Positions 1 to 64,000 of a DNA stretch of 64,000 nucleotides are shown one piece after another. A model generated the notes under the pieces. It searched no databases. It saw only the letters and a program-made list of their open reading frames with translations, and was not told where the DNA came from. Numbering within the stretch: position 1 is the stretch's first letter; each line of letters starts with the position of its first letter. The stretch is taken from positions 1-64,000 of the forward strand of contig CANLQO010000007.1 in the NCBI GenBank assembly GCA_947493335.1, in the 5' to 3' direction. The translations under genes and the position numbers were made by a program. The stretch is from an uncultured Paracoccaceae bacterium. GTDB taxonomy: Bacteria; Pseudomonadota; Alphaproteobacteria; Rhodobacterales; Rhodobacteraceae.

Positions 1-2
1 TG

Positions 3-209
3 AGAGGAGCGGCCCGGCTGCTTTGGGCTGAGCCCATCGGCAGATCCAATGTCGACTTCTTCAACACTATCTCCGCAGACTGTGAATTCGCTATTAACCA
101 AATTTTGCGCTTGCTGCGAAAGTCCGGGCTGACTGACCGCATCGCAGCACATAGAGTTCGTGTCGAATGGCGGGACCTGCCCTCCGAAACTTCCTTGGTT
201 CTAATGTAG
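3..209 (+). CDS. C-terminal fragment of an unknown protein
   Basis: An open frame enters from the left edge and ends at TAG 207-209, giving 68 residues with no start codon inside the window. The visible part is mildly basic and ends in SETSLVLM. I do not recognise the family. The next gene lies on the other strand, so this gene reads towards the luxR 3' end. It could be a real gene tail or a chance open frame. Confidence 0.35.
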   Translation, partial: RGAARLLWAEPIGRSNVDFFNTISADCEFAINQILRLLRKSGLTDRIAAHRVRVEWRDLPSETSLVLM

Positions 210-306
210 AGTTTGCTCGACCTTTCGAAGGAGCAAACCGCTGCATTGTCGAGGTCTATGGCATGATGCCTTGAGGCAAGGGCAGACGACTTGGGAGCAA
301 ATGAAG

Positions 307-939
307 TCAATAAGTTGAAAAGTACTTCTTCTCGACAGCAATAGAAAGCGCTTCGGCAACAGTAGCAGCATTGAATTTTTTTCGAATTGACCTCAACCGC
401 TTCTTCACAGTGGATACTGAGACCCCGAGCGAACTGGCGATTTCTGTCTGATCCAAGCCGTCGCGGATTGCAGCAAGAGTGCTGAACTCGGCATCAGTCA
501 AGAGTGGTCGTTCGGTAACGACTTTAAGCCACTTATCTAGATAGTCCTTCATTTGTGTAAGTTCAGGCGCAGTGAACTCCCGATCAGGTCTAGATGCGCT
601 AAGGAAGGATTTACCCTGCCCCCCGGAAACACAAGTTGTGGCACCGTAGACTAATCCGTGCTCTGCTGCTTTCTTCATGATTTTATGCGGGTCCGGTAGT
701 CCGACCTCGGACCATCTCGTCTGTCCTGATTTCATGACCGTCCAGTAATATAGCGGATCGAACATGAAGTAGCTATTCTCTTCATACTTTTTGCGCCATT
801 TTTCCGGGAACTCACTGTGAAGGAACTCAGGTCCGGCCCACCGCACGTGGATTGCGAGCACGAACCCCGATGGGGCAATTTGGCGTAAAGCTTCAAGATC
901 TTCCGCGATACCCGGAATTTTGGATACAATCATTGACAC
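307..939 (-). CDS. luxR: LuxR-family quorum-sensing transcription factor
   Basis: About 210 residues with the two-domain layout of acyl-homoserine-lactone receptors. Residues 15-130 carry the autoinducer-binding signature, including W48, Y52, D61-P62 and W76, which match the usual ligand-pocket positions. Residues 147-192 form a GerE-type helix-turn-helix (TEIASSLGVSVSTVKKRL). It is transcribed away from luxI across a 121-bp gap, so the two form a divergent regulator/synthase pair. The start is either GTG at 939 or ATG at 933; an AAAGGA lies 4 and 10 bases upstream of them respectively. By family knowledge it binds the LuxI product and an inverted-repeat DNA site. Which sites it uses here is inference. 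Confidence 0.9.
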   Translation of the reverse strand: MSMIVSKIPGIAEDLEALRQIAPSGFVLAIHVRWAGPEFLHSEFPEKWRKKYEENSYFMFDPLYYWTVMKSGQTRWSEVGLPDPHKIMKKAAEHGLVYGATTCVSGGQGKSFLSASRPDREFTAPELTQMKDYLDKWLKVVTERPLLTDAEFSTLAAIRDGLDQTEIASSLGVSVSTVKKRLRSIRKKFNAATVAEALSIAVEKKYFSTY

Positions 940-942
940 ACG

Positions 943-974
943 GTCCTTTTGGACACCCTAGTGAACCAAAGGAC
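943..974. promoter_or_regulatory. Inverted repeat upstream of luxR
   Basis: GTCCTTTTGG (943-952) is repeated inverted as CCAAAGGAC (966-974), with one bulged T and a 13-bp spacer. It overlaps the luxR ribosome-binding site and sits in the luxR/luxI divergent promoter region. It could be an operator or an mRNA hairpin. It does not resemble the TTACCA palindromes found elsewhere in the window. Confidence 0.35.
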
Positions 975-1060
975 ATAAAGTCAATGACGAGAAGGGTATC
1001 TCATTGGATGCCAGCCGGTCTAGAAGAGTAAAACTAGCTTAATGAATGTGGTGATTTGCA

Positions 1061-1684
1061 ATGCTGACGGTACATTATGACGATTTTGATGTGTCTGTCT
1101 TGTCCCTGCCACAGTCAAGCGAGCGCTGGAATCTGGTCTTCGACTTCCTGAAGCTCCGAAGACAGGTGTTCATTGAGAAGATGAAGTGGCAGCTGATGGA
1201 TTCGAAAGGGATCGAATTCGAGCAATATGACATCGTTGGGGTGTCATCTTATACGATCGCTCACGTCGGCAATGTCGTTCTAGCAGGCGCCAGGCTTGTA
1301 AGATGCGACATGCAGATCGGCGCTCCCCCGAACGAGTATTCCTACATGATCCGAGATGCCTATCTCGGCAAGATTTCACTACCTCGGGAGATCTGCGATG
1401 AAGAGCCTCCTAATGATCCAAAGAGCTGGGAATTGACTCGTTTGGTGTCAAATTCTGCCGATCCTGCAGTGGCTCGTGCAGTTTTGGACGTTTCAAATGA
1501 TTACATCCGTGAGCGGGGCGGAGAACAATGTCTGTTCCTCGGACCGCCGGGCTTCTTGAGGATGGCGAAGAGTTATGGGTATAACCCTATCAAATTAGGA
1601 AAAATTTGCGGTGACGAAAGCGGACGTTTTTTGGCTTTTGCGTGTGCTACAAGGAACAGATTTTCAGATGCCGAAGGCGGTTAA
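1061..1684 (+). CDS. luxI: Acyl-homoserine-lactone synthase, LuxI family
   Basis: 207 residues, the usual family length. The conserved residues of LuxI enzymes are visible: R33 and F37 in LRRQVF, W43, E54 and D57 in EFEQYD, R78 in AGARLVR, and E124/R127 in ELTRLVS. By family knowledge it makes an N-acyl-homoserine lactone from S-adenosylmethionine and acyl-ACP in the cytoplasm. It diverges from luxR and is followed after 6 bp by a 69-aa gene that is probably co-transcribed. The length of the acyl chain cannot be read from the sequence. No TTACCA-type palindrome is seen directly upstream, so autoinduction is not shown. Confidence 0.93.
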   Translation: MLTVHYDDFDVSVLSLPQSSERWNLVFDFLKLRRQVFIEKMKWQLMDSKGIEFEQYDIVGVSSYTIAHVGNVVLAGARLVRCDMQIGAPPNEYSYMIRDAYLGKISLPREICDEEPPNDPKSWELTRLVSNSADPAVARAVLDVSNDYIRERGGEQCLFLGPPGFLRMAKSYGYNPIKLGKICGDESGRFLAFACATRNRFSDAEGG

Positions 1685-1690
1685 GAAATT

Positions 1691-1900
1691 ATGAAGAATC
1701 CCAAAGTCTTGGCCGTTGCGGAATTTTCGCGGGACATGGCGGAGTCACTTGTTAAATTTTTTGACCAATACGACCGACAAGGCGTGGTTGAGATCGAAGT
1801 GACGGACCATGGACTGTGGTGGAAGAATCCCAACGGAACGAAGCAATTTCTTGGGTCAGTTCGTCAGTTCCCAAGTGAGGAAGACTCCAAAATTCACTGA
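1691..1900 (+). CDS. Small hypothetical protein downstream of luxI
   Basis: 69 residues, starting 6 bp after the luxI stop, so very likely in the same transcript. The sequence is acidic and soluble with no membrane segment, and contains the compact stretch HGLWWKNPNGTKQFLGSVRQFP. I do not recognise a family. Its position suggests a role tied to signal synthesis, but that is only context. Confidence 0.6.
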   Translation: MKNPKVLAVAEFSRDMAESLVKFFDQYDRQGVVEIEVTDHGLWWKNPNGTKQFLGSVRQFPSEEDSKIH

Positions 1901-2030
1901 GATGCATCGAATTTGGGGATTGTCCGAGGCGATGAGCTCGTGAACTGATCGCCTCGCTGTATAATGGGGCTGAGCCGATCGACGAATGACTCCGAAGGAA
2001 TTGATGCCAGAGCGGACAGTGCCTGGCGGT

Positions 2031-2048
2031 TTTACCATATGTGGTAAA
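2031..2048. promoter_or_regulatory. Perfect 18-bp palindrome, candidate LuxR-type box
   Basis: TTTACCATATGTGGTAAA has perfect 7-bp arms around TATG. Its centre is 87 bp before the ATG of the SRPBCC gene, which leaves room for a promoter just downstream. Nearly the same palindrome (TTACCATATCTGGTAA) occurs at 8983-8998 in the replication origin. The dyad length fits LuxR-type sites, and two luxR genes are nearby. The actual binding protein is inferred. Confidence 0.55.
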
Positions 2049-2126
2049 TCGTTGTGAAAAAATGAGCTTTTGGCATCAATCCGCGACGTTTTTCTTTATA
2101 GGTATTTGCGACTGACAGGAGACGTT

Positions 2127-2573
2127 ATGCCTCATATTTCGGTTAGGTGCGAATACAAAACGGACCAACGAACGCTCTGGGATGCGGCGACAAGCTGGGA
2201 CATGCTGGTGGCTGTCAGTAAGCCCCTGGTTCATTTTGGCAGACTACCCACAGGCGCGATGTTCGAAGGTCAGAAAGTGGAGACACAAGTCTCATTGTTG
2301 GGGCTAACTAAGAGCCAACCGTACCATATCGAGATTGTTCGACTGGATCCCCAGAATAGGATAATCTGCACGAAGGAGACCGGTCATTGGATAAGCTCCT
2401 GGGAACACATTGTTACTATAGTGCCAGGAGCTACCGGCAGTCAGATGAGAGATCATGTTGAGATAGAGGCGGGGCTGCTCAACTGGCCAGCAGCACTCTG
2501 GGCAAAGTTGACTTATCGATCTCGACATAAGCAGAGGTGTGAGCACCTCCAAACGATGTGCTACCACCTGTAA
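2127..2573 (+). CDS. SRPBCC (START-like) ligand-binding domain protein
   Basis: 148 residues from ATG 2127, chosen because AGGAG lies 5 bases upstream; an earlier in-frame start at 2070 lacks such a site. The pattern fits the SRPBCC helix-grip fold: an early LWDAATSWD helix, a run of alternating hydrophobic strands, an HVEIEAG strand, and a C-terminal helix near LNWPAALWAKLTYRSRHKQR. Proteins of this fold bind hydrophobic ligands or act as cyclases; the substrate here is unknown. It lies behind the palindrome at 2031-2048, so control by quorum sensing is plausible. The IS66 element begins 65 bp after its stop and does not interrupt it. Confidence 0.6.
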   Translation: MPHISVRCEYKTDQRTLWDAATSWDMLVAVSKPLVHFGRLPTGAMFEGQKVETQVSLLGLTKSQPYHIEIVRLDPQNRIICTKETGHWISSWEHIVTIVPGATGSQMRDHVEIEAGLLNWPAALWAKLTYRSRHKQRCEHLQTMCYHL

Positions 2574-2685
2574 GGACACCGTTCGCAAGCTCAAAAAATT
2601 TTTCCGCGACAGGTAAGATTGCGATTTTGCTTTTCGCCGTAACGTCCGGTCTGCCAGCTCTGACGCCGTTTGAAGGAGAGTGATA

Positions 2686-2709
2686 ATGTCCATTTTCGAT
2701 AATGGACAT
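2686..2709. repeat. 9-bp inverted repeat ahead of tnpA
   Basis: ATGTCCATT (2686-2694) and AATGGACAT (2701-2709) are perfect complements around TTCGAT. The hairpin ends 14 bp before the tnpA ATG at 2723 and could limit its translation. An ATG inside the left arm opens a 20-codon frame behind a good AAGGAGAG site, which may be a leader peptide; that is inference. Confidence 0.5.
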
Positions 2710-2722
2710 CTTGAGGCGGTTT

Positions 2723-3109
2723 ATGGCGGGGAAAAAGGGTCAGAATAAGCGGTTTTGGTCGGACGATGAGAAGCGTTCGATCTGTATACAAACCACAGTG
2801 CCAGGCGTATCGGTGGCGCAAGTTGCGCGCCGCTATTCGATGAATGCCAATCTGATCCATAATTGGCTGAAGGATGCACGGTTTGCGCCTGAACCTGAGA
2901 TGGATGAACCGGACTGCAACGGCGGTTTTCTTCCAGTTGAGATTGAAGGCACAATCTCCGTTCCGATGATTAAAGACGCGCAGGAAGCGGAAGCGGCGGT
3001 TTTGGCGCAGCGCGTTGACATTACCTTGTCCGACGGTCGGCGCATTTTGGTCGAAGGCCCCACGGCGCTGTCTGGCGTTTTGGCACTGGTAGAAGGGTTG
3101 ATGATTTGA
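2723..3109 (+). CDS. tnpA: IS66 accessory protein TnpA
   Basis: 128 residues from ATG 2723. It has the IS66 TnpA pattern: an N-terminal helix-turn-helix of the transposase-8 kind ([29 protein letters not shown]...NLIHNWLKD, split here), and a C-terminal [13 protein letters not shown] strand region. TnpA is needed for IS66 transposition together with TnpB and TnpC. This gene appears intact. It overlaps the next gene by 4 bp, as is usual in the family. An earlier in-frame ATG at 2702 lies within the hairpin and is less likely. Confidence 0.88.
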
Positions 3110-3477
3110 TCCCGGTTCCGGCGCAGACGAAGATCTGGCTGGCCGCAGGTGTCACGGACATGCGTAAACAGTTCAACGGCCTGTCGGCTTTGGCCGAGAG
3201 TGTTCTAAAGCAGGACCCGTACTCTGGGCACCTGTTTGTCTTTCGCGGTCGGCGCGGTGATCTGGTGAAGATCGTGTGGTGGGATGGACAGGGAGCCTGA
3301 ATGTTCTCGAAGCGTCTCGAGAAGGGCAAATACGTTTGGCCCTCTGCTGCGGATGGTAAGGTGATGGTCAGCCCTGCGCAATTATCGATGCTGCTGGAGG
3401 GCATTGACTGGCGCGCGCCGCAGCGGACGTGGCGGCCCTTAACCGTCGGGAGTTTGGAAGCAAATCCAGCCTCATAG
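3106..3477 (+). pseudogene. tnpB: IS66 TnpB, interrupted by an in-frame stop
   Basis: The first 64 residues are typical TnpB ([15 protein letters not shown] and [10 protein letters not shown]). A TGA then occurs at 3298-3300, exactly where the family normally has a cysteine codon (GQGAC). The same frame continues with FSKRLEKGK, LSMLLEGIDWRAPQRTW and ends at TAG 3475. A single TGC-to-TGA change explains it. An ATG directly after the stop could allow a 58-residue restart product, but full TnpB is not made. Confidence 0.88.
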
Positions 3478-3515
3478 GATTCATATTCGTTGGGTGCTCG
3501 GCTATAAGCCGGGCC

Positions 3516-5020
3516 ATGTTCGATGCGCCCCAATCCCTGCCAGCCGATCCCGGCGAACTGCGCGTCGCGGCGGAAGGCTTAGTCGAACTAGCCAAGGCCC
3601 AGGCGCTGGAGATCCAGAAGCTGAAGCATCAACTGGCGGGTCACAATCGGCACCGCTTTGGGTCAAAATCAGAGTCAGCAGATCAATTGAACTTGCAACT
3701 TCGTCTGGAAGAGGAAGAAACAGCAGCGGCCAGCATCTCGGCAGAGGAAGACACAAGCGCCGCACCCGAGCCAAAGCAAAAACCAAAACGCAAGCCGCTG
3801 CCGCCGTCTCTGCCACGCACTGAGCAGGTGCTGAGCCCTGGCGAGGCGTGCAAATGCGGTGGCGCGCTGCGTACCATCGGCGAGGATGTGACTGAGGAAC
3901 TGGAGTACGTGCCGGGCCGCTTCATCGTGAACCGGATCGTACGCCCGCGCATGGCGTGCAAATGTTGCGACAAGATTGTTCAAGCGCCATTACCTTCGCG
4001 CCCGATTGAGCGTGGCCGCCCAGGCGCCAGTCTTTTGCGCATGTGTTGGTCTCAAAGTATGCGGATCATTGCCCTTTGTATCGACAGAGCCAAATCATGG
4101 AACGCGACGGGATCGATCTCGACCGCTCCACATTGGCCGGTTGGGTCGGGCAGTCCACGAAGCTGTTGGAACCGCTGGCCGAGGCGATTGGTCGATACGT
4201 CCGTGCAGGCGCGGCGATCTTCGCGGACGATACACCGATCAAGATGCAGGCCAAAAAGAAGTGCGCCACTGCCCGCATCTGGACCTATGTGCGCGACGAA
4301 AGGCCATGGGGCAGTGGCGATCCGCCCGCCGCTTGGTACAGATTTAGCAAGGATCGGGGAGGCAGGCATCCCACCGAACATCTGGCCAGTCACAGGGGTT
4401 GGATACACGCGGATGGCTATACCGGGTTCAACGAACTTTTTGCCAAGGAGGCCGTACACGAGATGGCCTGCATGGCGCATGTGCGCCGCAAGTTTGTCGA
4501 TATCTTCCAGTCGCAGGGATCGCAGATCGTCGAGGAAGCGATCCGACGCATCGCACTGCTCTATGCCGTCGAAAAGGCCGCGCGTGGAAAACCGCCGGAA
4601 GAGCGTGTGGCGCTGCGCAAGCGTGACGCCAAGCCGGTCTTTGATGATCTGGAAATTTGGCTGGCCGAGCAACTGAACCGTATCTCGGGCAAGTCTGAAC
4701 TGGCCAAAGCCATCCGTTATGCCCTCGGGCGGATGAAGAAGATGCGCGGGTATCTGGAAAACGGTTCTCTCGAGCTCGACAACAATTGTGCGGAGCGTTC
4801 AATTCGCTGTGTGGCTCTCGGGCGCAAAAATTATCTCTTCGTCGGCTCCGAGGGCGGCGGCAATGCCGCGGCCATAGCCTATACCCTGATCGAAACCGCC
4901 AAACTGAACCGCGTCGATCCCCAAGCCTGGCTCACATGGGTCCTCGCCAATATCGCCGACCACAAAATCACTCGGCTGGACGAGCTCATGCCATGGCGTT
5001 ACGCTGCAACTGCAGCGTAA
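3516..5020 (+). pseudogene. tnpC: IS66 transposase TnpC, frameshifted
   Basis: The N-terminal part (leucine-rich coiled segment, then the Cys-rich region CKCGG...CKCC) reads in one frame up to about 4036. The catalytic part continues one frame over, from [15 protein letters not shown] to the stop at 5018-5020, including ADDTPIKM, the long [10 protein letters not shown] segment and the conserved [11 protein letters not shown] end. Loss of one G in what was probably CTT TTG GCG CAT explains the break. With the tnpB stop this makes the element defective. Start ATG 3516 fits the usual family N-terminus. Confidence 0.88.
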
Positions 5021-5066
5021 CAGGCAGCCACTCGACCGGGCCAGAGCGGTCAGACCGAACGGCTAC

Positions 5067-5230
5067 CGATCACAGGCGACACGGCCTTGCGTTTCGGTCA
5101 CTGGTTCGGGACCAATCCGCAGGTCTGGATCAATCTGCAAGCGCAGTTCGATCTCGCTGTCGCAGACAAAGTGACCGGTGAGGCAATCAAAAATCTGCCG
5201 ACCAAGGCGAACAATCCCTCGCGGGCGTAG
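5067..5230 (+). pseudogene. C-terminal remnant of a HigA-type antitoxin
   Basis: Directly after the IS66 right end an open frame encodes ITGDTALRFGHWFGTNPQ, then VWINLQAQFDLAVA and a 25-residue tail to TAG 5228-5230. This matches the conserved C-terminal half of HigA/VapI Xre-type antitoxins (ADTALRLGRWFG...WLNLQ-YDLA). The N-terminal DNA-binding half and any HigB toxin are absent. The homology begins at the element boundary, so insertion followed by recombination or deletion probably removed the rest. Confidence 0.7.
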
Positions 5231-5267
5231 GACGACCAGCCGAGTTTGGTTTAGAATTCACCATCAC

Positions 5268-7307
5268 TTATTTGATTAAGGGCATGGAGTCGCTCATTAA
5301 TTCGCGAACTAGTTCCTCTGGTAGATCAATGGGAAAACGCTCCCTGTCCAACGATCGGTACATTTCGGCCCCTAGTGAATGCTCATTGTCTTCTGGGGCA
5401 ATATTGTCGTGTTCTTTCAATGTGTGTGTCGGTCCGTCGACTTCGAGATATGGATTTTGCAATTCCAACGACCGTAATAATGATGAACGCACTTCAGTAG
5501 ATAGAAGCGCCTCATCCAATTTAACGTTGGACCAATCGGGGCCGGATAAATGACGTATGCAAAATTTTATAATACAAACCGCCTGATCCGCCTCCGAAAC
5601 GCCATGAAATGAAATGACTTCATGGAAGACAGCTACAACCTTCTCCCAAAGAATAATTTCATCGTCAATGACAAGCTCCCGCTTGAATCCATCAACCCAA
5701 AACTTAAATGGGAGCGGTGATATTATCAGAAGGCCAGCTCTGATAGCACGGATGCGCTCCTGAACGGAGCTACTCAATTTCTCATGCCTAATAGGAAGGT
5801 GAAATACCTCGTCTGAGGGACCAGTTTCCAAGATACGCCAGAGCAAGCGACGGAGGACGCCGCATGTCGTATGAGGAAATGTGCCAATTACGATAGCTTC
5901 GGCAAGCTTTTCGTGTTCGAGTTGGGATGTGTCGTAGGCAAGTCTGTCTGCGAGTGCGGGGCTGAACTCTAGTACATCGCTTCGGTTTACCTCGTGCCAA
6001 ATCGGCAAAATCGAGGTGTTAGCCTCGCCGAACAACTCGAGATTGGTTAAGGCACTTAGGTACTTTCTTGCGATATCACTGGACAGAAGAGATTTTGAAA
6101 TAACAAATATTGCGACATCATTTGAAGTGTAACCGAAATCAAGACCGATATCTGATGCAGTGGTCGTGTCTATCTTGTCGACGGAGATAGAATACTTACT
6201 GAAGTGCTCCTCTAGGTTCACTATGAGTTTGGCAGAATCAGCGGATGAGAATATCGCTGTGCACGCCGTCTTGATTTCACCTTCTGCGGTCAATGGCAGA
6301 GTTGGGACTCGCAGCGTACGTGAGTTGCTGTCGCCAGCAGGAAATGCATCGTCGAAATCAATTTGCGGCTCTGCTTCCTCAAGAGAAGACGCAACGTAAA
6401 GTAGAATTCTGTCGTCCGGCAGTTTTTTGGCAAATTCCTCAAGGCGATCAATCGGAAAATCTTGGATCGTTCCAATCGCGCCGACTCCAATAATAATCTT
6501 GGCCAGGGCGTCAACTTGCTCGGCGTTCAAGTGACCGAGCACGAGATTTGCTTCACGGAGAACTGAGCCGTTTCGGAGCCACTCAAGAATGTTTTGGGAC
6601 GGGTTCGAGTCCCTGCGGAAGCCATCGAGCCAAAATTCCATAGTTTGGGTATCTGCACCTAAGTACAAGGCGCGAATCAATCGCACTTGAGAGTGGAGAG
6701 ATGCTGGCAATGTGCCGTGGCGAATCGGCGAGCTGTGTAATTTATCGGAGGAATGCGTTTGAACTTCGCCTTTCCCTTCGTGAGAAATCCGGCTCATGCG
6801 CACCAGAATATTGTCCGCCGTTTCCGGGCGAGCAAGTTGTATGATCAGTGAGGCTAGTTGGACGGATGTGTACTGGTCTACTTGGAAATTGGGAAGGGAT
6901 AGCAGTGAAGGGCAAAAATCAAGTATGGCCTTGTTGTCAAGGTCATGGATTACAGAAACTATGACATCACCATCGTTTATATGTCGCGCTGCAAGGCCAC
7001 GAAGTTCATAGTCGGTCCATTTTTTGGCTATGAAGTTAGGGGTGAGAACAACGATGCCTATCGATGATCGTGCCAATCCACGGTCGATAGATCGGGAGAG
7101 ACTGTCCCCAAATGAGAGCGAGAACTCGTCGTACCATACCCGGAGGCCAAATGCGTCAAGGGCGGAGGCAAGGGGCCGAACATGGGATTCCTTGTCCTCA
7201 GAAGCGTGGGAAATGAAAACGTCCCAATCTTGAGCTCGATTAGCATAAGAATGGTGAGGTTTCTTGTTGGAGAGCCCAAGGGCGCTTAGAATCGCTTTAA
7301 CAACCAT
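5268..7307 (-). CDS. Duplicated TIR-domain protein, candidate immune effector
   Basis: 679 residues. Residues 27-160 are a TIR domain: WDVFISHASEDK, then VWYDEFSLSFGDSL, and IVVLTPNFIAKKWTDYEL, where E101 sits at the catalytic glutamate position of TIR NADases. Residues 194-280 are a helical module with PIRH and EFWLDGFRR. The arrangement then repeats: residues 350-475 look like a decayed TIR (AIFVISKSLLSSDIARKYL, no equivalent glutamate) and 505-590 repeat the module (LPIRHEKL, KFWVDGFKR). Bacterial TIR proteins commonly act in anti-phage defence by cleaving NAD; that role is inferred here. No partner gene is obvious. It lies between the IS66/HigA scar and a resolvase remnant, which suggests acquisition by transfer. 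Confidence 0.8.
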   Translation of the reverse strand: MVVKAILSALGLSNKKPHHSYANRAQDWDVFISHASEDKESHVRPLASALDAFGLRVWYDEFSLSFGDSLSRSIDRGLARSSIGIVVLTPNFIAKKWTDYELRGLAARHINDGDVIVSVIHDLDNKAILDFCPSLLSLPNFQVDQYTSVQLASLIIQLARPETADNILVRMSRISHEGKGEVQTHSSDKLHSSPIRHGTLPASLHSQVRLIRALYLGADTQTMEFWLDGFRRDSNPSQNILEWLRNGSVLREANLVLGHLNAEQVDALAKIIIGVGAIGTIQDFPIDRLEEFAKKLPDDRILLYVASSLEEAEPQIDFDDAFPAGDSNSRTLRVPTLPLTAEGEIKTACTAIFSSADSAKLIVNLEEHFSKYSISVDKIDTTTASDIGLDFGYTSNDVAIFVISKSLLSSDIARKYLSALTNLELFGEANTSILPIWHEVNRSDVLEFSPALADRLAYDTSQLEHEKLAEAIVIGTFPHTTCGVLRRLLWRILETGPSDEVFHLPIRHEKLSSSVQERIRAIRAGLLIISPLPFKFWVDGFKRELVIDDEIILWEKVVAVFHEVISFHGVSEADQAVCIIKFCIRHLSGPDWSNVKLDEALLSTEVRSSLLRSLELQNPYLEVDGPTHTLKEHDNIAPEDNEHSLGAEMYRSLDRERFPIDLPEELVRELMSDSMPLIK

Positions 7308-7368
7308 GGCAATGGTCCTTTGTGGAAATGCCGTTAGTCTAGACCAAAATCAGATGATTTTCGAACGT

Positions 7369-7449
7369 TTAGGCGCACCTCACCGTTCGCCTGCTCACCT
7401 TGAACAGCCGTGCGATCTCGGAGACGTGGCGTTGCTCACTATCGCGCAT
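7369..7449 (-). pseudogene. Remnant of a resolvase-type helix-turn-helix
   Basis: A 26-codon frame on the minus strand reads SEQRHVSEIARLFKVSRRTV near its end, like the C-terminal DNA-binding helix-turn-helix of serine recombinases. No catalytic domain is present and a stop lies just upstream. It is probably a decayed piece of a recombinase. The match is short. Confidence 0.35.
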
Positions 7450-7544
7450 TAGGTCGGGCTCAACGGACGCTTACTTTTCGCCCAAGTGTCTGCCGAACGG
7501 ACCATGGCGGATGCGAGGTGCAATGATTCCATAAGACAGTGGCC

Positions 7545-7579
7545 CTCGAGAGCCGTCACTCGCAACAAGGGCTCTCGAG
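7545..7579. repeat. 10-bp perfect inverted repeat
   Basis: CTCGAGAGCC (7545-7554) and GGCTCTCGAG (7570-7579) are perfect complements separated by 15 bp. It lies between the 112-aa gene and the TIR gene, both minus strand. No T-run follows, so it may be a binding site or a scar of a mobile element rather than a terminator. Otherwise 7308-7624 holds only the resolvase remnant. Confidence 0.5.
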
Positions 7580-7624
7580 TATTCGTAACGCTCAAACTAT
7601 CGAATCGCGGGACGCATCCAAAAG

Positions 7625-7963
7625 TCAAACGAGGAATTGCGCGTCGAATGGCGGCTGACAATCGAAGGTTGCGCGTGCCAAGCCGGCTTCCACATTCGCC
7701 GTACCGATCCGAAACTTCTGAGAAGATATCGCACCCGTCACTATAGCATAGATTGGGCGCTTTTCTGGCGGTGCGCTAGCATTGCTGGGATAATGAAACT
7801 CGATATCACATGATCCTGTCGGAAGAAGCGCGAGGCTAAGTTCCAATGTTCCGTCAGCATGTTGGAAAACTTCACCCACATCAATTTTTTCATTGATTGA
7901 CAGGGCGTTAAGTCTGATGGGCCCCAGAGGACGGATGATCTTTTGTGAAACGTCGTCTAACAT
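7625..7963 (-). CDS. Hypothetical protein, 112 aa
   Basis: 112 residues with a good GGGAG site 7 bases before ATG 7963. It is soluble and mostly strand-like (LELSLALLPTGSCDIEFHYP, then IYAIVTGAISSQKFRIG), with no signal peptide or membrane segment. The family is not recognised. It lies 69 bp downstream of the second luxR on the same strand and may share its transcript, which would make it a possible target or partner of that regulator. Confidence 0.6.
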   Translation of the reverse strand: MLDDVSQKIIRPLGPIRLNALSINEKIDVGEVFQHADGTLELSLALLPTGSCDIEFHYPSNASAPPEKRPIYAIVTGAISSQKFRIGTANVEAGLARATFDCQPPFDAQFLV

Positions 7964-8032
7964 TTGAATTCTCCCGCAGTTTCTCCAACCCGACCAAATT
8001 TATTCTCATCCATCAAGGTTCGCGACAACGAA

Positions 8033-8704
8033 TTACCAGATTTGGGCATGAACAGGGTTTACGAGTTTTAGAGTGGTCGCGATAGCAACAGCTTCTGTCG
8101 CGTTTTTTGCCCCCAAGACCCTTCGAACAAGCTCAATTTCGCGCTTGATTGTGTCTGGAGAAACGTGAAGTTCTTTTGAACAGGTCGCGTGGGTATGGCC
8201 TTCAGATAGGAGTTGCAGAACCTTAATCTGGCGTTCTGTGGGTCGTTGATGTTCTTCGAGTTTGGTTAGAAGAGCGTCAAATGAATGTGCAAGGTCAATC
8301 AACTCGGAGTCGGTAAGTTCCCGGTCTGGTCTAGCGACGGAGACAAGGGATTTAAGATGGGGCGCTCCTTTGTGGCGCCTTACGACTGCGGCGCCATATG
8401 AGAGCCCTTCGCTTCTGGCCACCGATAGAAACTCGGCTGTCTTTGTTGGTCCGCGGCTGTGCTGAATTTCTGACCATCTTGTCACTCCAGAACCACGATA
8501 CATGTAATCGACGACTGGATCAGCCATCATGAACGAGTTGTTTGTGTATCTCACTATCCAGGACTGAGGGAGGGAGCTGTAATAGAGCTCGGGCGAGACA
8601 TTTCGGACTTTGAGGGCAACCGTGTAGCCTGATGTTCCCAACTCGTCGAAAAGACTGGCGTGGCGCTTATAGTCGGAAATTAACCTAGCGATCATCTCGA
8701 TCAT
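8033..8704 (-). CDS. Second LuxR-family regulator (orphan)
   Basis: 223 residues from ATG 8704; an earlier ATG at 8710 directly abuts its GAGG and is less well spaced. Residues 10-140 form an autoinducer-binding domain with the W, Y, D-P and W signature (SWIVRYTNNSFMMADPV, then TRWSEI). The GerE helix-turn-helix is near residues 160-205 (THATCSKELHVSPDTIKREI). No luxI gene adjoins it, so it may respond to the product of the luxI at 1061 or to other signals. It is transcribed away from the replication origin, whose repeats begin 82 bp upstream. That position, plus the palindrome at 8983, suggests it may link signalling to plasmid replication (inference). Confidence 0.88.
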   Translation of the reverse strand: MIEMIARLISDYKRHASLFDELGTSGYTVALKVRNVSPELYYSSLPQSWIVRYTNNSFMMADPVVDYMYRGSGVTRWSEIQHSRGPTKTAEFLSVARSEGLSYGAAVVRRHKGAPHLKSLVSVARPDRELTDSELIDLAHSFDALLTKLEEHQRPTERQIKVLQLLSEGHTHATCSKELHVSPDTIKREIELVRRVLGAKNATEAVAIATTLKLVNPVHAQIW

Positions 8705-8785
8705 CAGCATCCTCGTTCTTTCTAAGCACTAGAACAATCAGTGCGGCCTTTTGAGCGGTTTCGTTCATGTGACGAGCGCCATTCG

Positions 8786-8817
8786 TGTGTTAAGTAATGT
8801 GTTATATATGTGTTAAG
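8786..8817. repeat. Phased AT-rich direct repeats in the origin
   Basis: TGTGTTAAG at 8786, TGTGTTATA at 8798 and TGTGTTAAG at 8809 are spaced 12 and 11 bp, about one helical turn. They sit at the left side of the iteron field in an AT-rich stretch, as expected for an origin-melting region or a cluster of regulator sites. Confidence 0.5.
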
Positions 8818-8844
8818 CGATCCAAATCTGCGCTACTCCTTTGG

Positions 8845-8853
8845 TAATCCACA
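8845..8853 (+). promoter_or_regulatory. Near-consensus DnaA box
   Basis: TAATCCACA differs at one position from the DnaA box TTATCCACA. It lies between the AT-rich repeats and the first iteron, the usual arrangement in iteron-type origins. Confidence 0.5.
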
Positions 8854-8982
8854 ATTAATTCGCGAGGTGGGTGTGTGAAACCCCGAAGCAACGTGTGTGA
8901 AACCCCGAACATAGGTGTGTGTAACCCCGCAGCTCCTTTATGCCGGATTTGGGCAGGGATCGCAAAGTAGAGGAGTAACAAA

Positions 8983-8998
8983 TTACCATATCTGGTAA
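8983..8998. promoter_or_regulatory. Palindrome in the origin, candidate LuxR-type box
   Basis: TTACCATATCTGGTAA has perfect 6-bp arms and matches the palindrome at 2031-2048 except at one central base. A weaker relative (ACCATTATTGGT) lies at 9407-9418 between iterons. Location inside the iteron field suggests that a LuxR-type protein could act on replication or on repA transcription. Confidence 0.5.
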
Positions 8999-9438
8999 AG
9001 ATTGGGTAAGCGATATTCTGGTGAGGTGTGTGAAACCCCGAAGGGAGTTAATCCAGAGGCATCTAGGCACTGCGTGACCCGAGGTTTCGGGTCGTATGAT
9101 CGAAACTGTTCGTTTTGTTGCTCAATTCGCTCCATATTCCGTTGAAAGTCTCGCGAAAATTGGCTGAATTCTAGTGAGGTGTCCCCGTGCCTATGAATGT
9201 GCGCGGTCGTTTTGGGTGATGGTGTGTCATCGGGCGCGATGAAGTAGGTGGGTTCAAATGGAGAGTTCCATCCCGGTGTGTAAAACCCCGAAGGACTTCG
9301 ATGCCTAGACCACGGTTCTGAGGAGAAAAAGAAGTAAGAAAAACAAGACGTTGTATGCCCGAAATATTGCAATAGCTATTCAGGGTGTGTGAAACCCCGA
9401 AGAAATTACCATTATTGGTGGTTAAAACCCCGAATCCC

Positions 9439-9467
9439 TTGACAGGGTGTGTGAAACCCCGAATAAC
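9439..9467 (+). promoter_or_regulatory. Putative repA promoter inside the iterons
   Basis: TTGACA at 9439-9444 is a perfect -35 element. AATAAC at 9462-9467 follows after 17 bp and matches 4 of 6 bases of the -10 consensus. The iteron at 9447-9463 fills the spacer, so RepA binding would block transcription, an autoregulatory design. Transcription would start near 9474, at or next to the repA ATG, giving a leaderless or nearly leaderless mRNA. Confidence 0.45.
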
Positions 9468-9473
9468 AAGCCT

Positions 9474-10529
9474 ATGGTGTCTAAAACCCCGAACTACACT
9501 GAGCAATTGCTTCCAGATAGGCATCCCGAAGAAGGGTTGTTTATCTGCGACGTGGCTGGAGCCATCCTGAAGGACGTGATGCCACAGATGGAGCATCCGT
9601 TTTATTCTCTTTCGAAGAAACCAGAAACGACAGTCCGGAGGTACGAACATAACGGAAACTGGTTGGAGATCACACCCAGTGTGAAGGGTTTGGCAACGAT
9701 CTATGACAAGGATATTTTGATCTACTGTATTTCCCAAATTATGCATAAACTGAGTGCGGGGGAACAAGTTGCACGTAACGTGCGGCTCAACACCCGTGAT
9801 CTTTTGGTTTTTACGAACCGTGGTACAGCAGGAAAGGACTATCAATCCATCCTTGAAGCGCTGGATCGCCTCGCCGGGACACGTATCAGCACCAACATTC
9901 GGACTGGTGACGAAGAACAGTATGATACGTTCGGACTTATCGATGCCGCCTCGCTTCGGCGCAAACACGGATCCGATGGGAGACTTTTGTGGTGCGAAGT
10001 TAAGTTGTCTGATTGGGTCTTCAATGCGATCAGAGCGCAGGAAGTGCTCACGCTGCACAAAGACTATTTCCGGCTACGGAAGCCAATCGAACGTCGTGTA
10101 TATGAGATTGCTAGAAAGCACTGTAGCCATCAGCCCAGTTGGTCTGTTGCTCTTTCGATCCTGCACAAAAAATCCGGTTCAAAGTCCAGCTTGAAAGAAT
10201 TTCGGCGTTCGATAAGACATCTCGTAGAACACGATCATTTGCCTGATTACGCTGTTAGTTTTCAGCCGGATAAGGATAAAGTTCTCTTCGAAAACAGAGG
10301 AACTATGCATGCGAAGCCTCCAGTGTCGGCAGTTGAAAGGTCCATTGCACTGAAGCCGGAAACGCTTGATCGCGCTCGATCTGCAGCTCCTGGATGGGAT
10401 GTTTATTATCTTGAGCAAGAATGGCGTTCGTGGATGGAGGAAGGAGGACTAGACAGCCCTCGCGACCCGGACCGTGCTTTTGTCGGGTTTGCTGGAAAAT
10501 GGTTCGAGAAGCGTGGAGCTCCTGTCTAG
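9474..10529 (+). CDS. repA: Plasmid replication initiator RepA (RPA family)
   Basis: 351 residues from ATG 9474. The sequence follows the alphaproteobacterial replication initiator protein A family: FICDVAGAILKDVMPQMEHPF, then IYDKDILIYCISQ, RLNTRDLLVFTNRGTAGKDY, LLWCEVKLSDWVFNAI and KDYFRLRKPIERRVYEIARKH (each quoted in part). The family has winged-helix domains that bind iterons and open the origin. The iterons lie immediately upstream and overlap the first codons. An upstream in-frame GTG at 9447 is part of an iteron and is an unlikely start. No good ribosome-binding site precedes 9474, which fits leaderless translation. The gene defines the window as part of an independent replicon. Confidence 0.9.
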   Translation: MVSKTPNYTEQLLPDRHPEEGLFICDVAGAILKDVMPQMEHPFYSLSKKPETTVRRYEHNGNWLEITPSVKGLATIYDKDILIYCISQIMHKLSAGEQVARNVRLNTRDLLVFTNRGTAGKDYQSILEALDRLAGTRISTNIRTGDEEQYDTFGLIDAASLRRKHGSDGRLLWCEVKLSDWVFNAIRAQEVLTLHKDYFRLRKPIERRVYEIARKHCSHQPSWSVALSILHKKSGSKSSLKEFRRSIRHLVEHDHLPDYAVSFQPDKDKVLFENRGTMHAKPPVSAVERSIALKPETLDRARSAAPGWDVYYLEQEWRSWMEEGGLDSPRDPDRAFVGFAGKWFEKRGAPV

Positions 10530-10589
10530 AGGTAAATTGCGGCTTTCTGAATTTTTGCAAGACGCTTCAAACTTGCCATTTTCAAATTC

Positions 10590-11006
10590 TTGATTAGGTT
10601 CAAAGGCATTGCTCATAAAAGGACCGAAGGCTTGGCGTACCTGCAATTCTATACAAAAAATGGAATCCGTTGGGATGATGCCCTTGAGGCCGTGAGACAG
10701 GGCGAGGGCGAGATTTTTGTGTGTGTGGTCGAGGTCCCAAAGAAGGGGACGTCGATACCGGAACTTGCTTACGCTATGTTCTTTCGGGATCCAGATGGGG
10801 TGATGTGCGATTGCTTGCAACCGACTAGAACTCAAGTAAAATTTTGCAGAACCGCTGACTTGGCCTTTCAATTTTTGAGAGAAGCTTATCCAGACTGTTG
10901 GGATTTCAGCCTGCCTGTCTTGGACAAACATAACCTGGTTACGGCAGGCGAGATTGGCGATCGCACTGTGCTGAAGCACAAGGCCCAAGCCAGGCTTTCA
11001 GACTGA
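10590..11006 (+). CDS. Hypothetical protein downstream of repA
   Basis: Up to 138 residues if translation starts at TTG 10590; no ribosome-binding site is clear, so the true start may be internal. The sequence is soluble, with FVCVVEVPKKG and AYAMFFRDPDGVMCDCLQP. The family is not recognised. It follows repA by 60 bp and may be co-transcribed with it. Confidence 0.5.
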   Translation: MIRFKGIAHKRTEGLAYLQFYTKNGIRWDDALEAVRQGEGEIFVCVVEVPKKGTSIPELAYAMFFRDPDGVMCDCLQPTRTQVKFCRTADLAFQFLREAYPDCWDFSLPVLDKHNLVTAGEIGDRTVLKHKAQARLSD

Positions 11007-11016
11007 GATAGATGAT

Positions 11017-11163
11017 GTGAAAAGAGGCAAGCACCGGAAGGAAAAGCTCCTTTTGTTTACTGGTGTTTTCCTCGTGGGGGCCTTGCTAGGAGTCCCGAGT
11101 ACAGCATTACTTTGTCTCGGGATATGGATCCAGCTGCGCCTCATCAGAGGGCCCTCGACCTAG
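11017..11163 (+). CDS. Small two-helix membrane protein (48 aa)
   Basis: GTG 11017 opens a 48-codon frame with a basic N-terminus (KRGKHRKEK) and two hydrophobic segments (LLLFTGVFLVGALLGV and TALLCLGIWIQLRLI). The topology is convincing for a small inner-membrane protein, but the ribosome-binding site is weak. It starts 10 bp after the preceding gene. From 11164 to 11409 I see no gene. Confidence 0.4.
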   Translation: MKRGKHRKEKLLLFTGVFLVGALLGVPSTALLCLGIWIQLRLIRGPST

Positions 11164-11409
11164 TGTCCACCTTTCTGAGAGCGTAAATTGTAGATCCCGG
11201 AATCCTCAGCTTCGAGTCCTAGTCATCCTGACCGATCTAGTGATTGCGGCATGAATTTGGATCATGCGGGACTCTTCAGTTGAGAAGCCGATCCGATACG
11301 TAGTGGCTCAACCAATCCCGTAGTTAAAGATTTTTACGTCTCCGCGCATTGTCGGAAGGCGTCTTCGGTTTTGCGGGTTTTGAGGCTCTCGCCACCAAAA
11401 GACTTAAGA

Positions 11410-11463
11410 ATGCAAAACATCGCTAAATTGCGAAACTAGACAAAGTTGCAAAACAGTATAAAG
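11410..11463 (+). repeat. Three 18-bp tandem repeats before the pilin gene
   Basis: Units start at 11410, 11428 and 11446 with exact 18-bp spacing. Each has the form TTGCAAAAC, five variable bases, then AAAG; the first unit is ATGCAAAAC...TAAA and the second TTGCGAAAC. They end 45 bp before the traA ATG. A matching array occurs at 39506-39587, so this is likely the operator of a conjugation regulator. Confidence 0.7.
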
Positions 11464-11508
11464 ATTGGTTCTGCGAACGAACGCGCAAAACCAATCGAGG
11501 GATTTCCT

Positions 11509-11877
11509 ATGTTCAAACTTCTCAAACTCAACGCAACCACGGCGGGTATGCTGTTGCTCTCTGCTGGCGCGGCTATGGCTGCCGGTTCTGGTACCGGTAT
11601 TGAATCCGGCTTCACTGATGTCGGCACCGACCTGAACACGCTTCTGAACGGCGCCGGTGGTTTCATCATCATTGTGCTGTCGATCATGTTGGCCGCGCTG
11701 ATGCTGGCTTTGGGCCGCGGCTGGGTCTATGCAGCGACGGCCTTTGGTTGTGCCATGTTCCTTGGTTACGGCGTCACGGCCTTCCAGGGGATTGCCGGTG
11801 TAACGGCGACCACGGACGTCTTGCTGCAGGCTGAAGCGCCCGCCCAAAACGTCATCTTCATCGAAGACACAATCTGA
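11509..11877 (+). CDS. traA: F-type conjugative pilin TraA
   Basis: 122 residues from ATG 11509, preceded by GAGGGA. Residues 1-25 are a signal peptide ending AAMA, so cleavage would leave about 97 residues, a little longer than F pilin. Two hydrophobic segments follow (GGFIIIVLSIMLAALMLAL and YAATAFGCAMFLGYGVTAF) joined by a short basic turn, the layout of F pilins. It is the first gene of the tra operon and lies behind the 18-bp repeats. Identification rests on topology, size and position because pilins diverge quickly. Confidence 0.78.
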   Translation: MFKLLKLNATTAGMLLLSAGAAMAAGSGTGIESGFTDVGTDLNTLLNGAGGFIIIVLSIMLAALMLALGRGWVYAATAFGCAMFLGYGVTAFQGIAGVTATTDVLLQAEAPAQNVIFIEDTI

Positions 11878-11938
11878 TTGGGGAAGGGCAGGTCCTGATG
11901 GACCTGCCCATTTCTCATTGCAAAAAGGGCTCGCGGAT

Positions 11939-12220
11939 ATGCTCGTACAAATAGAACAACGTCTTCAGGATCCACCCCGTTTCCTCATGGTTCCGGCGGA
12001 TGAAGCCTTCATCTTTGGCCTCCCGTTCTTGTTGGGAATGGTGGGAAAGGTTCTTATCTCTGGTTTCATCGTAGGGCTGGTGCTCTGGATGATCTGGCGT
12101 CGCCTTAAGGGCGACGGTGGTCTCGTGATGATGATCGGGGCGTTCTACTGGTATATTCCCTCGACCGTGAACATGTTCGCGGGCCTTCCTGACAGCTCTG
12201 TTTCTGTTTGGGAGGGTTGA
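11939..12220 (+). CDS. traL: Pilus assembly protein TraL
   Basis: 93 residues from ATG 11939. TraL-type features: a short N-terminal region with RLQDPPRFLMVPADEA, then hydrophobic segments (FGLPFLLGMVGKVLISGFIVG and a later MMIGAFYWYIP). TraL is a small inner-membrane component needed for F-pilus tip formation. Gene order traA-traL-traE supports the call. A TTG start at 11918 is possible but less likely. Confidence 0.82.
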   Translation: MLVQIEQRLQDPPRFLMVPADEAFIFGLPFLLGMVGKVLISGFIVGLVLWMIWRRLKGDGGLVMMIGAFYWYIPSTVNMFAGLPDSSVSVWEG

Positions 12221-12221
12221 G

Positions 12222-12776
12222 ATGGATTTTGACCAACTCAAAACTGCACTGAGCCGGACACGGATGCAGCGGAACATACTTGGTGGGGCAGGGGTCATCC
12301 TGCTCGCAGCTAATGTTTTGTTGGCTCTGGATATCAATGCGCGATCAAATCAGGTGATCCTCGTTCCGACCAACGTCTCAGACGGAATGGTTGCCCGGGG
12401 CGCATTTGACAAGCGATACGTGGAAAGCCTGGCTCTTGATGCGATCTACGGGCTTTACAATGCGACGCCGGCAAACACCTCTTACGGCCGGGACGTGATC
12501 TCACGTCTGGCGTCAGTCAGAGATCGCAACACGCTTTTGTCGATGTACGATGATGTGTCTGAGGACATGAAAGAGCGTGAGATCTCGACCGTCTTCTACC
12601 CGCGTCAGATTGAACACAATCTCGACAAGTTGGAAGTGGTGGTCGTCGGCGATCTGCAGACCTTCGTCAATACGGTGCCGATCACATCTGAACCGCGCCG
12701 TATCTTGCTCGGTTTCGTCCCGGAAGCCGGGTCGATCCGGCTTTCCTTCATCAACAATCTGGAGGTGGAATCGTGA
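12222..12776 (+). CDS. traE: Pilus assembly protein TraE
   Basis: 184 residues, close to F TraE. One N-terminal membrane anchor (GGAGVILLAANVLLAL, residues 21-36) is followed by a periplasmic domain of the VirB8-like fold, with FYPRQIEHNLDKLEVVVVGD and ILLGFVPEAGSIRLSFINN. It acts at the inner membrane in the secretion channel. The start is 1 bp after traL ends and the stop overlaps traK by 4 bp. Confidence 0.88.
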   Translation: MDFDQLKTALSRTRMQRNILGGAGVILLAANVLLALDINARSNQVILVPTNVSDGMVARGAFDKRYVESLALDAIYGLYNATPANTSYGRDVISRLASVRDRNTLLSMYDDVSEDMKEREISTVFYPRQIEHNLDKLEVVVVGDLQTFVNTVPITSEPRRILLGFVPEAGSIRLSFINNLEVES

Positions 12777-13495
12777 GCCATCCACTTCGATCATTTGTCC
12801 TCGGACTGTCGCTTTTGGTCACATCAGCAATGCCTGCATTTGCTGCGCAAAATGTCCGCGCAGCCCCCGATGGGTCTATCGGCTTCAATGTTTCAACATC
12901 AGCCGTCACGCGCTTGAGTGTGCGCGGCGATCGGATCCGCCGGATTGTCCTAGATGATAGCGCGTTCGAAATGAGCAATGATGCGGAAACGGGCGACGTC
13001 TTCTTTCGCGTCACGCGCCAGACAAGCACCAGTGAGAATGGCTACATCATCACCGAAGCCGGGCACACTATTGGTTTCACGCTTGCACCGACCAGTTCTG
13101 TTGTTGAACCCGTGATCATCACGATGGCGGGCGTTTCAAACCAGAACGCCGCAGCTGCAGCCGCAGCTTCGCCATTGGCCTCCGAGGGCGATCTTGGCGC
13201 GGTCGGGGGCGGGTATGTCGATGATGTGGCGTCTTCGATGACGGCGATCATGCGGCAGGTCGCTGCTGCGCATATCGTTGGCCGCACACCACCATCGGGC
13301 CGTGATGGAAAGGTTATTCGCACTGTGAACGGATCTGGTTGGCGGGCCGAGGTGCGATTGGCTGTCGCGGGTTCGCAGGGCCGATTGGTGCGCGAGCAGG
13401 ATTTCTACGGACGCGGTGTCAAAGCCATCTGGGTGCTTCAAAACAGCCTGCCCGCCAATGGCCGGACCTTCGTTGTTGTCGTGAAGGAGCGCTGA
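12773..13495 (+). CDS. traK: Outer-membrane core secretin-like protein TraK
   Basis: 240 residues starting at GTG in the overlap with traE. Signal peptide at residues 1-24 (ending AFAA). The periplasmic part has the TraK/VirB9-like pattern: ISTSAVTRLSVRGDRI-like strands, then an alanine-rich linker near residue 125 and a C-terminal strand domain (GWRAEVRLAVAGSQG ... AIWVLQN). TraK forms the outer-membrane core complex with TraB and TraV, both encoded next. Confidence 0.86.
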   Translation: MSHPLRSFVLGLSLLVTSAMPAFAAQNVRAAPDGSIGFNVSTSAVTRLSVRGDRIRRIVLDDSAFEMSNDAETGDVFFRVTRQTSTSENGYIITEAGHTIGFTLAPTSSVVEPVIITMAGVSNQNAAAAAAASPLASEGDLGAVGGGYVDDVASSMTAIMRQVAAAHIVGRTPPSGRDGKVIRTVNGSGWRAEVRLAVAGSQGRLVREQDFYGRGVKAIWVLQNSLPANGRTFVVVVKER

Positions 13496-13496
13496 G

Positions 13497-13649
13497 ATGC
13501 AGTTGGCGCCGAATAAGAAGTACGCGGCTGTTCTTTTGCCTGTGATCTTCTTCGCATTTTTGTGGGTCTATCTGTCGGAAGTCATGTTTTATGTTGCCGC
13601 TTCCGAGGGACAGAAGCCGATCTCCAACATCGATGAAGGGACATTCTGA
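13497..13649 (+). CDS. Small membrane protein between traK and traB (50 aa)
   Basis: ATG 13497 lies 1 bp after the traK stop, and the stop lies 1 bp before the traB start. The 50-residue product has one membrane segment (AAVLLPVIFFAFLWVYLSEV) and a short C-terminal tail. The tight packing in the operon argues that it is real. F plasmid has no obvious counterpart at this position; the role is unknown. Confidence 0.65.
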   Translation: MQLAPNKKYAAVLLPVIFFAFLWVYLSEVMFYVAASEGQKPISNIDEGTF

Positions 13650-13650
13650 A

Positions 13651-14913
13651 ATGGACCGTAAATCCCAACAAAATCTGTTTCTTGTCGTTGGTGGCTTGGG
13701 AGTGATCGCGCTCTTTTTCGTCGTCTTTGTCGTGTTGGCACCAAAGCAGGTTGCGACAGCCTCCCCCGGAGGCGATGCGCCTCGCTCCATCGAGACGTCG
13801 ATTATTGCGGATCGAACATCAGCGGCAGCGCCAGAGATGTCCTGGATCACGCGTAGCCGTGCCGAGATCGAAGATCTTCGCTCCCTGACAGAAGATCTCA
13901 AGGAAGAGATCGCTGCGGAACGGCAGGGTAGGGCGCAAGCGATTAACGAGGTGCATGAAGAATATGCATCGGTCATCGAGCAACAAATCCTCAAGATCGA
14001 AGCGTTGGAAGTCGCTGTTGCTGAACGGCCAGCGCTGGCTGCTCCGCTGCCCGGGCAAGATCCGGCAGGTGGTCCTGACTTCTCGGAAACGGGCAGCGAG
14101 TTCATTCGCACGCGGACAGCGGCTCCCCAAAACGCAACGCCGTTTGCGCCGCGTGCTGCGAACGGCACTCCCGATCTCACCGGCCAGAGCGCAAGGCCGG
14201 GTGCGCCTATTGACCCAGGCCCGCGCTCATTTGGGAGTGATTTTCAGCTGTCGGAGCGCGAAACTGAGCCGGAACCGGCCAGTGTGAACACGCTCCACAA
14301 CTATATCCCTGCGGGATCGTATGCCCCTGCCGTCGTGTTGTCGGGTGCCGATGCTGCGACCAACGTGATCAACCGCGAGAACCCGATCCCGGTTTTGTTT
14401 CGGATCTCAGGACCGGCTGTGACGGCGGGTGTCGGTCGCGGCCAAGGTGCACGGATCAATATCACGGGGTGCACCGTCCAAGGCTCGGCCATTGGTGATT
14501 TGAGTTCTGAACGGGTCCTCGTCCGTCTGCTGACGCTAACCTGCATCCGCCGCAATGGCACGATTATGGAGACTGAGATTTCGGGCTACATGACCGGATC
14601 CGGAAAAGCCGGTGTTCGGGGCCGTGTCGTGAGCCGCGAGGGAAATCTCGTGACCAATGCCGGGATCGCGGGTGCACTGCAGGGGCTGGCGGGTGCTGTA
14701 GCCGGGACGGGCGGTGGCGAGGATGGCATCGACGATGTGGCGAGCATTGCGCAAGCAGCGGGTGCAGCGGCGGCGGCTGGTGGTGTCCAGCAGGCCGCGA
14801 CCACTTTGTCCGAGTATTACATCAATCGCGCGGAGCAGTATCAGCCGGTGATTTCGCTCAACGGCGGAACGCGCGTGGAAATCGTTTTTCTTGAGGGGGT
14901 ATCGCTGCAATGA
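13651..14913 (+). CDS. traB: Channel-spanning protein TraB (VirB10/TrbI family)
   Basis: 420 residues from ATG 13651. Order: inner-membrane anchor at residues 9-30 (LFLVVGGLGVIALFFVVFVVL), coiled region about 65-125, a Pro-rich linker about 130-215, then the VirB10-type beta domain (YIPAGSYAPAVVLSGADAATN, quoted partly, and PIPVLFRISGP). It ends with FLEGVSLQ. Family members bridge the inner membrane and the TraK/TraV outer core and carry the energy signal from TraC. An upstream in-frame ATG at 13591 lies inside the small gene and is unlikely. Confidence 0.9.
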   Translation: MDRKSQQNLFLVVGGLGVIALFFVVFVVLAPKQVATASPGGDAPRSIETSIIADRTSAAAPEMSWITRSRAEIEDLRSLTEDLKEEIAAERQGRAQAINEVHEEYASVIEQQILKIEALEVAVAERPALAAPLPGQDPAGGPDFSETGSEFIRTRTAAPQNATPFAPRAANGTPDLTGQSARPGAPIDPGPRSFGSDFQLSERETEPEPASVNTLHNYIPAGSYAPAVVLSGADAATNVINRENPIPVLFRISGPAVTAGVGRGQGARINITGCTVQGSAIGDLSSERVLVRLLTLTCIRRNGTIMETEISGYMTGSGKAGVRGRVVSREGNLVTNAGIAGALQGLAGAVAGTGGGEDGIDDVASIAQAAGAAAAAGGVQQAATTLSEYYINRAEQYQPVISLNGGTRVEIVFLEGVSLQ

Positions 14914-15311
14914 TCAGGTCTATCTCAATTTGTCTCGTTGCCGGTGTCTTGACCGGGTGTGCCGCAAACACAGAGGGCGACTTCCTCTCTGAAGCGCAGT
15001 TGGGAAGCCCATGTTCGACGATCGCCCAAGCTGATGGTGGCGGCGGCATGGGCGCCCATACAGTGACCGAGCGGGAAGAGGACCGGCTTTCTGACACCAT
15101 CAGTCAGGAGCCGCTTGGTATTGGCAAAGGGGGTGGGGCGGCGTTTGCGGGAATGCCCGATGGCGGCTTTCCCTATCAGACCAGCCGATATCGGGTCCCG
15201 GAAATCGTGGGCCGTATCTGGATTGCACCGTATTATGACGACAACCAGATCCTGCATGAAAGCTCCTATATTCATGCGGTGGTTGTCGATGCGCACTGGG
15301 CGCAACGCTGA
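14910..15311 (+). CDS. traV: Outer-membrane lipoprotein TraV
   Basis: 133 residues with a lipoprotein signal peptide ending in LTGC (lipobox, Cys 17). Short and Gly-rich in the middle, as in TraV. The C-terminal part has VGRIWIAPYYDDNQILHE, the conserved TraV-like strand region. It is the lipoprotein of the TraB-K-V core complex. It overlaps traB by 4 bp and shares its last base with the start of traC. Confidence 0.86.
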   Translation: MIRSISICLVAGVLTGCAANTEGDFLSEAQLGSPCSTIAQADGGGGMGAHTVTEREEDRLSDTISQEPLGIGKGGGAAFAGMPDGGFPYQTSRYRVPEIVGRIWIAPYYDDNQILHESSYIHAVVVDAHWAQR

Positions 15312-17785
15312 TGGGTATCCAGGACTTCTTCGCAAAACTCTTTGGAGACGCGGGTTTCAACGAACCTGCGGAGCGCGACATCACCTGCGAAGCGCTCTCT
15401 GACATCCTGCCCTACGAGGTCTTCGATCCGGAGAAGCGGCTTTACTTCAATGATCACACAGTTGGCTTCATCTTTGAGGTCTTCGGCGAGGTCACACAGG
15501 ACGTGCTTCAGAACATTCTGGGCACGATCCAGCAAGCGATGCCGAACAATGGTGGCTTGCAATTTCTGAACTGGACCTCGCCAGACATCGGTAACCGTTT
15601 GCATGAATGGGCGTGGGCTCGTCGTGAAGGCGGTGAGATCGGTGAGGCGATGGCGTCAGCTCGCATGGCCCATTTTGAAAGCCTGCGTTACGGGACAGAC
15701 ACTGCTGTGAAGTCTCTTCCGCTCAATCGTCGCCGGTTCGTTGCAGGTTGGCTTCCGGTTGATGCGAGCAAATCCGCACTGATGGGTCTGGAGGACTTTC
15801 GGCGTGCGCTCTTGGGCGCGCTTGGCAAGGATGTTCATGCCACGATGCACCCTCAAGAACTGATCGCACTCCTGAAGGAGTTACTTCATGCGGAATACTG
15901 GGGCGCACCAACGGCGTCGGATTATTCCGAAAGTCTGCCGATTGCAGGTCAGATCTATGGGTCGCAGCTGAAGGTCAGTCCGGACGCGCTGGATTTCAGT
16001 GGTGAGCCCCATATGTCGGCTCGGATCATGACGGCTGCGAAGTATCCGAGCGAATGGGAATCCGGACTTTCAGTCGTGTTGGCAGGTGAGCCTGATCGGA
16101 TCATGGATCGCCCGCATGGTCCTGTGTTGATCTCGCTCAACGCGCAGATGATGCCGGTGCAGAAGGCGGTGGCGGGCGTGATCGCCCAGCGGGCCAAGAT
16201 GGAGCATTCCAAGAAAACGGGTTTTGCCAAATTTGCCACGGATTTCAGCGGGAAAGAGGCCGAACTTCATCGCCTGACCGACCAGCTGGAAAGCGGTGAA
16301 AAGATGCTTTCGGTGGTCAACACTGTGGTCTGCTACGCCAAGGGCGAAGCAGACCACAGTCGTGCGGCAGCTGCTGAGATGATGAAGATCTGGCGGAGGG
16401 CTGGGATTGTCCTGCGCCACGAGCGCTTTCTCCAACTTCCCCTCTTTATGAATGCTCTGCCGTTGGGCGCTGCGCCGAAACAAATGGCGACTCTCTCAAA
16501 GATGATGCGGACGCGGTTGATGAAGGGAGCTTCAGTTGCGGCCCTATCGCCCATGTATTCCGAATGGGGCGGCAACTCGAATGGTGAAGGTGTGCTGCTT
16601 GTGGGGCGGCAGGGCCAGATCTTCACCTGGTCGAACTTCGTGAGCGAAGGCAACTATAATGCGGCTGTTGTTGGCAAGTCCGGTGCCGGCAAGTCTGTCT
16701 TCATGCAGGAAGTCGTTGCCTCCCTTGTCTGCAATGGCGGCCGCTGTCTCGTGATCGATGACGGGTATTCTTTCCAGACGATCGCGGATTTGATGGACGG
16801 ACGGCATGTGGCCATGGATGGTGCCAAGCCGATCCGGCTCAATCCCTTCTCGATGCTCGATCCAGAGCGGATGGCGAAAGAAGAATATGCGGCAGAAGCC
16901 GTCGAACTTCTGTCCCGCGTGATCTCGACCATGGGTGCCCTTGGTGAACAGCGCGAAGGCCGCGTCACCAACATGGAAGAGGGTTTCATTGCTGATGCTG
17001 TGCGCGATGTCTGGTCGAAGAAGGGAGCGACCGGTGAGGTTGGAGATGTCCTCGCTATCCTCGAAGCACAGGTCGGTGAAGAACCGCGGTTGAAGGACGT
17101 TTGTCAGAAGCTGGCGAACTTCTGTCCCGGCGGCCCATACGGGTCGTACTTTGAAGGCCCGGCGAACATCACGCTCGATACACCACTGACCGTTGTAGAA
17201 CTCTCCGACATCAAGACCCAGCCTGAATTGGAACAGGTTGTGCTTCAGATCGTGATGTTTCTCGGGACCGAGTTAATGTACAAGACTGAACGGTCTGTGC
17301 CGGTGGCCATCGTCATCGATGAAGCCTGGAGCCTGTTGCGTGGGGCTGGCACGGCTCACTTCATTGAAGGTGTTGTCCGTCGGGCTCGGAAATACACCGG
17401 GGCCTTGATCACGGGTACCCAAAGTGTCGACGATTACTACGACAATCCGGCAGCTTTGGTGTGTCTGCAAAACTCCGACTGGCAAATCTTTCTGGCACAA
17501 AAGCCAGAGACAATTGATCGCCTGGAACGCGAGGGTAGGCTGTCCTCGTCACCCGGTGTTCTACCGAGCCTGAAATCGCTCGCTTCCGTTCCCGGACAGT
17601 TTTCTGAGTTAGCGATTAAGGGTGCCGGTGGCTGGGCCTTTGGGCGGCTGATGCTGGATCCGTTCTCCCTGACAGCAGTGTCGTCCAAAGGCTCCACAGT
17701 TTCCGAGATCAAACGCTTGAAGGACGGCGGCATGACCACCGTCGAAGCCGTGCGCGAGATTGCGAAGATGGGAGGGGCGAAATGA
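15311..17785 (+). CDS. traC: Conjugation ATPase TraC (VirB4 family)
   Basis: 824 residues, close to F TraC (about 875). Walker A GKSGAGKS is near residue 455 and Walker B VAIVIDEAW near 667, with the TGTQSVDDYY motif after it. The N-terminal TraC_F-type region includes TLSKMMRTRLMKGASV before the P-loop domain. TraC is a cytoplasmic ATPase docking at the inner membrane to drive pilus assembly. The gene is intact and tightly coupled to traV and trbI. Confidence 0.95.
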   Translation: MGIQDFFAKLFGDAGFNEPAERDITCEALSDILPYEVFDPEKRLYFNDHTVGFIFEVFGEVTQDVLQNILGTIQQAMPNNGGLQFLNWTSPDIGNRLHEWAWARREGGEIGEAMASARMAHFESLRYGTDTAVKSLPLNRRRFVAGWLPVDASKSALMGLEDFRRALLGALGKDVHATMHPQELIALLKELLHAEYWGAPTASDYSESLPIAGQIYGSQLKVSPDALDFSGEPHMSARIMTAAKYPSEWESGLSVVLAGEPDRIMDRPHGPVLISLNAQMMPVQKAVAGVIAQRAKMEHSKKTGFAKFATDFSGKEAELHRLTDQLESGEKMLSVVNTVVCYAKGEADHSRAAAAEMMKIWRRAGIVLRHERFLQLPLFMNALPLGAAPKQMATLSKMMRTRLMKGASVAALSPMYSEWGGNSNGEGVLLVGRQGQIFTWSNFVSEGNYNAAVVGKSGAGKSVFMQEVVASLVCNGGRCLVIDDGYSFQTIADLMDGRHVAMDGAKPIRLNPFSMLDPERMAKEEYAAEAVELLSRVISTMGALGEQREGRVTNMEEGFIADAVRDVWSKKGATGEVGDVLAILEAQVGEEPRLKDVCQKLANFCPGGPYGSYFEGPANITLDTPLTVVELSDIKTQPELEQVVLQIVMFLGTELMYKTERSVPVAIVIDEAWSLLRGAGTAHFIEGVVRRARKYTGALITGTQSVDDYYDNPAALVCLQNSDWQIFLAQKPETIDRLEREGRLSSSPGVLPSLKSLASVPGQFSELAIKGAGGWAFGRLMLDPFSLTAVSSKGSTVSEIKRLKDGGMTTVEAVREIAKMGGAK

Positions 17786-18159
17786 CCCTGACGATTTCTC
17801 CGCGCAAGGTTTTGATGACATTGATTGGGGCCGCGTTGCTTGGGCTGTGTGTATTGGGTGCAATGCGCCTGATGGATCAACGGGCGCTTGCAGCAAGTGC
17901 AGCTTCGCCGGTCTTTCTTGCTGTCGATCCGGATGCGCTTCTGCGGCTGTTCATTGAAGAACGGGCCATGGATTTGGAAGGCGAAGATCTCGCCCGTGCC
18001 GTGCGGAAACTGGACCTGGTTGTTGCCGATGAAGCGGCCAGGGTTCATGCGGAGATTGGTGTGCCCATCGTAAAGGCTGATCTGCTGTTTGCCGGTGGGA
18101 CCGACTATACCGATCAGTTCGCAGCACGAGTCCTTCAGCAGTGGGACCTTTTGCCATGA
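17782..18159 (+). CDS. trbI: F-type conjugation protein TrbI
   Basis: 125 residues, starting in a 4-bp overlap with traC. One N-terminal membrane segment (VLMTLIGAALLGLCVLGAM), then a helical periplasmic part with FIEERAMDLEGEDLARAVRKLD (quoted partly). Size, topology and its place between traC and traW match the F-type TrbI family, thought to affect pilus retraction. The sequence is short, so the call leans on context. Confidence 0.72.
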   Translation: MTLTISPRKVLMTLIGAALLGLCVLGAMRLMDQRALAASAASPVFLAVDPDALLRLFIEERAMDLEGEDLARAVRKLDLVVADEAARVHAEIGVPIVKADLLFAGGTDYTDQFAARVLQQWDLLP

Positions 18160-18716
18160 ACTTGGATTTCACCAAAGGGCGCAAGAAACCTGCGCGTCCA
18201 CCACTTAGTAAATGGCAAAAGCGCATCCTCATCTGTGGGCTGACCCTTGCCGCTCTGACGTTCTATGCACTGTCGGCTGTGACCGTCGTGATCAACGGGA
18301 CAACATCCTTGCCGCACACCGGATATGTCATGGTCACATGGCCCCAGATCATGCGCGAAGGGGTCTTTGTGGCATTTGAAGCCCCAGAGGATTTCGCTGG
18401 GGCCTTTGAGAACCTGGTCTTCGTTAAGCGTGTTGTGGGATTGCCCGGTGATGCGGTGGAGGGGACCTCAACCCAAGTCTGTGTCAAAGACGAGTGTCGT
18501 GATTTGCAGCCAGAAATGATCGCGGCGGGCTATTTGGCTTTGCAGCCCCATGTGATCCCGGATGGCAAGATCGTGGCTTTTGGTGAAGCCGCAGACAGTC
18601 TGGATAGCCGCTATGCCGCCATCGGTGACGTTGATGCCCGCAATATCGTGGCGGTCGGCTATCCGATCAATCTCCCGCATTGGAAGGATCTTGGATCATG
18701 GCTTGGAACGCTTTGA
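18156..18716 (+). CDS. S26-family signal peptidase of the conjugation system
   Basis: 186 residues from ATG 18156, in a 4-bp overlap with trbI. Membrane segment at about 24-46, then GTTSLPHTGYVM, where S51 is the nucleophile, and VKRVVGLPGD, where K91 is the general base. These are the catalytic motifs of TraF/LepB-type S26 peptidases. In RP4, TraF matures the pilin; here it could process the TraA leader, which F plasmid leaves to host LepB. It is a common insert in F-type systems of other lineages. Confidence 0.88.
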   Translation: MNLDFTKGRKKPARPPLSKWQKRILICGLTLAALTFYALSAVTVVINGTTSLPHTGYVMVTWPQIMREGVFVAFEAPEDFAGAFENLVFVKRVVGLPGDAVEGTSTQVCVKDECRDLQPEMIAAGYLALQPHVIPDGKIVAFGEAADSLDSRYAAIGDVDARNIVAVGYPINLPHWKDLGSWLGTL

Positions 18717-19324
18717 TGGTGGCGGTCTGCGCCTCACTTGCAGTTGCCGGGTCAGCCGATGCCCGCGATCTCGGGACACATGGTCCAGTCTTTCCCGTGG
18801 AAGAACCATCCATCCTTGATGCGATCCATGAGCGGCTGTCGGCGATGGAAGCATCCGGTGAGCTGGAACAGATGAGGCAGGGGATGGAAGACACAACGCG
18901 GTCTTACGTCAATCGGCCACGGCCTGTTTTGGGCCTACGGAAAGCAACTGAAGATCGGTATTATAGTGTGGATCTTTCGATTACTGTGGAACGGGACATT
19001 GCCGATCATCGCGGGGTGGTGTTCGCCAAGGCCGGCGATGTCATCAATCCGCTGCACTACAGCCATTTCACCAAGCGGATCGTGCTGCTCGACGGCGATG
19101 ATCCGAAACAGGTGGACTGGGCGCTCAGCCACGGGACCGAGATCGACACGTTGCTGGTTTTGACCAGCGGCACCCCCCTCGATCTGACGAAAGAGCATGG
19201 GCGGCGGTTCTACTTCGACCAGGATGGCGTGATCACCAATCGCTTCGAGGTGCGTGCGCTCCCCGCTGAAATCATCCGTGGCGATGACGTTATGCACGTG
19301 CACGAAGTGCCGGTGGGAGAATGA
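18698..19324 (+). CDS. traW: Pilus assembly protein TraW
   Basis: 208 residues from ATG 18698, inside the end of the peptidase gene; AAGGA lies 10 bases upstream. Signal peptide ends near residue 22 (GSADA). The mature part has the TraW pattern: DLGTHGPVFPVEEPS near the start, VFAKAGDVINPL, and a C-terminal RRFYFDQDGVITNRFEVRALPA (quoted partly). TraW is periplasmic and works with TrbC in pilus assembly; trbC follows traU here. Confidence 0.9.
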   Translation: MAWNALMVAVCASLAVAGSADARDLGTHGPVFPVEEPSILDAIHERLSAMEASGELEQMRQGMEDTTRSYVNRPRPVLGLRKATEDRYYSVDLSITVERDIADHRGVVFAKAGDVINPLHYSHFTKRIVLLDGDDPKQVDWALSHGTEIDTLLVLTSGTPLDLTKEHGRRFYFDQDGVITNRFEVRALPAEIIRGDDVMHVHEVPVGE

Positions 19325-20310
19325 TGATGGTGAAACGTCTCTTACTTGCCTTTCTCCTGATCGTCTCGGCATCGCAGGCAACCGCAAAATGCAACGCGAA
19401 GTTCCTCAACCCGATTACGGAGGTCTGCTGGGACTGCATTTTCCCGATCTCCATCGGCGGGCTGAGTTTGTTCAACTCGCGCCCAGATACGCCAAACCAG
19501 ACGCTGCCTCTGTGTCTCTGTTGGGCGGGAGCTATTCCGCGTGTTGGACTGTCGATTGGGCTTTGGGAGCCTGCGCGGCTGGTTGATGTCGCCAATGAGC
19601 CCGGGTGCTTTGTGAACATCGGCTTTGACATGGACTTTGGACTGTTTGCGGCCGGGACTTCGACGGCAACCGCCGCGAACGGCGGAGAAACCGGCTCTTC
19701 ATGGCAGGCACACTACTATTACTATCCGCTGATCAGCTGGCTTGGCACAGTTGTTGATGGGCTTTGTCTGGAAACGACCGCATTTGACATTGCTTACATT
19801 TCTGAGATCGATCCGCTCTGGAACGATGTCGAGCTGAATAACCTGCTGAACCCGGAGGCAATTCTATTCGCCAATCCGATTGCGCAAGCCGCCTGCGCGG
19901 CAGAATGCGTCAGCGCGTCTTCGGGCAACCTCTCGATGGACACGCTTTTCTGGTGCAATGGCTGTCAGGGCGGCGTTTACCCCATCGCAGGCGAGATCAA
20001 CTCGTCTTATGGCGGGATCATGGCCAGCCAATCTGTCGCCACGCGGATCACCGCGCGGATGCACAGGCTGCTCCTCGCGCGTCGGACGGCCAGCAACCCA
20101 ACGGCTTGCTTCCCACAGGCCGCACCGATCATTCCGAAGTCGCAGTATCGCCAGCAGGTGACACGCCCCCGCGCCATGACCAATGGCCGCTATGCCGGTG
20201 CGCCCATTGGGTCAAGCACCCAGTTCGTGGATCGCTTGCGCGAATACCCGTTCGACGGGGAGAGTTTTGGCTGGCTCATTTGGAGGAAACGCAATTGCTG
20301 CGCGCTCTGA
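19321..20310 (+). CDS. traU: Pilus assembly protein TraU
   Basis: 329 residues, the same size as F TraU. Signal peptide to about residue 22. Many conserved cysteines: VCWDCIFPI, LCLCWAG, GCFVNIG, and AACAAECV ... CNGCQGG, characteristic of TraU. It is periplasmic and needed for DNA transfer more than for pilus formation. The cysteine content fits with the several thioredoxin-fold genes in the cluster. It overlaps traW by 4 bp and trbC by 16 bp. Confidence 0.92.
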   Translation: MMMVKRLLLAFLLIVSASQATAKCNAKFLNPITEVCWDCIFPISIGGLSLFNSRPDTPNQTLPLCLCWAGAIPRVGLSIGLWEPARLVDVANEPGCFVNIGFDMDFGLFAAGTSTATAANGGETGSSWQAHYYYYPLISWLGTVVDGLCLETTAFDIAYISEIDPLWNDVELNNLLNPEAILFANPIAQAACAAECVSASSGNLSMDTLFWCNGCQGGVYPIAGEINSSYGGIMASQSVATRITARMHRLLLARRTASNPTACFPQAAPIIPKSQYRQQVTRPRAMTNGRYAGAPIGSSTQFVDRLREYPFDGESFGWLIWRKRNCCAL

Positions 20311-21116
20311 GGATCATCACTGTACCCTTGCGGAAGGCGGCATGGCTCGCGACAGGGACCATCGTCCTGCTTTGGGTGCTGGCAGCGGCGTCGGAGGCGC
20401 AAGAAGCGGATGCTGAAAGCGCGCAGGATGAAAAGCTGATCCCTGAATTTGCGCCGGGCGCGCAGGGCGAGATCGCCCCGTCGATCCCGCAGATGCTCAA
20501 TGAAGCCGAAGCACTGGCGCGCTCCTGGGAAGAGCGACTGGATATTCAAACCGCTGACGACTTTGGCACGGATCTCGACATCGATCTCGACGCGATGCGG
20601 CAACGCGCCCTGAACCATCCGCGTGTCCGCGCGCTTCTTAATGCTGAAGAAGGGCAGGGTGCGGCGGACCCGGCTGACCAGCCCCGCTATGCGCAGAACC
20701 AGGTGTTTCTGTTTGCGTCGTTTTCGATACCTGAACCGAGCTTGCGGGCAATGATGCATGAGGCGAATGCCATGGGTGTGCCGATCTTGTTTAACGGCTT
20801 CGTCAATAACTCTGTCTTTGAAACGCGCGAGCGCTTGCTGGACGTCTTTGGCAGCGACGCAGACATCATCGGCTTTTCTATCGATCCAACGATGTTTGTT
20901 CGCTTCGGTGTGGAAACGGTGCCGGCGGTGGTGATCACGGCAGAGTCGGTGGAGCCGTGCTTTACGGCTGGATGTGTCGGTGATGAACCCCCGCCCCATG
21001 ACATCATAAGGGGCAATTTTCCCTTGATTGCGGCTCTGGATATTTCGGCACGGGCTGGCGGCGATGGAAGCGTTGTTGCGCGAGAGATGCGGGCACAGTG
21101 GGAGGATCAGCGGTGA
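20295..21116 (+). CDS. trbC: F-type pilus assembly protein TrbC
   Basis: 273 residues from TTG 20295, chosen because GGAGGA lies 7 bases upstream and other in-frame starts fall far inside traU. A basic N-terminus and hydrophobic stretch (WLATGTIVLLWVLAAASEAQ) form the signal peptide. The C-terminal half (about 140-260) is a thioredoxin-like TrbC domain: VFLFASFSIPEPSLRAMM, IGFSIDPTMFVRFGVETVPA, then HDIIRGNFPL. TrbC acts in the periplasm with TraW. Confidence 0.88.
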   Translation: MLRALRIITVPLRKAAWLATGTIVLLWVLAAASEAQEADAESAQDEKLIPEFAPGAQGEIAPSIPQMLNEAEALARSWEERLDIQTADDFGTDLDIDLDAMRQRALNHPRVRALLNAEEGQGAADPADQPRYAQNQVFLFASFSIPEPSLRAMMHEANAMGVPILFNGFVNNSVFETRERLLDVFGSDADIIGFSIDPTMFVRFGVETVPAVVITAESVEPCFTAGCVGDEPPPHDIIRGNFPLIAALDISARAGGDGSVVAREMRAQWEDQR

Positions 21117-21313
21117 ACGTATTTGGTGACGGTGCACGATTCGACGAAGATGCCTTGTTCTCGCTTCTGACTGATCCCGTCGCGGTAATTGCGCAAATTG
21201 ATGTTCGTATTGGCCACGCAACGCCTGAAAAGGCAGTAGAGCTGCAAAGTCAGCGAAGTGAGTTGCGCGACATTTTTCCAGCATCTGTGAAAACCGAGGG
21301 GTTGGACGGATGA
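21113..21313 (+). CDS. Small hypothetical protein between trbC and traN genes
   Basis: 66 residues starting at GTG 21113 behind GGGAGG, in a 4-bp overlap with trbC, and ending in a 4-bp overlap with the next gene. Soluble, acidic and helical (ALFSLLTDPVAVIAQIDVRIG). The tight coupling supports that it is expressed. No family is recognised. It has no secretion signal, so it probably stays in the cytoplasm. Confidence 0.65.
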   Translation: MNVFGDGARFDEDALFSLLTDPVAVIAQIDVRIGHATPEKAVELQSQRSELRDIFPASVKTEGLDG

Positions 21314-22509
21314 GAAGTTGGATCTTTGTCTCCGCAGTATTTCTTTGGCTCTCCACAGGACAAGGGGCAGTTGCAAACAGCCATACCGAACGCGATGCGG
21401 CTGAAGCAGCACTGGATAACTTGGGCGCTGTGACGGACCAACTGACGACATCGAACATGCAGAATGCTGTCGTGCCCTTCGCGGGGACCAATACCGATGA
21501 GGCGTCTATGTCGCCTGCGGACTTCAATCGCGCTATCCTCGATATTCGGGCTGGCAGCGGCCAGGATGGCCGCGCCTATCAATCGACACTCGACAGTCTT
21601 TCGGATCGCCCCGTGGTGGATCTCGGTTCAGATCCACTTGCGTTGGCGGATGACGCGATTGAAGGCGCGGACGGAGCCTTGGGCGGTCTGTTTTCTGCAA
21701 ATAGCGGTACTTGTGACGCAATGTTCCAGAACGGGTCGTACAGTGGCCTGCGTTTCTGCAAGGCCATTCTGCAGCGGGATATCAGAGTGTGCGAAGTCTG
21801 GCGCGAAATCAGCGTTGACCGAGAGGACTTTTGGGCCTGCGAGATGGCCGAACGGGATTATACGCGGGTCTGCACGCCCAACATCTCCTGGGTCTGTTCG
21901 GGGTCCACAGGCGCGACGTGCCGACGTGACCGCATTCGCTCAAATCGAAGCTTCACCTGGGCCAACTATAACCAGGAAATGCGCTTTACACTTGGTCGGG
22001 ATCGGGCCCCGAGCGTCTGCCAGATTCATCAGCAACGGATCGTAATAGATGCATACGCTGGATTCGACATTGAGCGTTTCAGGGCGATCCGCTGGAACTT
22101 CCATGGCATCGGTCAAATGCGTGTCAATGGCGAGAATGTCTGGACCACTGGAACCACTTCGCGCGGGAATCTCAATATTGTCTATGTTGATAGTGGTGGG
22201 AAGGATGGTGTTCCGGCCCTTCTCCCTATGGTGCGGGCCGGTCGTACCCCGATTGACTATTGTCCGTATGAACCGCCGCGGTCGTCCCTTCCATCCTCAG
22301 TCTACCTCCTGAGCACCATCGATGTGCCTGTTCCCGGGCCAAGTCGGATAAGCGCCGCAAATCGGCCGTATATTCCGATGGGGGAACATGAGGAAATTGT
22401 CATTGATCTTCTCGTCGCGTCATGGAGCGAGCGGGTGCAATCCTTCCGACTAGACGTGCGTGGCTCGTGTTGTTCCCAGTTCTCTGCTGTTGGGGGAGAA
22501 ACATGCTGA
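21310..22509 (+). CDS. Cys-rich exported protein, TraN-related
   Basis: 399 residues with a signal peptide (ends near GQGAVA). Residues 25-130 are helical and low in cysteine; residues 133-200 are Cys-rich (GTCDAMF, RFCKAIL, RVCEVW, FWACEM, RVCTPNISWVCSG). The C-terminal half ends CCSQF...GETC. It precedes a second Cys-rich gene that matches TraN better and overlaps it by 7 bp. It may be the N-terminal, recipient-facing part of a TraN split in two, or a separate surface protein. Confidence 0.6.
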   Translation: MRSWIFVSAVFLWLSTGQGAVANSHTERDAAEAALDNLGAVTDQLTTSNMQNAVVPFAGTNTDEASMSPADFNRAILDIRAGSGQDGRAYQSTLDSLSDRPVVDLGSDPLALADDAIEGADGALGGLFSANSGTCDAMFQNGSYSGLRFCKAILQRDIRVCEVWREISVDREDFWACEMAERDYTRVCTPNISWVCSGSTGATCRRDRIRSNRSFTWANYNQEMRFTLGRDRAPSVCQIHQQRIVIDAYAGFDIERFRAIRWNFHGIGQMRVNGENVWTTGTTSRGNLNIVYVDSGGKDGVPALLPMVRAGRTPIDYCPYEPPRSSLPSSVYLLSTIDVPVPGPSRISAANRPYIPMGEHEEIVIDLLVASWSERVQSFRLDVRGSCCSQFSAVGGETC

Positions 22510-23888
22510 GGTATTTGGTATCTGCGTTAGTTCTTACTCTATTTGCGAACGCGGCTGAGGCCCAGAACTGCACGCGCACATTGGCCCGCTGCCTCAGCAC
22601 CACCAACCCGACGGTGGGTGGTGTCCAATTAGAAGGGGCGTGTAGGGAAATCCGGCTCGAAGAGCTTTGCGAACGGGACCAGCCCCTCAATGAATGTGAA
22701 CCGTTCAATCGCGCGCGGGTGACACACAGCAATGCGCTTGCGGACCGTGAGTGTCGGCGCACGTCGCGGGTCTGCACACGTTATCGTCACGGCGTCTGTG
22801 ATCGGTGGCTTCTGAACTATACCTGCTGGAACGGGCCGCTTGAGCATCCACCTGCCGAACTTCTTGACCGGGTGTTTCACAATTTCGAAGAAGAAACAGT
22901 CAACGATTGTGACCCGTTGGAAGGCAACCCGCATTGCACCCGTGGCAACGATACGATCACAGAGGATTACGAGACTCGGAACATCAATGGGTTAGACGTA
23001 ACGCGGGCTTGGTGGCGCAGAGATCGCGAATACGATTGTACAGATCCTTCATTCGAAGAAACGTGTGGTCCGTTCGAGGGCAATCCGGTTTGCACGCAGA
23101 CAACCCACGAACAGTGCCTCGTGACTGCGCCGGACGGGACATGCATTCAGACGGAATATGCATATGACTGCGATGTTGATCCGACTTTTGAAGCGAATTG
23201 TGCCGCAATCAACGTTTGTGTCGGCAACAATTGCACGGGCATAGACCAAGACCCCTCGACAGATTTTCCAAAGGCAGCGGCCTGGCTAAACGTTCTTGAC
23301 AGCATGTCGGATGACTTCGGCTGCAGCAAAACCGGCGACATTATTGACCCCAATACAGGGCAGGTCGATCTGGCCGCTTGCCCAACGGATTTGGCAACAA
23401 TGATCCTTTTCTATCCGGACATCTTCGTCGGGGAGATGAATTGGTGCACTGAGGGCCTTACCAACTGCTGTGCCAACCCTAGCAACGCGTCCTGTGGCGA
23501 TCCTGCACGCGATCTGGAAATCGCGAAAGACGCGGGTACGGAACACTTCTTGGAAACGGTCTGCATTCAAAATGTGTTTGGTGTGTGTATCGATCTCGCA
23601 CGTTATTATTGCACCTATAAGACAAAGTTTGCGCGGGTCCTGCAGGAGCAAGCGCATTTGCAAACAGGTGTTCAGTTCCTGGAATGGTGGCGCGCTGATG
23701 ATGGCGCCTGCCCTGGTATCACAATCGACCAGTTAGAACTCCTTGATTGGGATCAGATCGATCTGAGTGAGGTTTTTGGCGACTTGTTCGATGCCATTGA
23801 TATCCCGATTGAAAGTGATGTGAGTGACCGGCTGACGACCGGTGTGACGCAATTTGCCCCACAGGTGACAGATGTCTTTGATCAATAA
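22503..23888 (+). CDS. traN: Mating-pair stabilisation protein TraN
   Basis: 461 residues from ATG 22503. Signal peptide ends near AEAQ. The mature protein is very Cys-rich, with repeats such as CDPLEGNPHC and CGPFEGNPVC, then NVCVGNNCTGID and WCTEGLTNCCANP, typical of the TraN C-terminal region. TraN is an outer-membrane protein that stabilises the mating pair. It is shorter than F TraN (about 600 residues); the preceding gene may supply the missing part. A longer in-frame start at 22422 lies within the previous gene and is unlikely. Confidence 0.78.
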   Translation: MLRYLVSALVLTLFANAAEAQNCTRTLARCLSTTNPTVGGVQLEGACREIRLEELCERDQPLNECEPFNRARVTHSNALADRECRRTSRVCTRYRHGVCDRWLLNYTCWNGPLEHPPAELLDRVFHNFEEETVNDCDPLEGNPHCTRGNDTITEDYETRNINGLDVTRAWWRRDREYDCTDPSFEETCGPFEGNPVCTQTTHEQCLVTAPDGTCIQTEYAYDCDVDPTFEANCAAINVCVGNNCTGIDQDPSTDFPKAAAWLNVLDSMSDDFGCSKTGDIIDPNTGQVDLAACPTDLATMILFYPDIFVGEMNWCTEGLTNCCANPSNASCGDPARDLEIAKDAGTEHFLETVCIQNVFGVCIDLARYYCTYKTKFARVLQEQAHLQTGVQFLEWWRADDGACPGITIDQLELLDWDQIDLSEVFGDLFDAIDIPIESDVSDRLTTGVTQFAPQVTDVFDQ

Positions 23889-24273
23889 GCGAAGTCTTGT
23901 TCTTGGCGCGGCTGCGTCATTTTTTGGAACTATGGTTCGGGCGGACACTGTCCCTTCGACAGCCATCATCTTTGTAGGCGCAAGCTGGTGTCCGGTTTGC
24001 AAACGCGCCGCGCCCATTTGTAAGGTGTTTGCGGAGCGGCACAATCTGCATGTATTGGTTGCGTCACAAGATGCGCGACCTGTCGAACCGTTCCCGCATT
24101 TTGTCGACGCCCGCGAGCATCCCATCGCAACGGGTGTGCGAGCCCTGCCCACCACATTGGTTTACCTCTCTTCCGCAGACAGTGTGGTGGGCGGGTTCGA
24201 AGGGTATCGCAATCCACAATGGTATTTGAGCACGCTCCTGCAGCTCGTCCGCGAGGCTGAGGGGATTTCATGA
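23872..24273 (+). CDS. Exported thioredoxin-fold protein (WCPVC)
   Basis: 133 residues starting inside the traN 3' end. The N-terminus looks like a twin-basic signal (NKRSLVLGAAASFFGTMVRA). The active site is C40-P-V-C43 in GASWCPVCKRAAP, and a cis-proline motif follows (RALPTTLVY). It probably acts as a periplasmic thiol oxidoreductase for the Cys-rich TraN/TraU proteins. F encodes TrbB in a similar role, but sequence similarity is not clear enough to use that name. Confidence 0.82.
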   Translation: MSLINKRSLVLGAAASFFGTMVRADTVPSTAIIFVGASWCPVCKRAAPICKVFAERHNLHVLVASQDARPVEPFPHFVDAREHPIATGVRALPTTLVYLSSADSVVGGFEGYRNPQWYLSTLLQLVREAEGIS

Positions 24274-25355
24274 AGTCTAGCCGCACACAACGCACGCAGA
24301 AGCAGATTTTCGCTTGTGGCTCTTTGGAGAAAATTTTCCCCTCCTACGCTGATGAACAAAGAATTAATTCAGCGGAACAACACTCGCGGCCTCTTTATCC
24401 ACTAGCGAGGGTTGAAGGGAGTGGAGGACCTAGCAAAGTCCTTCGCTACCGGTACTTGTCCACCATCTTCAGCCGTATCCCAATTATGGCCTTGAGTGGT
24501 GGACAAGCTGCTCTATGGGCGGGTTTGCTACTGCTTTGCGTGCTGTTGCTGGCTCATCCAAAGACTGCACAAGCCGAGGCCTTCCGAATCAACAAATGTG
24601 AAACCCGCGCAACGACCGGCTGGAATTTTTACTGCCGCGATCCCGAACCGGAGGAGGTCGAAGATCCTGAACCCGTGCCACCTCCGCCACCTCAGGAAAT
24701 GGCTGAGCAACCAAAGCCGGAGGAGCCACGGCAGGAACCAATCTCTGCCACCGAACAGATGATGGCGTTTCGGGCCCATGTCGATGAGCTCAAGCATCGC
24801 GCCGTTCTCGACCCGACCCCTGAGAACGTTTTGGCCTATATGGAAGTGAACAAACTGGTGGCCGACAGGGCAGGGGACTTCGCCGAGCAGTGGCAACGGG
24901 TGCTTTTTGAAACACCGCATCTGAATGCCAACGTTGACAGCCCGCTCGCTGCGGCCGGTATTTCGGTATTCCAGGACCAGATGAAGGCAGCGCGAGAGGC
25001 GACCTTTGTGAAGGTGGCACAGACGTCAGGCATTCTTTTCATATTTGAAGGCGACGGCCGCTGCGGCATTTGTCGTGTTCAAGGTGAAATTCTTGCACAG
25101 ATGGAGGAACATTTTGGTGTCTCGATCCTGGCGGTTTCCAAGGATGGCGGACCCAACGCCTTTTTCTCGAATGCTTATGCCGACAACGGAAGATTGGCTG
25201 AGCTCGGACTGGCCGAGTTTCCCGCTCCAACACTCGCATTGATCGATCCCAAGACAAACGAAGTCTCCGTCATGGGATCTGGGCTGATAACAGCCGACCA
25301 GATCCTGCAGCGCGTCCATCTCATCACTGAAATTCCACCCGGGGAGCAATACTGA
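24270..25355 (+). CDS. traF: Conjugal pilus assembly protein TraF
   Basis: 361 residues from ATG 24270, in a 4-bp overlap with the previous gene. The hydrophobic segment (AALWAGLLLLCVLLLAHP) starts only at about residue 80, so ATG 24486 is a possible alternative start giving a normal signal peptide. A Pro/Glu-rich linker follows (about 120-150), then the TraF thioredoxin-like domain with C265-G-I-C268, where many TraF proteins lack cysteines. TraF acts in the periplasm during pilus assembly and precedes traH as in F-type clusters. Confidence 0.85.
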   Translation: MKSSRTQRTQKQIFACGSLEKIFPSYADEQRINSAEQHSRPLYPLARVEGSGGPSKVLRYRYLSTIFSRIPIMALSGGQAALWAGLLLLCVLLLAHPKTAQAEAFRINKCETRATTGWNFYCRDPEPEEVEDPEPVPPPPPQEMAEQPKPEEPRQEPISATEQMMAFRAHVDELKHRAVLDPTPENVLAYMEVNKLVADRAGDFAEQWQRVLFETPHLNANVDSPLAAAGISVFQDQMKAAREATFVKVAQTSGILFIFEGDGRCGICRVQGEILAQMEEHFGVSILAVSKDGGPNAFFSNAYADNGRLAELGLAEFPAPTLALIDPKTNEVSVMGSGLITADQILQRVHLITEIPPGEQY

Positions 25356-26755
25356 TGAAACAGTTTTTTGACCTTAAGGCGGCTTCTGTCGGCGTTCTCA
25401 TGGGGTGTTTCGTCACCCCGACAGCGGTTGTTGCTGATGTTGCCGGGGATCTCCGGGACTTTTGGGAAAGGTCTGGCGGCGGCGTCAACGTCAGTCGTCC
25501 CATGACCTATGATGGTCAACGTGCGGGGTATGCAACGTTGGGGAGTGTGCAGGTCCGTACCCGCAGCCGTAATTCCAACCTTGTGAACATCCAACTTCCC
25601 TCCGTGCGTGCCGGCTGCGGTGGCATTGACCTCTTTGGTGGTGCGTTCTCATTCATCTCGAAGGACGAACTCATCGCGCTGATGGAAGCCATTATGCAAA
25701 ATGCCTCGGGCTTTGCGTTTGAGCTGGCTTTGGAGAGTATGTCGCCCGCTGTGCAAGAAACCGTGGCCAAGTTGCGGGACCTTGTGCAACAGGTCAACGC
25801 GATGAACATCAACTCATGCGAGACGGGCCAGCTTCTTACCGCGTCGATCTGGCCGCAAATGGAAGGGGCGAGCCAGCACATTTGCCAGACCATCGGGTCT
25901 TATCAGGGCCTTTTTGCCGACCGCGTATCATCGCGGCACGGATGCACGACAGGCGGTGATCACATGGATACGATGGATCAGGCGTCTGGTGATCTTGCCG
26001 ACCAGGTTCCATATGACATCAACTATGCATGGGAGGCCACGAAGAAGAACGCGTTTCTCTCATCTGATCGCCGGCTGGCAGAGTTTTTCATGACTCTGAC
26101 CGGTACGATCATCACGCTTGCGCCGCAAAACGACAATGACGGCCCTGAACACCGTCCGATTGCGCCGCGTGCCGCCAGTGAGGAGATGCTGCGCGTTCTT
26201 GTTGAGGGTGGGACAGTCGAGGCGCTCCGCTGCGACACCAACAACGAATGCCTTAACCCGACACTGCAGAACCTGACGATCCCGCAGAACCGAGCACTAT
26301 TTCAGTACACCGCAGACACAATTGGCAGCATTCGAGATGCGATCCGAGCTGGAAACGCCACCATCTCGGATGAGGCGGTGGCGCTGCTTGGAATGACATC
26401 CGTCCCGGTCCTCGACATGCTTGTGACCGGTATGTCCTATCAGCATGTTTTTGTGGACAGCGAGATTGCGGCGATGGCGGAGGTGGTCGCGGTCGATCTG
26501 GCCATGATCTACATTGATCAATCACTCCGCGATATGGGTTCAGCTGCAGGGCGGATTGCGACGTTCGGTGAGTTCACGATCCAGTATCAGGAGCAGATCC
26601 AAACGACGCAGAACAACTTCTCTCAACTCCGCCAATTGGCCGCTGAACGATACAGCCATGCGATGCGCACACTGGAACGGCTCGCGCTCGCCAAGAAAGA
26701 ACTGGCAGCATATTCCACCACCCGCTTCGCGGCCATGTTGGGGTCACAACAGTAA
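25355..26755 (+). CDS. traH: Conjugal pilus assembly protein TraH
   Basis: 466 residues, matching F TraH (about 458). Signal peptide residues 1-27. Family features: RAGCGGIDLFGGAFSFI near 85-100, NINSCETGQLL near 150, and a C-terminal coiled region (QEQIQTTQNNFSQLRQLAAE, quoted partly). TraH is a periplasmic/outer-membrane-associated pilus assembly factor. It shares one base with each neighbour, traF and traG. Confidence 0.93.
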   Translation: MKQFFDLKAASVGVLMGCFVTPTAVVADVAGDLRDFWERSGGGVNVSRPMTYDGQRAGYATLGSVQVRTRSRNSNLVNIQLPSVRAGCGGIDLFGGAFSFISKDELIALMEAIMQNASGFAFELALESMSPAVQETVAKLRDLVQQVNAMNINSCETGQLLTASIWPQMEGASQHICQTIGSYQGLFADRVSSRHGCTTGGDHMDTMDQASGDLADQVPYDINYAWEATKKNAFLSSDRRLAEFFMTLTGTIITLAPQNDNDGPEHRPIAPRAASEEMLRVLVEGGTVEALRCDTNNECLNPTLQNLTIPQNRALFQYTADTIGSIRDAIRAGNATISDEAVALLGMTSVPVLDMLVTGMSYQHVFVDSEIAAMAEVVAVDLAMIYIDQSLRDMGSAAGRIATFGEFTIQYQEQIQTTQNNFSQLRQLAAERYSHAMRTLERLALAKKELAAYSTTRFAAMLGSQQ

Positions 26756-29700
26756 TGCCAGAGCTTGAAGTCTATACCACCGGTGGTGGTTACTATCACT
26801 GGGATCTGTTCAACTTCCTCGCTAGGTTCACAGGTAACGGGGCTTGGATGGAGTTGCTTACTGTCGGGCTCATCGTCGGTGTGATTTGGCTCGTTGTGAA
26901 ATTTGCCCTATCCGGTTCAATGCAGGGGACGTGGCAATATTTGGCGCTCCTCGCAACAGTTGGTGCATTGGGCGTGGGGCCGAAAGCTCGGGTCATTATC
27001 ATCGATTCAACGTTCCCGCTCGGGATCTACGGAACTGTCGACAACGTGCCGTACAGTGTGGCCTTTGTTGCGAGCACGACCAGCAAAGTCAGTCACGCCT
27101 TAACGCGGCGGATGGAAGCTCTGCTCTCGACACCCAACAACCTAACCTATCAAAGTCATGGCATGATCGTCGGTGCGAGCCTGATGGCACAAGCTGCGCG
27201 CTGGCGTGCAGTAACACCTTCTATCCAGACGAACCTCGTCAACTTCATGGAAAACTGCATGATTGACGGGGCAAATGTGGGTCTTGTGGATATCGACCGT
27301 TTGGCACAGGCGCGCAATCTGTCCCAGTTCGTTGCAAACAATGTGCCGGGCGCTCTCGCCTATTACGATGAGGTACAGGGAGCGACGGTAAGGTGCACGG
27401 ATGGTTGGGCCGCCTTGCAATCATCGGTGACGGATGAGGTCGACAGCATCTTGTTCACCCAAGCGGCATCACGTGCGCCTGCAGATCGCTTTGGAAACCG
27501 CAACAATTTTGATCCCAACGATCTGCGCGGCTCGCTTGAGGATTTCCAGACGTTGATGGGGATGGCCTCCTACAATGCGACGTCATACATCCGACAAGCG
27601 ATGCTGATCCGTTCGCTCGATGATGCGTCAGGTCGGTTAATAGCCACGTCGGGAAACTCGGCTGCGATGGAGCTCTATCAACAGGCCAGGGCGGAAAGCC
27701 AGACGCGGTCCAGTTATCAAATTGTCGGGTCTTCCGCGACGAAATGGGTTCCAATCCTGAAGATTGCGTTTGAGGCGCTTTACCTCGGAGCGTTTCCGCT
27801 GGCGATGCTCTTGATGATGACGCCCATGGCGGCAACGGTTGCACGGGGATATTTTGGTGGCTTTGTTTGGCTTGCCGCTTGGGAGCCAATGTCGGCTGTT
27901 CTGCATACTGTTGTGATCAAATCCGCGACAGGTTGGTATCGCGATGCGTTTGCCACGCTGAATGGCTCCACGATCCAGAACTCTCTGACGTGGGCCAATC
28001 ATCTTGGGGTGCATGCTGTCGAAGGCGATGTTGGGTCTGTCGCAGGATATTTGATGATGTCCGTGCCCTTCCTAAGCTTTGCTGTGCTGTTTGGTGCCAA
28101 CAAGATGGCCGGACTGGCGACGTCCCTATTGAACGTAAGCCAGGGCGCTGCCATCGAGACCGGCCGCGAGGCCGCAACTGGCAACGTCTCGCTTGGGACC
28201 AGCTCATTCAACAATCACCGCGCCAATCAATGGCAGTCATCGATGATGGTTGATGCAGGGCGGGAGAGTTATTTCACTCAAGATGGTGGCTACGTCACCA
28301 ACAACAGGGATGGCTCTACGACCTATCAGGCGGGGTCAGCGCAATCTAACGTCGGCATGAGCGCCAGCGTGGGCCAGACTGTGAGGGAAGAGATTTCGGA
28401 TCGCTCAGCCGCAGCTTGGCGCAGTGCAGAATCTGCGAGTGAGGATCTGACGAACAGCCTGATGTCCACGGCGTCGCAGCTGAGCGAATTCGGGCGTTCG
28501 GCCAGCTATAGCCGGACCGCAGGCAGTGAGCGCGGGTGGAGTGCTTCGGAGCAGGAAAGAACTCAGGTCGAGAAAACGTGGTCGCAATTGGAGAGATTTG
28601 CTGAATCTCATGGATTGAATACTAACATTGCACTATCCGCCGCAGTCTCTGCGGGAGCAGGTGTATCCTCTGCCGTGGTCAAAGCGGGTTTGATGGCAGA
28701 CGGGAAGCTCGATGCTGCTTCTGCTGAACGCTTTGACAGAGCGTATGAAGATTCGAAAAATAGCGGGTTGGCACAATCGGTTTCTCAAATGATTGAATCC
28801 TCCGATCGCGCGTTCTCTGGCTCGTCCTCTGCTGAAGGGGAGAGCGGCACGAACTCCATCCGAAGCAATTTTGAGCGGGTTCAAACCGAAGCACAGCGAT
28901 ATGCGTCGTCCTATGAGGAGGCTCAGAGCCTCGAACGGGCGAACGCCTGGCTGCAGTCAAAAGACTATAGCTACAATCAGCGCATCACCGATGCCGTCAT
29001 CACAGAGCTGCAACAGCAGGGTTACAACGATGAACAGATCTCAGGGTTGGTGAACCCGAAGACGACTGCCGGGATCCGGCGCCAGGAAGAGATCGTTGGT
29101 GGTATTCTGCCCGGCATTATTGATGAGTTGGGTATCATGAGCGGGAACAATGCGGTTCCTCCACCTCGGTCCGGCAACAGCTACTACGGGTCTGGCAATG
29201 TCATGGCCACGTCTGTTGACCCAACAACCGCCAATCTAGAGACGCCCCGTGTTGGCCACCTTGCCGCAGCAGATGCCAACACCCAGCGGCTCGCCAATGC
29301 AAATTTTGATGGCGTTAGTGGTCGGGTCAATACCGGTCTTGATCGGCAAGGCCATGTTGAAACCCGCCTCGAAGATGGCGCCCGACAGACTGATCGTACC
29401 GTCGGTGAAGCCTTTGTTGACCGTGGCGTCGGCGTGGTGGGAATGGATCCCGTCTTCAGCGATCTGCCAGCGCCGGGGCAAGTGCCCCAATCACCGCCGC
29501 CTCCCACCAGACAACCAGCACGGCCGGGGCCGGCCCCAGGGGGCTACAATACCCCAGCGATCCAGCGCGACCTTTCTCCTTACGAGAAAGATGTCATGGT
29601 GCGTACGATCATCGGCGAAGCGGCAAATGAAGGGGTTATTGGGCAAGCGGCTGTGGCCCATACAATCCGCAACCGCGTGATGGACCAACGCTGGGGAGAC

Positions 29701-30027
29701 GATCCAGCCGAGGTCTCGCTGCAGTTCAAACAGTTCTCAGCTTGGAACGATGGGGCAGGGGGCAACAGCCTTCCCACGAAGTACAACCCTGGCGATGCGC
29801 TCTATGATCGCGTCGCGAACATCGTTGATGATGTCTGGTCAGGAGAAACCCGCGACATGACTGGTGGGGCAACGTTCTACTACTCACCTGCAGGGATGGA
29901 CGCATTGGTCAACGAAGGCTCCCAAGGCAACCGCCTGCCGAACTGGCTCAACGAGCAGAACGCAGATCGCGGTGTGGCCCCCGCTGTGATCGGAGGCCAC
30001 GTGTTTACAGGTCGGGTGAGGAACTAA
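26755..30027 (+). CDS. traG: TraG with a C-terminal cell-wall hydrolase domain
   Basis: 1090 residues. The first 460 residues match the TraG N-terminal membrane domain (several hydrophobic segments including LYLGAFPLAMLLMMTPMAATV). Residues 470-930 are a long Ser/Gln/Ala-rich periplasmic region. Residues about 940-1090 are a SleB-like hydrolase domain: VRTIIGEAANEGVIGQAAVA, then LQFKQFSAWN and GATFYYSP. F TraG functions in pilus assembly and mating-pair stabilisation but lacks this domain, so this version may also open the peptidoglycan. It is the last gene of the plus-strand operon. Confidence 0.92.
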   Translation: MPELEVYTTGGGYYHWDLFNFLARFTGNGAWMELLTVGLIVGVIWLVVKFALSGSMQGTWQYLALLATVGALGVGPKARVIIIDSTFPLGIYGTVDNVPYSVAFVASTTSKVSHALTRRMEALLSTPNNLTYQSHGMIVGASLMAQAARWRAVTPSIQTNLVNFMENCMIDGANVGLVDIDRLAQARNLSQFVANNVPGALAYYDEVQGATVRCTDGWAALQSSVTDEVDSILFTQAASRAPADRFGNRNNFDPNDLRGSLEDFQTLMGMASYNATSYIRQAMLIRSLDDASGRLIATSGNSAAMELYQQARAESQTRSSYQIVGSSATKWVPILKIAFEALYLGAFPLAMLLMMTPMAATVARGYFGGFVWLAAWEPMSAVLHTVVIKSATGWYRDAFATLNGSTIQNSLTWANHLGVHAVEGDVGSVAGYLMMSVPFLSFAVLFGANKMAGLATSLLNVSQGAAIETGREAATGNVSLGTSSFNNHRANQWQSSMMVDAGRESYFTQDGGYVTNNRDGSTTYQAGSAQSNVGMSASVGQTVREEISDRSAAAWRSAESASEDLTNSLMSTASQLSEFGRSASYSRTAGSERGWSASEQERTQVEKTWSQLERFAESHGLNTNIALSAAVSAGAGVSSAVVKAGLMADGKLDAASAERFDRAYEDSKNSGLAQSVSQMIESSDRAFSGSSSAEGESGTNSIRSNFERVQTEAQRYASSYEEAQSLERANAWLQSKDYSYNQRITDAVITELQQQGYNDEQISGLVNPKTTAGIRRQEEIVGGILPGIIDELGIMSGNNAVPPPRSGNSYYGSGNVMATSVDPTTANLETPRVGHLAAADANTQRLANANFDGVSGRVNTGLDRQGHVETRLEDGARQTDRTVGEAFVDRGVGVVGMDPVFSDLPAPGQVPQSPPPPTRQPARPGPAPGGYNTPAIQRDLSPYEKDVMVRTIIGEAANEGVIGQAAVAHTIRNRVMDQRWGDDPAEVSLQFKQFSAWNDGAGGNSLPTKYNPGDALYDRVANIVDDVWSGETRDMTGGATFYYSPAGMDALVNEGSQGNRLPNWLNEQNADRGVAPAVIGGHVFTGRVRN

Positions 30028-30294
30028 TTAGGTCCAATCCCGGTGGACGTTGTCAGGATGGACGTCCTTGTACGATGGATTGATGACCCGGTCCGGCTCC
30101 CAATCAACGTCTGACCCAGTGCTCGGAGTTATTGGACCCTTATCAGGTTCGCCCCCAGCAAACATAACGAACCCCCACCATGCGCTGAAAGCTGCAAAAG
30201 CGTACCACCCTGGCGCCATGATGACGCCCAGCACAGCGCAGCCCGCCGCCAGAGCAAACGCCAATCCAACACCTTTGGTCATGCGCAGTTGCAT
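30028..30294 (-). CDS. Small membrane protein opposite the tra operon
   Basis: 88 residues from ATG 30294, preceded by an AAAGG-like site. Two hydrophobic segments (GVGLAFALAAGCAVLGVIM and FAAFSAWWGFVMFAGG), then an acidic tail with many Asp. The frame stays open upstream to 30372, but that extension reads poorly. It ends directly after traG and is transcribed towards it. Family unknown. Confidence 0.5.
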   Translation of the reverse strand: MQLRMTKGVGLAFALAAGCAVLGVIMAPGWYAFAAFSAWWGFVMFAGGEPDKGPITPSTGSDVDWEPDRVINPSYKDVHPDNVHRDWT

Positions 30295-30343
30295 GGTTAC
30301 GATGCCTTTCAAACTTGGGATCCAATTATAGCAGGAACAAAGC

Positions 30344-30619
30344 GTGAAAACCACCCAGGGTAGATTCGACACGCAACAACTGTGTCAACGGTGCATGGCC
30401 TACCGGTTCGTCTCCGATATCGACGCTCGCCGGATTCACCGGGTTGAACCCTGCTTTTCGGAGCCACCTTCGCCTGAACCGAAAGGAGCCATCAGGGGTT
30501 CTGTGCCAAGGGGGGTGGTGCGGCCCCCGGCGCGGCAGCGCGAGGACACGGCCCTCTTGGCGCAGGTTCTGGGATGGATCAGGTTCATAGGGGAAGGGGC
30601 CGAACAAGCGGGAAAATAA
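30344..30619 (+). CDS. Small hypothetical protein with a CxxC pair
   Basis: 91 residues from GTG 30344, with AGGA 8 bases upstream. It carries LCQRCMAYRF near the start and a proline-rich middle (PPSPEPKG). There is no signal peptide. A minus-strand frame overlaps the same stretch but has a weaker start. The CxxC could bind metal. Moderate support only. Confidence 0.42.
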   Translation: MKTTQGRFDTQQLCQRCMAYRFVSDIDARRIHRVEPCFSEPPSPEPKGAIRGSVPRGVVRPPARQREDTALLAQVLGWIRFIGEGAEQAGK

Positions 30620-30655
30620 CCCGCTGCTTTTTGGTGAACCAGAGCAAGAAAGCTG

Positions 30656-31096
30656 TTGATGATCCTGCTCGGAACATGTCTGATTTGCAGCATGATTTAC
30701 CGTCGGTTTTTGATCGCTTTTTGCATTGTTCTACTCAGCCCGGCTTTGGCCTCTGCTCAGAGTCTTCAGGTGCGAGACGCAGACACGATCGTTGTGAATG
30801 GAACACCCATCCGTTTGAACGGTGTCGATGCGCCAGAACTAGGTACGAGAGCGGGTCAGAACGCCCGAAGATGGATGGTGAACTATCTCAGAGGCAGGGC
30901 CATCGAGTGCCAGCTCAACGGCGACCGAACCCATGATCGCTATGTCGGTGTTTGCTATGCCGATGGGCAGGACATTGGCGCGGCCGTGATTGCGGCGGGT
31001 CATGCTCTGGATTGCGCGAGGTATTCCGGAGGGCGGTATCGAGGACTGGAGACGCCGGCAGCTCAGTCGGGTATCCGGCGATCAACGTACTGCTGA
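30656..31096 (+). CDS. Exported thermonuclease-like protein (SNase fold)
   Basis: Up to 146 residues from TTG 30656; ATG 30692 is a reasonable alternative. The signal peptide ends near LASAQ. The SNase fold motifs are present: VRDADTIVVNGTPIRLNGVDAPEL and later HDRYVGVCYADGQDIGAAVI (quoted partly), holding the usual Asp, Arg and Glu catalytic positions of the first half. By family knowledge it would be a calcium-dependent, sugar-nonspecific nuclease exported from the cytoplasm. Similar genes are frequent on conjugative plasmids near the transfer region; their role in transfer is not established. Confidence 0.85.
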   Translation: MMILLGTCLICSMIYRRFLIAFCIVLLSPALASAQSLQVRDADTIVVNGTPIRLNGVDAPELGTRAGQNARRWMVNYLRGRAIECQLNGDRTHDRYVGVCYADGQDIGAAVIAAGHALDCARYSGGRYRGLETPAAQSGIRRSTYC

Positions 31097-31252
31097 TGTG
31101 AGAAATGCGCGCCCCAACTGATCGAAGATCCCCGCCTTTGTTTCAGATCGGAGTCACACAACCCAAAGTACAACAAAAGCGCTATTGTGCTTAGAATGAC
31201 TAAGCTGCCATGTTGTTCAGAAGATTTTATGTGTCTGGTACGAAATTGAAAG

Positions 31253-32104
31253 ATGAACCAAAACCAAGATAATACGCATCGATCACTCAAGAGTCTTGTC
31301 AGTGTGAACGCTTGGTTTGCCCAGGATTCTAATGATCAACGCCGATTTACACTTCATGCTGACGTCTCATTCGGTGAAGAGCGGCTGGGTGGTGATGCCG
31401 CAACAAATATTGTCTTTAAGGTTTCCGTTAAGCGTTGTGACATCATATTCGTTCCGCCCAATGGAGCGCCCTTTCGTGTCGATCCTGCATCAGTACGCTC
31501 ACCTCGTCCATTGGATCCAAAGCGTGTCGTAATGACTGAGACGACGACTGCCAAAATTGGTGGGAGAGCACAGTTAAGAGCGACGCCCAATTCCTTGGGT
31601 GCCTCTGCCGAGGCCGAAGCTGCGATTGACCGGTCACGCACAACAGAAACGAGCCAAGAGACAGATTTCGATGTTTATCACGAGATCTGGAAGAGGATTA
31701 AAGGTAACCATGCGTGGACGGTCGATGGTCGAGAATTGAGCAGCAGCCGTTTGGCAGGACCAGTTTTTGATGCTAAGGAGCACCCCCGTTTGACGATCAT
31801 TGATCGTCGGCCAGACGAGGCCATCGAACGCGATAAGAAACAAAACTTGGAACCCGTCGCGACGATCAAGGTCTCTTGCCTAAGAGAGGATATCGATATT
31901 TACGATATTCAGCTGAAGGACCCAGAAGCTCAGTCTTTGTTCAAACGCAAGCCCAACAAAGAAATTCAACTGATGGCAGCCCGAGAGATTTTGAAGACTG
32001 CTTTGATAACTGAGGGCCTTCATGCGGGTGATTTGCCCAGTGACCCATTCGCAGAAATGGAGTTATGCGATGTCTCCGTCACAATCGTTGACTACAGCAC
32101 TTGA
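31253..32104 (+). CDS. Unknown protein, first gene of a two-gene operon
   Basis: 283 residues with no signal peptide or membrane segment. The first 110 residues are strand-rich (FKVSVKRCDIIFVPPNG, FRVDPASVRSP), the middle is Ala/Glu-rich and probably helical (SLGASAEAEAAIDRSRTTET), and the C-terminal third is mixed (TIKVSCLREDIDIYDIQLKD). I do not recognise the family. It overlaps the next gene by 35 bp, so the two are co-translated and probably work together. Base composition is lower in GC than in the tra genes, suggesting transferred cargo. Confidence 0.7.
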   Translation: MNQNQDNTHRSLKSLVSVNAWFAQDSNDQRRFTLHADVSFGEERLGGDAATNIVFKVSVKRCDIIFVPPNGAPFRVDPASVRSPRPLDPKRVVMTETTTAKIGGRAQLRATPNSLGASAEAEAAIDRSRTTETSQETDFDVYHEIWKRIKGNHAWTVDGRELSSSRLAGPVFDAKEHPRLTIIDRRPDEAIERDKKQNLEPVATIKVSCLREDIDIYDIQLKDPEAQSLFKRKPNKEIQLMAAREILKTALITEGLHAGDLPSDPFAEMELCDVSVTIVDYST

Positions 32105-33296
32105 GGCGGTAGAGCGGGTGCTTGCAGCCGATACAAGTGACTTTAATGAACTGGCGGCGATAGCGGGTGCACCAGTTGAAGAAGTATTTTTTGGCGCTGA
32201 TCTAACCGGTGTTGATCTTCGAGAATCTGAGATCGATTCGTTGCTCCCCCTTCTTACCAAGTTCGAGGGTGCAGTGCTGACGGAGACACAACGAACCAAA
32301 TTCAGAAAGGCTGCGCGGCAAACAAAAGGTGTCGTGGTCCGTCGTAAAATCTCTGATCTTCGGATCGATTTAGTCGTCCGGTTCCTTGACTGGTTTGAGC
32401 AGTCAGGTTTCGAGGAGGGTGGCAAACATGGGTTGTTCCATAGGCATGATCGCTATCAATTGAAAACATCCAAGCTTCAAGAACTCTTGTTGGTGCCTGT
32501 GGATAGATTGTCACGACAGCCAACCGGCCTTACGTCAGAGTTCGTAAATGTGGCTCTGCGCCAACTCTCGGGGTTCTCCCACACTGAGAACCATCCTTTC
32601 CTGGTTCGGCTCTTTAAACTACTCGGTGACCTAGTAGTTCCTTTTGACGAATACTCCCGCGCAATATTTGATGAGCATTATTCGTTCGTTCCTAGCTTCA
32701 CAACAGGTGAATTGATTGCTCAACTTCGCCCTACATACATCATGGACCGGCATTGGCTCAGCCTCTGGGATGAAAAGGATTTCGTTCGTGCCGCTTCTGT
32801 ATTGGGTGAGCAACGACCGATACACACCAACGCTCTTGAAGATAGTCTTGATGACTTTGATTGGAGCACTCTACTTGAAGTCTTTTCGAGGCTTCCTTTT
32901 GATTGCGATGTGGATGTAGCGGAACGCATGGCCGCAAGATTGACGCGTCAGTCTTGGCCTGCCAGCCAGACTCAGTTGGTGTTGAGATTGAAGACACATC
33001 CTAAGTTACAGCAAGCTATTTTCAGACAATTGTTGGCTCAAGGCAATGGGACACGAGTCGTGGAAGTGATCAGATGGCTCGATGACAACAAAGGGGCAGC
33101 CGGAGCACTTTCGCTTGAAAACGCCCTGTCTATTATCAAAGATTTCGATCTTGCGCTGAGGCTCGCCAAAGAGCTCGCACCGAGACTTGCCCAGAACCAA
33201 CTCAGCGCAGTGGCAGATGCGCTTGATGTCAAAGCCGTAACGAGAGAACAGGTGGAAACGCTAAAGTCGATGCGCACAAAATTCGGATTGCGCTGA
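32070..33296 (+). CDS. Unknown helical protein, second gene of the operon
   Basis: 408 residues from ATG 32070. Residues 5-60 resemble a short pentapeptide-like adaptor: FNELAAIAGAPVEEVFFGAD followed by LTGVDLRESEID. The rest is mostly helical with no enzyme motif I can find (SGFSHTENHPFLVRLFKLLGD, later LARSL-like helices near the end). It is cytoplasmic. Coupling to the preceding gene and its place among regulators and nucleases make an accessory or defence function possible, but this is not shown by the sequence. Confidence 0.7.
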   Translation: MSPSQSLTTALEAVERVLAADTSDFNELAAIAGAPVEEVFFGADLTGVDLRESEIDSLLPLLTKFEGAVLTETQRTKFRKAARQTKGVVVRRKISDLRIDLVVRFLDWFEQSGFEEGGKHGLFHRHDRYQLKTSKLQELLLVPVDRLSRQPTGLTSEFVNVALRQLSGFSHTENHPFLVRLFKLLGDLVVPFDEYSRAIFDEHYSFVPSFTTGELIAQLRPTYIMDRHWLSLWDEKDFVRAASVLGEQRPIHTNALEDSLDDFDWSTLLEVFSRLPFDCDVDVAERMAARLTRQSWPASQTQLVLRLKTHPKLQQAIFRQLLAQGNGTRVVEVIRWLDDNKGAAGALSLENALSIIKDFDLALRLAKELAPRLAQNQLSAVADALDVKAVTREQVETLKSMRTKFGLR

Positions 33297-33409
33297 CTTA
33301 GTTGTGTTCATCTTCTCGGTCTTCTTGCTCTGAAAGGTGCCGCAACACGTAGAGAGTGACACATCAAAAGCCAGATATGCGCAAGTCTTTGGGACTTGGC
33401 GTTTTCATT

Positions 33410-33943
33410 TCACCCGCCGTGTCGATGGCAGTATTCATTCCGATGTATGCGCTTCCAGTCAGTCAGCGAACATTGTGAAGCGACTTGATTTCCACATAGT
33501 GATCCATTTCGTAAGGTTTGCGCACAGAGCGCCAGACCATCCGTTTGCTGCCACTGCTCGAACTCGTCAGGCTCGATCCCTTGCAGTCGAAGGACATAGT
33601 CCAAGCCCTGAGAAAGATAGCCGATCACTTGATCCGGGCTGAGGCTTACAACTGTCTCTGTACAGAAACCACCTCCAAACCTTACCTCGGCGGCAAGGCC
33701 CGCATCTGCCATAGCCCTTACTGTTTGAAGATCGTAGTCAGACCTCCTAGAAGGCGGATTTGCGGGTCTCTCGATCATGGATAGGATCGCAGCTCCGTCT
33801 TTTGGCGAAAGCGGAGCAAACATTTCTGGATCATGGCACCAAAGTCTCAATCGATCCAAAGGGCCAAATATTCTTGTTCTTGATTCAGAATGAGCAATTC
33901 TGCTCATTTCGTCGAGCAGCGTTTGAATTTTGTCATCAGACAT
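33410..33943 (-). CDS. Hypothetical protein with C-terminal Cys/His motif
   Basis: 177 residues. The C-terminal 45 residues hold CAQTLRNGSLCGNQ and NEYCHRHGG, the widespread small zinc-binding pattern C-x(8)-C...YC-x-H. The N-terminal part is helical (DDKIQTLLDEMSRIAHSES). The stop of the upstream Xre gene overlaps its start by one base, so the two form an operon. Function unknown. Confidence 0.6.
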   Translation of the reverse strand: MSDDKIQTLLDEMSRIAHSESRTRIFGPLDRLRLWCHDPEMFAPLSPKDGAAILSMIERPANPPSRRSDYDLQTVRAMADAGLAAEVRFGGGFCTETVVSLSPDQVIGYLSQGLDYVLRLQGIEPDEFEQWQQTDGLALCAQTLRNGSLCGNQVASQCSLTDWKRIHRNEYCHRHGG

Positions 33944-34443
33944 TATCGATCACTTGTTTTCATCTTAGCTTTGCTCTTTGAGAGCTCTTTTGTTGACGTC
34001 TCGCCGCATAGTAACCAGTCCGCAGTCATGTCCAAGGCGTTGAGGATGAGGCAAATTGTTTCGAGCGGAGGGCCTTTGCCCTCATGTTTGGGGTCTTCGA
34101 AGCGTCGAATTGTCAATTCCTTCACGTTCACCAGATCAGCAAGTTGCTTTCGCGACAATCCGGCATTCTTTCGACCCTCAATCAATCTTTTCTTCCAACC
34201 ATCCTCCATTGATAACTCGTCAAGCAAACCGACTTCTACTAGTAGGTCTTTCAGTTCATCAACAGTCCTGTGTCCTACATTTGGGAAGCGAAACCAGGCC
34301 TCTTCGCCCATCTCGGCCAATTGGCGTAGCGTGAGTTTTTCGCCATGAATCAGATTATACAATTTGGTGCTCAGAAATGGGTATTCCGCCTGCCGTCGTT
34401 CCCACTGAATTGGCGTCTCTACATCCATGTCTTTCGGCTTCAT
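33943..34443 (-). CDS. Xre-family regulator with an RNAP alpha-CTD-like domain
   Basis: 166 residues in two parts. Residues 35-75 (LTLRQLAEMGEEAWFRFPNVG, then HRTVDELKDLLVEVGL) resemble the helix-hairpin-helix C-terminal domain of the RNA polymerase alpha subunit. Residues 83-150 are an Xre helix-turn-helix (LIEGRKNAGLSRKQLADLVN ... LETICLILNALDM). The combination suggests a DNA-binding regulator with two DNA contacts. Start ATG 34443. It is a candidate regulator of the conjugation operons; the target is unknown. Confidence 0.75.
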   Translation of the reverse strand: MKPKDMDVETPIQWERRQAEYPFLSTKLYNLIHGEKLTLRQLAEMGEEAWFRFPNVGHRTVDELKDLLVEVGLLDELSMEDGWKKRLIEGRKNAGLSRKQLADLVNVKELTIRRFEDPKHEGKGPPLETICLILNALDMTADWLLCGETSTKELSKSKAKMKTSDR

Positions 34444-34543
34444 GGCTAAGTTTCTCCTAACAGGCGATGAGTTTTGTATGCTTCCTCATTCATGATTTCT
34501 TCAGTGGTCATCCCAATGAAGCTTGAATGGGCTATAGACCCTT

Positions 34544-34993
34544 TCATCTGCTGAGCTCCAACAAATCGATCCAAATGTGGACAGTTTCGTTCGAGACGGT
34601 GCGTCCGGTTCTTGTCTCCGTGGTCCAGCGGGAGACGATGGCAGCGATCCCTTCGGGATGGATGTTTTGCTTTTCGATCCTAAGGTAGTTCAATAAGTCC
34701 ACCACAAATTTGCCGACCTTCTCCTCGCAGCCCTCCAAGTCGGAGATCTCTAGCCCCCTCAAGAACCAGTTCAAGTCGATGGAAAACGCATCAGAAATCT
34801 CGATCAGCATATCTGCTGGCAGGGGTCGTTTTCCACTTTCGAAATCCTGATACATGCGGGTAGAGACGCCAAGCTTCTTGGCAAAAACCTCTTGAATCAT
34901 TCTGTGCCCGCCGCGAACGATCACAAGTCGCGCCGCTAAGGACTTACGGCGATCTAGGTTGGTCTCGATCAGTTTTTCGATTTCATGCCTCAT
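34544..34993 (-). CDS. Xre-family transcriptional regulator
   Basis: 149 residues. Helix-turn-helix at about 30-70: MIQEVFAKKLGVSTRMYQDF followed by ESGKRPLPADMLIEISDAF. The C-terminal half is helical and may dimerise or bind a ligand. It lies 100 bp upstream of the alpha-CTD-like regulator on the same strand, and 34444-34543 holds no gene. A second candidate for controlling plasmid functions. Confidence 0.78.
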   Translation of the reverse strand: MRHEIEKLIETNLDRRKSLAARLVIVRGGHRMIQEVFAKKLGVSTRMYQDFESGKRPLPADMLIEISDAFSIDLNWFLRGLEISDLEGCEEKVGKFVVDLLNYLRIEKQNIHPEGIAAIVSRWTTETRTGRTVSNETVHIWIDLLELSR

Positions 34994-35012
34994 GGTTTGT
35001 TTTCCCTCGGTC

Positions 35013-35348
35013 CTACATGATTTCTTCCGCGATCAACCCGATCACGCTTGCATAGGCCATTGACCCATCCGGCTGCTCTTCTCTCGCCAATGACTTCGCG
35101 ATCTCTTCTGGCCGATGCCCATGCTGCAGAAGAAGCGAAATCAGCACACAGGCGTCCTGAATCTGGAACTCCAAAGCCGAGCCGGATTTGAATCCTGCGG
35201 AGTAGAACACCTCGCGCGGGCGGTCTTGCTCCTTTGGGTCATATCCAACGGTCAGATGGATCGTGTGTCCGTCGCGGGTTTCGATGCGGCGGGTTTCGTT
35301 GAGGCGTCGCTTTGGCAGATTGTGCCTTGGATCAGGGGTGTCTTTCAT
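35013..35348 (-). CDS. TSCPD-domain protein
   Basis: 111 residues from ATG 35348 (an upstream in-frame start at 35405 reads poorly). The pattern REVFYSAGFKSGSALEFQIQ followed by DACVLISLLLQHGHRPEEIA matches the TSCPD domain found at the end of B12-dependent ribonucleotide reductases and as stand-alone phage/plasmid proteins. There is no reductase nearby. Role unknown. Confidence 0.7.
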   Translation of the reverse strand: MKDTPDPRHNLPKRRLNETRRIETRDGHTIHLTVGYDPKEQDRPREVFYSAGFKSGSALEFQIQDACVLISLLLQHGHRPEEIAKSLAREEQPDGSMAYASVIGLIAEEIM

Positions 35349-35401
35349 GTCGTTTTTGTCCGGTCCTGTTCGGTGTTTTCGGCTTGGTAGAAACAATGAT
35401 C

Positions 35402-35563
35402 TCAATGACCATTGCCTGGGCCTATGTCGTCATCAGGCGGAAGGCGCCCTAGATCCTGGGCGAGCTTCACACAGGCTTCGATTTCTTCAGCTGCAATGAC
35501 AAATGGGCCGAACTGCCCGTCTTCGAATGCCAGCCATGCGTCATTCTTGGGGTCCTCGGTCAT
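35402..35563 (-). CDS. Small acidic protein (53 aa)
   Basis: ATG 35563 with a strong AAAGGAG 5 bases upstream. The acidic product includes MTEDPKNDAWLAFEDGQFGP and AAEEIEACVKLAQDLG. Its start overlaps the stop of the upstream 300-aa gene by 4 bp, so translation is coupled. No family recognised. Confidence 0.65.
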   Translation of the reverse strand: MTEDPKNDAWLAFEDGQFGPFVIAAEEIEACVKLAQDLGRLPPDDDIGPGNGH

Positions 35564-36462
35564 AGGCACTCCTTTGCGATCTCTTGCGCCAGTGCGAGCA
35601 GTGGCTCATTGCGTTTGGCGCGGTCGGCTGGCGTGTTCATCAGTGCTTCGAACCGATCTGGTTGGAAGGTGATGGTGAAGCGGTGCAGGGTAGGGGCCTT
35701 GTCGGGATCATTGGTGTCCGTGAAGTCCTGGACGCGGACCTGCAGGGTCTCACTGAGATCGCCATCCTCATCGATCTCCGAGCGGTGATGTAGCGTCTGC
35801 ATCATGATGCAGTACCACCCGCTGCCCTTGATGAGGTTGCCCCAATTGTCGATCTCAGCTTGCGGCACGTTCTCTCGGATAGCCGCGGCCAGGTCCTCGT
35901 TTTGCCCGACGCGCTGTCTGAAGAGGTTCTCGGACTTTGCAAAATATCCAATCATCCAGGGCAGGTTCCGCAGATGCGCGCCTTGATAGAGAAAGCCTTT
36001 TGACTTGAACCAGCTTTCCAGCATCCGCCCGGCCAGCGCGTCGGAGATACGGAACCCGTAGTCATCCCGCAGGATCAGCACGATCCGGTCGAACTCCGCG
36101 ATCGCGGTGTCGATCAGCGTGTTCCCCATTGCGTCATAGGTGCGCCGGCTGTCCTTGGCATGGCGTATGCGCGATTGCTTGTAGGGACAGAACTGCATCG
36201 ACTGGGCATCAAAGGCAAAGCCGTCGATGGGCTTGCCGACATGACTGCCGTGCGGGCGAGGGGAGGTCTCAGTACGCCGATAGAGGCCCTTCAGTTGAAT
36301 CGGGTTGTCACAATAGGGACAAACGGCAAAGTGCCGATCATCGTCGCGGTGTGAGCCGGATTGGAACCATGGCGCGCGACGGCCGAGATGTTCTTCGACA
36401 CTCTCAATCGTCACCGGATAGATCCTCTGGCTCTTCGGAGCCGTTTTGAAGTAGACAACCAT
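35560..36462 (-). CDS. Hypothetical protein with CxxC zinc-like motif
   Basis: 300 residues from ATG 36462, preceded by AAGG; an open extension to 36552 is unlikely. Near residue 48 it has FAVCPYCDNPIQLKGLY, a likely zinc knuckle, with another Cys in QFCPYKQSRIRH. The remainder is a soluble mixed fold. Coupled to the 53-aa gene downstream and overlapping the 88-aa gene upstream. I do not know its function. Confidence 0.65.
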   Translation of the reverse strand: MVVYFKTAPKSQRIYPVTIESVEEHLGRRAPWFQSGSHRDDDRHFAVCPYCDNPIQLKGLYRRTETSPRPHGSHVGKPIDGFAFDAQSMQFCPYKQSRIRHAKDSRRTYDAMGNTLIDTAIAEFDRIVLILRDDYGFRISDALAGRMLESWFKSKGFLYQGAHLRNLPWMIGYFAKSENLFRQRVGQNEDLAAAIRENVPQAEIDNWGNLIKGSGWYCIMMQTLHHRSEIDEDGDLSETLQVRVQDFTDTNDPDKAPTLHRFTITFQPDRFEALMNTPADRAKRNEPLLALAQEIAKECL

Positions 36463-36670
36463 CGCCTTGATCCGTGCGGGCCCACCAATGGGCTGAGCGA
36501 AGCTTAGCAATGCCGATGGTTTCTGCGAAGCGCTGAGCGCGCAGAATGTCATCGAGGGTCAGATGAACCCGTTCGCCAGATGGCAATCCAAAAGCGAAGG
36601 ACAAGACGCCTCCGGGGCAATCATGCGCTTCGATCAACCGTGCGACGGGTGGTGTTGGGGCTGCCGGCAT
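36404..36670 (-). CDS. Small hypothetical protein (88 aa)
   Basis: 88 residues from ATG 36670; the longer open frame from 36781 overlaps the next gene and looks non-coding. Contains FAFGLPSGERVHLTLDDILR and ends very acidic (EEPEDLSGDD). Soluble. Overlaps the 300-aa gene by about 60 bp, which suggests a dense, phage-like gene arrangement. Confidence 0.5.
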   Translation of the reverse strand: MPAAPTPPVARLIEAHDCPGGVLSFAFGLPSGERVHLTLDDILRAQRFAETIGIAKLRSAHWWARTDQGDGCLLQNGSEEPEDLSGDD

Positions 36671-36677
36671 TGTCTCT

Positions 36678-36956
36678 TCAGCCCAAGCTGAGACTGGAAA
36701 GATTGTCAGCTGCTGGATGCAGCGTGTTGGCATCGATGCCGGGCATGTTGTCTTCGGCCAGGGCCACCACGTCTTCTTCATCCAACGCGAAGAGGAGCTC
36801 GATGATCACGAGCACATAACTGCGGTGCAGCGCAGTCTCGCCCAGAACAAGGGATTTGAACTGGCTCTTGCGGTAGCGCGAGAGGATCTGACCGCGTTCC
36901 TTCTCGGACCTCGTCAGGAGCGCTAAGGCTTCAAACCGGTTGAGTTTATGTCCCAT
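36678..36956 (-). CDS. Small hypothetical protein (92 aa)
   Basis: 92 residues from ATG 36956, whose first bases overlap the stop of the upstream acyltransferase-like gene. Helical and soluble: NRFEALALLTRSEKERGQIL, then LFALDEEDVVALAEDNMPG. Co-transcribed with its neighbours. Family unknown. Confidence 0.6.
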   Translation of the reverse strand: MGHKLNRFEALALLTRSEKERGQILSRYRKSQFKSLVLGETALHRSYVLVIIELLFALDEEDVVALAEDNMPGIDANTLHPAADNLSSLSLG

Positions 36957-38197
36957 CACCACGCTCCTTGTGCGGTCGAGAGTGGATGTTCTCCAACATC
37001 CGAGACCTTGATTACCGGCAACCCGGTCTCGATCTCGCGTGCCCTGATGTGACGCGCCATGAGAGATGAGCCAACGGGTTGCCAGAACCCGGTTTCTGCG
37101 GCGAGGACAAAGATTGCGGAGACATCGCGGTGTGTAAAACCCCGAACCGGAAACGCCGCCTCATAACAGATCAACGCAAGGATGCTGGTGCCGTCCTCCA
37201 AGGTGATCGGTGCCTGTTGCTCGGACACCTGTTGCAGGCGGCTGGTCGGCCAGAGCGCACTTTCGATGGCAGGCACCAACCGCTCTTTGCTGGACACCTG
37301 AACGTCGCCGGCCTTGTCGACATAGATGGCTCCGTTGCGCATCTCGCCCCTGTCGGAGTCGTAAAACGTCATCCCGAATAGCACTGGACGCGCTGCCTCG
37401 GGGATTTGTTCAACAGCGCTTTCAATGCGGATTGTGTTGGTGACGGCGTTCTCGGGCCAGACACGCAAATCAGCTTCCTTCGCGGTGCTGTCAGCAAGCA
37501 GCGCCTCAAACGCCTCGGCTGACCCCGCTGGCGTCCACTTCTGGATCGGATCAGGGGTGATGGATGCGGCATGGAAAGTGGGACCCGTGTAATCTGGCGT
37601 TGTGACACCGGGCACCGCGATTGCAACGAGGGCGACGGGCAGGAGCGCCGCAAATCCACGCACCTCAAGAAAGCTGAGACCTGCACAGGCAGCTGCGATC
37701 AAAGCCGTTGCGCCGTAGACGCCGATGGCGGCGATGATCCATTCTGCCCCTGAACCGACGGCGGCCAATCCAATGGGCGCAAGCGAAAACCCCAGCGCCA
37801 TGGCGATGAGTTCAGACAGTGCCAAGCTGGTCGCGAAGCTTGGAACAAACGGCATCCGCAGACCCTGCATTAGCAGGAGAGCTGGCAGTCCATAGAAGAC
37901 GCCTCCGGCCAAGGGCAAACCGATGAGAAAGAGTATCGTCTCGGATGCGGTGTGTGCTGCTGGCAGAACCCAGAGACCTGTAGTCAACACATAGGCCGCA
38001 CCCCATGCACCAATGGCGCCAGGTCCGGTGCGTCGGGTCACACAGGCCAACGTGAGAAGCGATGTCAGCACAGCGATTTCGAAATCGAGCAAGAGCCCAA
38101 GCCCGGCAATGATGCCAAGCGGCATACCGGCTAGCGAAGCCGGAACAGAAAGACGCCGCCCGAAGGCGGCGTCGCGAACCTGATCTAATGCTACCAT
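36956..38197 (-). CDS. Lnt-like nitrilase-fold membrane protein, TraB of Ti type
   Basis: 413 residues from ATG 38197. Residues 15-205 contain several membrane segments (LAGMPLGIIAGLGLLLDFEI, AALLPVALVAIAVPG). The C-terminal CN-hydrolase domain keeps the Glu-Lys-Cys triad: WPENAV, SSKERLVP and LICYEAAFP. This layout matches apolipoprotein N-acyltransferase and the TraB conjugation proteins of Ti/rhizobial plasmids. It may acylate a plasmid-encoded lipoprotein; a lipoprotein gene lies directly upstream in the operon. An exact copy of an origin iteron lies within this gene at 37128-37146. Confidence 0.8.
   Translation of the reverse strand: MVALDQVRDAAFGRRLSVPASLAGMPLGIIAGLGLLLDFEIAVLTSLLTLACVTRRTGPGAIGAWGAAYVLTTGLWVLPAAHTASETILFLIGLPLAGGVFYGLPALLLMQGLRMPFVPSFATSLALSELIAMALGFSLAPIGLAAVGSGAEWIIAAIGVYGATALIAAACAGLSFLEVRGFAALLPVALVAIAVPGVTTPDYTGPTFHAASITPDPIQKWTPAGSAEAFEALLADSTAKEADLRVWPENAVTNTIRIESAVEQIPEAARPVLFGMTFYDSDRGEMRNGAIYVDKAGDVQVSSKERLVPAIESALWPTSRLQQVSEQQAPITLEDGTSILALICYEAAFPVRGFTHRDVSAIFVLAAETGFWQPVGSSLMARHIRAREIETGLPVIKVSDVGEHPLSTAQGAW
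37128..37146 (+). repeat. Isolated iteron copy inside a coding region
   Basis: CGGTGTGTAAAACCCCGAA is identical over 19 bp to the iteron at 9274-9292 in the origin. It lies within the Lnt-like gene, where it encodes part of VRGFTHR on the opposite strand. A 19-bp match is not expected by chance in 64 kb, so it is likely a functional or recently acquired RepA site about 28 kb from the origin. Confidence 0.8.
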
Positions 38198-38622
38198 GAA
38201 TCGACGCTTCCCGGGCAGAAGTCGCTGATCTGAACCTGTCCGATCTTGCGGGACTCGAAACGCCGATAGATCCCGGACCCCCAACCATCATTGTAGAGCT
38301 TCAGATGCAGCGCATGGCTTTGGCGGAATGGCGTGCCTTCGGCGGCAAGCTGATTGCCCGCGTTGTCAAAGACCGGACCAAGTGTGCGCTCCTGTGTGGA
38401 CAGACATACCATGTATTCTTCGCTGTCGAAAAACATCGGGACCCGGTGCAGCTGGCCGATCTGCAAGGCCGTTGGCGGTTTGCCATAGGTCTTCTGATGC
38501 GCGAGACGCGCGACGCGCTCAATCTCTGTTGCTGGCGGTGGATCGCCCAAAGGCTGGTTTGTCATGCAGGCTGACAATGATAGCGCCGCAACAACGGCGC
38601 TTAACATACTGACTTTGCTCAT
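38191..38622 (-). CDS. Lipoprotein of the conjugation region
   Basis: 143 residues with a lipoprotein signal peptide (MSKVSMLSAVVAALSLSAC), Cys 19 being the likely lipidated residue. The mature part contains ALQIGQLHRVPMFFDSEEYM and a C-terminal ISDFCPGSVDSW. It overlaps the Lnt-like gene by 7 bp. In Ti plasmids TraB is likewise followed by a small exported protein, TraH, but similarity is not clear. Function unknown. Confidence 0.7.
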   Translation of the reverse strand: MSKVSMLSAVVAALSLSACMTNQPLGDPPPATEIERVARLAHQKTYGKPPTALQIGQLHRVPMFFDSEEYMVCLSTQERTLGPVFDNAGNQLAAEGTPFRQSHALHLKLYNDGWGSGIYRRFESRKIGQVQISDFCPGSVDSW

Positions 38623-38693
38623 GATATCCGCTCCATTTGCAGTTTATTTGACATAATTTCCATTACCGGACTCTGTGACCGGTTTGATGCCGA

Positions 38694-38723
38694 GGGGCCG
38701 AATACTGCGGATATATCGGCCCC
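38694..38723 (-). terminator. Hairpin between the dsbA-like gene and the lipoprotein
   Basis: GGGGCCGA (38694-38701) and TCGGCCCC (38716-38723) are perfect 8-bp arms with a 14-base loop. It lies 47 bp after the stop of the DsbA-like gene on the minus strand. No T-run follows, so termination would be inefficient or factor-assisted. Confidence 0.4.
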
Positions 38724-38769
38724 CCGGTGTTTCCCCCGCCCAGGTTCATAAGCGTGGGAAACCTGCTCG

Positions 38770-39525
38770 CTACTGGTTCTTGCCGTCCGCAGTGGCCGTC
38801 TTCAGAGCAGATTCCGTGAGTTCATCAGCGGCAACGAAGCCGCGGTGGATACGTGTACGTGTGATGAAACCCGGCGTCCCAGTAATGTTGAGACGCCGGG
38901 CCAGCTCGCGAGTGGTCGTCAGATGGTCATCGATCTGGGGGTCATCAGCAGCTTCACGAAGTGCGTCTGGATCGAATCCCATGGCCGCGAGAAATCCATC
39001 AAGGTTTTGCATGGCGAGTGCGCCGCCTTCGAGCAAAGCGCGATTGATCTCTAGGTATTTTTCTTCGCCGTAGATCAGCTTCGCGGCGTAAGCCAATCGA
39101 GCCGCTTCCACACTGCTATCGCCGAGAATTGGGAGCTGCAAAACCTTCAAAACAACCGTTTCGTTTGCCTCAAGAACTGCCAGAACTTCTTCCTCCGCGC
39201 GACGGCAATAGGAACAGTTGTAGTCGACGAACTCGATCATGACCGGGGTCCCCTGCCCCAGTTCCTGATCTACGTCACCAAATAGCATTTCCGAGACAGC
39301 ATCCAGGACAGCCGCATCCTTCTGAGCCTGTCGTTCATCGTTTTGCCGTTCGAGAATCGCAAAAACCTCCAGAACAATCTCCGGGTTACGAAGGAGTGCG
39401 TCCCGAACTTGTTCGTCAAATGCCTCTGATGGACCGACCCTTGTTTCTGCCTCTACGGCGATCGGCAAGGTTGACCATGCAAGGATGACAAGGACTGCCA
39501 TTTTTGTTAGGGACGTTTTGCACAT
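38770..39525 (-). CDS. DsbA-family thiol-disulfide oxidoreductase
   Basis: 251 residues from ATG 39525 (ATG 39501 is possible). The signal peptide covers about residues 9-26 (VLVILAWSTLPIAVEA). Active site C104-S-Y-C107 in EFVDYNCSYCRRAEEE, and the cis-proline loop GTPGFITRTRIHRGFV (partly quoted). It is a periplasmic oxidase or isomerase, probably serving the Cys-rich TraU/TraN proteins. It diverges from traD. The start codon lies in the first 18-bp repeat unit, so the array overlaps its translation start. Confidence 0.88.
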   Translation of the reverse strand: MCKTSLTKMAVLVILAWSTLPIAVEAETRVGPSEAFDEQVRDALLRNPEIVLEVFAILERQNDERQAQKDAAVLDAVSEMLFGDVDQELGQGTPVMIEFVDYNCSYCRRAEEEVLAVLEANETVVLKVLQLPILGDSSVEAARLAYAAKLIYGEEKYLEINRALLEGGALAMQNLDGFLAAMGFDPDALREAADDPQIDDHLTTTRELARRLNITGTPGFITRTRIHRGFVAADELTESALKTATADGKNQ

Positions 39526-39587
39526 TTGAACCGATCCGCAATTTTAGAATGTTTTGCAACCTTGAGACGTTTCGTGCAGTTTTGCAA
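39506..39587 (-). repeat. Second 18-bp repeat array, at the traD/dsbA-like divergence
   Basis: GTTTTGCAC (39515), GATCCGCAA (39533), GTTTTGCAA (39551) and GTTTCGTGC (39569) lie exactly 18 bp apart, and a further GTTTTGCAA begins at 39579. Read on the minus strand they give the TTGCAAAAC units seen upstream of traA. The array fills the gap between the divergent genes and probably controls both. Confidence 0.65.
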
Positions 39588-39614
39588 TAGGCTTGTACTG
39601 CGGAGCAAAAACAC

Positions 39615-41954
39615 ATGTCGAGAAAAGCGCAATCGGACCTCTTTATCCGGGGGGGACAAACCACACAGCACTGGCTCAGAATGGCCGCTCAAGTGTTCAA
39701 GGGCGCGACGGCTGCCGCAGCTGCTGTGTTCTTTCTGACTTATGGCTCGCTTTGCCTGAGCTATTATGAGGTTCCGAAGGTCCAGATGACATGGGCGCAT
39801 TATGTTGCGACCTTCTTTGTCGAAAGTCGCGGCATTCCGGATAGACCCGTTCGATTCCCGCTGGAGGACGGTTCGTGGGTCACACGCACCGCTGAGGACA
39901 TCTATCTTGATCGAGGCCTGCAACGCTTGTCAGCGGACTACCATGCCAGAGCGACCGAATTTGCATGGTTCTCTGCCATACCAACTGTGCTCGCCTACTT
40001 CGTGGTATGCATCATTTTCTGGATCGCAGGACGCAGGCTTGACGGTGATGACCATGTTAGGGGGACTTATCTGGTCTCAGCTAAAGATCTGAAGAAGTGG
40101 TCGGCGCGGAAATGGAAGGCGTATGAGAAACGCTTCGGAGCGAATTTCAAAACCGGTCCACGTTACACAATCGCAGATATCCCATTCCCTCCCAATGCCG
40201 TTGAAGCGCAGACTGCCATTGCCGGTACAGTCGGCACCGGTAAATCAAACGCTATCAAAGAGCTTCTTGCTGGCGTTCGCGCCAATAAGGGTCGCGCAAT
40301 CATCTATGACCGTATGGGTGCCCTGATCCGGGATTTCTACGATCCGGAACGCGACATCATCATCAATCCGTTTGATCAACGATCTTTGTCCTGGTCTCCG
40401 TTCAACGAGGCAGAGCGGCCAGAGATTTTCACCCAAATGGCGGAGGTTTTGATCCCTGATCGGACAGGATCGTCTGATCCCTTTTGGTCGCAAGCGGCAC
40501 GGCTGGTGTTTGACTATGCAGCTCGCAAGCTGCTTTCGCAGGGCAAGACGACAAACAAGGATCTCCGCGAAGCTATTCTCAATATCCCAACGGACGAGCT
40601 GGCTTTCCTCTTGAATGACAGCCCGGGCAAGCATGTCCTGAACAGCGATATTGCCAAGACCGCCGGGTCGATCCGCGCAAACCTCGTCGCAGAGTTGCGG
40701 TTTTTAGAGTTCCTGCGCGACGATGCGGAAGCCTTTTCCATCCGCGACTGGATCAAGAACGCGGATGAGGGCTTCGTCTTTCTGTCGGGTGACGCAGAGC
40801 GCGCGGCAGCCACCCGCAACATCATCTCCACTCTCTTTGAGATTGGCGCCAACGCGCTGATGACCTGTGAAGAAAGCCACGATCCACGAGTCTGGTTCTT
40901 CATGGATGAGGTCCCAACGCTCAACCGCATGCCGTTTCTGCCAAAGTCGCTCGCAGAAATCCGTCAGTTCGGCGGGGCATTTGTGGTGGGCTACCAGGTC
41001 TATGCGCAGCTTGAAGATACATATGGTGACAAGGCGGCCCAGACTATTGCGGGCAACCTGAACAACAGGATCGTTTTGAACACCCCTGACGCCGACACCG
41101 CCGAGCGGTTCTCGAAGTCGCTTGGCTCTGAAGACGTCGAAGAAAAGCGCGAAAGCATGACCGTGGGTGCGCATGAAGCCCGTGATGGTGTCGGGTTCTC
41201 ACAACAGCGGGTCGAGCGACGCATTGTGACCGCCTCGCAGATCCAGTCCCTGCCCCAGTTCGAAGGCTACATTCGGTTTGCTTATGATGCACCGACGGCC
41301 TTCGTGACCTTTGATCCCTTCAAAGTCGATCTGGGCCGTGAAGAGATCAAGGGGTTCATGCCCTATCTGGGCAATGGCATGGCCGTTGGCTCAATGGATG
41401 AGGGCGCGGCTGCGGCCTCTCATGCCCAAGGCGAACAGCCGGATCGGGTCCCATTTGTTGCGCGCGACGCAGCGGAGAAAGAAGCGGAGTACCAGATTTG
41501 GCTTGCCGGGAAGGTCGCGCAAGGCATCGAATGTGCCAACGATGAAAACTGGCAGGACTTCTATCGCCAAGCCTACTTTGATGGCCGTTCAGCGGGGAAA
41601 AACCCGGCTGACATCAAGCTTCCTTATAAGCCCAGCTTCACAATGAACAGCCCTTCGAACGTCCCGCATGTGGCGGATGCGATCTTTGGACCGGCGACCC
41701 GCTTGGCTGATGCCTTGGGTGTCACCGAAGCGGCCATTCAGAAGCCAGACCAAAAACCGGAACGCAATCCTTCGGCCGAAACGGATGCCGTGTCCGCTGA
41801 CGCCGCTGTGTCCCCTTCCTTTGAAAAATCCAGAGAGCCGGATCTGTTTGAAGCTGCCGCTGAGTCCGCTCGGGCGCACAGGGACGCGGCTGAACGTAAT
41901 CGCAAGCGCCATCGCGGTGGCTTGGATGGTTGGACCCACCTAAACGGAGAATAG
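39615..41954 (+). CDS. traD: Type IV coupling protein TraD
   Basis: 779 residues from ATG 39615. Two membrane segments near the N-terminus (about 24-48 and 108-136). Walker A GTVGTGKSN near residue 204 and Walker B WFFMDEVP near 427, followed by AEIRQFGGAFVVGYQVYAQ typical of TraD/VirD4. The C-terminal 130 residues are charged and probably contact the relaxosome. The protein links the relaxase-DNA complex to the channel. It is followed after 4 bp by the relaxase gene. Confidence 0.94.
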   Translation: MSRKAQSDLFIRGGQTTQHWLRMAAQVFKGATAAAAAVFFLTYGSLCLSYYEVPKVQMTWAHYVATFFVESRGIPDRPVRFPLEDGSWVTRTAEDIYLDRGLQRLSADYHARATEFAWFSAIPTVLAYFVVCIIFWIAGRRLDGDDHVRGTYLVSAKDLKKWSARKWKAYEKRFGANFKTGPRYTIADIPFPPNAVEAQTAIAGTVGTGKSNAIKELLAGVRANKGRAIIYDRMGALIRDFYDPERDIIINPFDQRSLSWSPFNEAERPEIFTQMAEVLIPDRTGSSDPFWSQAARLVFDYAARKLLSQGKTTNKDLREAILNIPTDELAFLLNDSPGKHVLNSDIAKTAGSIRANLVAELRFLEFLRDDAEAFSIRDWIKNADEGFVFLSGDAERAAATRNIISTLFEIGANALMTCEESHDPRVWFFMDEVPTLNRMPFLPKSLAEIRQFGGAFVVGYQVYAQLEDTYGDKAAQTIAGNLNNRIVLNTPDADTAERFSKSLGSEDVEEKRESMTVGAHEARDGVGFSQQRVERRIVTASQIQSLPQFEGYIRFAYDAPTAFVTFDPFKVDLGREEIKGFMPYLGNGMAVGSMDEGAAAASHAQGEQPDRVPFVARDAAEKEAEYQIWLAGKVAQGIECANDENWQDFYRQAYFDGRSAGKNPADIKLPYKPSFTMNSPSNVPHVADAIFGPATRLADALGVTEAAIQKPDQKPERNPSAETDAVSADAAVSPSFEKSREPDLFEAAAESARAHRDAAERNRKRHRGGLDGWTHLNGE

Positions 41955-41958
41955 AGAA

Positions 41959-44900
41959 ATGATGTCAGCAACGCTCGTCAGCGCGGGGGCCGCGTCGAGC
42001 GGCTACTATAAATCAGAAGGCTATTATGCTGCCGGAAGTCAGGAAGCCGAACAAGCGGCCAGCTGGTTCGGGCGCGCAGCAGAACACTTGGGACTTTCGG
42101 GCCGGGTCGATGATGCGTTGTTCACGCGGATGCTCGAAGGTCAAACGTTTACCAATGAGAATGGACGGCTGGAACCTCAACGTCTGATGGGACGTATCGA
42201 GAACGGGGAACGCAAGCACCGCGCGGGCCTCGATCTGACCTTCTCCGCCCCGAAGTCAGTCTCCATCGCAGCCCTCGTCTATAAGGATGAGCGTCTGATC
42301 GAGGCGCACGACAAAGCGGTCAAAGTGGCGATGTCGCATGTCCAGGATCACCTTGTCCAAACCCGGAGCTTCGTGAACGGCGAACTTACCGTTCAATCAG
42401 GCGGTAATATCGTTGCGGGCCTTTTCCGCCATGATACCTCCCGACTTCTCGATCCGCAGTTGCACACGCACGCTGTGATCGCCAACCAAGTTTACCATGC
42501 CAACGGTGAGGCGACGGCACTTTATACAGAACACGTCTTCCGTGCGCAGAAACTTGGCTCCGAGATCTACCGCAATGAGCTGGCGCGGTCCGCCAGCGAA
42601 CTGGGATATCAAGTTGCCCGGGAAGGCGAACATCGTCTCGTGGTTCTCCGCGACATTCCTCAGAACCTCGTCACGGCGTTTTCCAAGCGCAGTGAAGAGA
42701 TGAAAGCCGCTCTCAACGACCGGGATATGCCGGTGAACGCAAAGACGGCCGAGCTGGCAGCGCTCGCGACCCGAGCCGCCAAGCATCAGGACCTCGACCG
42801 CGCGCAGCTGCACCGCGCCTGGTCGAAAGAAGCCGGCGAACTTGGCATCAGTCGCGACGCCATGCGCGCCGCAATTGCAGGTTTGAAAGACAAGGCGCGC
42901 TTCCATGTGCCGGGTCAAACCCGTGGTGATGGGACCGATGTGGTCGCAACAGATGCGCAGCGCAGCGTGCAGACGGCCATTGCGCACCTCTCTGAGAACA
43001 ACCTGCACTATTCCCGGATCGATCTCACAACGGCAGCTCTGAGCTTTGCCACCCAGGCGGGCGAGCGCGACATCGACAACACGATCCGCGCGTCGCTCAA
43101 ATCGGGCGAACTCGCCCCGGTCAAGATCGCAGGCAGGACGGAAGCTATGCTGACAGACGCAGGCACGCTCCAAGTCGAAAAAGAAATAGGTCAGGAGTTC
43201 CGCCGCGGCATCAAATCACTTGCGGTGACGGTCAAAGAATATGCGACCGGCGGGAAGCTGAAGAACATGAACGCCGCTACCGCGCTTTCGGCGCGTCTTA
43301 ACCGCACCACCCTGTCAGATGGACAGAAGGAAGCCGTGACGACCGCGCTCTCGGACACAGGCCGCGTTGTCGGGGTACAAGGTTCCGCCGGGACCGGAAA
43401 AACGTTCATGTTGGCCCACCTGCGCAAAGAGGCAGAGCGGGCCGGATACGAAGTCAGGGGCCTTGCCCCGTCCACACAGGCCGTCACACAGCTTCAGGAG
43501 GCCCTGCCCGGCTCGGAGACGCTGCAAGCCCATCTGATGCGCCGTGGCCCGTCCGGCGAGATGGACGCCAAGAAGACTATCTATGTGGTCGATGAAGCTT
43601 CCATGATTGGCAACACGCAGATGCGCGACTTCCTGCGCCTCGCCGCTGACAGCCGGGTCGCGCGCGTTGTTTTGGTCGGCGACGTGCAGCAGTTGGACAG
43701 CGTTGCCGCAGGTACGCCCTTCGCGCTTCTGCAGAAGATGGGGATGCCCACGGCTGTGATGGACGACATTCAGCGCCAGCGGAACGAAACGTCCCTGGCC
43801 ATCGTCAAACACGCCATTGCCGGTGAAGTGAATGAAGCCTTCGACAAGATCGGCGACCGGATCTCGGAATCCTCGAACCCCGCGCGCATTGTCGCCAAGC
43901 AGTACCTGGCACTCAGTCAGGCTGACCGCGCCACCACCGGCATTCTGACGCCAACCAACGCCGCGCGGGAAGACATCAATTACGTCGTTCGTGACGGCCT
44001 CCGCATGGAAGGCACGTTGCGCGGAAGTGATGCCGAGATCACGACACTGCGGCCAATCCGTCTCACTCGGGCGCAACTCTCTGACCCAGACAGTTGGCGC
44101 ACCAACGATACTGTCTTGGCCCACCAGTCTTACAAAGCTGTCGGACTCTCCAAAGGTCACGTCTATGATGTGGTCTCCTCTGACAGCGACACCCGCACAG
44201 TGATCCTGAAGGACCGCGCCGATGGTCAGCTCGTTTGGCTCCCTCTCTCCCAGTCCTCGAAGTCGACGACTGCGGTCGAACTCTTCGAGGAGCAATCCAA
44301 GTCCTTTGCGGTGGGTGATCAGATCAAGTTTCGGATCTCTGACAAAGCAGCTGGAATTGCCAACGGCCAGACCGGGGAGATTACCGACATCGCCACGACC
44401 CACGTGCAGGTGAAGACGACTGATGGTGACAATAAGATGCTCGGTCGAAACAGCCTGGGTGCCGCCGGTCTGGACCATGCTTACGCTCTCACCGGACACG
44501 ACTTCCAAGGCGCCACCGTCGACAACATCTTGGTAGCGATGTCCGCGAGCGAGACCCTCGCAAATCAGAAATCCTTTTACGTCGCGGTCTCCCGGGCCCG
44601 CGATAATGTCAGTCTCGCGACCGACGACGCAGCCGCTCTGGCGGAGCGCCTGGAGCGGCAAACGGGGCAGACCACCCCTGCCCTCGAAGCATGGATTGCA
44701 GCCCGTCTGGAACGCGACAGAGAGGTCATGAAAGACCGCCCCGAAGACCGGTCAGATCAGCGCGAAAATGAGCGCCAGAAAGACCCTCAAATCGAACGCG
44801 AGAAAGAGCCCCAAAAAGACCTCGAAAAGGACCGCTCAGAGCGCCCTGAATTGGGCAGTGGAGCCCGGGAAGGTGACCGGGATGAGCGACGCAAACAGGC

Positions 44901-44994
44901 CGTTCTTTCCGTGAGCGAAGGAACCCCTAAAGAAGACCTCGAACGCATGCAACGCATGATCAACCAGAAGCAACTTGGAGACTTTGAACGATGA
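41959..44994 (+). CDS. traI: MOB-F relaxase/helicase (TraI/TrwC-like)
   Basis: 1011 residues. The N-terminal relaxase domain has the catalytic tyrosines (SGYYKSEGYY, residues 14-23) and the three-histidine metal site in DPQLHTHAVIAN near 165-176. A RecD-like helicase domain follows with Walker A GSAGTGKT near 475, YVVDEASMIGN near 541-551 and a late FYVAVSRAR motif. The tail (about 915-985) is made of charged repeats rich in Glu, Lys and Asp. By family knowledge it nicks oriT and unwinds the transferred strand. It overlaps the next gene by 4 bp. Such proteins are also named TraA. Confidence 0.93.
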   Translation: MMSATLVSAGAASSGYYKSEGYYAAGSQEAEQAASWFGRAAEHLGLSGRVDDALFTRMLEGQTFTNENGRLEPQRLMGRIENGERKHRAGLDLTFSAPKSVSIAALVYKDERLIEAHDKAVKVAMSHVQDHLVQTRSFVNGELTVQSGGNIVAGLFRHDTSRLLDPQLHTHAVIANQVYHANGEATALYTEHVFRAQKLGSEIYRNELARSASELGYQVAREGEHRLVVLRDIPQNLVTAFSKRSEEMKAALNDRDMPVNAKTAELAALATRAAKHQDLDRAQLHRAWSKEAGELGISRDAMRAAIAGLKDKARFHVPGQTRGDGTDVVATDAQRSVQTAIAHLSENNLHYSRIDLTTAALSFATQAGERDIDNTIRASLKSGELAPVKIAGRTEAMLTDAGTLQVEKEIGQEFRRGIKSLAVTVKEYATGGKLKNMNAATALSARLNRTTLSDGQKEAVTTALSDTGRVVGVQGSAGTGKTFMLAHLRKEAERAGYEVRGLAPSTQAVTQLQEALPGSETLQAHLMRRGPSGEMDAKKTIYVVDEASMIGNTQMRDFLRLAADSRVARVVLVGDVQQLDSVAAGTPFALLQKMGMPTAVMDDIQRQRNETSLAIVKHAIAGEVNEAFDKIGDRISESSNPARIVAKQYLALSQADRATTGILTPTNAAREDINYVVRDGLRMEGTLRGSDAEITTLRPIRLTRAQLSDPDSWRTNDTVLAHQSYKAVGLSKGHVYDVVSSDSDTRTVILKDRADGQLVWLPLSQSSKSTTAVELFEEQSKSFAVGDQIKFRISDKAAGIANGQTGEITDIATTHVQVKTTDGDNKMLGRNSLGAAGLDHAYALTGHDFQGATVDNILVAMSASETLANQKSFYVAVSRARDNVSLATDDAAALAERLERQTGQTTPALEAWIAARLERDREVMKDRPEDRSDQRENERQKDPQIEREKEPQKDLEKDRSERPELGSGAREGDRDERRKQAVLSVSEGTPKEDLERMQRMINQKQLGDFER

Positions 44995-45389
44995 GTGACA
45001 AGACACGCCCTCGCCTCGGCCCTCTCGCGGTGCGACTTATGGAAGAAGAAGCAGGCGAGGAAAAGCCCAACGGTTCCCACCTCGATGCAGCCATCGCAAG
45101 ACTGCAAGTGGAGAAATCAAATGCCACAATGCTGCTCGAAATTTCCGAAAGTATTCTTCGCCTGAGATCGATGATTATGGCATCGGTGCTGACCGACCAT
45201 GATGAGGTCGATAAGGCGATGAAGCAGCTGCACGATGCGATCGGCAAAGACATGTTAGAGGCTTCTCGCTCGAATGGCCAACTCGATCAGAACGTCGCTG
45301 AAGTCGACAGGCAACTGGTTCAACAAGTCGAACAATCGTTTCTTCCCGCCAGGTCGAAACAGCTCCAGCATGAGGACCGCGAGAGATGA
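44991..45389 (+). CDS. Hypothetical protein coupled to the relaxase gene
   Basis: 132 residues, starting in a 4-bp overlap with the relaxase gene. Helical and charged, probably a coiled coil (HLDAAIARLQVEKSNATMLL, then VDKAMKQLHDAIGKDMLEAS, quoted partly). There is no membrane segment. It could be a relaxosome accessory factor by position. Family unknown. Confidence 0.65.
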   Translation: MSDKTRPRLGPLAVRLMEEEAGEEKPNGSHLDAAIARLQVEKSNATMLLEISESILRLRSMIMASVLTDHDEVDKAMKQLHDAIGKDMLEASRSNGQLDQNVAEVDRQLVQQVEQSFLPARSKQLQHEDRER

Positions 45390-46456
45390 GCAGCACCACG
45401 CCAACCTTGTTGAATAGCGAAACCTTATTCGTCGCGGAAATTGAGAGCTTCAGCACACGCCCGACCACGATTTCGCACTCGAAAAAGTTGGTCCATTTTG
45501 GACCATGGGGGTGGTCCAAAATGGACCAGACCCCGCAACCCCTTGAAAAACCACGGAAAAAGCATGTTATGACATTTCAGACCCAGAAGGGCCAAAAAAT
45601 AGAGCAAAAACAGCTACCTAACCCCGAATGCAGGCAGCTGCGAGGCGTGTGTATCAAAACGAGGGACGAAGACCCGAGTGCCAATAGAATACCTTCTTGG
45701 GTAGCCGGCCAAAGGTCCGGTTTCCCAAGTCCGTTTTGGGGCCGCAGGGGATCCATCATCCCCGCCCTGGCCCTCATCCTTCTTCCCGTGGTGGCACCAG
45801 CGCAGGGCTTTGAGAAATCCAGCTGGTCGTCCAATGGCGAGTTCACATTGTCCGGGACGCTGACCACAAACGCAGTGTGGTCACGCCCCTCGAACGAGTG
45901 GACAGCCTTCGACGGTTTCGAGTTGTCAGCCCCGGCGCGCGGCCCCTCTCCTGCCCCGCGCATCGTGATCGGCAATGGCTCTGTTCATGATCGTCTGCTC
46001 GATGTGATCGCGTCGGCCGAGGCTGGGCCGAAGGGCTATGACGCGATCCATTACTCCGCGACACGCCTTCCATCCAAGCCACCCAGTCAGCTGACCGTCT
46101 CCGAGATCTTCGCATGGATCAGGGCAACACCTGGTCAGCATCATGCCATCGGTCGCTACCAGTTCATCCCCTCGACACTGGCGTATCTGGTCCGTGCAGA
46201 GGGCATCTCCGGAAGCGCACAGTTCACCCCTGCGCTCCAGAAACGACTGGCGCTCAGATTGATGATTGACGCGGGCTATAATGACTTTCTTCAGGGCCGC
46301 ATGACGCGGGCGAGATTTCAGGATAGGCTTGCCGGTATTTGGGCTGGTTTACCGCTTCAGAATGGTCGCTCAAAATACCATGGGACAGCAGGCAATCGAG
46401 CGACGATTTCGCGGGCGAATTTCGACGCCGCAATGGTCTCGATTTTCGGCTCATGA
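45386..46456 (+). CDS. Lysozyme-like peptidoglycan hydrolase
   Basis: Up to 356 residues from ATG 45386, in a 4-bp overlap with the previous gene. Later starts are possible (ATG 45569), because the first 110 residues read oddly and contain the nested palindrome. A hydrophobic signal segment (GSIIPALALILLPVVAPAQG) lies near 122-141. Residues about 190-350 resemble phage-type lysozyme: LLDVIASAEAGPKGYDAIHY, then HHAIGRYQFIPSTL, with E199 of SAEAG the likely catalytic acid. Conjugation clusters commonly carry such enzymes to open the wall. Confidence 0.78.
   Translation: MSSTTPTLLNSETLFVAEIESFSTRPTTISHSKKLVHFGPWGWSKMDQTPQPLEKPRKKHVMTFQTQKGQKIEQKQLPNPECRQLRGVCIKTRDEDPSANRIPSWVAGQRSGFPSPFWGRRGSIIPALALILLPVVAPAQGFEKSSWSSNGEFTLSGTLTTNAVWSRPSNEWTAFDGFELSAPARGPSPAPRIVIGNGSVHDRLLDVIASAEAGPKGYDAIHYSATRLPSKPPSQLTVSEIFAWIRATPGQHHAIGRYQFIPSTLAYLVRAEGISGSAQFTPALQKRLALRLMIDAGYNDFLQGRMTRARFQDRLAGIWAGLPLQNGRSKYHGTAGNRATISRANFDAAMVSIFGS
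45489..45528. promoter_or_regulatory. Nested palindrome upstream of the lysozyme-like gene
   Basis: TGGTCCATTTTGGACCA (45489-45505) and TGGTCCAAAATGGACCA (45512-45528) are each palindromic with 7-bp arms, and are also exact reverse complements of each other around TGGGGG. The 40-bp structure could form a large cruciform. It may be an operator, part of oriT or a terminator. A TTGAAA at 45543 with TGTTAT at 45565 could be a promoter just after it. Confidence 0.6.
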
Positions 46457-46968
46457 GACGCTCCAAATTCCAGCCGCACCCATGGGCCAGAAATCGGCGT
46501 TGGCGCGCTCTCTGGGCCGCTCCGTGGCGCTCACGTCGGACCTCGTTTGCATCCCCGTCTGTCCCGGTTTTGAGTTGGTGGAAAGCGCCCGTTGGGACAG
46601 TCTACCTGATGCGCTCGCGCGGGGAGCCAGACCTCTTCAAGGTCGGCTTCACTTCCCGCCGCGCCACTCAGCGACGGGCGGAGCTGAACCGGGTCGCGGG
46701 TGATGATATGGTCATCGTCGCGACCGTGGCGCTCCCGTGGGCGAGACGGTGTGAAGCTCGTGTTCTGAAGTCGATCCGCGCGACATGGTTCCGGAAGCGG
46801 GACCATCGCGGCACTGAGTGGTTTCGCTTGAAACACACCGAGGACATCGATGCGATATATGCCTGCATCCAGAGGGAAGCCCGGCGCACGTTAATTGAAG
46901 CGAAGCTGAAATTGTCGTGGCCGAGAGGCGGACAGATTGACTCCTTTCGGACTGGAGCCCGACCATGA
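46453..46968 (+). CDS. GIY-YIG nuclease-like protein (MUG113/T5orf172 type)
   Basis: 171 residues from ATG 46453, overlapping the lysozyme stop by 4 bp. Residues 48-125 match the MUG113 version of the GIY-YIG fold: GTVYLMRSRGEPDLFKVGFT, then SRRATQRRAELN, a conserved E101 and a final TEWFRL. The fold cuts DNA in many families, though activity of this subgroup is not well defined. The N-terminal 45 residues are basic and may bind DNA. Confidence 0.8.
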   Translation: MRRSKFQPHPWARNRRWRALWAAPWRSRRTSFASPSVPVLSWWKAPVGTVYLMRSRGEPDLFKVGFTSRRATQRRAELNRVAGDDMVIVATVALPWARRCEARVLKSIRATWFRKRDHRGTEWFRLKHTEDIDAIYACIQREARRTLIEAKLKLSWPRGGQIDSFRTGARP

Positions 46969-47504
46969 AAATTCGTGACAAACCTGCTCGGTCTGTCTGG
47001 AAGGCTGTCCGTTTGATAGTCGCCTTTCACAAGGACCGGGATGGCAAGCCGCATCTGTCTTCACGGCGTTGGTTTGCGAGAGATGGCCGGGCTGGCATTC
47101 ATCATGATCCGGATCAGCAGGAAGCTGTTCTCGTGATCTCGTCTTCAGATGCTGACAATCCACGCAACGTCGACGTTTCCTTCAGACAGGACAGGATCGA
47201 TCTTATTCGTGATGATGGTCCCGGTTGGGATCGCATCATCATTGAGGACGGACGCGTATCGGTTCGGATGAACGGGCATTCAATTCGCATCTTAGCGGAT
47301 GGTTCCGTCGCTCATCTGCATGATGGTGTTGTCACACATATTGATCCTGACCTTGGCGTCCTTGTTGCAAGTGAAGACGTGCAAATCAGCATTTCGATGG
47401 ATGGCGAGCTGATCGAACGCCGGACACCGGAGTCAATCGTCCGGCTTGATCGAGACGATTGCGTTCAAACATCAAGAAGGGGGACGCGATGGCATCCCAT
47501 GTGA
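46965..47504 (+). CDS. Hypothetical strand-rich protein
   Basis: 179 residues, in a 4-bp overlap with the previous gene. After residue 50 it shows repeated short strands separated by turns (DRIDLIRDDGPGWDRIIIED, GRVSVRMNGHSIRILADGSV), suggesting a beta-solenoid or beta-helix. No signal peptide. Family unknown; it belongs to the relaxase operon by coupling. Confidence 0.62.
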   Translation: MKIRDKPARSVWKAVRLIVAFHKDRDGKPHLSSRRWFARDGRAGIHHDPDQQEAVLVISSSDADNPRNVDVSFRQDRIDLIRDDGPGWDRIIIEDGRVSVRMNGHSIRILADGSVAHLHDGVVTHIDPDLGVLVASEDVQISISMDGELIERRTPESIVRLDRDDCVQTSRRGTRWHPM

Positions 47505-47671
47505 ACGAAGATCTCGCGAAGTCAAATTGGCTGAAACAGGCAGAGGTGGATCTTGCGCGTCGTGATCCAGTTGATGCTGTCAACGATGCAGAGGCGCTGT
47601 TGGCCATTTGTGAAGCGCGCCTCGACAAGCTCGTGCAGCCAGTTGCTCCGGATGTGCCCTCGTCGGGATAA
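47489..47671 (+). CDS. Small helical protein (60 aa)
   Basis: 60 residues from ATG 47489, with AGGGGGAC just upstream, overlapping the previous gene by 16 bp. Amphipathic helices (LAKSNWLKQAEVDLARRDPV, then AEALLAICEARLDKLVQP). Last gene of the plus-strand operon that starts at traD. Family unknown. Confidence 0.6.
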   Translation: MASHVNEDLAKSNWLKQAEVDLARRDPVDAVNDAEALLAICEARLDKLVQPVAPDVPSSG

Positions 47672-47689
47672 GACCACTTGTCGCGGAAG

Positions 47690-48019
47690 TCAGGGCAAGC
47701 CAGCCCGATTGCTGAAATGGATGTCTTCATCCGGCGAACCAGGCCACGTTCTTTCGGCAGGGCGCTTGTTCAGTATCGCATCTTGATGGCCGATAAGACT
47801 GAGCGCCTTAACGACGTTTGTTGCGCGGACGTATCCTTGAGCGATGTCCGGAGCGTCTTGTTCGCGTCTGATTCTAAATGACCACGTATCCATGACCTGA
47901 TCTTGGTCAGGAATGGTTATCAAATCGTGAGGCCTCCCGGCAACAATGGTCTCTGTCCTCAAGACCGTCTCCCCACACTGCCAGCAGGCCGCAAAGGTGC
48001 GTCTGCACCGCATGGTCAT
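47690..48019 (-). CDS. Hypothetical protein with N-terminal CxxC
   Basis: About 109 residues from ATG 48019 (ATG 48013 is an alternative; the frame is open to 48157). Near the start it has CRRTFAACWQCGETVLRTET, and later DAPDIAQGYVRATNVVKALS. A soluble, possibly metal-binding protein. It converges on the relaxase operon. The ribosome-binding site is weak, so the start is uncertain. Confidence 0.5.
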   Translation of the reverse strand: MTMRCRRTFAACWQCGETVLRTETIVAGRPHDLITIPDQDQVMDTWSFRIRREQDAPDIAQGYVRATNVVKALSLIGHQDAILNKRPAERTWPGSPDEDIHFSNRAGLP

Positions 48020-48258
48020 ACTCGGTCGAAATTCTGTCTTATCGATCCAAGTCTGGGTGCTCGGCCCGCCCCAGCGACCGTGACCCGAAGGGCAGATCGG
48101 CGCGGGTCTGATCGAGCATGATTGAAAGGAGGGGCTGTGGCTCCGGAGGAGACACATGACCGACTATTCGATCAGCGAGGCAGTCCCGTGGCGTTCTGGG
48201 CGAAGCCTAGGGCACGGTGCCGTAGGCAGGGGCCCAAACCTGACGGGCAAACAGAAAA

Positions 48259-48280
48259 CCCACGTGCGCTAACACGTGGG
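48259..48280. terminator. Hairpin terminator candidate
   Basis: CCCACGTG (48259-48266) and CACGTGGG (48273-48280) are perfect arms with a 6-base loop, followed by CTTT on the plus strand and preceded by AAAA. Bidirectional termination is possible. The surrounding 48020-48655 stretch has no gene I trust. Confidence 0.55.
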
Positions 48281-48445
48281 CTTTCCATAGAAGTTTCGAT
48301 CGCTCCGACCGACGCTTTGAGTTTCCCCAGAAATACACTGATATCAAGCTCTGCGCCGGTCCGGAAACGGCATCGGCTGGCTTGACTTTGATCATCGAAA
48401 GGGTGAGGATTCCGGTATCGGGAACTTCAAAACCGATACGAAATC

Positions 48446-48480
48446 ATAAGCCCCTGAGTTGCCTAAGCTCAGGGGCTTAT
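48446..48480. terminator. Strong 13-bp hairpin
   Basis: ATAAGCCCCTGAG (48446-48458) and CTCAGGGGCTTAT (48468-48480) are perfect 13-bp arms with a 9-base loop. It is symmetric in A/T at both ends, so it could stop transcription from both sides. It insulates the DNA-processing region from the small-gene block to the right. It could also be the 3' end of a small RNA. Confidence 0.65.
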
Positions 48481-48655
48481 ACTTTGCCTTTTCCGAAACG
48501 TGACATGTGCAATCTTGAGTGGTCGATGACAGAGCTTTCGTTCGCTGATCGACGAGCGTTTGCCGCCGGAGCGCAGACGACCCTCACGACTACTCCACAC
48601 ACATAAGGGAGCAACCAAAGCGTCGAGGGCTGCCGTTCGGCAACCCCCGTGGTTT

Positions 48656-48835
48656 TCAGGTCGTGTGATTTTCAGGTCGTGTGATTTTCCAGTCCCAGCT
48701 GAAGGGGATGATCAGGTCAGCGTCTCGGATGGCGGCACGGGCGTCTGCGTAGCTGAAGTAGCCGTCCCATGTCTGGACGACCTCCCCGCCCTTCGTGAAT
48801 ACGATCTTGTGTGTTCCATGTTTCTGCGTCGTCAT
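48656..48835 (-). CDS. Small hypothetical protein (59 aa)
   Basis: ATG 48835 with GGAGCAGG just upstream opens a 59-codon frame. The product reads like a real protein: KIVFTKGGEVVQTWDGYFSY and ADARAAIRDADLIIPFSWDW. A 15-bp direct repeat (TTTCAGGTCGTGTGA, twice) covers its last codons and stop. It follows the zinc-finger gene by 12 bp on the same strand, so they form an operon. Family unknown. Confidence 0.6.
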   Translation of the reverse strand: MTTQKHGTHKIVFTKGGEVVQTWDGYFSYADARAAIRDADLIIPFSWDWKITRPENHTT

Positions 48836-48847
48836 GGTCCTGCTCCG

Positions 48848-49123
48848 TCAGTTGAAGATATCGTTGTGTTCGGTGTGGCCGCAATCGTCACAGGTGATCC
48901 GGTAGTAGCAATTGTAGCTGCCTCCTTCGATGCGCTCCCATTCCTCTCGGACGGCCTTGCCGCCGCAAGCGGGGCATTCACATTGGCTGCGACTGTCTTC
49001 TAACGGGACGATTGTCTCGCCGGCTGTCGTATAGCCCGTTCCGTCGCAGTGCAGAAATTTGCTTACGCCATCACACTGTGCGCCGTAGCCGTCACAGTTT
49101 GTGCAGGTTGTGTGGATGGTCAT
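48848..49123 (-). CDS. Small zinc-finger protein (DnaJ-like CxxC repeats)
   Basis: 91 residues from ATG 49123, preceded by CAGGAGAAACAG. Cys pairs: CTNCDGYGAQC, HCDGTGY, CECPACGG and CDDCGHTEHN. The first two resemble half-repeats of the DnaJ zinc domain (CxxCxGxG). Probably binds two zinc ions; function unknown. Its leader is repeat copy 1 (49195-49625), which ends about 70 bp before the start codon. Confidence 0.72.
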   Translation of the reverse strand: MTIHTTCTNCDGYGAQCDGVSKFLHCDGTGYTTAGETIVPLEDSRSQCECPACGGKAVREEWERIEGGSYNCYYRITCDDCGHTEHNDIFN

Positions 49124-49194
49124 TCTGTTTCTCCTGATATCCGTCACCGCATGAGCGCGGTGGCATGGCCCGATGTCAGGTTTCCAAAGCAGTT

Positions 49195-49625
49195 CGGGTC
49201 AGGGACGGCGTAGCCGCCAGCTTGCTGGGCGTGCGGGCGGGACAAAATCGCGGAGGGTCCGCCCCAACGGGGTGGAAGCCGCTATTTTGGTCCGGTCGCG
49301 CGATCCTTGACGCGGGCTGATTTGGGGGCCATCCGGAGGATATGCTTCCGCACTCATGTGTGTGTGGAGTCGTCGTGAGGGCGACCCGACACGAGCAGGC
49401 AAGCGGTGCGGCTGGACACGCAGGCGGGCGGAGCGTCGGGATCGTTTTGCGAAGCGAAACAGACCAGAGTGGAGACCGCAGGCGTGGCCGAGGCGTGCCG
49501 TGCTCGCGAGGCGGGTCAACCGGGCCTTCTTCACACACCGCCGCTGTAAGAGCTGCAAGCCCGCATCTGCGATCGACCAAAGGTCGATGCTCGCCTGCGA
49601 CACGCGAAGCCGAGCAAGCGAGGCG
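49195..49625. repeat. Repeated non-coding leader, copy 1 (431 bp)
   Basis: This stretch matches 52329-52757 over its whole length, from CGGGTCAGGGACGGCG to the CGAGCA...GAGGC end, with long identical blocks such as TGTGTGTGGAGT and CAGACCAGAGTGGAGACCGC. Open frames cross it on both strands, but hairpins that covary between copies argue for a structured RNA or DNA element. It sits upstream of the minus-strand zinc-finger gene. Confidence 0.75.
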
Positions 49626-49711
49626 GCAGTTGCTGTAAGCGGCTGTTGCGCGCGGAGCGTTCCTTGGAACAAGGAAAGGGCGGCTTGCGCCGCCCAATCC
49701 TCGGGGAGGAT

Positions 49712-49912
49712 TTAATCTTCGCTTTTGTTGGAGTTCGGGGGGAACATCACCAGTTCGTCGACGGCGACGGGGAAGTCGAGCTTGAGGGTGAAGAACTCTT
49801 CGCCTGAGCCGTTGCGGGTGTTGCGGAACATGGCCCCAACGCGACGGAAGGTGACTTTCTCTTCGCCGTCTTTTTTGAACTTGACGGGAACGGTTGCGGT
49901 GTAGGTTGTCAT
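49712..49912 (-). CDS. Small hypothetical protein (66 aa)
   Basis: 66 residues from ATG 49912 with GGAGAT upstream; longer open frames run into the leader repeat. Strand-rich: TTYTATVPVKFKKDGEEKVT, then EEFFTLKLDFPVAVDELVMF. Resembles small conserved proteins of alphaproteobacterial plasmids, but I cannot name a family. Its leader contains the third, shorter copy of the repeated core. Confidence 0.65.
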   Translation of the reverse strand: MTTYTATVPVKFKKDGEEKVTFRRVGAMFRNTRNGSGEEFFTLKLDFPVAVDELVMFPPNSNKSED

Positions 49913-49980
49913 TTGTGTATCTCCTTTTTTCGATGGGGATCTACCAGCACGGGGCTTGAGGGCTGGCCGCAAGCGCAAAT

Positions 49981-50017
49981 GCGGAGGGTCCGCGGCAGCA
50001 GGACGTGGAAACCGTAT
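49981..50017. repeat. Repeated leader core, copy 3
   Basis: GCGGAGGGTCCGC, then after ten bases GTGGAAACCGTATTTGT. The same core occurs in copy 1 (49250) and copy 2 (52384). It lies 68 bp before the start of the 66-aa gene on the minus strand. Beyond the core, similarity to the other copies fades. Confidence 0.6.
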
Positions 50018-50040
50018 TTGTGCTTGCCGAGGCGCAGCCG

Positions 50041-50702
50041 AGGGAACGGGCATTCCGACCCCGTGCGATCCACATCAATGAGAAAAAAGGGGTTACGCAG
50101 ATGTGTGACCTGTTGTTCCGAGCAACCGGGTTCAAGTTCATCGGAGCGGCGTGAGGTGATGATCATGACTCTTCACGTTGGGGCCATGTTTTGCGTCATT
50201 GCGCCTGGACTGGCCAAGTTCTTTGCAATCATACGGCGCTATCGTTCCGCGCCGCCGATGATCGGATGTTGTTCGCTGGTCAATCACGACCGACGATGTC
50301 TATCTGTGGATTTGGGCGGTGCAAGCTGTCCTGCATTAAGCTGGACGCTCTTCTGCCCCAGCGAACTTCATCCAGATGGGCGGATCGAGTCGTCACCTGC
50401 GAGGATGAACCGAGCTTGATGAGCTGGCTCGGGAGGAGACAGTTGGTCTTGCATCGGCCTCACGGAGAGGTTGACGCTGAGTTCGCAGTTCGGGTCTGGA
50501 AAACTTGAACCTGCGAGCGCGGTGACGCAGGTAGCGGCCGGGATAACGAAGGGCATATTGAAACAAGAGCCGACGTTCGCTGCGCGAGGCCAAATGTCTC
50601 AGACGCGGACGAAGCCGAGTTTCGGATACACTGTCTGAGTGTCTGCTTCTTGCCTCGTGGTGGTACCAGCGCTACGGTTCCTAGAGTGATAGGGAGTAGA
50701 GA
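50041..50702. other. Gap without a supported gene
   Basis: About 660 bp between the leader of the 66-aa gene and the SnoaL-like gene. Several frames are open on both strands, but none has a good start site together with protein-like composition. It may hold decayed sequence and the promoter of the gene at 50703. Confidence 0.4.
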
Positions 50703-51095
50703 ATGGCATTTTCTCAAAAAGATTTGGACGGGCTTGCACGCCGTTATACCGACGCATGGAACTCGAAGGTCCCAGACAACGTCGCTTCTTTCCACACATC
50801 AAGCAGTAGCATTGTCATAAATCGAGGTGAGCCATCTGTTGGTCACGTCGGACTTGCTGAGATGGCTGCAGGCTTCCACGCGGACGTGCCGGATTTGCAC
50901 CTTACCTGCAACGGCATTCGCGGGGCAGGAACACATGTCGTTTACTTGTGGACTTTTACTGGGCATCACGCTGAAACAGGAAACGCGTTGAATGTTCAGG
51001 GCTGGGAGGAGTGGGAACTCGACGGCGAAATGAAAGTCACTAAGGCGTTGGGTTGGTTTGATGGTGAGGAATACGACCGACAAGTCGCAGGTTAG
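50703..51095 (+). CDS. SnoaL-like / NTF2-fold protein
   Basis: 130 residues from ATG 50703, with GGGAG 8 bases upstream. The order of elements matches the SnoaL-like fold: LARRYTDAWNSKVPDNVASF near the start, GHVGLAEMAAGFHADVPDLH in the middle, VVYLWTFTGHH and the final KALGWFDGEEYDRQ. Family members are small enzymes or ligand binders; the substrate is unknown. It is one of few plus-strand genes in this block and has no partner nearby, so it looks like isolated cargo. Confidence 0.75.
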   Translation: MAFSQKDLDGLARRYTDAWNSKVPDNVASFHTSSSSIVINRGEPSVGHVGLAEMAAGFHADVPDLHLTCNGIRGAGTHVVYLWTFTGHHAETGNALNVQGWEEWELDGEMKVTKALGWFDGEEYDRQVAG

Positions 51096-51329
51096 ACATC
51101 CCTCACCGGACGTAAACTGATAGATATTTGGTCAAAGCGGTCGTTAGCTATCGTGCAGCAATGTGGTAGGAGAGGGCTCTTCTGACTCTTTCGCTGCGGT
51201 CGATCCGGATGTCTGTTTTTACATCAAACCCCGACGGTTTCTCCAGAGTCTAATTGCTGAGGATTGGTGGGCCAAGAAGCTGGATCAAATTGAAGTGAGG
51301 CCGCCCGAAGGCGATCTCCTTTCGTGGGT

Positions 51330-52253
51330 TCAGCTTTTGCCCTTATGCGGATCATCGACCCGCATCACGATGATACCTTTGTCTTCTGCCTTTTGACCGA
51401 GGTTCATCGCGACCCCGTTGCCTCCGAAGAGCACGACCCCGGCTGGAGCGAACTTATCGTCCAGCATCTCGTCGTTGCACTTGAAGGGTGCGGCGCGACC
51501 ATGTGCGGACCAGCGAGGATCGAATTTCGCCTGCGCGATCCCGCGGGCGCGGGCCCATCGGGCTGCGATCATCTCGGCGCCATTCTTTCCACCTTTGTGA
51601 CAGACGAAGATTTCTTCATTGCGCGTCTGGCGAATACGCTCGCGTACTTTGTCGAGGGTATTGAAGATCAGATCGATGTCGGTCCAGTCGGTTGCGCCAG
51701 AGACGATCAGGGGCACCCCTTCGACCTTGCTTCGGGCAGCTGTCTCGCGATCGTGCTGTTCCAGAAGCTGGCGGGCTTCGAAGATGGCGCCTGTCTCGCG
51801 AGCTTTTGCGGATGTGCGGGAGCCTGCAGCCGGGATGAAGCCGGAGCCGGTCTCGATTTCGTAGCAGACGGCGGCCTCGTCGCTCATGACTTCCATCGCG
51901 GCCACGATGTCGCGCAGTTGGAGGTAACGCACTTGCGCCTCTTCCAGCGCTGTCTCAGAGATTTCGGACCCATCATGGCTCCGGGTGAGTGCGCTGATTT
52001 TGTCAGCTGTGCGATCCAACTCCTTCGAGAGTGCCATCGTCCGTCGCTGTAGGAGCGATGCGAGCCCATGGGCGATCGGTTCGATTTCGCCCTCAAGACC
52101 GGTCCCCTGCAACTGTCCCAGGAGCGCTTCGAAAGCGTCACGGACGATCTCGTTTTTCAGAACGTCATCGTTCGGAATGGGAAGCTGAGCGTCCTTTTCG
52201 GTTAGCCCGAAGAGTTCGATCGTTTCGTATGCGTTTGCTTCTGCGTATGCCAT
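51330..52253 (-). CDS. DUF2493-domain (SLOG-like) protein
   Basis: 307 residues from ATG 52253, preceded by AGGAGAAAGAAC. The open frame extends into the leader repeat, but that part reads as non-coding. Residues about 175-300 hold the DUF2493 pattern: VPLIVSGATDWTDIDLIFNT, then FVCHKGGKNGAEMIAARWAR and VVLFGGNGVAMNLGQKAEDKG (quoted partly). The fold is Rossmann-like and related to SLOG nucleotide-binding proteins of bacterial conflict systems. The N-terminal part is helical. Leader copy 2 precedes it. 51096-51329 has no supported gene. Confidence 0.78.
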   Translation of the reverse strand: MAYAEANAYETIELFGLTEKDAQLPIPNDDVLKNEIVRDAFEALLGQLQGTGLEGEIEPIAHGLASLLQRRTMALSKELDRTADKISALTRSHDGSEISETALEEAQVRYLQLRDIVAAMEVMSDEAAVCYEIETGSGFIPAAGSRTSAKARETGAIFEARQLLEQHDRETAARSKVEGVPLIVSGATDWTDIDLIFNTLDKVRERIRQTRNEEIFVCHKGGKNGAEMIAARWARARGIAQAKFDPRWSAHGRAAPFKCNDEMLDDKFAPAGVVLFGGNGVAMNLGQKAEDKGIIVMRVDDPHKGKS

Positions 52254-52328
52254 GTTCTTTCTCCTGAATGTTGGTGTTCCGCCGCATGGGTGCGGGGGAT
52301 GCCGAAGTTCAGGTCTCCCGAATCTGAT

Positions 52329-52757
52329 CGGGTCAGGGACGGCGCAGCCGCCAGCTCGCTGGGCGCAAAAGTTTCGGCAAAGTCGGAGGGTCCGCCGCGT
52401 AGCGGTGGAGACCGTCTTTGTTGACAGTTTTGCGATCCTTGACGCGGTCTGATTCTGGGGCCAATCCGGAGGATATCCTTCCGCGCTCATGTGTGTGTGG
52501 AGTTGACGTGAGGGCGACCCGACACGAGCAGGAAAGCGGCGCGGCCAGACACGCAGGCGGGCAGAGCGGCGGGATCGTTTTGCCCCGGCAAAACAGACCA
52601 GAGTGGAGACCGCAGGCGTGGCTGAGACGTGCCGTGCTCGCGAGGCGGGTCAACCGGGATGAAGCAGAGCAACGCCGCGCGGAGGTCGCATGGCCGACTG
52701 CGCGATCGACTGCAGGTCGATGCTCGTCTGCGACACGCGAAGCCGAGCAGGTGAGGC
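52329..52757. repeat. Repeated non-coding leader, copy 2 (429 bp)
   Basis: Homologous to copy 1 at 49195-49625 in the same orientation. It ends about 75 bp before the DUF2493 start codon on the minus strand, almost the same distance as copy 1 from its gene. Contains the hairpins CCGC-GTA-GCGG (52395) and GTTTTGC...GCAAAAC (52577), both conserved by compensating or wobble changes. Confidence 0.75.
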
Positions 52758-52849
52758 CGTAAGGCTTTTTCGACGGCTATCTCCAAATGCCCTTGTCTTG
52801 CCATATTGGAAGCCGATGGTGATGCCACTGGTTTTGATAGGATGTTCTG

Positions 52850-53044
52850 ATGGGATTTACAGAAGCGGAGAAGGAAAGCTGTCACAAGGCGCGCCGTCGC
52901 GCCCGCGATGATGGGTATGGGGCGGACATGATAGATACACAAGAAACGTCGATGCCGATTTGCCTGCATTGTCACAATCCATTTCCGGCATCAGGCGGAG
53001 TTGTGACTTCTGATGCGGCGATCTGTGATGCCTGCAACGGCTGA
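52850..53044 (+). CDS. Small zinc-ribbon protein (64 aa)
   Basis: 64 residues from ATG 52850. The C-terminus carries ICLHCHNPFPASGGVV and ICDACNG, a compact four-cysteine zinc ribbon; the N-terminus is charged and helical (EAEKESCHKARRRARDDG). It probably binds nucleic acid or protein. The start site is only fair. Confidence 0.55.
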   Translation: MGFTEAEKESCHKARRRARDDGYGADMIDTQETSMPICLHCHNPFPASGGVVTSDAAICDACNG

Positions 53045-53110
53045 TATGTCGTGAGTATGTTCACACTTCGTTCTTGAACGGAAGTATGAAACGGCGGTAT
53101 CTGGATCGTC

Positions 53111-53389
53111 ATGCCATTGCGACCAAAGATGATCGGTTTTCGCTTCTCGACGCGCCTCGATGTGCTTGGGCCTGCGGACGTCGTTGAGATGATCTGCCCG
53201 CAATGCGCGCGGCGGTACATGCTGGCGCCGTGGCAGCTGTTGGGTCGGTTCGAGCCAACGATACATCTCGACATTGTTGGTGAAAGGTTCCACTGCAAGA
53301 ACTGCGGATGGCGCGGCCAACGCAAAAAAGGGGCGCGATGGGCGATCTACACCGCCCATCCGCCCCTGTCAGAAGTGCCAGGATCTTAG
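53111..53389 (+). CDS. Small zinc-binding protein (92 aa)
   Basis: 92 residues from ATG 53111. Two CxxC pairs, ICPQCARRY near 28 and HCKNCGWRG near 61, form a zinc-ribbon pattern, with the rest strand-like (VVEMICPQCARRYMLAPWQL). It converges with radC and overlaps it by 4 bp at the 3' ends. Function unknown. Confidence 0.6.
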   Translation: MPLRPKMIGFRFSTRLDVLGPADVVEMICPQCARRYMLAPWQLLGRFEPTIHLDIVGERFHCKNCGWRGQRKKGARWAIYTAHPPLSEVPGS

Positions 53390-53892
53390 AAGGTGACTGT
53401 GCCATGGCCTCGCATGGAGAAAGCATTTGCCTCTGTGCCGAAGCCGACGATCACATGGTCGTGGATCGTCAGTCCAAGCACTCTGGCAGCTTCGACCATC
53501 TGTTTGGTCATCTTGATGTCTGCGTCGCTGGGTGTGGGATCGCCAGACGGATGGTTGTGGCACAGAATGAGTGCTGATACGTCTAGGATCAGCGCTGATC
53601 GCATGACGTCTGAGACATAGACGGGGACATGATCAATTGTGCCGCGCCACATGATCCGATCACGGATCAATCTATTTTTGCTGTTGAGGAAGAGCACGCG
53701 GAGGACCTCGCTCCGTTCCTTGAGGGCGCTGAGGGCTAGGTATTCGGTGAGCATGGCCCATGACGCGATCAGGTCTGCAGCACGCATATGGCGTCGTAGG
53801 ATATCGCAGGCAGACCCGACGGTTGCCGCGTCTTCTTGCGTGAGATGTGGTTCGACACGAATGGGATCGGGTATGCGGTCGTATTTTGTCAT
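53386..53892 (-). CDS. radC: RadC-family JAB-domain protein
   Basis: 168 residues. The JAB/MPN metal site is complete: H112-N-H114 in CHNHPSGDPTPSDAD with D125, and an upstream conserved glutamate region (LSALKERSEVLRVLFLN). The N-terminal helix-hairpin-helix of chromosomal RadC is reduced. Plasmid RadC proteins often lie with anti-restriction genes, and a deubiquitinase-like or DNA-related role is debated. It overlaps the next upstream gene by 4 bp. Confidence 0.9.
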   Translation of the reverse strand: MTKYDRIPDPIRVEPHLTQEDAATVGSACDILRRHMRAADLIASWAMLTEYLALSALKERSEVLRVLFLNSKNRLIRDRIMWRGTIDHVPVYVSDVMRSALILDVSALILCHNHPSGDPTPSDADIKMTKQMVEAARVLGLTIHDHVIVGFGTEANAFSMRGHGTVTF

Positions 53893-54650
53893 GGGGCGAT
53901 GGTCCTTTGAAGAGTTTGCAACAGGTCGACGCCGTCAGGGCGAAGGGTATGACCGATGTCAGCCTCGAGTGCTGCGTATTCCGCCAGCAGGTCTGGCCGG
54001 AGCCGTGCGGCACAGTGGAGATCGGGGAGCGATGACATGATGCAGAAGCTGCAGGAAAGCCGGCTCATGCCAGCGGCATAAGCCCAATGGGGGTTCTGAC
54101 CGGCATCTGCGATGGTCTGAAAGACCTCGCGCTTTGTCATGTCGTGGATCGGCAGCCAATCGAACCAGGTGCGGCCGGCTACCGAGTTGCGCGCATTGTG
54201 CTTGAGGGTCGGACGCGTCCGGCGCGCAGCACTTTCTTCGGCGCGCATCCCCATCGCGTTGACGATCTGGCCCCGGTAGCGCGGATGCGCTGCGAGGTAT
54301 CGGCGGAGCTGGCGCTCGATCGGCCCGCGTTTGAGATCAGAGGTGCATTGCCGGTACTTGGGCGATGGAAACATGCCCCGCCCGCGGACCATATCAAAGA
54401 AACTGCGACGCGATCGGGCGATGATGAGTCGTAGATCGAATCCTGTCGTGGCGATGTGCTCGATTGTTCCGGGCCATTCGATATGGCCCAGGTGTGCGTG
54501 CACCAGCACCATCTGATGACGTGGTATGCCTGCCCTCACGAGAGCGATGGTCATGGCCTGGCTGTCCTTGCCACCGGAGGTATTGATCGCGATCAGACCA
54601 CCGCGGTCAACTATTCGGGCGACTTGGTCAGGCACAACAAGGGCATTCAT
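53889..54650 (-). CDS. PAPS-reductase-like PP-loop protein
   Basis: 253 residues. The PP-loop SGGKDSQ is at residues 25-31, in IAINTSGGKDSQAMTIALVR. A Cys motif is seen at KYRQCTSDLKR and SCSFCIMSS near 200, as in phage/plasmid members of the PAPS reductase superfamily. Such enzymes activate a substrate with ATP; members include DndC, which works in DNA phosphorothioation, but no other dnd genes are here. Its target is unknown. It is translationally coupled to radC and to the 126-aa gene. Confidence 0.82.
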   Translation of the reverse strand: MNALVVPDQVARIVDRGGLIAINTSGGKDSQAMTIALVRAGIPRHQMVLVHAHLGHIEWPGTIEHIATTGFDLRLIIARSRRSFFDMVRGRGMFPSPKYRQCTSDLKRGPIERQLRRYLAAHPRYRGQIVNAMGMRAEESAARRTRPTLKHNARNSVAGRTWFDWLPIHDMTKREVFQTIADAGQNPHWAYAAGMSRLSCSFCIMSSLPDLHCAARLRPDLLAEYAALEADIGHTLRPDGVDLLQTLQRTIAP

Positions 54651-55027
54651 GACTGATCCCCGAATACCGCGATCCGATTTTCACCTGACGAGATAAGGTC
54701 GCCCTTTGCATATTTGATCAGCGCTTCTTTTCTGTTCAGAAGATGCATCAGGACCGGTGTACTGGGATGATTTTTGCGGAAGCCACGTTCTGGACGGGCA
54801 AGACCTTTCGGACCGTGCTTGATGAGGAAGATTGCTTCTTCGATCACATCGATATCTGTTTCCTCGGTGATCATCGATTTTGGCAATGTTGCGACATGGG
54901 CGAGTAGGGCATTCGACCGCGCTTCACTCCAGCGCCGGGCATCGATTTTGTACGCACCGATGATCCACTCGCGCAGATCGTACCAACGGATCCGGGTGCC
55001 GGGCGTCGTAAATTGATAGACAGACAT
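54647..55027 (-). CDS. Hypothetical protein (126 aa)
   Basis: 126 residues from ATG 55027, with GAGGT 6 bases upstream; the longer open frame to 55321 overlaps another gene. Soluble, starts SVYQFTTPGTRIRWYDLREW and contains HGPKGLARPERGFRKNHPST. It overlaps the PAPS-reductase-like gene by 4 bp and may be functionally tied to it. Family unknown. Confidence 0.65.
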   Translation of the reverse strand: MSVYQFTTPGTRIRWYDLREWIIGAYKIDARRWSEARSNALLAHVATLPKSMITEETDIDVIEEAIFLIKHGPKGLARPERGFRKNHPSTPVLMHLLNRKEALIKYAKGDLISSGENRIAVFGDQS

Positions 55028-55034
55028 GGCGACC

Positions 55035-55427
55035 TCAATTCTCGGCTCGGACGGCGGAGATGCCGAACGCGCGCTCGACTTGCTGGTAGATGTCACAAAG
55101 CGAGAGAAATATGGTGCGTCCGTCCGCGTGCACTGCCTGCGCTGTACCAACGAGATAACGGAGCTTCGCGTGTCCTGTTTCCATGAGGACAGCGACCTGA
55201 TCGTCGGCAAGATGCTTGGCCAATTCGGAGGGTAGATCAATCGTATCGCCGTCAACGGTATGCTGCGGCTCCGATCCGTCACAGAAGAGTGCAAAGGAGG
55301 AATCCTCCCTATGCGGATCATTCCTGTGAGCTTCGAGACCGGGAATCGTTGCGACCCAAGCGATGAAGGCCGATGGGTCCTTGGTCCAGAAGTAGTTCGT
55401 GCGGAAGCAGGCGGTGTAATCAGCCAT
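55035..55427 (-). CDS. Hypothetical protein (130 aa)
   Basis: 130 residues starting ADYTACFRTNYFWTKDPSAF. A soluble alpha/beta composition, with DSSFALFCDGSEPQHTVDGD and FLSLCDIYQQVERAFG. Seven bases separate it from the next gene, so the two are in one operon. I do not recognise a family, but the coding signal is clear. Confidence 0.65.
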   Translation of the reverse strand: MADYTACFRTNYFWTKDPSAFIAWVATIPGLEAHRNDPHREDSSFALFCDGSEPQHTVDGDTIDLPSELAKHLADDQVAVLMETGHAKLRYLVGTAQAVHADGRTIFLSLCDIYQQVERAFGISAVRAEN

Positions 55428-55453
55428 TTGGGTATCCTTTCAGATGTGGGGGT

Positions 55454-55684
55454 TCAGATCATGCCGCAGATGACGAGGTTCGATTGCACTGTCTGGTGTC
55501 CGCAGGCCTCGCAATATCCGCCGCGCTGATCAGGTTCGGACTCGGTTGCTTGGTCGCAGTCCGGCTTGACGCAGATCGCCGGGACAACGCTGTCCATGAC
55601 AGAATGCTCGACCATTGCCTCGACATCCGGGAAGCCTTCGATCTGGGCGAGTTTGATGAGTTTGGGGTGCTCAAAGTTGAACAT
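55454..55684 (-). CDS. Small Cys-rich protein (76 aa)
   Basis: 76 residues. The N-terminal half is helical (HPKLIKLAQIEGFPDVEAMV); the C-terminal half has CVKPDCDQA and GGYCEACGHQ, a likely zinc site. It is the first gene after the terminator hairpins at 55720-55879 on the minus strand. Function unknown. Confidence 0.65.
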   Translation of the reverse strand: MFNFEHPKLIKLAQIEGFPDVEAMVEHSVMDSVVPAICVKPDCDQATESEPDQRGGYCEACGHQTVQSNLVICGMI

Positions 55685-55719
55685 GGTTTTGGTCCTTTTG
55701 TTTTAAGTGAGACGGGAAA

Positions 55720-55745
55720 GGGGAGCCACGTTTCAGCGGCTCCCC
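55720..55745 (-). terminator. Hairpin upstream of the 76-aa gene
   Basis: GGGGAGCC (55720-55727) and GGCTCCCC (55738-55745) form perfect 8-bp arms with a 10-base loop; on the minus strand it is followed by TTTCCC. It lies downstream of the 68-aa gene and upstream of the next, so it may end or attenuate transcription. A smaller hairpin (GACCTGC...GCAGGTC) is at 55752-55768. Confidence 0.5.
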
Positions 55746-55851
55746 TCGTGAGACCTGCCTCGCAGGTCGGCGCGTCTTTGGGCTGGAGAAACACCTTGCG
55801 CGCCTTGGTCGTGGGTCCGTGACCGGGAGGATGGACGGACCCGCACGGGGA

Positions 55852-55879
55852 AAGGCGCCCCGGTTTACCGGGACGCCTT
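55852..55879 (-). terminator. Repeated GC hairpin, first copy
   Basis: Arms AAGGCGCCCCGG and CCGGGACGCCTT with a TTTA loop. The one mismatch becomes a G-U pair in minus-strand RNA, so the structure fits transcription of the minus-strand genes. It lies 33 bp after the stop of the 68-aa gene. The same arms recur at 57118-57145. Confidence 0.55.
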
Positions 55880-55911
55880 CAGGCTGCGCGTGAGTGGTGT
55901 TGAATTGCGGC

Positions 55912-56118
55912 TCAGATGAGCCGTGGCGCCCTGTAGTTCGGATTGGGGATCGTTGTTATTTTGCCCCCGGCCTCTTCGACCGCGGCCTTCGCGGCCGAGA
56001 ACGGGTAGGCTCCGTCGGATCTGCTCCAGCGGTAATGGCCGCGCTCGAAGCGTATGATGGTCTCGGTGCCGTCCGGCATCACCGCGACCTTCAGGGTCTT
56101 GGGTTCACGTTTGGGCAT
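55912..56118 (-). CDS. Small hypothetical protein (68 aa)
   Basis: 68 residues from ATG 56118, with GAGGTGCAAG upstream. Contains LKVAVMPDGTETIIRFERGH and SAAKAAVEEAGGKITTIPNP. Soluble. It follows ardC by 10 bp and is probably its operon partner. Family unknown. Confidence 0.6.
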   Translation of the reverse strand: MPKREPKTLKVAVMPDGTETIIRFERGHYRWSRSDGAYPFSAAKAAVEEAGGKITTIPNPNYRAPRLI

Positions 56119-56128
56119 AACTTGCACC

Positions 56129-57076
56129 TCACGCGGCGATCGGCGCGGGCACCCTGCCCTCTTCGGAGCGGGCGATGAGGTAGTCGCAAGCCTTCTGCGC
56201 ATCGCCCGCGTGTTTGAAGATCGCGTTCTTGTCGCTTCGCAAGACCGTGACCCAGTGCTGAATATATGCAGCGGTGTTTTCAATGGTATGGAGCGCAAAC
56301 CCGAGATGTTGTCCGAGCATCCAGGCGGTCAGCTCGGCCGTTATCTCCTCCCTCGAGTATGGAGCGTTACCGAAGCGAGATTTGCCATAGTCGCGGTTGA
56401 GGCGATGAGGAGCTTTTGTCGCGTGCGCTAGCTCATGACTCCAGGTTGAATAGAAATCATGCGCCGTGTTGAAGTGGACCATTTCAGGCATGTAGACGCG
56501 ATCGACTGCTGGCATGTAATACGCTTGCCGACCGGTGAAGATCGTCGTGATATCGATCGCGTCGAAGAACTGCTGCATGTGCGGGATCGGTTCTGCGGAG
56601 GGATAGGCCGGAGCGTCGTTCTGCTCGGGGAAGTAGCGATCATCCAGACCGTCGATCTGGCAGGCATTGAAGACGCGGTAGCACTTGAGGAACTTCCGCG
56701 TCCGGCGGCCGTCCTCGTGGGCGTTGTCGTCGACATCGATCTCGGCGTCCTCGCGGCTCTCGTAGGTGCCATACCGCACGACGAGCGAGGATTTCTCGCC
56801 CTTGCGAATGCGCGCGTCCTGCTCGTTCGCCTGCAACATCGTCATCCAGTAGGGCGACGTGTAGCCCGACAACATCTGCTGGATGGTGAGCAGGAACGCG
56901 TTGGTGCCCTTGTATGGCGTGCCGCAGTGGCGAAGTGGCACCGGGGCTGCGCCGCCTTTCCACGGCTGCCGCCAAGGCAACGTGCCGCGCTCGATGATCT
57001 TGATGAGATCGTTGGTGATTGCGGCGGCCGGGTCGAACTTCGGGTTGCTGGTTTTGCCGGTGGTCTTGCGGGTCAT
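56129..57076 (-). CDS. ardC: ArdC-family anti-restriction protein
   Basis: 315 residues from ATG 57076. The N-terminal ArdC domain (LIKIIERGTLPWRQPWKGG, then YKGTNAFLL) is followed by a zincin-like domain with H214-E-L-A-H218 in STWSHELAHATKAPHRLNRD (partly quoted). ArdC binds single-stranded DNA and protects incoming plasmid DNA from type I restriction in studied plasmids. The intact HExxH-like site and length support function. The hairpin at 57118-57145 lies in its leader. Confidence 0.9.
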   Translation of the reverse strand: MTRKTTGKTSNPKFDPAAAITNDLIKIIERGTLPWRQPWKGGAAPVPLRHCGTPYKGTNAFLLTIQQMLSGYTSPYWMTMLQANEQDARIRKGEKSSLVVRYGTYESREDAEIDVDDNAHEDGRRTRKFLKCYRVFNACQIDGLDDRYFPEQNDAPAYPSAEPIPHMQQFFDAIDITTIFTGRQAYYMPAVDRVYMPEMVHFNTAHDFYSTWSHELAHATKAPHRLNRDYGKSRFGNAPYSREEITAELTAWMLGQHLGFALHTIENTAAYIQHWVTVLRSDKNAIFKHAGDAQKACDYLIARSEEGRVPAPIAA

Positions 57077-57117
57077 CGTGCTCTCCTTTCGGTGTATTTC
57101 CATGGCTCGATGAGACG

Positions 57118-57145
57118 AAGGCGCCCCGGTGGACCGGGACGCCTT
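57118..57145 (-). terminator. Repeated GC hairpin, second copy
   Basis: The same 12-base arms as at 55852-55879 (AAGGCGCCCCGG and CCGGGACGCCTT), with a TGGA loop. It lies between the DUF736 gene stop and the ardC start on the minus strand. It may terminate or attenuate expression between the two genes. Confidence 0.55.
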
Positions 57146-57207
57146 TGTGTTGCGCCAAATAGCGCCAAGATATGGGATCACCTCCTTTCGCGAGGCTTGC
57201 CTGGAGA

Positions 57208-57933
57208 TCAGCCAACCAGAGCCAGACCGCTGTTTTCGATGCGATCGTCGGTGCCATTCTCAACGAACGGGATGATGGAGAATGTCTTTCCGCCACGCTG
57301 CTCTTCGTTCTGCACGGCGTTTACGCGCAGATCGCCGTCGGGCGTGTTGATCAGGAGTGACATGTATTCATTGCCGGTCCGGTTGCTCTTCTGCATCCAG
57401 GCCGAACCGACGCGGATCGGGGTGCCGCGCGGCGAGCTGATCTCGATGCGGTAATCCGGGTGATTTGCATCCGTCTTCCAGCTGTTCTCGATCAACATGA
57501 ACTCAAGGTCGAACATCATGTTGGCAACGTAACCGGCAAAGGCGTTGTCCGCGTCCATTGCGGTCAGTTCGCCGGAGAGGGAGCCGGATTTCATGGTGCC
57601 GTTCGCAACAAAGGGCACGATATCGAACTCACCGCTCTTGGCCTTCTTCGCGTCGTTTGTTTGCACGGCGTTGACGCGGAAGGGGCCAAGACCGACGTCC
57701 ATCTGCATCGACAGGTAGGCGTTGCCGGTCTTGCTCGTTTCGTTCCACGCCGAGTCGATACGGACTTGGCGGCCCGCGCGGTTGGTTGCAGTGACGTCGA
57801 AGTCGGGGGATTTTTCGGACATCTTGGCCCGAGGCTCGAGTTGGATTGCGATGTCGAACTTGGCGGAGTGCACAACGCCTGCGAATGCAATAGCGGCGTC
57901 CGTGGCGTTTTTGGTGAGGGTTCCTGCGAACAT
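57208..57933 (-). CDS. Tandem DUF736-domain protein
   Basis: 241 residues with two similar halves. Residues 25-115 (SPDFDVTATNRAGRQVRIDS ... GNAYLSMQMDVGLGPFRVNA) and 140-225 (HPDYRIEISSPRGTPIRVGS ... GNEYMSLLINTPDGDLRVNA) repeat the DUF736 pattern of PDYR, G-W-x-x-S and YLS. DUF736 proteins are single-domain in most plasmids, so this is a duplication. Function unknown; usually found near conjugation and replication genes. Confidence 0.82.
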   Translation of the reverse strand: MFAGTLTKNATDAAIAFAGVVHSAKFDIAIQLEPRAKMSEKSPDFDVTATNRAGRQVRIDSAWNETSKTGNAYLSMQMDVGLGPFRVNAVQTNDAKKAKSGEFDIVPFVANGTMKSGSLSGELTAMDADNAFAGYVANMMFDLEFMLIENSWKTDANHPDYRIEISSPRGTPIRVGSAWMQKSNRTGNEYMSLLINTPDGDLRVNAVQNEEQRGGKTFSIIPFVENGTDDRIENSGLALVG

Positions 57934-58052
57934 GGGATGGTTCCTTTCGGGTTGCTGGTGCCGGCCTCGGCCTGGTCACGCGGGGATTGCTTTCCGACCC
58001 CTTCCCGGGGTCACAAAACAGAAAGCCTGCATTCCACTTTCTCCCCTCCCCC

Positions 58053-58739
58053 TCACCCGGAACTGCCCTTGGTCGTGGTCTGTGACGTTTCCTCTCGCGC
58101 GCGAGTCCCCTCTTCTGCAGCGTGGTATTGTTCTGCCGTCTGGTCCCAAAGTGCAAAGTCCAGACCCCGGATCTTGGCAAAATGCCTCAGATCGCAGAGG
58201 GCGTTTCTGAGGCGTTCTCCATCACATTCTGCGTCAGGAAAGAGGCCATCGAGCGCATCTGCCATGCGAGCTGCCTGGATCAGAGGCACGTTGTCCGATT
58301 CAATATTGCCGTAGGTCTCTGCCTCGGCCGAGACGTGCGCGATAGTCATGCCACAGCAGCTGACCCCGACCGTCTCATCGGCATCAAGAAGCCGACAGAG
58401 ATCTGCGTGGATCATGTCGCTCTGCTCGGTCAGCGCAAGCTCGGCCGGGCAGGAGTATATCAGCTTCGCCGTGACAACGATCTCTTCATCCATGCACGTT
58501 TCAGGGGCAAGGATGCGGCGGGCGGCGGCTTCTTGCGGAATGGTTCCGTCTGGTAGGATGAGGATCCCGAAGGACCCGTCAGGCCATTTGATAAGACTTT
58601 GTCCGAATCCCCTCAAACCTTCGTCGGTCGTGAAGCGGGCGATAAAGGCTCGTCCGTCCTCATGCGCGGTGACCGTCATGAGGCGGTGGGGATTGATGGC
58701 CTCGGCGCGTGCCCAGACGGCTTTTTCGGCGGCGCTCAT
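58053..58739 (-). CDS. Hypothetical protein (228 aa)
   Basis: 228 residues from ATG 58739; the longer open frame to 59135 runs through another gene. Soluble, starting SAAEKAVWARAEAINPHRLM and containing DGSFGILILPDGTIPQEAAA and ETVGVSCCGMTIAHVSAEAE. Its start lies 1 bp from the upstream gene stop, so translation is coupled. Family not recognised. Confidence 0.65.
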   Translation of the reverse strand: MSAAEKAVWARAEAINPHRLMTVTAHEDGRAFIARFTTDEGLRGFGQSLIKWPDGSFGILILPDGTIPQEAAARRILAPETCMDEEIVVTAKLIYSCPAELALTEQSDMIHADLCRLLDADETVGVSCCGMTIAHVSAEAETYGNIESDNVPLIQAARMADALDGLFPDAECDGERLRNALCDLRHFAKIRGLDFALWDQTAEQYHAAEEGTRAREETSQTTTKGSSG

Positions 58740-58740
58740 G

Positions 58741-59217
58741 TCACATGCCCTCCGTGAAGTAGGTTCCAATCGTAGCCTGGTGCGCTTTTGCCGCCGCGAC
58801 CCGTTCGCCTTCCGCCACCTGGTCGATCTGTGCGGTGCCCCCATATTGGCGGATCTTTCGCTTGATGAGTTTGGCTTCGCCGTCGCATGTGTTGCAGTAG
58901 GCGTGATCCATGACGCTGAGGACCTCGTGCATCTGCAGCTCGGCGTTCCACACTGCCCAGGCATCCTGCATGACATCTTCACTTCCGCATTCCGAGCAAT
59001 GCAGGCTGTGGCCGAGGGTGTCGGATGTGACGAAGAATTCGTGTTCCTTTCCGTTGAGCCGATTGCCTGCCTGATTGGTAAGACCGATGCTGGATGCGTT
59101 CTGCGCGAAGGTGATAAAGTATTGGCCGAGATCATCCTTGTGGACGATGTAGCCTTCGTTGAACCAGTGGACGCTTTTGCCGGCGTCGACGGCGGCCTTG
59201 ATTTCGTCGAGTGTCAT
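58741..59217 (-). CDS. Hypothetical protein with two CxxC pairs
   Basis: 158 residues from ATG 59217 (MTLDEIKAAVDAGKSVHWFN). The middle carries HCSECGSEDVM and later YCNTCDGEA, a probable zinc site. The N-terminal part (VHWFNEGYIVHKDDLGQYFI) resembles small phage/plasmid proteins of unknown role. Operon with the 228-aa gene downstream. Confidence 0.65.
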   Translation of the reverse strand: MTLDEIKAAVDAGKSVHWFNEGYIVHKDDLGQYFITFAQNASSIGLTNQAGNRLNGKEHEFFVTSDTLGHSLHCSECGSEDVMQDAWAVWNAELQMHEVLSVMDHAYCNTCDGEAKLIKRKIRQYGGTAQIDQVAEGERVAAAKAHQATIGTYFTEGM

Positions 59218-59318
59218 GGGTCTCTTTCTCCTGACGGGTTGATGTTCACGACGAAAAAGGCCCGATCCGAAGATCGAGCCCTTGAGACGTTTGGTTATGG
59301 GTTCGGGACGCCGGGTCT

Positions 59319-59897
59319 TCAGGCCCAGAGATCGTCCAGCTGGAACGTGACAGCATCGAACGGTGCGACGCAAACGGGATCGTCGTCTTTCAGTGTCGCG
59401 ATCGTCATCCATGATCCATCGTGGTTCGCGTATGCGACCAGAGTTCGTAATTCGGGGTCGACGAACCACAGATGCTTTACGCCGAAGCTTGCATAGATTT
59501 CGAACTTGTCGATCTGGTCCAGCTTTCGCGTTGACGGTGAGTGGATCTCGCAGACCCAGTCCGGGGCGATTTCGAACCAGTTTGTTTCAGGTAGCTCGCT
59601 CAAGCGTTCACGTCGCCAACCCGTTATGTCAGGGACGAGTATGTCGCTGTCAAAACGTACTTCCACTTCGCTCAGGATGAGCCAGCCACCGGGACCGCCA
59701 CGTCCCTTCGTGAAGGGCCCCCTCAGTTCACCACCAAGTTCGTATTGAGCAACCGCATGGCGAGGTGCTGGCTTCGGATGCGTGTGCAACGCACCGTAGA
59801 TGATTTCGGCTGTCATACCTTCAGGCGCATCAAGGATGTCCTGATAGGTCGCCTTACCGAGTTTGCGTGTCATCCTGTTCATGGCAGTTCCTGACAT
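59319..59897 (-). CDS. Uma2-family putative nuclease
   Basis: 192 residues from ATG 59897, with AGGACAG 7 bases upstream. The Uma2 (DUF820) pattern is clear: ATYQDILDAPEGMTAEIIYG, VRFDSDILVPDITGWRRERL and WVCEIHSPSTRKLDQIDKFE, containing the D...ExK-like PD-(D/E)xK motif. Members are predicted nucleases, often linked to mobile elements. Activity is not shown. Confidence 0.88.
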   Translation of the reverse strand: MSGTAMNRMTRKLGKATYQDILDAPEGMTAEIIYGALHTHPKPAPRHAVAQYELGGELRGPFTKGRGGPGGWLILSEVEVRFDSDILVPDITGWRRERLSELPETNWFEIAPDWVCEIHSPSTRKLDQIDKFEIYASFGVKHLWFVDPELRTLVAYANHDGSWMTIATLKDDDPVCVAPFDAVTFQLDDLWA

Positions 59898-59953
59898 GTC
59901 TCTGTCCTGTGATATATCATGGAGCCGGTCGGTTTGCGAGGGATGCATGGGGA

Positions 59954-60343
59954 TCACCAATCGCTGGCGAGCATGATCGTAAGAAGGCGCTCGGTTTGTG
60001 CGGGATCATCGGGATTCTCGGCACCCCAGCGCATGTGTGATCCACGTTCGAACATGTCGATCTTGAAGAAGACACGTTTGCCTTCGACGTCGAACGCGCC
60101 GAAGTCGTGATATCCGTTTGGATCGTTGTCAGGCGCAAACGTGTCGAAATTGCCCGTTTCGCGGACGCATTCCTTGATGAAATCGTCGCCTTCAAGCGCA
60201 AGTGCGTGGGTGGTGACTGCCCGGCCGGCCAGTACGATCTGGGGCGCGATGCCGAGGCAAAGCGACCTTCTGAACATGTCATTGTGAGCAGCAACAACTG
60301 TCGGGTCCGGGATGTAGGTTTGTTCGATATCGAGGGGAAACAT
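59954..60343 (-). CDS. DUF3768-domain protein
   Basis: 129 residues from ATG 60343, with AAAGGAC 6 bases upstream. The DUF3768 signature is visible: VVAAHNDMFRRSLCLG near the start, NDPNGYHDFGAFDVEGKRVF and FKIDMFERGSHMRWG. The family is common next to strawberry-notch-type genes on alphaproteobacterial plasmids, as here. Function unknown. Confidence 0.85.
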   Translation of the reverse strand: MFPLDIEQTYIPDPTVVAAHNDMFRRSLCLGIAPQIVLAGRAVTTHALALEGDDFIKECVRETGNFDTFAPDNDPNGYHDFGAFDVEGKRVFFKIDMFERGSHMRWGAENPDDPAQTERLLTIMLASDW

Positions 60344-60422
60344 GGTTTGTCCTTTCATTTGACTGTTTCACCCCGACACAAAGCCAACTTTCCCCTTTTG
60401 GATCGGGGTCCGTCGTCTGGCG

Positions 60423-63400
60423 TCAGGCGGCCACCTCCGACGGGGTGCCAATCTGCCGGCCCAGAACTTGCGCCAGCACGTGCAGGGTCCGCTTTTCGTC
60501 TCCATGTGGCAGAAAGAGACGAAGCTGGAACGAGATGATCTCGGTGAAGCAGCCTAGAGCTTTCAGCCCGTCCATGGTTGCCTTGTCTGCACCGTTGATC
60601 TCGAGCCGCGTGTCGCCGGCCACACGGCGACGGGTCAGGCTCAACCCCTGACCGAGATCGACCGGGGCCGTGCTTCCCAACGCGACCTGCAGGATTTCTT
60701 CCGGCGTTTTCGGATCGCGGATCATGAATTGGGCACGCAGCGCGGCGACGCCGTGTTCGCCAACGGTGCGGCCGATCATGCTGGCATGACCCTCAGGCGT
60801 GACGCGGTAGATGCGCTCGTTGTTGCTCGGGAGAGATTTCCAGATTGGCAGTAGGAGACCTGTGAGCAGATAGAGTCGTGTGGTGGTCGTTTTCGGCAGT
60901 TCGTCGGCCTCAGCCGTCCAGAGCCGGATGAACTCATCGCCCTGGATCGGCTCCCACGCCGAACGTCCAAAGGCATCTTCCGTCAGATAGGTCGATCCGG
61001 AGGGCCGGGTGACCTTACGCATCAATGTCACGATGTCCTCATCATAGAACTGCATGGGCCGTTTGGAGATAAGTGCTGCGCGTCCGGAGGCCCGGTTCAC
61101 CATTGGGATCCGTGAGCCTTTCAGGCCAAGGGCGTCTTCTGCGGTTTGGATGTGAACCGGATCGGTTACGTCGAGACCGATAATGCGTGTGACCGCTCCC
61201 GATTGCGGGCAGGTCCAGAGATCTTCGGTCGAGATTTGCTTAATTGTTTCGCCGCGCAGCGTCTCGACACCAAGGTCGAGGGTGCCGGCTTCCCGCGCCC
61301 GCTCGGTCTGGTCCGCGATCCGTTGCATGAACTCTGCAAAGAGGGCGTTCTGCATGTGGATCGGCAATGCCAGCACGCGGTTCAGGAAGCGCTGGATCGG
61401 CGGTAACTCCTCGAGCAACACGCCGTCCTTGTCGATCAGCCGCAAAGCGGTCCAGTCAGTGAAGGTCTCATAGTCCATGGCGCCAGCGCGACCGGCTGCG
61501 AGATCTGCATAGTAGCCTCGCAAAGCTGCCCGCGCGATGGGGCTCTCGAGATTATCCTCTTCACGGAACATGCCCTGTGCGCCTGTTTCCCGCTGGCGCT
61601 TTGTGAGGGCCCCAAGCTGATCGAGGCGGCGCGCGATTGTCGACGTGAACCGCTTTTCGCCATGAACATCCGAAGTGCAGACCCGGAAGAAAGGGGCGCT
61701 CACTTGTTCGGAGCGATGGGTCCGGCCAAGCCCCTGGATGGCCGCGTCCGCACGCCAACCGGGTTCGAGCAGGTAGTGCCGTCGCCGCTTCTGGTTCGCG
61801 GCTGTCTGGGCCGCATGGTAGGACCGTCCGGTGCCACCAGCGTCCGAGAAGATGAGGATATCCTTTTCGCCGTCCATGAAGGCGCTCGTCTCGGCCGAGT
61901 TGCTGCTGGCCGCGCGCTTCTCGATGAAGAGGGCGCCATCCGCGCCCTTCAGGGGACGAATAGAGCGTCCTGTGACTTCCGAGACGTGATCCGCCCCGAA
62001 GGCCCAGATGATCTGATCGAGCGCTGATGGGATCGGCGCCAGGGCCATGAGCTCCTCCATCGCGGCGTCGCGCAAGGCCATCGCCTCGCGGGAGACGACC
62101 AGTTGGCCGTTTGCATCGCGCAGGGGCTCGGCGACCATGTTGCCATCGATTTCGACAAGCTTTTGGGTGTGGATCGGGAAGGCTTGCTGGAGATAGCTGA
62201 GAACATAGTCACGGGGGGTGTGCGCTCCTTCGACAAGTTCATCCTCGGGATCCATCGTCTCAAGCCGCCGCTTCAGGAGGCTCTCGCCTGTCGAGACGAC
62301 TTGCACGACGCAGGCCTGGCCATTCGCGAGGTCTTGCTCGATCGCGCTGATGATCGTGGGAGACTTCATGCCAAGCAGCAAGTGATTGAAAAATCGTTGC
62401 TTTGTGCTTTCAAAGCGTGATTTTGCTGATGCTTTGGCCGCCGAGGCGTTCGTCTCGCCACCAGCGTCCATGACACCTGTGGCTGTCAACGCGGCTTCCA
62501 GGTTCTGGTGGATCGTCCGGAACGCCGAGGCATAGGCGTCGTAGATTTCGACCTGGGCTTCGGTCAGCTTGTGTTCGAGCACGTCATATTCCACCCCGTT
62601 GAAGCTGAGTGCGCGGGCCGTGTAAAAGCCAAGCGTCTTCAGATCGCGGGCCACGACCTCCATCGCTGCCACGCCACCTGCTTCCATCGCTGCGACGAAG
62701 CTCTCGCGGCTGGGGAACAGGTATTCCGCCCCTTGGCCCCAGAGACCAAGACGGGACGCGTAGGCGAGATTTTGGACCGATGTCGCACCTGTTGCACTCA
62801 CGTAAAAGACCCGTGCGCGAGGTGCGGCCAGCTGCAAGCGAAGCCCGGCGAGGCCCTGCTGTGAGGGTTTGACCCCCCTGCCCTCGCTGGACCCGGCCGC
62901 GTTTTGCATGGCATGGGCTTCATCGAAGGCGATCACACAGTCGAACGCTTTGCCCATCCAGTCGAGGACCTGGTTGAGTCGCGTCGTACCGTCCTTGCCG
63001 GCCGCGCGCAGCGTCGCGTAGGTCACGAAGAGGATGCCGTCGCCCATCGTAATGGGTTGATCGGGTTTCCACTTCGAGAGCGGCTGGATGTCCGCCGGCG
63101 AGCCGCCAAGGTCCGTCCAGTCGCGGATCGCATCTTCGATCAGCGTGGACGATTTTGACACCCAGACCGATTTACGGCGACTTTTCAGCCAGTTAGTAAG
63201 AATAAGCCCGGCCACCTCGCGGCCTTTGCCGCATCCGGTTCCGTCACCGAGGAAGTATCCAAGGCGGTAGGCTTTAGCCGTTGGATCGTCGTCCTTGCGC
63301 TGCATTCTGGTCTGGTCGTCGTCGATCTTGAAGCGGCCGGGCAGGTCGCGCTCATGGGCGTCGTTTGCCATGATGATTGTTTCGAGCTGTGCTTCCGAGA

Positions 63401-64000
63401 GATGACCTTCGGTGATGAGACGGCCGGGCAGCTTCAAGCCTTCAGCGGCTTGGCTCGACGGGATCGGCGGCGCCACGGAGGCCATCGCGATGCTCTCGAC
63501 CAAAGGCGTCGGGTGCTCTTTCGCGCCCGCGATCTCGATGCGCTGCGGTCGGTAGCGCGCATAGATGTCCGAGACCGGCACGTTCTCGCGGGGCGTGTCG
63601 AGCGTGGTGAAGGCAAGCGGCGCGGAGGCGTGCTTGGTTGCAGGACGGGCTGCGGCTGTTGGTGAAGATGGGGCGCGCGGCTTCCGAGCGGCCGGATGCG
63701 GTGCCGTGGTCGTAGTGATCGCTTTCGGCGCGGACAGTGCCGCGCGGGTCGGCAGGTCTGCAATGATTTCGGCGGCGTGATTGAGATCCCGTGCGCTTTC
63801 GCGCCGCAGCTCACCACCGTCGTGGATCTTGTCGAAGACGACGAGCTGCGTCTCCACGGAGGTTCCGAGCTTGCGATAGACCTGGCCGGGGATGGCGAGC
63901 GCCAGCCGTGGCGTGGCAATGCCGCAAGCCCGGGCCCAATGGGCGGGATCGCGCTCGGGGCTGAAGCTCATCGGCATGATCGCGGCGAGTCGGCCACCCG
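60423..64000 (-). CDS. Strawberry-notch-type helicase, 5' end beyond the window
   Basis: At least 1192 codons; the frame stays open to the window edge (GGRLAAIMPMSFSPERD reads on), so the N-terminus lies outside. In large plasmid proteins of this type the missing part is a methyltransferase domain, and the visible start looks like its end. Numbered from the Met at 63977, Walker A GDGTGCGKGRE is near 245-255 and the DEAH box FDEAHAM near 350. The C-terminal half holds helicase motifs such as FSDAGGTGRSYHAAQ and QGLGRTHRSEQ. These fit the Sno-type superfamily 2 family. The role is unknown, possibly modification or protection of plasmid DNA. Confidence 0.88.
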   Translation of the reverse strand, partial: GGRLAAIMPMSFSPERDPAHWARACGIATPRLALAIPGQVYRKLGTSVETQLVVFDKIHDGGELRRESARDLNHAAEIIADLPTRAALSAPKAITTTTAPHPAARKPRAPSSPTAAARPATKHASAPLAFTTLDTPRENVPVSDIYARYRPQRIEIAGAKEHPTPLVESIAMASVAPPIPSSQAAEGLKLPGRLITEGHLSEAQLETIIMANDAHERDLPGRFKIDDDQTRMQRKDDDPTAKAYRLGYFLGDGTGCGKGREVAGLILTNWLKSRRKSVWVSKSSTLIEDAIRDWTDLGGSPADIQPLSKWKPDQPITMGDGILFVTYATLRAAGKDGTTRLNQVLDWMGKAFDCVIAFDEAHAMQNAAGSSEGRGVKPSQQGLAGLRLQLAAPRARVFYVSATGATSVQNLAYASRLGLWGQGAEYLFPSRESFVAAMEAGGVAAMEVVARDLKTLGFYTARALSFNGVEYDVLEHKLTEAQVEIYDAYASAFRTIHQNLEAALTATGVMDAGGETNASAAKASAKSRFESTKQRFFNHLLLGMKSPTIISAIEQDLANGQACVVQVVSTGESLLKRRLETMDPEDELVEGAHTPRDYVLSYLQQAFPIHTQKLVEIDGNMVAEPLRDANGQLVVSREAMALRDAAMEELMALAPIPSALDQIIWAFGADHVSEVTGRSIRPLKGADGALFIEKRAASSNSAETSAFMDGEKDILIFSDAGGTGRSYHAAQTAANQKRRRHYLLEPGWRADAAIQGLGRTHRSEQVSAPFFRVCTSDVHGEKRFTSTIARRLDQLGALTKRQRETGAQGMFREEDNLESPIARAALRGYYADLAAGRAGAMDYETFTDWTALRLIDKDGVLLEELPPIQRFLNRVLALPIHMQNALFAEFMQRIADQTERAREAGTLDLGVETLRGETIKQISTEDLWTCPQSGAVTRIIGLDVTDPVHIQTAEDALGLKGSRIPMVNRASGRAALISKRPMQFYDEDIVTLMRKVTRPSGSTYLTEDAFGRSAWEPIQGDEFIRLWTAEADELPKTTTTRLYLLTGLLLPIWKSLPSNNERIYRVTPEGHASMIGRTVGEHGVAALRAQFMIRDPKTPEEILQVALGSTAPVDLGQGLSLTRRRVAGDTRLEINGADKATMDGLKALGCFTEIISFQLRLFLPHGDEKRTLHVLAQVLGRQIGTPSEVAA

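Follow-up and report, generated by a model that had tools for sequence, protein, structure and literature searches.

Repeated plus-strand hairpins upstream of unrelated genes

In the 64,000-nucleotide stretch of DNA from an uncultured Paracoccaceae bacterium analyzed here (the window), two copies of a long non-coding leader are located upstream of unrelated minus-strand genes, raising the question of what such a repeat does and in which molecule and on which strand it acts. The match between the copies (c1 and c2) proved longer than initially annotated, pairing 49147-49624 with 52282-52757 over 487 columns at 80.5% identity (E = 4e-115), and a search of the organism's own genome with the c1 leader (E ≤ 0.001) retrieved the c1 and c2 sites only. 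Behind c1 lies a CxxC zinc-finger-like gene (48851-49123, minus strand; start codon 49121-49123, stop codon just below 48851) with sub-threshold Pfam matches only, and behind c2 a YAcAr (SLOG family, DUF2493) gene (51330-52253, minus strand; start codon 52251-52253; PF10686, E = 5.5e-19). In a related locus (L047), a second leader copy is followed by a 37% relative (65 aa) of the zinc-finger-like gene. The same minus-strand block also contains an ArdC-type gene (56129-57079; PF08401 and PF18818) and a strawberry-notch-type helicase gene (60423-63977; PF13872 and PF13871), and a MOBF (TrwC) relaxase is encoded on the plus strand, 5' of the leaders (41959-44994; PF08751, E = 3.9e-72).

Each leader consists of a long plus-strand hairpin (HP1) and a second part that folds into two further plus-strand hairpins (HP2 and HP3). 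In c1, HP1 spans ∼230 nt (49142-49371), as delimited by a DNA-parameter fold and a leader alignment (A1); the fold of 49120-49385 reached −72.4 kcal/mol, the base of the hairpin (49145) lies ∼21 nt ahead of the zinc-finger-like gene, and pattern matching placed an apical core, CGGAGGGTCCG-loop-GTGGAAGCCG, at 49251-49281, with HP2 and HP3 following at 49372-49625. The corresponding HP1 of c2 (52277-52505), recognized by its match to c1, its fold, and alignment A1, has its base ∼26 nt from the YAcAr start codon, its core matched at 52384-52414, and HP2 and HP3 at 52506-52757. A shorter core at 49981-50017 had been taken for a third copy of the leader; this core is real but belongs to the tip of a separate plus-strand hairpin of ∼195 nt (c3, ∼49910-50104; core pattern match at 49982-50014), delimited by folding, alignment, and covariation. 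Both the start codon and the ribosome-binding site of a 66-aa gene (49712-49912, minus strand) fall within its 5' arm; the gene had 38 matches in 36 of the compared sequences, and searches of Pfam and NCBIfam linked it to no known family. One c3-type hairpin, in L059, has the reverse orientation.

Conservation of structure on the plus strand

When single-stranded DNA of the window was folded in 580 segments of 220 nt, with 12 shuffles each, the c1 and c2 leaders occupied ranks 1 and 2 (c2 HP1 being rank 1), and the segments with the c3 hairpin reached ranks 24 and 30 only. The compensating change by which the structure had first been noticed, CCCC-AAC-GGGG in c1 against CCGC-GTA-GCGG in c2, reads as described, as do two hairpins with single wobble changes (49444-49460 versus 52577-52594 and 49572-49588 versus 52705-52721), and such changes persist in larger alignments. 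Two-sided changes were found at 10 of the 71 pairs of HP1 (2.5 in shuffles) and at 37 of the 82 pairs of the c3 hairpin (13.5 in shuffles), numbers that none of 500 shuffles reached in either case, and 38/71 HP1 pairs showed no variation at all. A protein frame through the repeat, named beforehand as the finding to set against a structural one, was not supported, as three-base periodicity was not clear and indel lengths were not multiples of three. In 41 of 44 leaders, the plus-strand frame starting from GGATATG closes at 9 to 98 codons, staying open in the other 3; in 42/44, it is the minus strand that holds the longest stop-free frame (130 to 191 codons across all 44).

In the fixed HP1 structure, the plus strand contained 287 G-T pairs against 12 A-C mismatches; the plus strand of the c3 set contained 219 against 25, while the minus strand of the c3 set, in its own best fold, contained 20 against 55. 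Since the minus strands of HP1 and HP2/HP3 in their own best folds are also richer in G-T than in A-C (236 to 62 and 82 to 54, respectively), the strand argument comes mainly from the c3 set and the folding energies, and the initial observation that G-U-type pairs are kept only on the plus strand also holds in the larger sets, though with less contrast in the second half of the leader. Of the two strands, the plus strand has the better structure. Because it is complementary to the genes behind it, the leaders are probably not leader RNAs of these genes.

Promoter-like signals in the stem

The 3' arm of HP1 carries a −35-like box, TTGACG, at 49307-49312 in c1 and 52439-52444 in c2, of which TTGA was invariant in all 43 HP1 rows of A1, and c3 has TTGCCG at 50024-50029. 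In 65 of 74 hairpins (14/21 with similar ones removed), TTG stood exactly 9 nt past the core, compared with 7 of 24 core matches with little pairing. Invariant columns were also unevenly distributed between the arms (47/62 in the 3' arm versus 27/62 in the 5' arm), and a bubble in the leader stem had an entropy of 0 on its 3' side and 0.557 on the opposing 5' side. In c1, this invariant strand (49331-49347) comprises a mini-hairpin, ATCC-GGA-GGAT, followed by (T)ATGCTT, a candidate −10 region; two divergent leaders have GCC-GGA-GGC instead, in which one pair differs on both sides and an outer pair is missing. As TTG pairs with CAA and the invariant bubble strand folds into a mini-hairpin of its own, both may be conserved for structural reasons. 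Inspection by eye 16 to 19 nt from TTG revealed no −10 box shared by all hairpins, nor was one found in the c3-type hairpins. TTG supports a −35 box, and for the −10 box the leader type offers only a candidate, with none convincing.

Plasmid context and transfer polarity

Homologues of the leader and of the c3-type hairpin were detected in 162 and 167 PLSDB plasmids, respectively, 149 of each being typed as conjugative; the remaining 13 of the 162 leader records were not so typed, and neither were pP78_e and the Roseibium plasmid. Hosts were mostly Rhodobacterales, one core hairpin being found in a Pseudomonas plasmid, and the strict core pattern occurred in 2 of 385 genomes of the class, namely, the organism's own and one other (G294). 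Elsewhere, this apical core is found ahead of ssb, ardA, DUF736, and YAcAr genes, with core hairpins before SSB genes in Aureimonas, Neomegalonema, and Phaeobacter pP78_e, before an ArdA gene, and ∼0.34 kb from a DUF736 gene. The distance between hairpin and gene in relatives is mostly like that in the window but 321 nt in L085, L125, and L135.

In MOBP relatives, the relaxase is located 5' of the leader at 3.45 to 6.05 kb in all 35 leaders having one within 15 kb (13 of 48 leaders have none in that range). Of 54 leaders, 50 precede YAcAr. Because the relatives share ancestry, neither count represents independent events. The plus strand carries a nic-like motif, TATCCTGCC, which contains the MOBP consensus as given in PMC3772185, in 2 of 34 loci, and its variant TATTTCCTGCC in 30 of 34, with the reverse complement in 0/34 and no such motif in L059 and L036. 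In a MOBP relative, nic is predicted in TATTTCCTG/C on the plus strand, and the motif's orientation places the hairpins of these relatives in the leading region. In the MOBF plasmid of the window, oriT was sought and not located, so the polarity of its T-strand is deduced from the MOBP relatives, and the leading-region position would apply to it only by homology. Two oriT candidates were rejected: 48068-48208 proved to be a conserved non-coding stretch that in pP73_d lies above an ArdC-type (zincin-like) gene, and 38200-39700 matched a single record over 43 bases. The hairpin-bearing strand is probably the one that the plasmid sends first into a new cell.

Comparison with known single-strand elements

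The Frpo/ssi elements of F and related plasmids are described, in PMC9849209 and PMC11541004, as non-coding leading-region sequences that fold in the entering strand and precede ssb and anti-defence genes. The present elements resemble them in having a long stable stem-loop in the presumed transferred (plus) strand and more than one copy per plasmid, and in the MOBP relatives they are likewise non-coding, positioned before leading-region genes, and on the template strand of these genes. With the same folding tool, the F region upstream of ssb also formed a long stem (411 nt, −89.4 kcal/mol), and another part of F, 53450-53800, our guess at Frpo1, showed none (−39.7 kcal/mol). Unlike Frpo of F, the hairpins have their own apical core, GC-rich stems, an unrecognizable −10 box, and hosts mostly from Rhodobacterales, and blastn of c1, c2, and c3 against 50.0 to 69.0 kb of F, the one plasmid compared and including the region upstream of ssb, revealed no similarity (best E = 0.34). 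The best reading, by analogy, is that they may work like Frpo of plasmid F without detectable shared sequence. In the open-access library searched, nothing was found on Frpo in Alphaproteobacteria, on Roseobacter conjugative plasmids together with the leading region, or joining DUF2493 with the leading region.

A proposed model of single-stranded DNA promoters and its alternatives

We consider it likely, with good though not full confidence, that the elements are T-strand hairpins of a conjugative plasmid that act as single-stranded DNA promoters for early genes. The plus strand is the template for the minus-strand genes right behind c1, c2, and c3. While single-stranded in the recipient, this transferred strand would fold into a long imperfect hairpin whose stem would offer RNA polymerase a double-helical site, with the 3' arm as the presumed non-template strand, the TTG box as −35, and the invariant bubble strand as a putative −10 region. 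The polymerase would leave at the hairpin base and continue along the T-strand in the 3'-to-5' direction into the adjoining gene, which could thereby be expressed before second-strand synthesis. In the leader type, extrusion of the mini-hairpin might, speculatively, shorten the distance between TTGACG and ATGCTT in c1 from 29 to 18 nt, and that between TTGACG and ATCCTT in c2 from 30 to 19 nt, so that the promoter would exist only in single-stranded DNA. More tentatively, and with the odds rather against it, the hairpins could form an independently evolved class of such promoters, mainly in Alphaproteobacteria, with a shared folded core as the defining feature. Flipping out the 11-nt mini-hairpin would then set the spacing, bringing TTGACG and the −10-like box from 29-30 nt to 18-19 nt of each other, which would keep the promoter silent in double-stranded DNA and activate it in the single-stranded form; the core's conserved internal loop (AGGGT/AAR) would serve for recognition on single-stranded DNA as well.

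The initial annotation proposed a structured RNA, perhaps antisense to the bordering genes. Structure on the plus strand, opposite those genes, was indeed found, and a plus-strand antisense RNA made from the double-stranded plasmid and controlling the start of the facing gene would suit that strand bias, the overlap of c3 with the ribosome-binding site and start codon of the 66-aa gene, and the 10 terminator-like sites in 48.8-53 kb (4.5 expected), which lie on both strands. We nevertheless regard it as unlikely: a covariance-model search of the window with Rfam at gathering thresholds gave 0 matches, no sigma-70-type double-strand promoter-like site was present on either strand in 48.8-53 kb (1.2 expected), and one core and one architecture are common to c1/c2 and c3 despite the unrelated genes behind them. 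The mostly conjugative typing of the plasmids, the side on which the relaxase lies, and the core before ssb and ardA make a transferred DNA strand the better reading of the structure than RNA. Priming or complementary-strand start sites on the T-strand (ssi or primase sites), with gene position as a by-product, would explain T-strand structure on the relaxase side and the additional HP2 and HP3, and the title of a study cited in PMC11541004 presents F Frpo as serving transcription as well as the synthesis of primer RNA; this reading is improbable, as this plasmid has three such sites, each ∼21 to 26 nt from a gene start or overlapping it, relatives mostly keep a similar distance, the 321-nt cases aside, and the TTG and bubble-strand bias suit a polymerase site.

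Two other known arrangements fit less well. The CUP elements of IncN plasmid pKM101 are, according to PMC6289460, conserved repeats upstream of anti-restriction genes in the leading region, and repetition upstream of genes would also be expected of a double-stranded operator bound by a plasmid repressor; as there described, CUP elements are ArdK-binding sites, whereas here a single-strand fold is conserved, and the excess of G-T over A-C on one strand and the compensating changes across ∼200 nt would be left unexplained, which makes such an operator very improbable. The attC sites of integrons function as a folded single strand and share the R''/R' box consensus RYYYAAC/GTTRRRY. A recombination or cassette site of this type would match the proposed functional form and the imperfect hairpins next to changing gene content; yet each element precedes a gene encoded on the opposite strand, and no R boxes lay within 40 nt of the bases at which the c1, c2, and c3 hairpins close, so the cassette boundary initially considered has next to no likelihood.

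Implications

Detailed knowledge of single-strand promoters comes from a few enterobacterial plasmids. If the promoter reading is true, a sequence-unrelated family that can be recognized from its folded core and from covariation in DNA would show early expression from the entering strand to be a more widespread strategy, and the conserved structure would be one of single-stranded DNA, not of RNA. More than 160 plasmid records carry the element in marine Rhodobacterales, where it may help to find leading regions as well as uncharacterized genes with a possible anti-defence role, such as the 66-aa, YAcAr, and zinc-finger-like genes.

Repeated leaders and their plasmid setting

The two leader copies reported in the initial annotation, c1 and c2, were found to be a true repeat, with positions 49147-49624 and 52282-52757 sharing 80.5% identity over 487 aligned columns, and only these two places were matched when c1 was used as the query against the organism's own 4.05-Mb genome. 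The 92.6-kb contig, whose first 64 kb make up the window, has an F-type transfer region (TraE, TrbI-like, TraC, TraU, and TraG). A coupling protein of the TraD/TrwB type and a TrwC (MOBF) relaxase are encoded on its plus strand, followed by a mostly minus-strand block containing YAcAr/DUF2493, RadC, PAPS-reductase-like, ArdC, DUF736, and strawberry-notch helicase genes. Both leaders are placed at the relaxase end of this block, c1 before a CxxC zinc-finger-like gene and c2 before the YAcAr gene; an oriT was looked for on this MOBF plasmid and not found. The same contig encodes a TIR-domain protein, a possible defense gene (5268-7307), and two LuxR-type regulators (307-939 and 8033-8710). A noncoding stretch (48068-48208) with 75 to 80% identity in 10 plasmids may be a fourth leader, of a different type; in pP73_d it is found above a zincin-like gene of the ArdC type, and in the window above what may be a minus-strand gene (within ORF 47690-48157).

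Hairpin structure and strand

As single-stranded plus-strand DNA, each leader folds over its first half into one long imperfect hairpin (HP1; about 49142-49371 in c1 and about 52277-52505 in c2). When c2 was folded as a single sequence, the bottom of its stem paired otherwise; the common structure was taken from the alignment. Behind HP1 lie the conserved hairpins HP2 and HP3 (49372-49625 in c1 and 52506-52757 in c2), which carry a GATCGTTTTGC...AAAACAGACC motif and are perhaps a priming site. The third, shorter core of the initial annotation corresponds to the tip of a third hairpin (c3) of ∼195 nt (49910-50104); a 66-aa gene has both its ribosome-binding site and its start codon within the 5' arm of c3. 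A fold scan across the 64 kb, made with 580 windows of 220 nt each, placed the leader hairpins at ranks 1 and 2 and the c3 windows at ranks 24 and 30, with ranks 3 and 4 falling elsewhere (16171-16390 and 38061-38280).

Compensating changes, first proposed from two copies, were also seen in larger sets. Across 43 leader hairpins, 98.8% of pairings at the 71 HP1 pairs were standard and 38 pairs were invariable, while 27 c3 hairpins had 82 pairs with 93.3% standard pairing; pairing fell to about 40% when partners were slid. Pairs altered on both sides numbered 10 in HP1 (2.5 in shuffles) and 37 in c3 (13.5 in shuffles), counts that are least affected by the covariation tool's warning that kinship alone may beat shuffles without structure. 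The wobble pairs favored the plus strand, as had been suggested, with G-T versus A-C counts of 287 versus 12 (HP1), 219 versus 25 (c3), and 158 versus 54 (HP2/HP3), all based on structures predicted for the plus strand. In the minus strand's own best structures, the c3 set gave a clear contrast (20 G-T versus 55 A-C), whereas HP1 gave 236 versus 62 (energy, -100.0 versus -116.8 for plus) and HP2/HP3 gave 82 versus 54 (-117.0 versus -127.4), making the predicted strand contrast less sharp there than in c3. Overall, the plus strand, which does not correspond to the genes' mRNA, is most likely the structured one.

Distribution and genes behind the hairpins

Leader matches occurred in 51 of 394 family genomes, some to short pieces alone, such as the core; extraction yielded 53 distinct leaders, of which 44 shared less than 95% identity. 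In PLSDB, 149 of the 162 plasmids matched by the leader, and 149 of the 167 matched by the c3 hairpin, are typed conjugative. A YAcAr gene lay behind 50 of 54 leaders (55 distinct rows, one left out as too short), the exceptions being c1, one of two L047 copies, and L036 and L037, which matched in part. The L047 copies (4994-7027) stand in tandem, and the second, which is the exception, precedes a zinc-finger-like gene as in the window, a distant relative of the one behind c1 (37% over 65 aa).

The organism's own genome has exactly three occurrences of the tip motif common to c1, c2, and c3 (CGGAGGRTCCG-loop-GTGGARRCCG), and the genome contigs scanned have at least 118 stretches with it. At the 101 loci examined, matches lay mostly within long hairpins, those in Streptomyces and other unrelated genomes being spanned by few pairs; among all sequences compared, the tip was spanned by 53 or more pairs in 74 of 98 distinct matches. 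Among the matches listed, the 66-aa gene was the commonest behind true core hairpins. Others preceded SSB genes (Aureimonas L090, PF00436 and TIGR00621 above cutoff; Neomegalonema L141, PF00436), putative SSB look-alikes (L121, L127, L086, and L106), an ArdA gene (PF07275; L142, whose hairpin lacks TTG at the usual place), or YAcAr (L144, and 321 nt off in L085, L125, and L135). In L164, the hairpin had a DUF736 frame about 0.34 kb from it. Plasmid records placed core hairpins before SSB (Phaeobacter pP78_e), DUF736 (Roseobacter denitrificans pTB1), and, outside Alphaproteobacteria, a gene of unknown type on the Pseudomonas putida MOBC plasmid pBS1142 (L199, 5820-6160). On a Roseibium plasmid, a hairpin without the core precedes SSB. 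Leading regions typically carry ssb and anti-restriction genes, according to passages of PMC9849209 and PMC11541004.

Position relative to the relaxase and a candidate nic

A PF03432 relaxase was found within 15 kb in 35 of 48 leader places (none that near in 13); all 35 lie on the leader's 5' side at a distance of 3.45 to 6.05 kb and share the genes' strand. The leader of L028 and L076, 4.7 kb from a relaxase, is on a chromosome-sized contig (3.1 Mb) and thus probably belongs to an integrated element. L003 and L004, which are annotated, show a short block at most about 40 bases from the MOBP relaxase operon start (TATTTCCTGCC at about 11.75 kb and TATCCTGCC at about 10.6 kb, respectively). 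The block is fixed on the plus strand: of 34 loci, 30 have TATTTCCTGCC, L004 and L058 have TATCCTGCC, and L059 and L036 have neither; the reverse complement of TATTTCCTGCC was in 0 of 34. L005 keeps the block with no relaxase gene annotated alongside. A section of PMC3772185 gives the MOBP nick consensus as (C/T)ATCCTG(C/T), with the bound relaxase on the 5' end. TATTTCCTGCC/TATCCTGCC are candidates for the nic/oriT of Roseobacter-group plasmids, a step that is supported but unproven, since the 30 variant blocks deviate from ATCCTG. Taking the block as nic would make the plus strand the T-strand, with entry in L003 of the c3 hairpin within the first 1 kb and of the leader within the first 2.7 kb.

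Promoter-like features

Part of PMC9849209 describes Frpo, the single-stranded-DNA promoter of plasmid F, as a stem-loop of the entering strand in which -35 and -10 boxes are rebuilt. A polymerase leaving at the hairpin base and reading the T-strand into the gene would need boxes on the 3' arm that run in the loop-to-base direction. On this arm, TTG stood exactly 9 nt past the core in 65 of 74 hairpins (14 of 21 once similar ones were removed), compared with 7 of 24 matches with little pairing; the next three bases vary (TTGCCG, TTGACC, TTGGTG, TTGAAC, and, with an insert, TTGATC in Neomegalonema). In the leader type, TTGA, a mini-hairpin (ATCC-GGA-GGAT), and ATNCTTCC right behind it were invariant in 43 of 43 rows, the distance from TTGA varying by about one base; two more divergent leaders had GCC-GGA-GGC, one mini-hairpin pair being altered on both sides. 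Folding out of the mini-hairpin might correct the box spacing. Bubble entropy was 0 on the 3' side and 0.557 on the facing 5' side, and invariant columns numbered 47 of 62 in the 3' arm versus 27 of 62 in the 5' arm, a bias that a protein reading the 3' arm (e.g., polymerase, as nontemplate strand) would select. No -10 box common to the hairpins emerged.

Against the promoter reading, a c3-type hairpin and its gene are reversed between two in the usual orientation in L059 (4415-4636), and the c3 hairpin of L057 is broken up by other DNA. Because the plasmids examined share ancestry, recurring synteny among them does not add up to independent evidence, and confidence in a promoter is slightly lowered because minus-strand folds of HP1 and HP2/HP3 also have more G-T than A-C. 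A limited open-access literature, when searched, yielded no description of elements of this kind from these bacteria. The elements are not classed as Frpo, because homology was looked for against F and not found and because a -10 box is at most a candidate in the leader type. These hairpins most likely function like Frpo, as single-stranded promoters that would allow early expression in the recipient.
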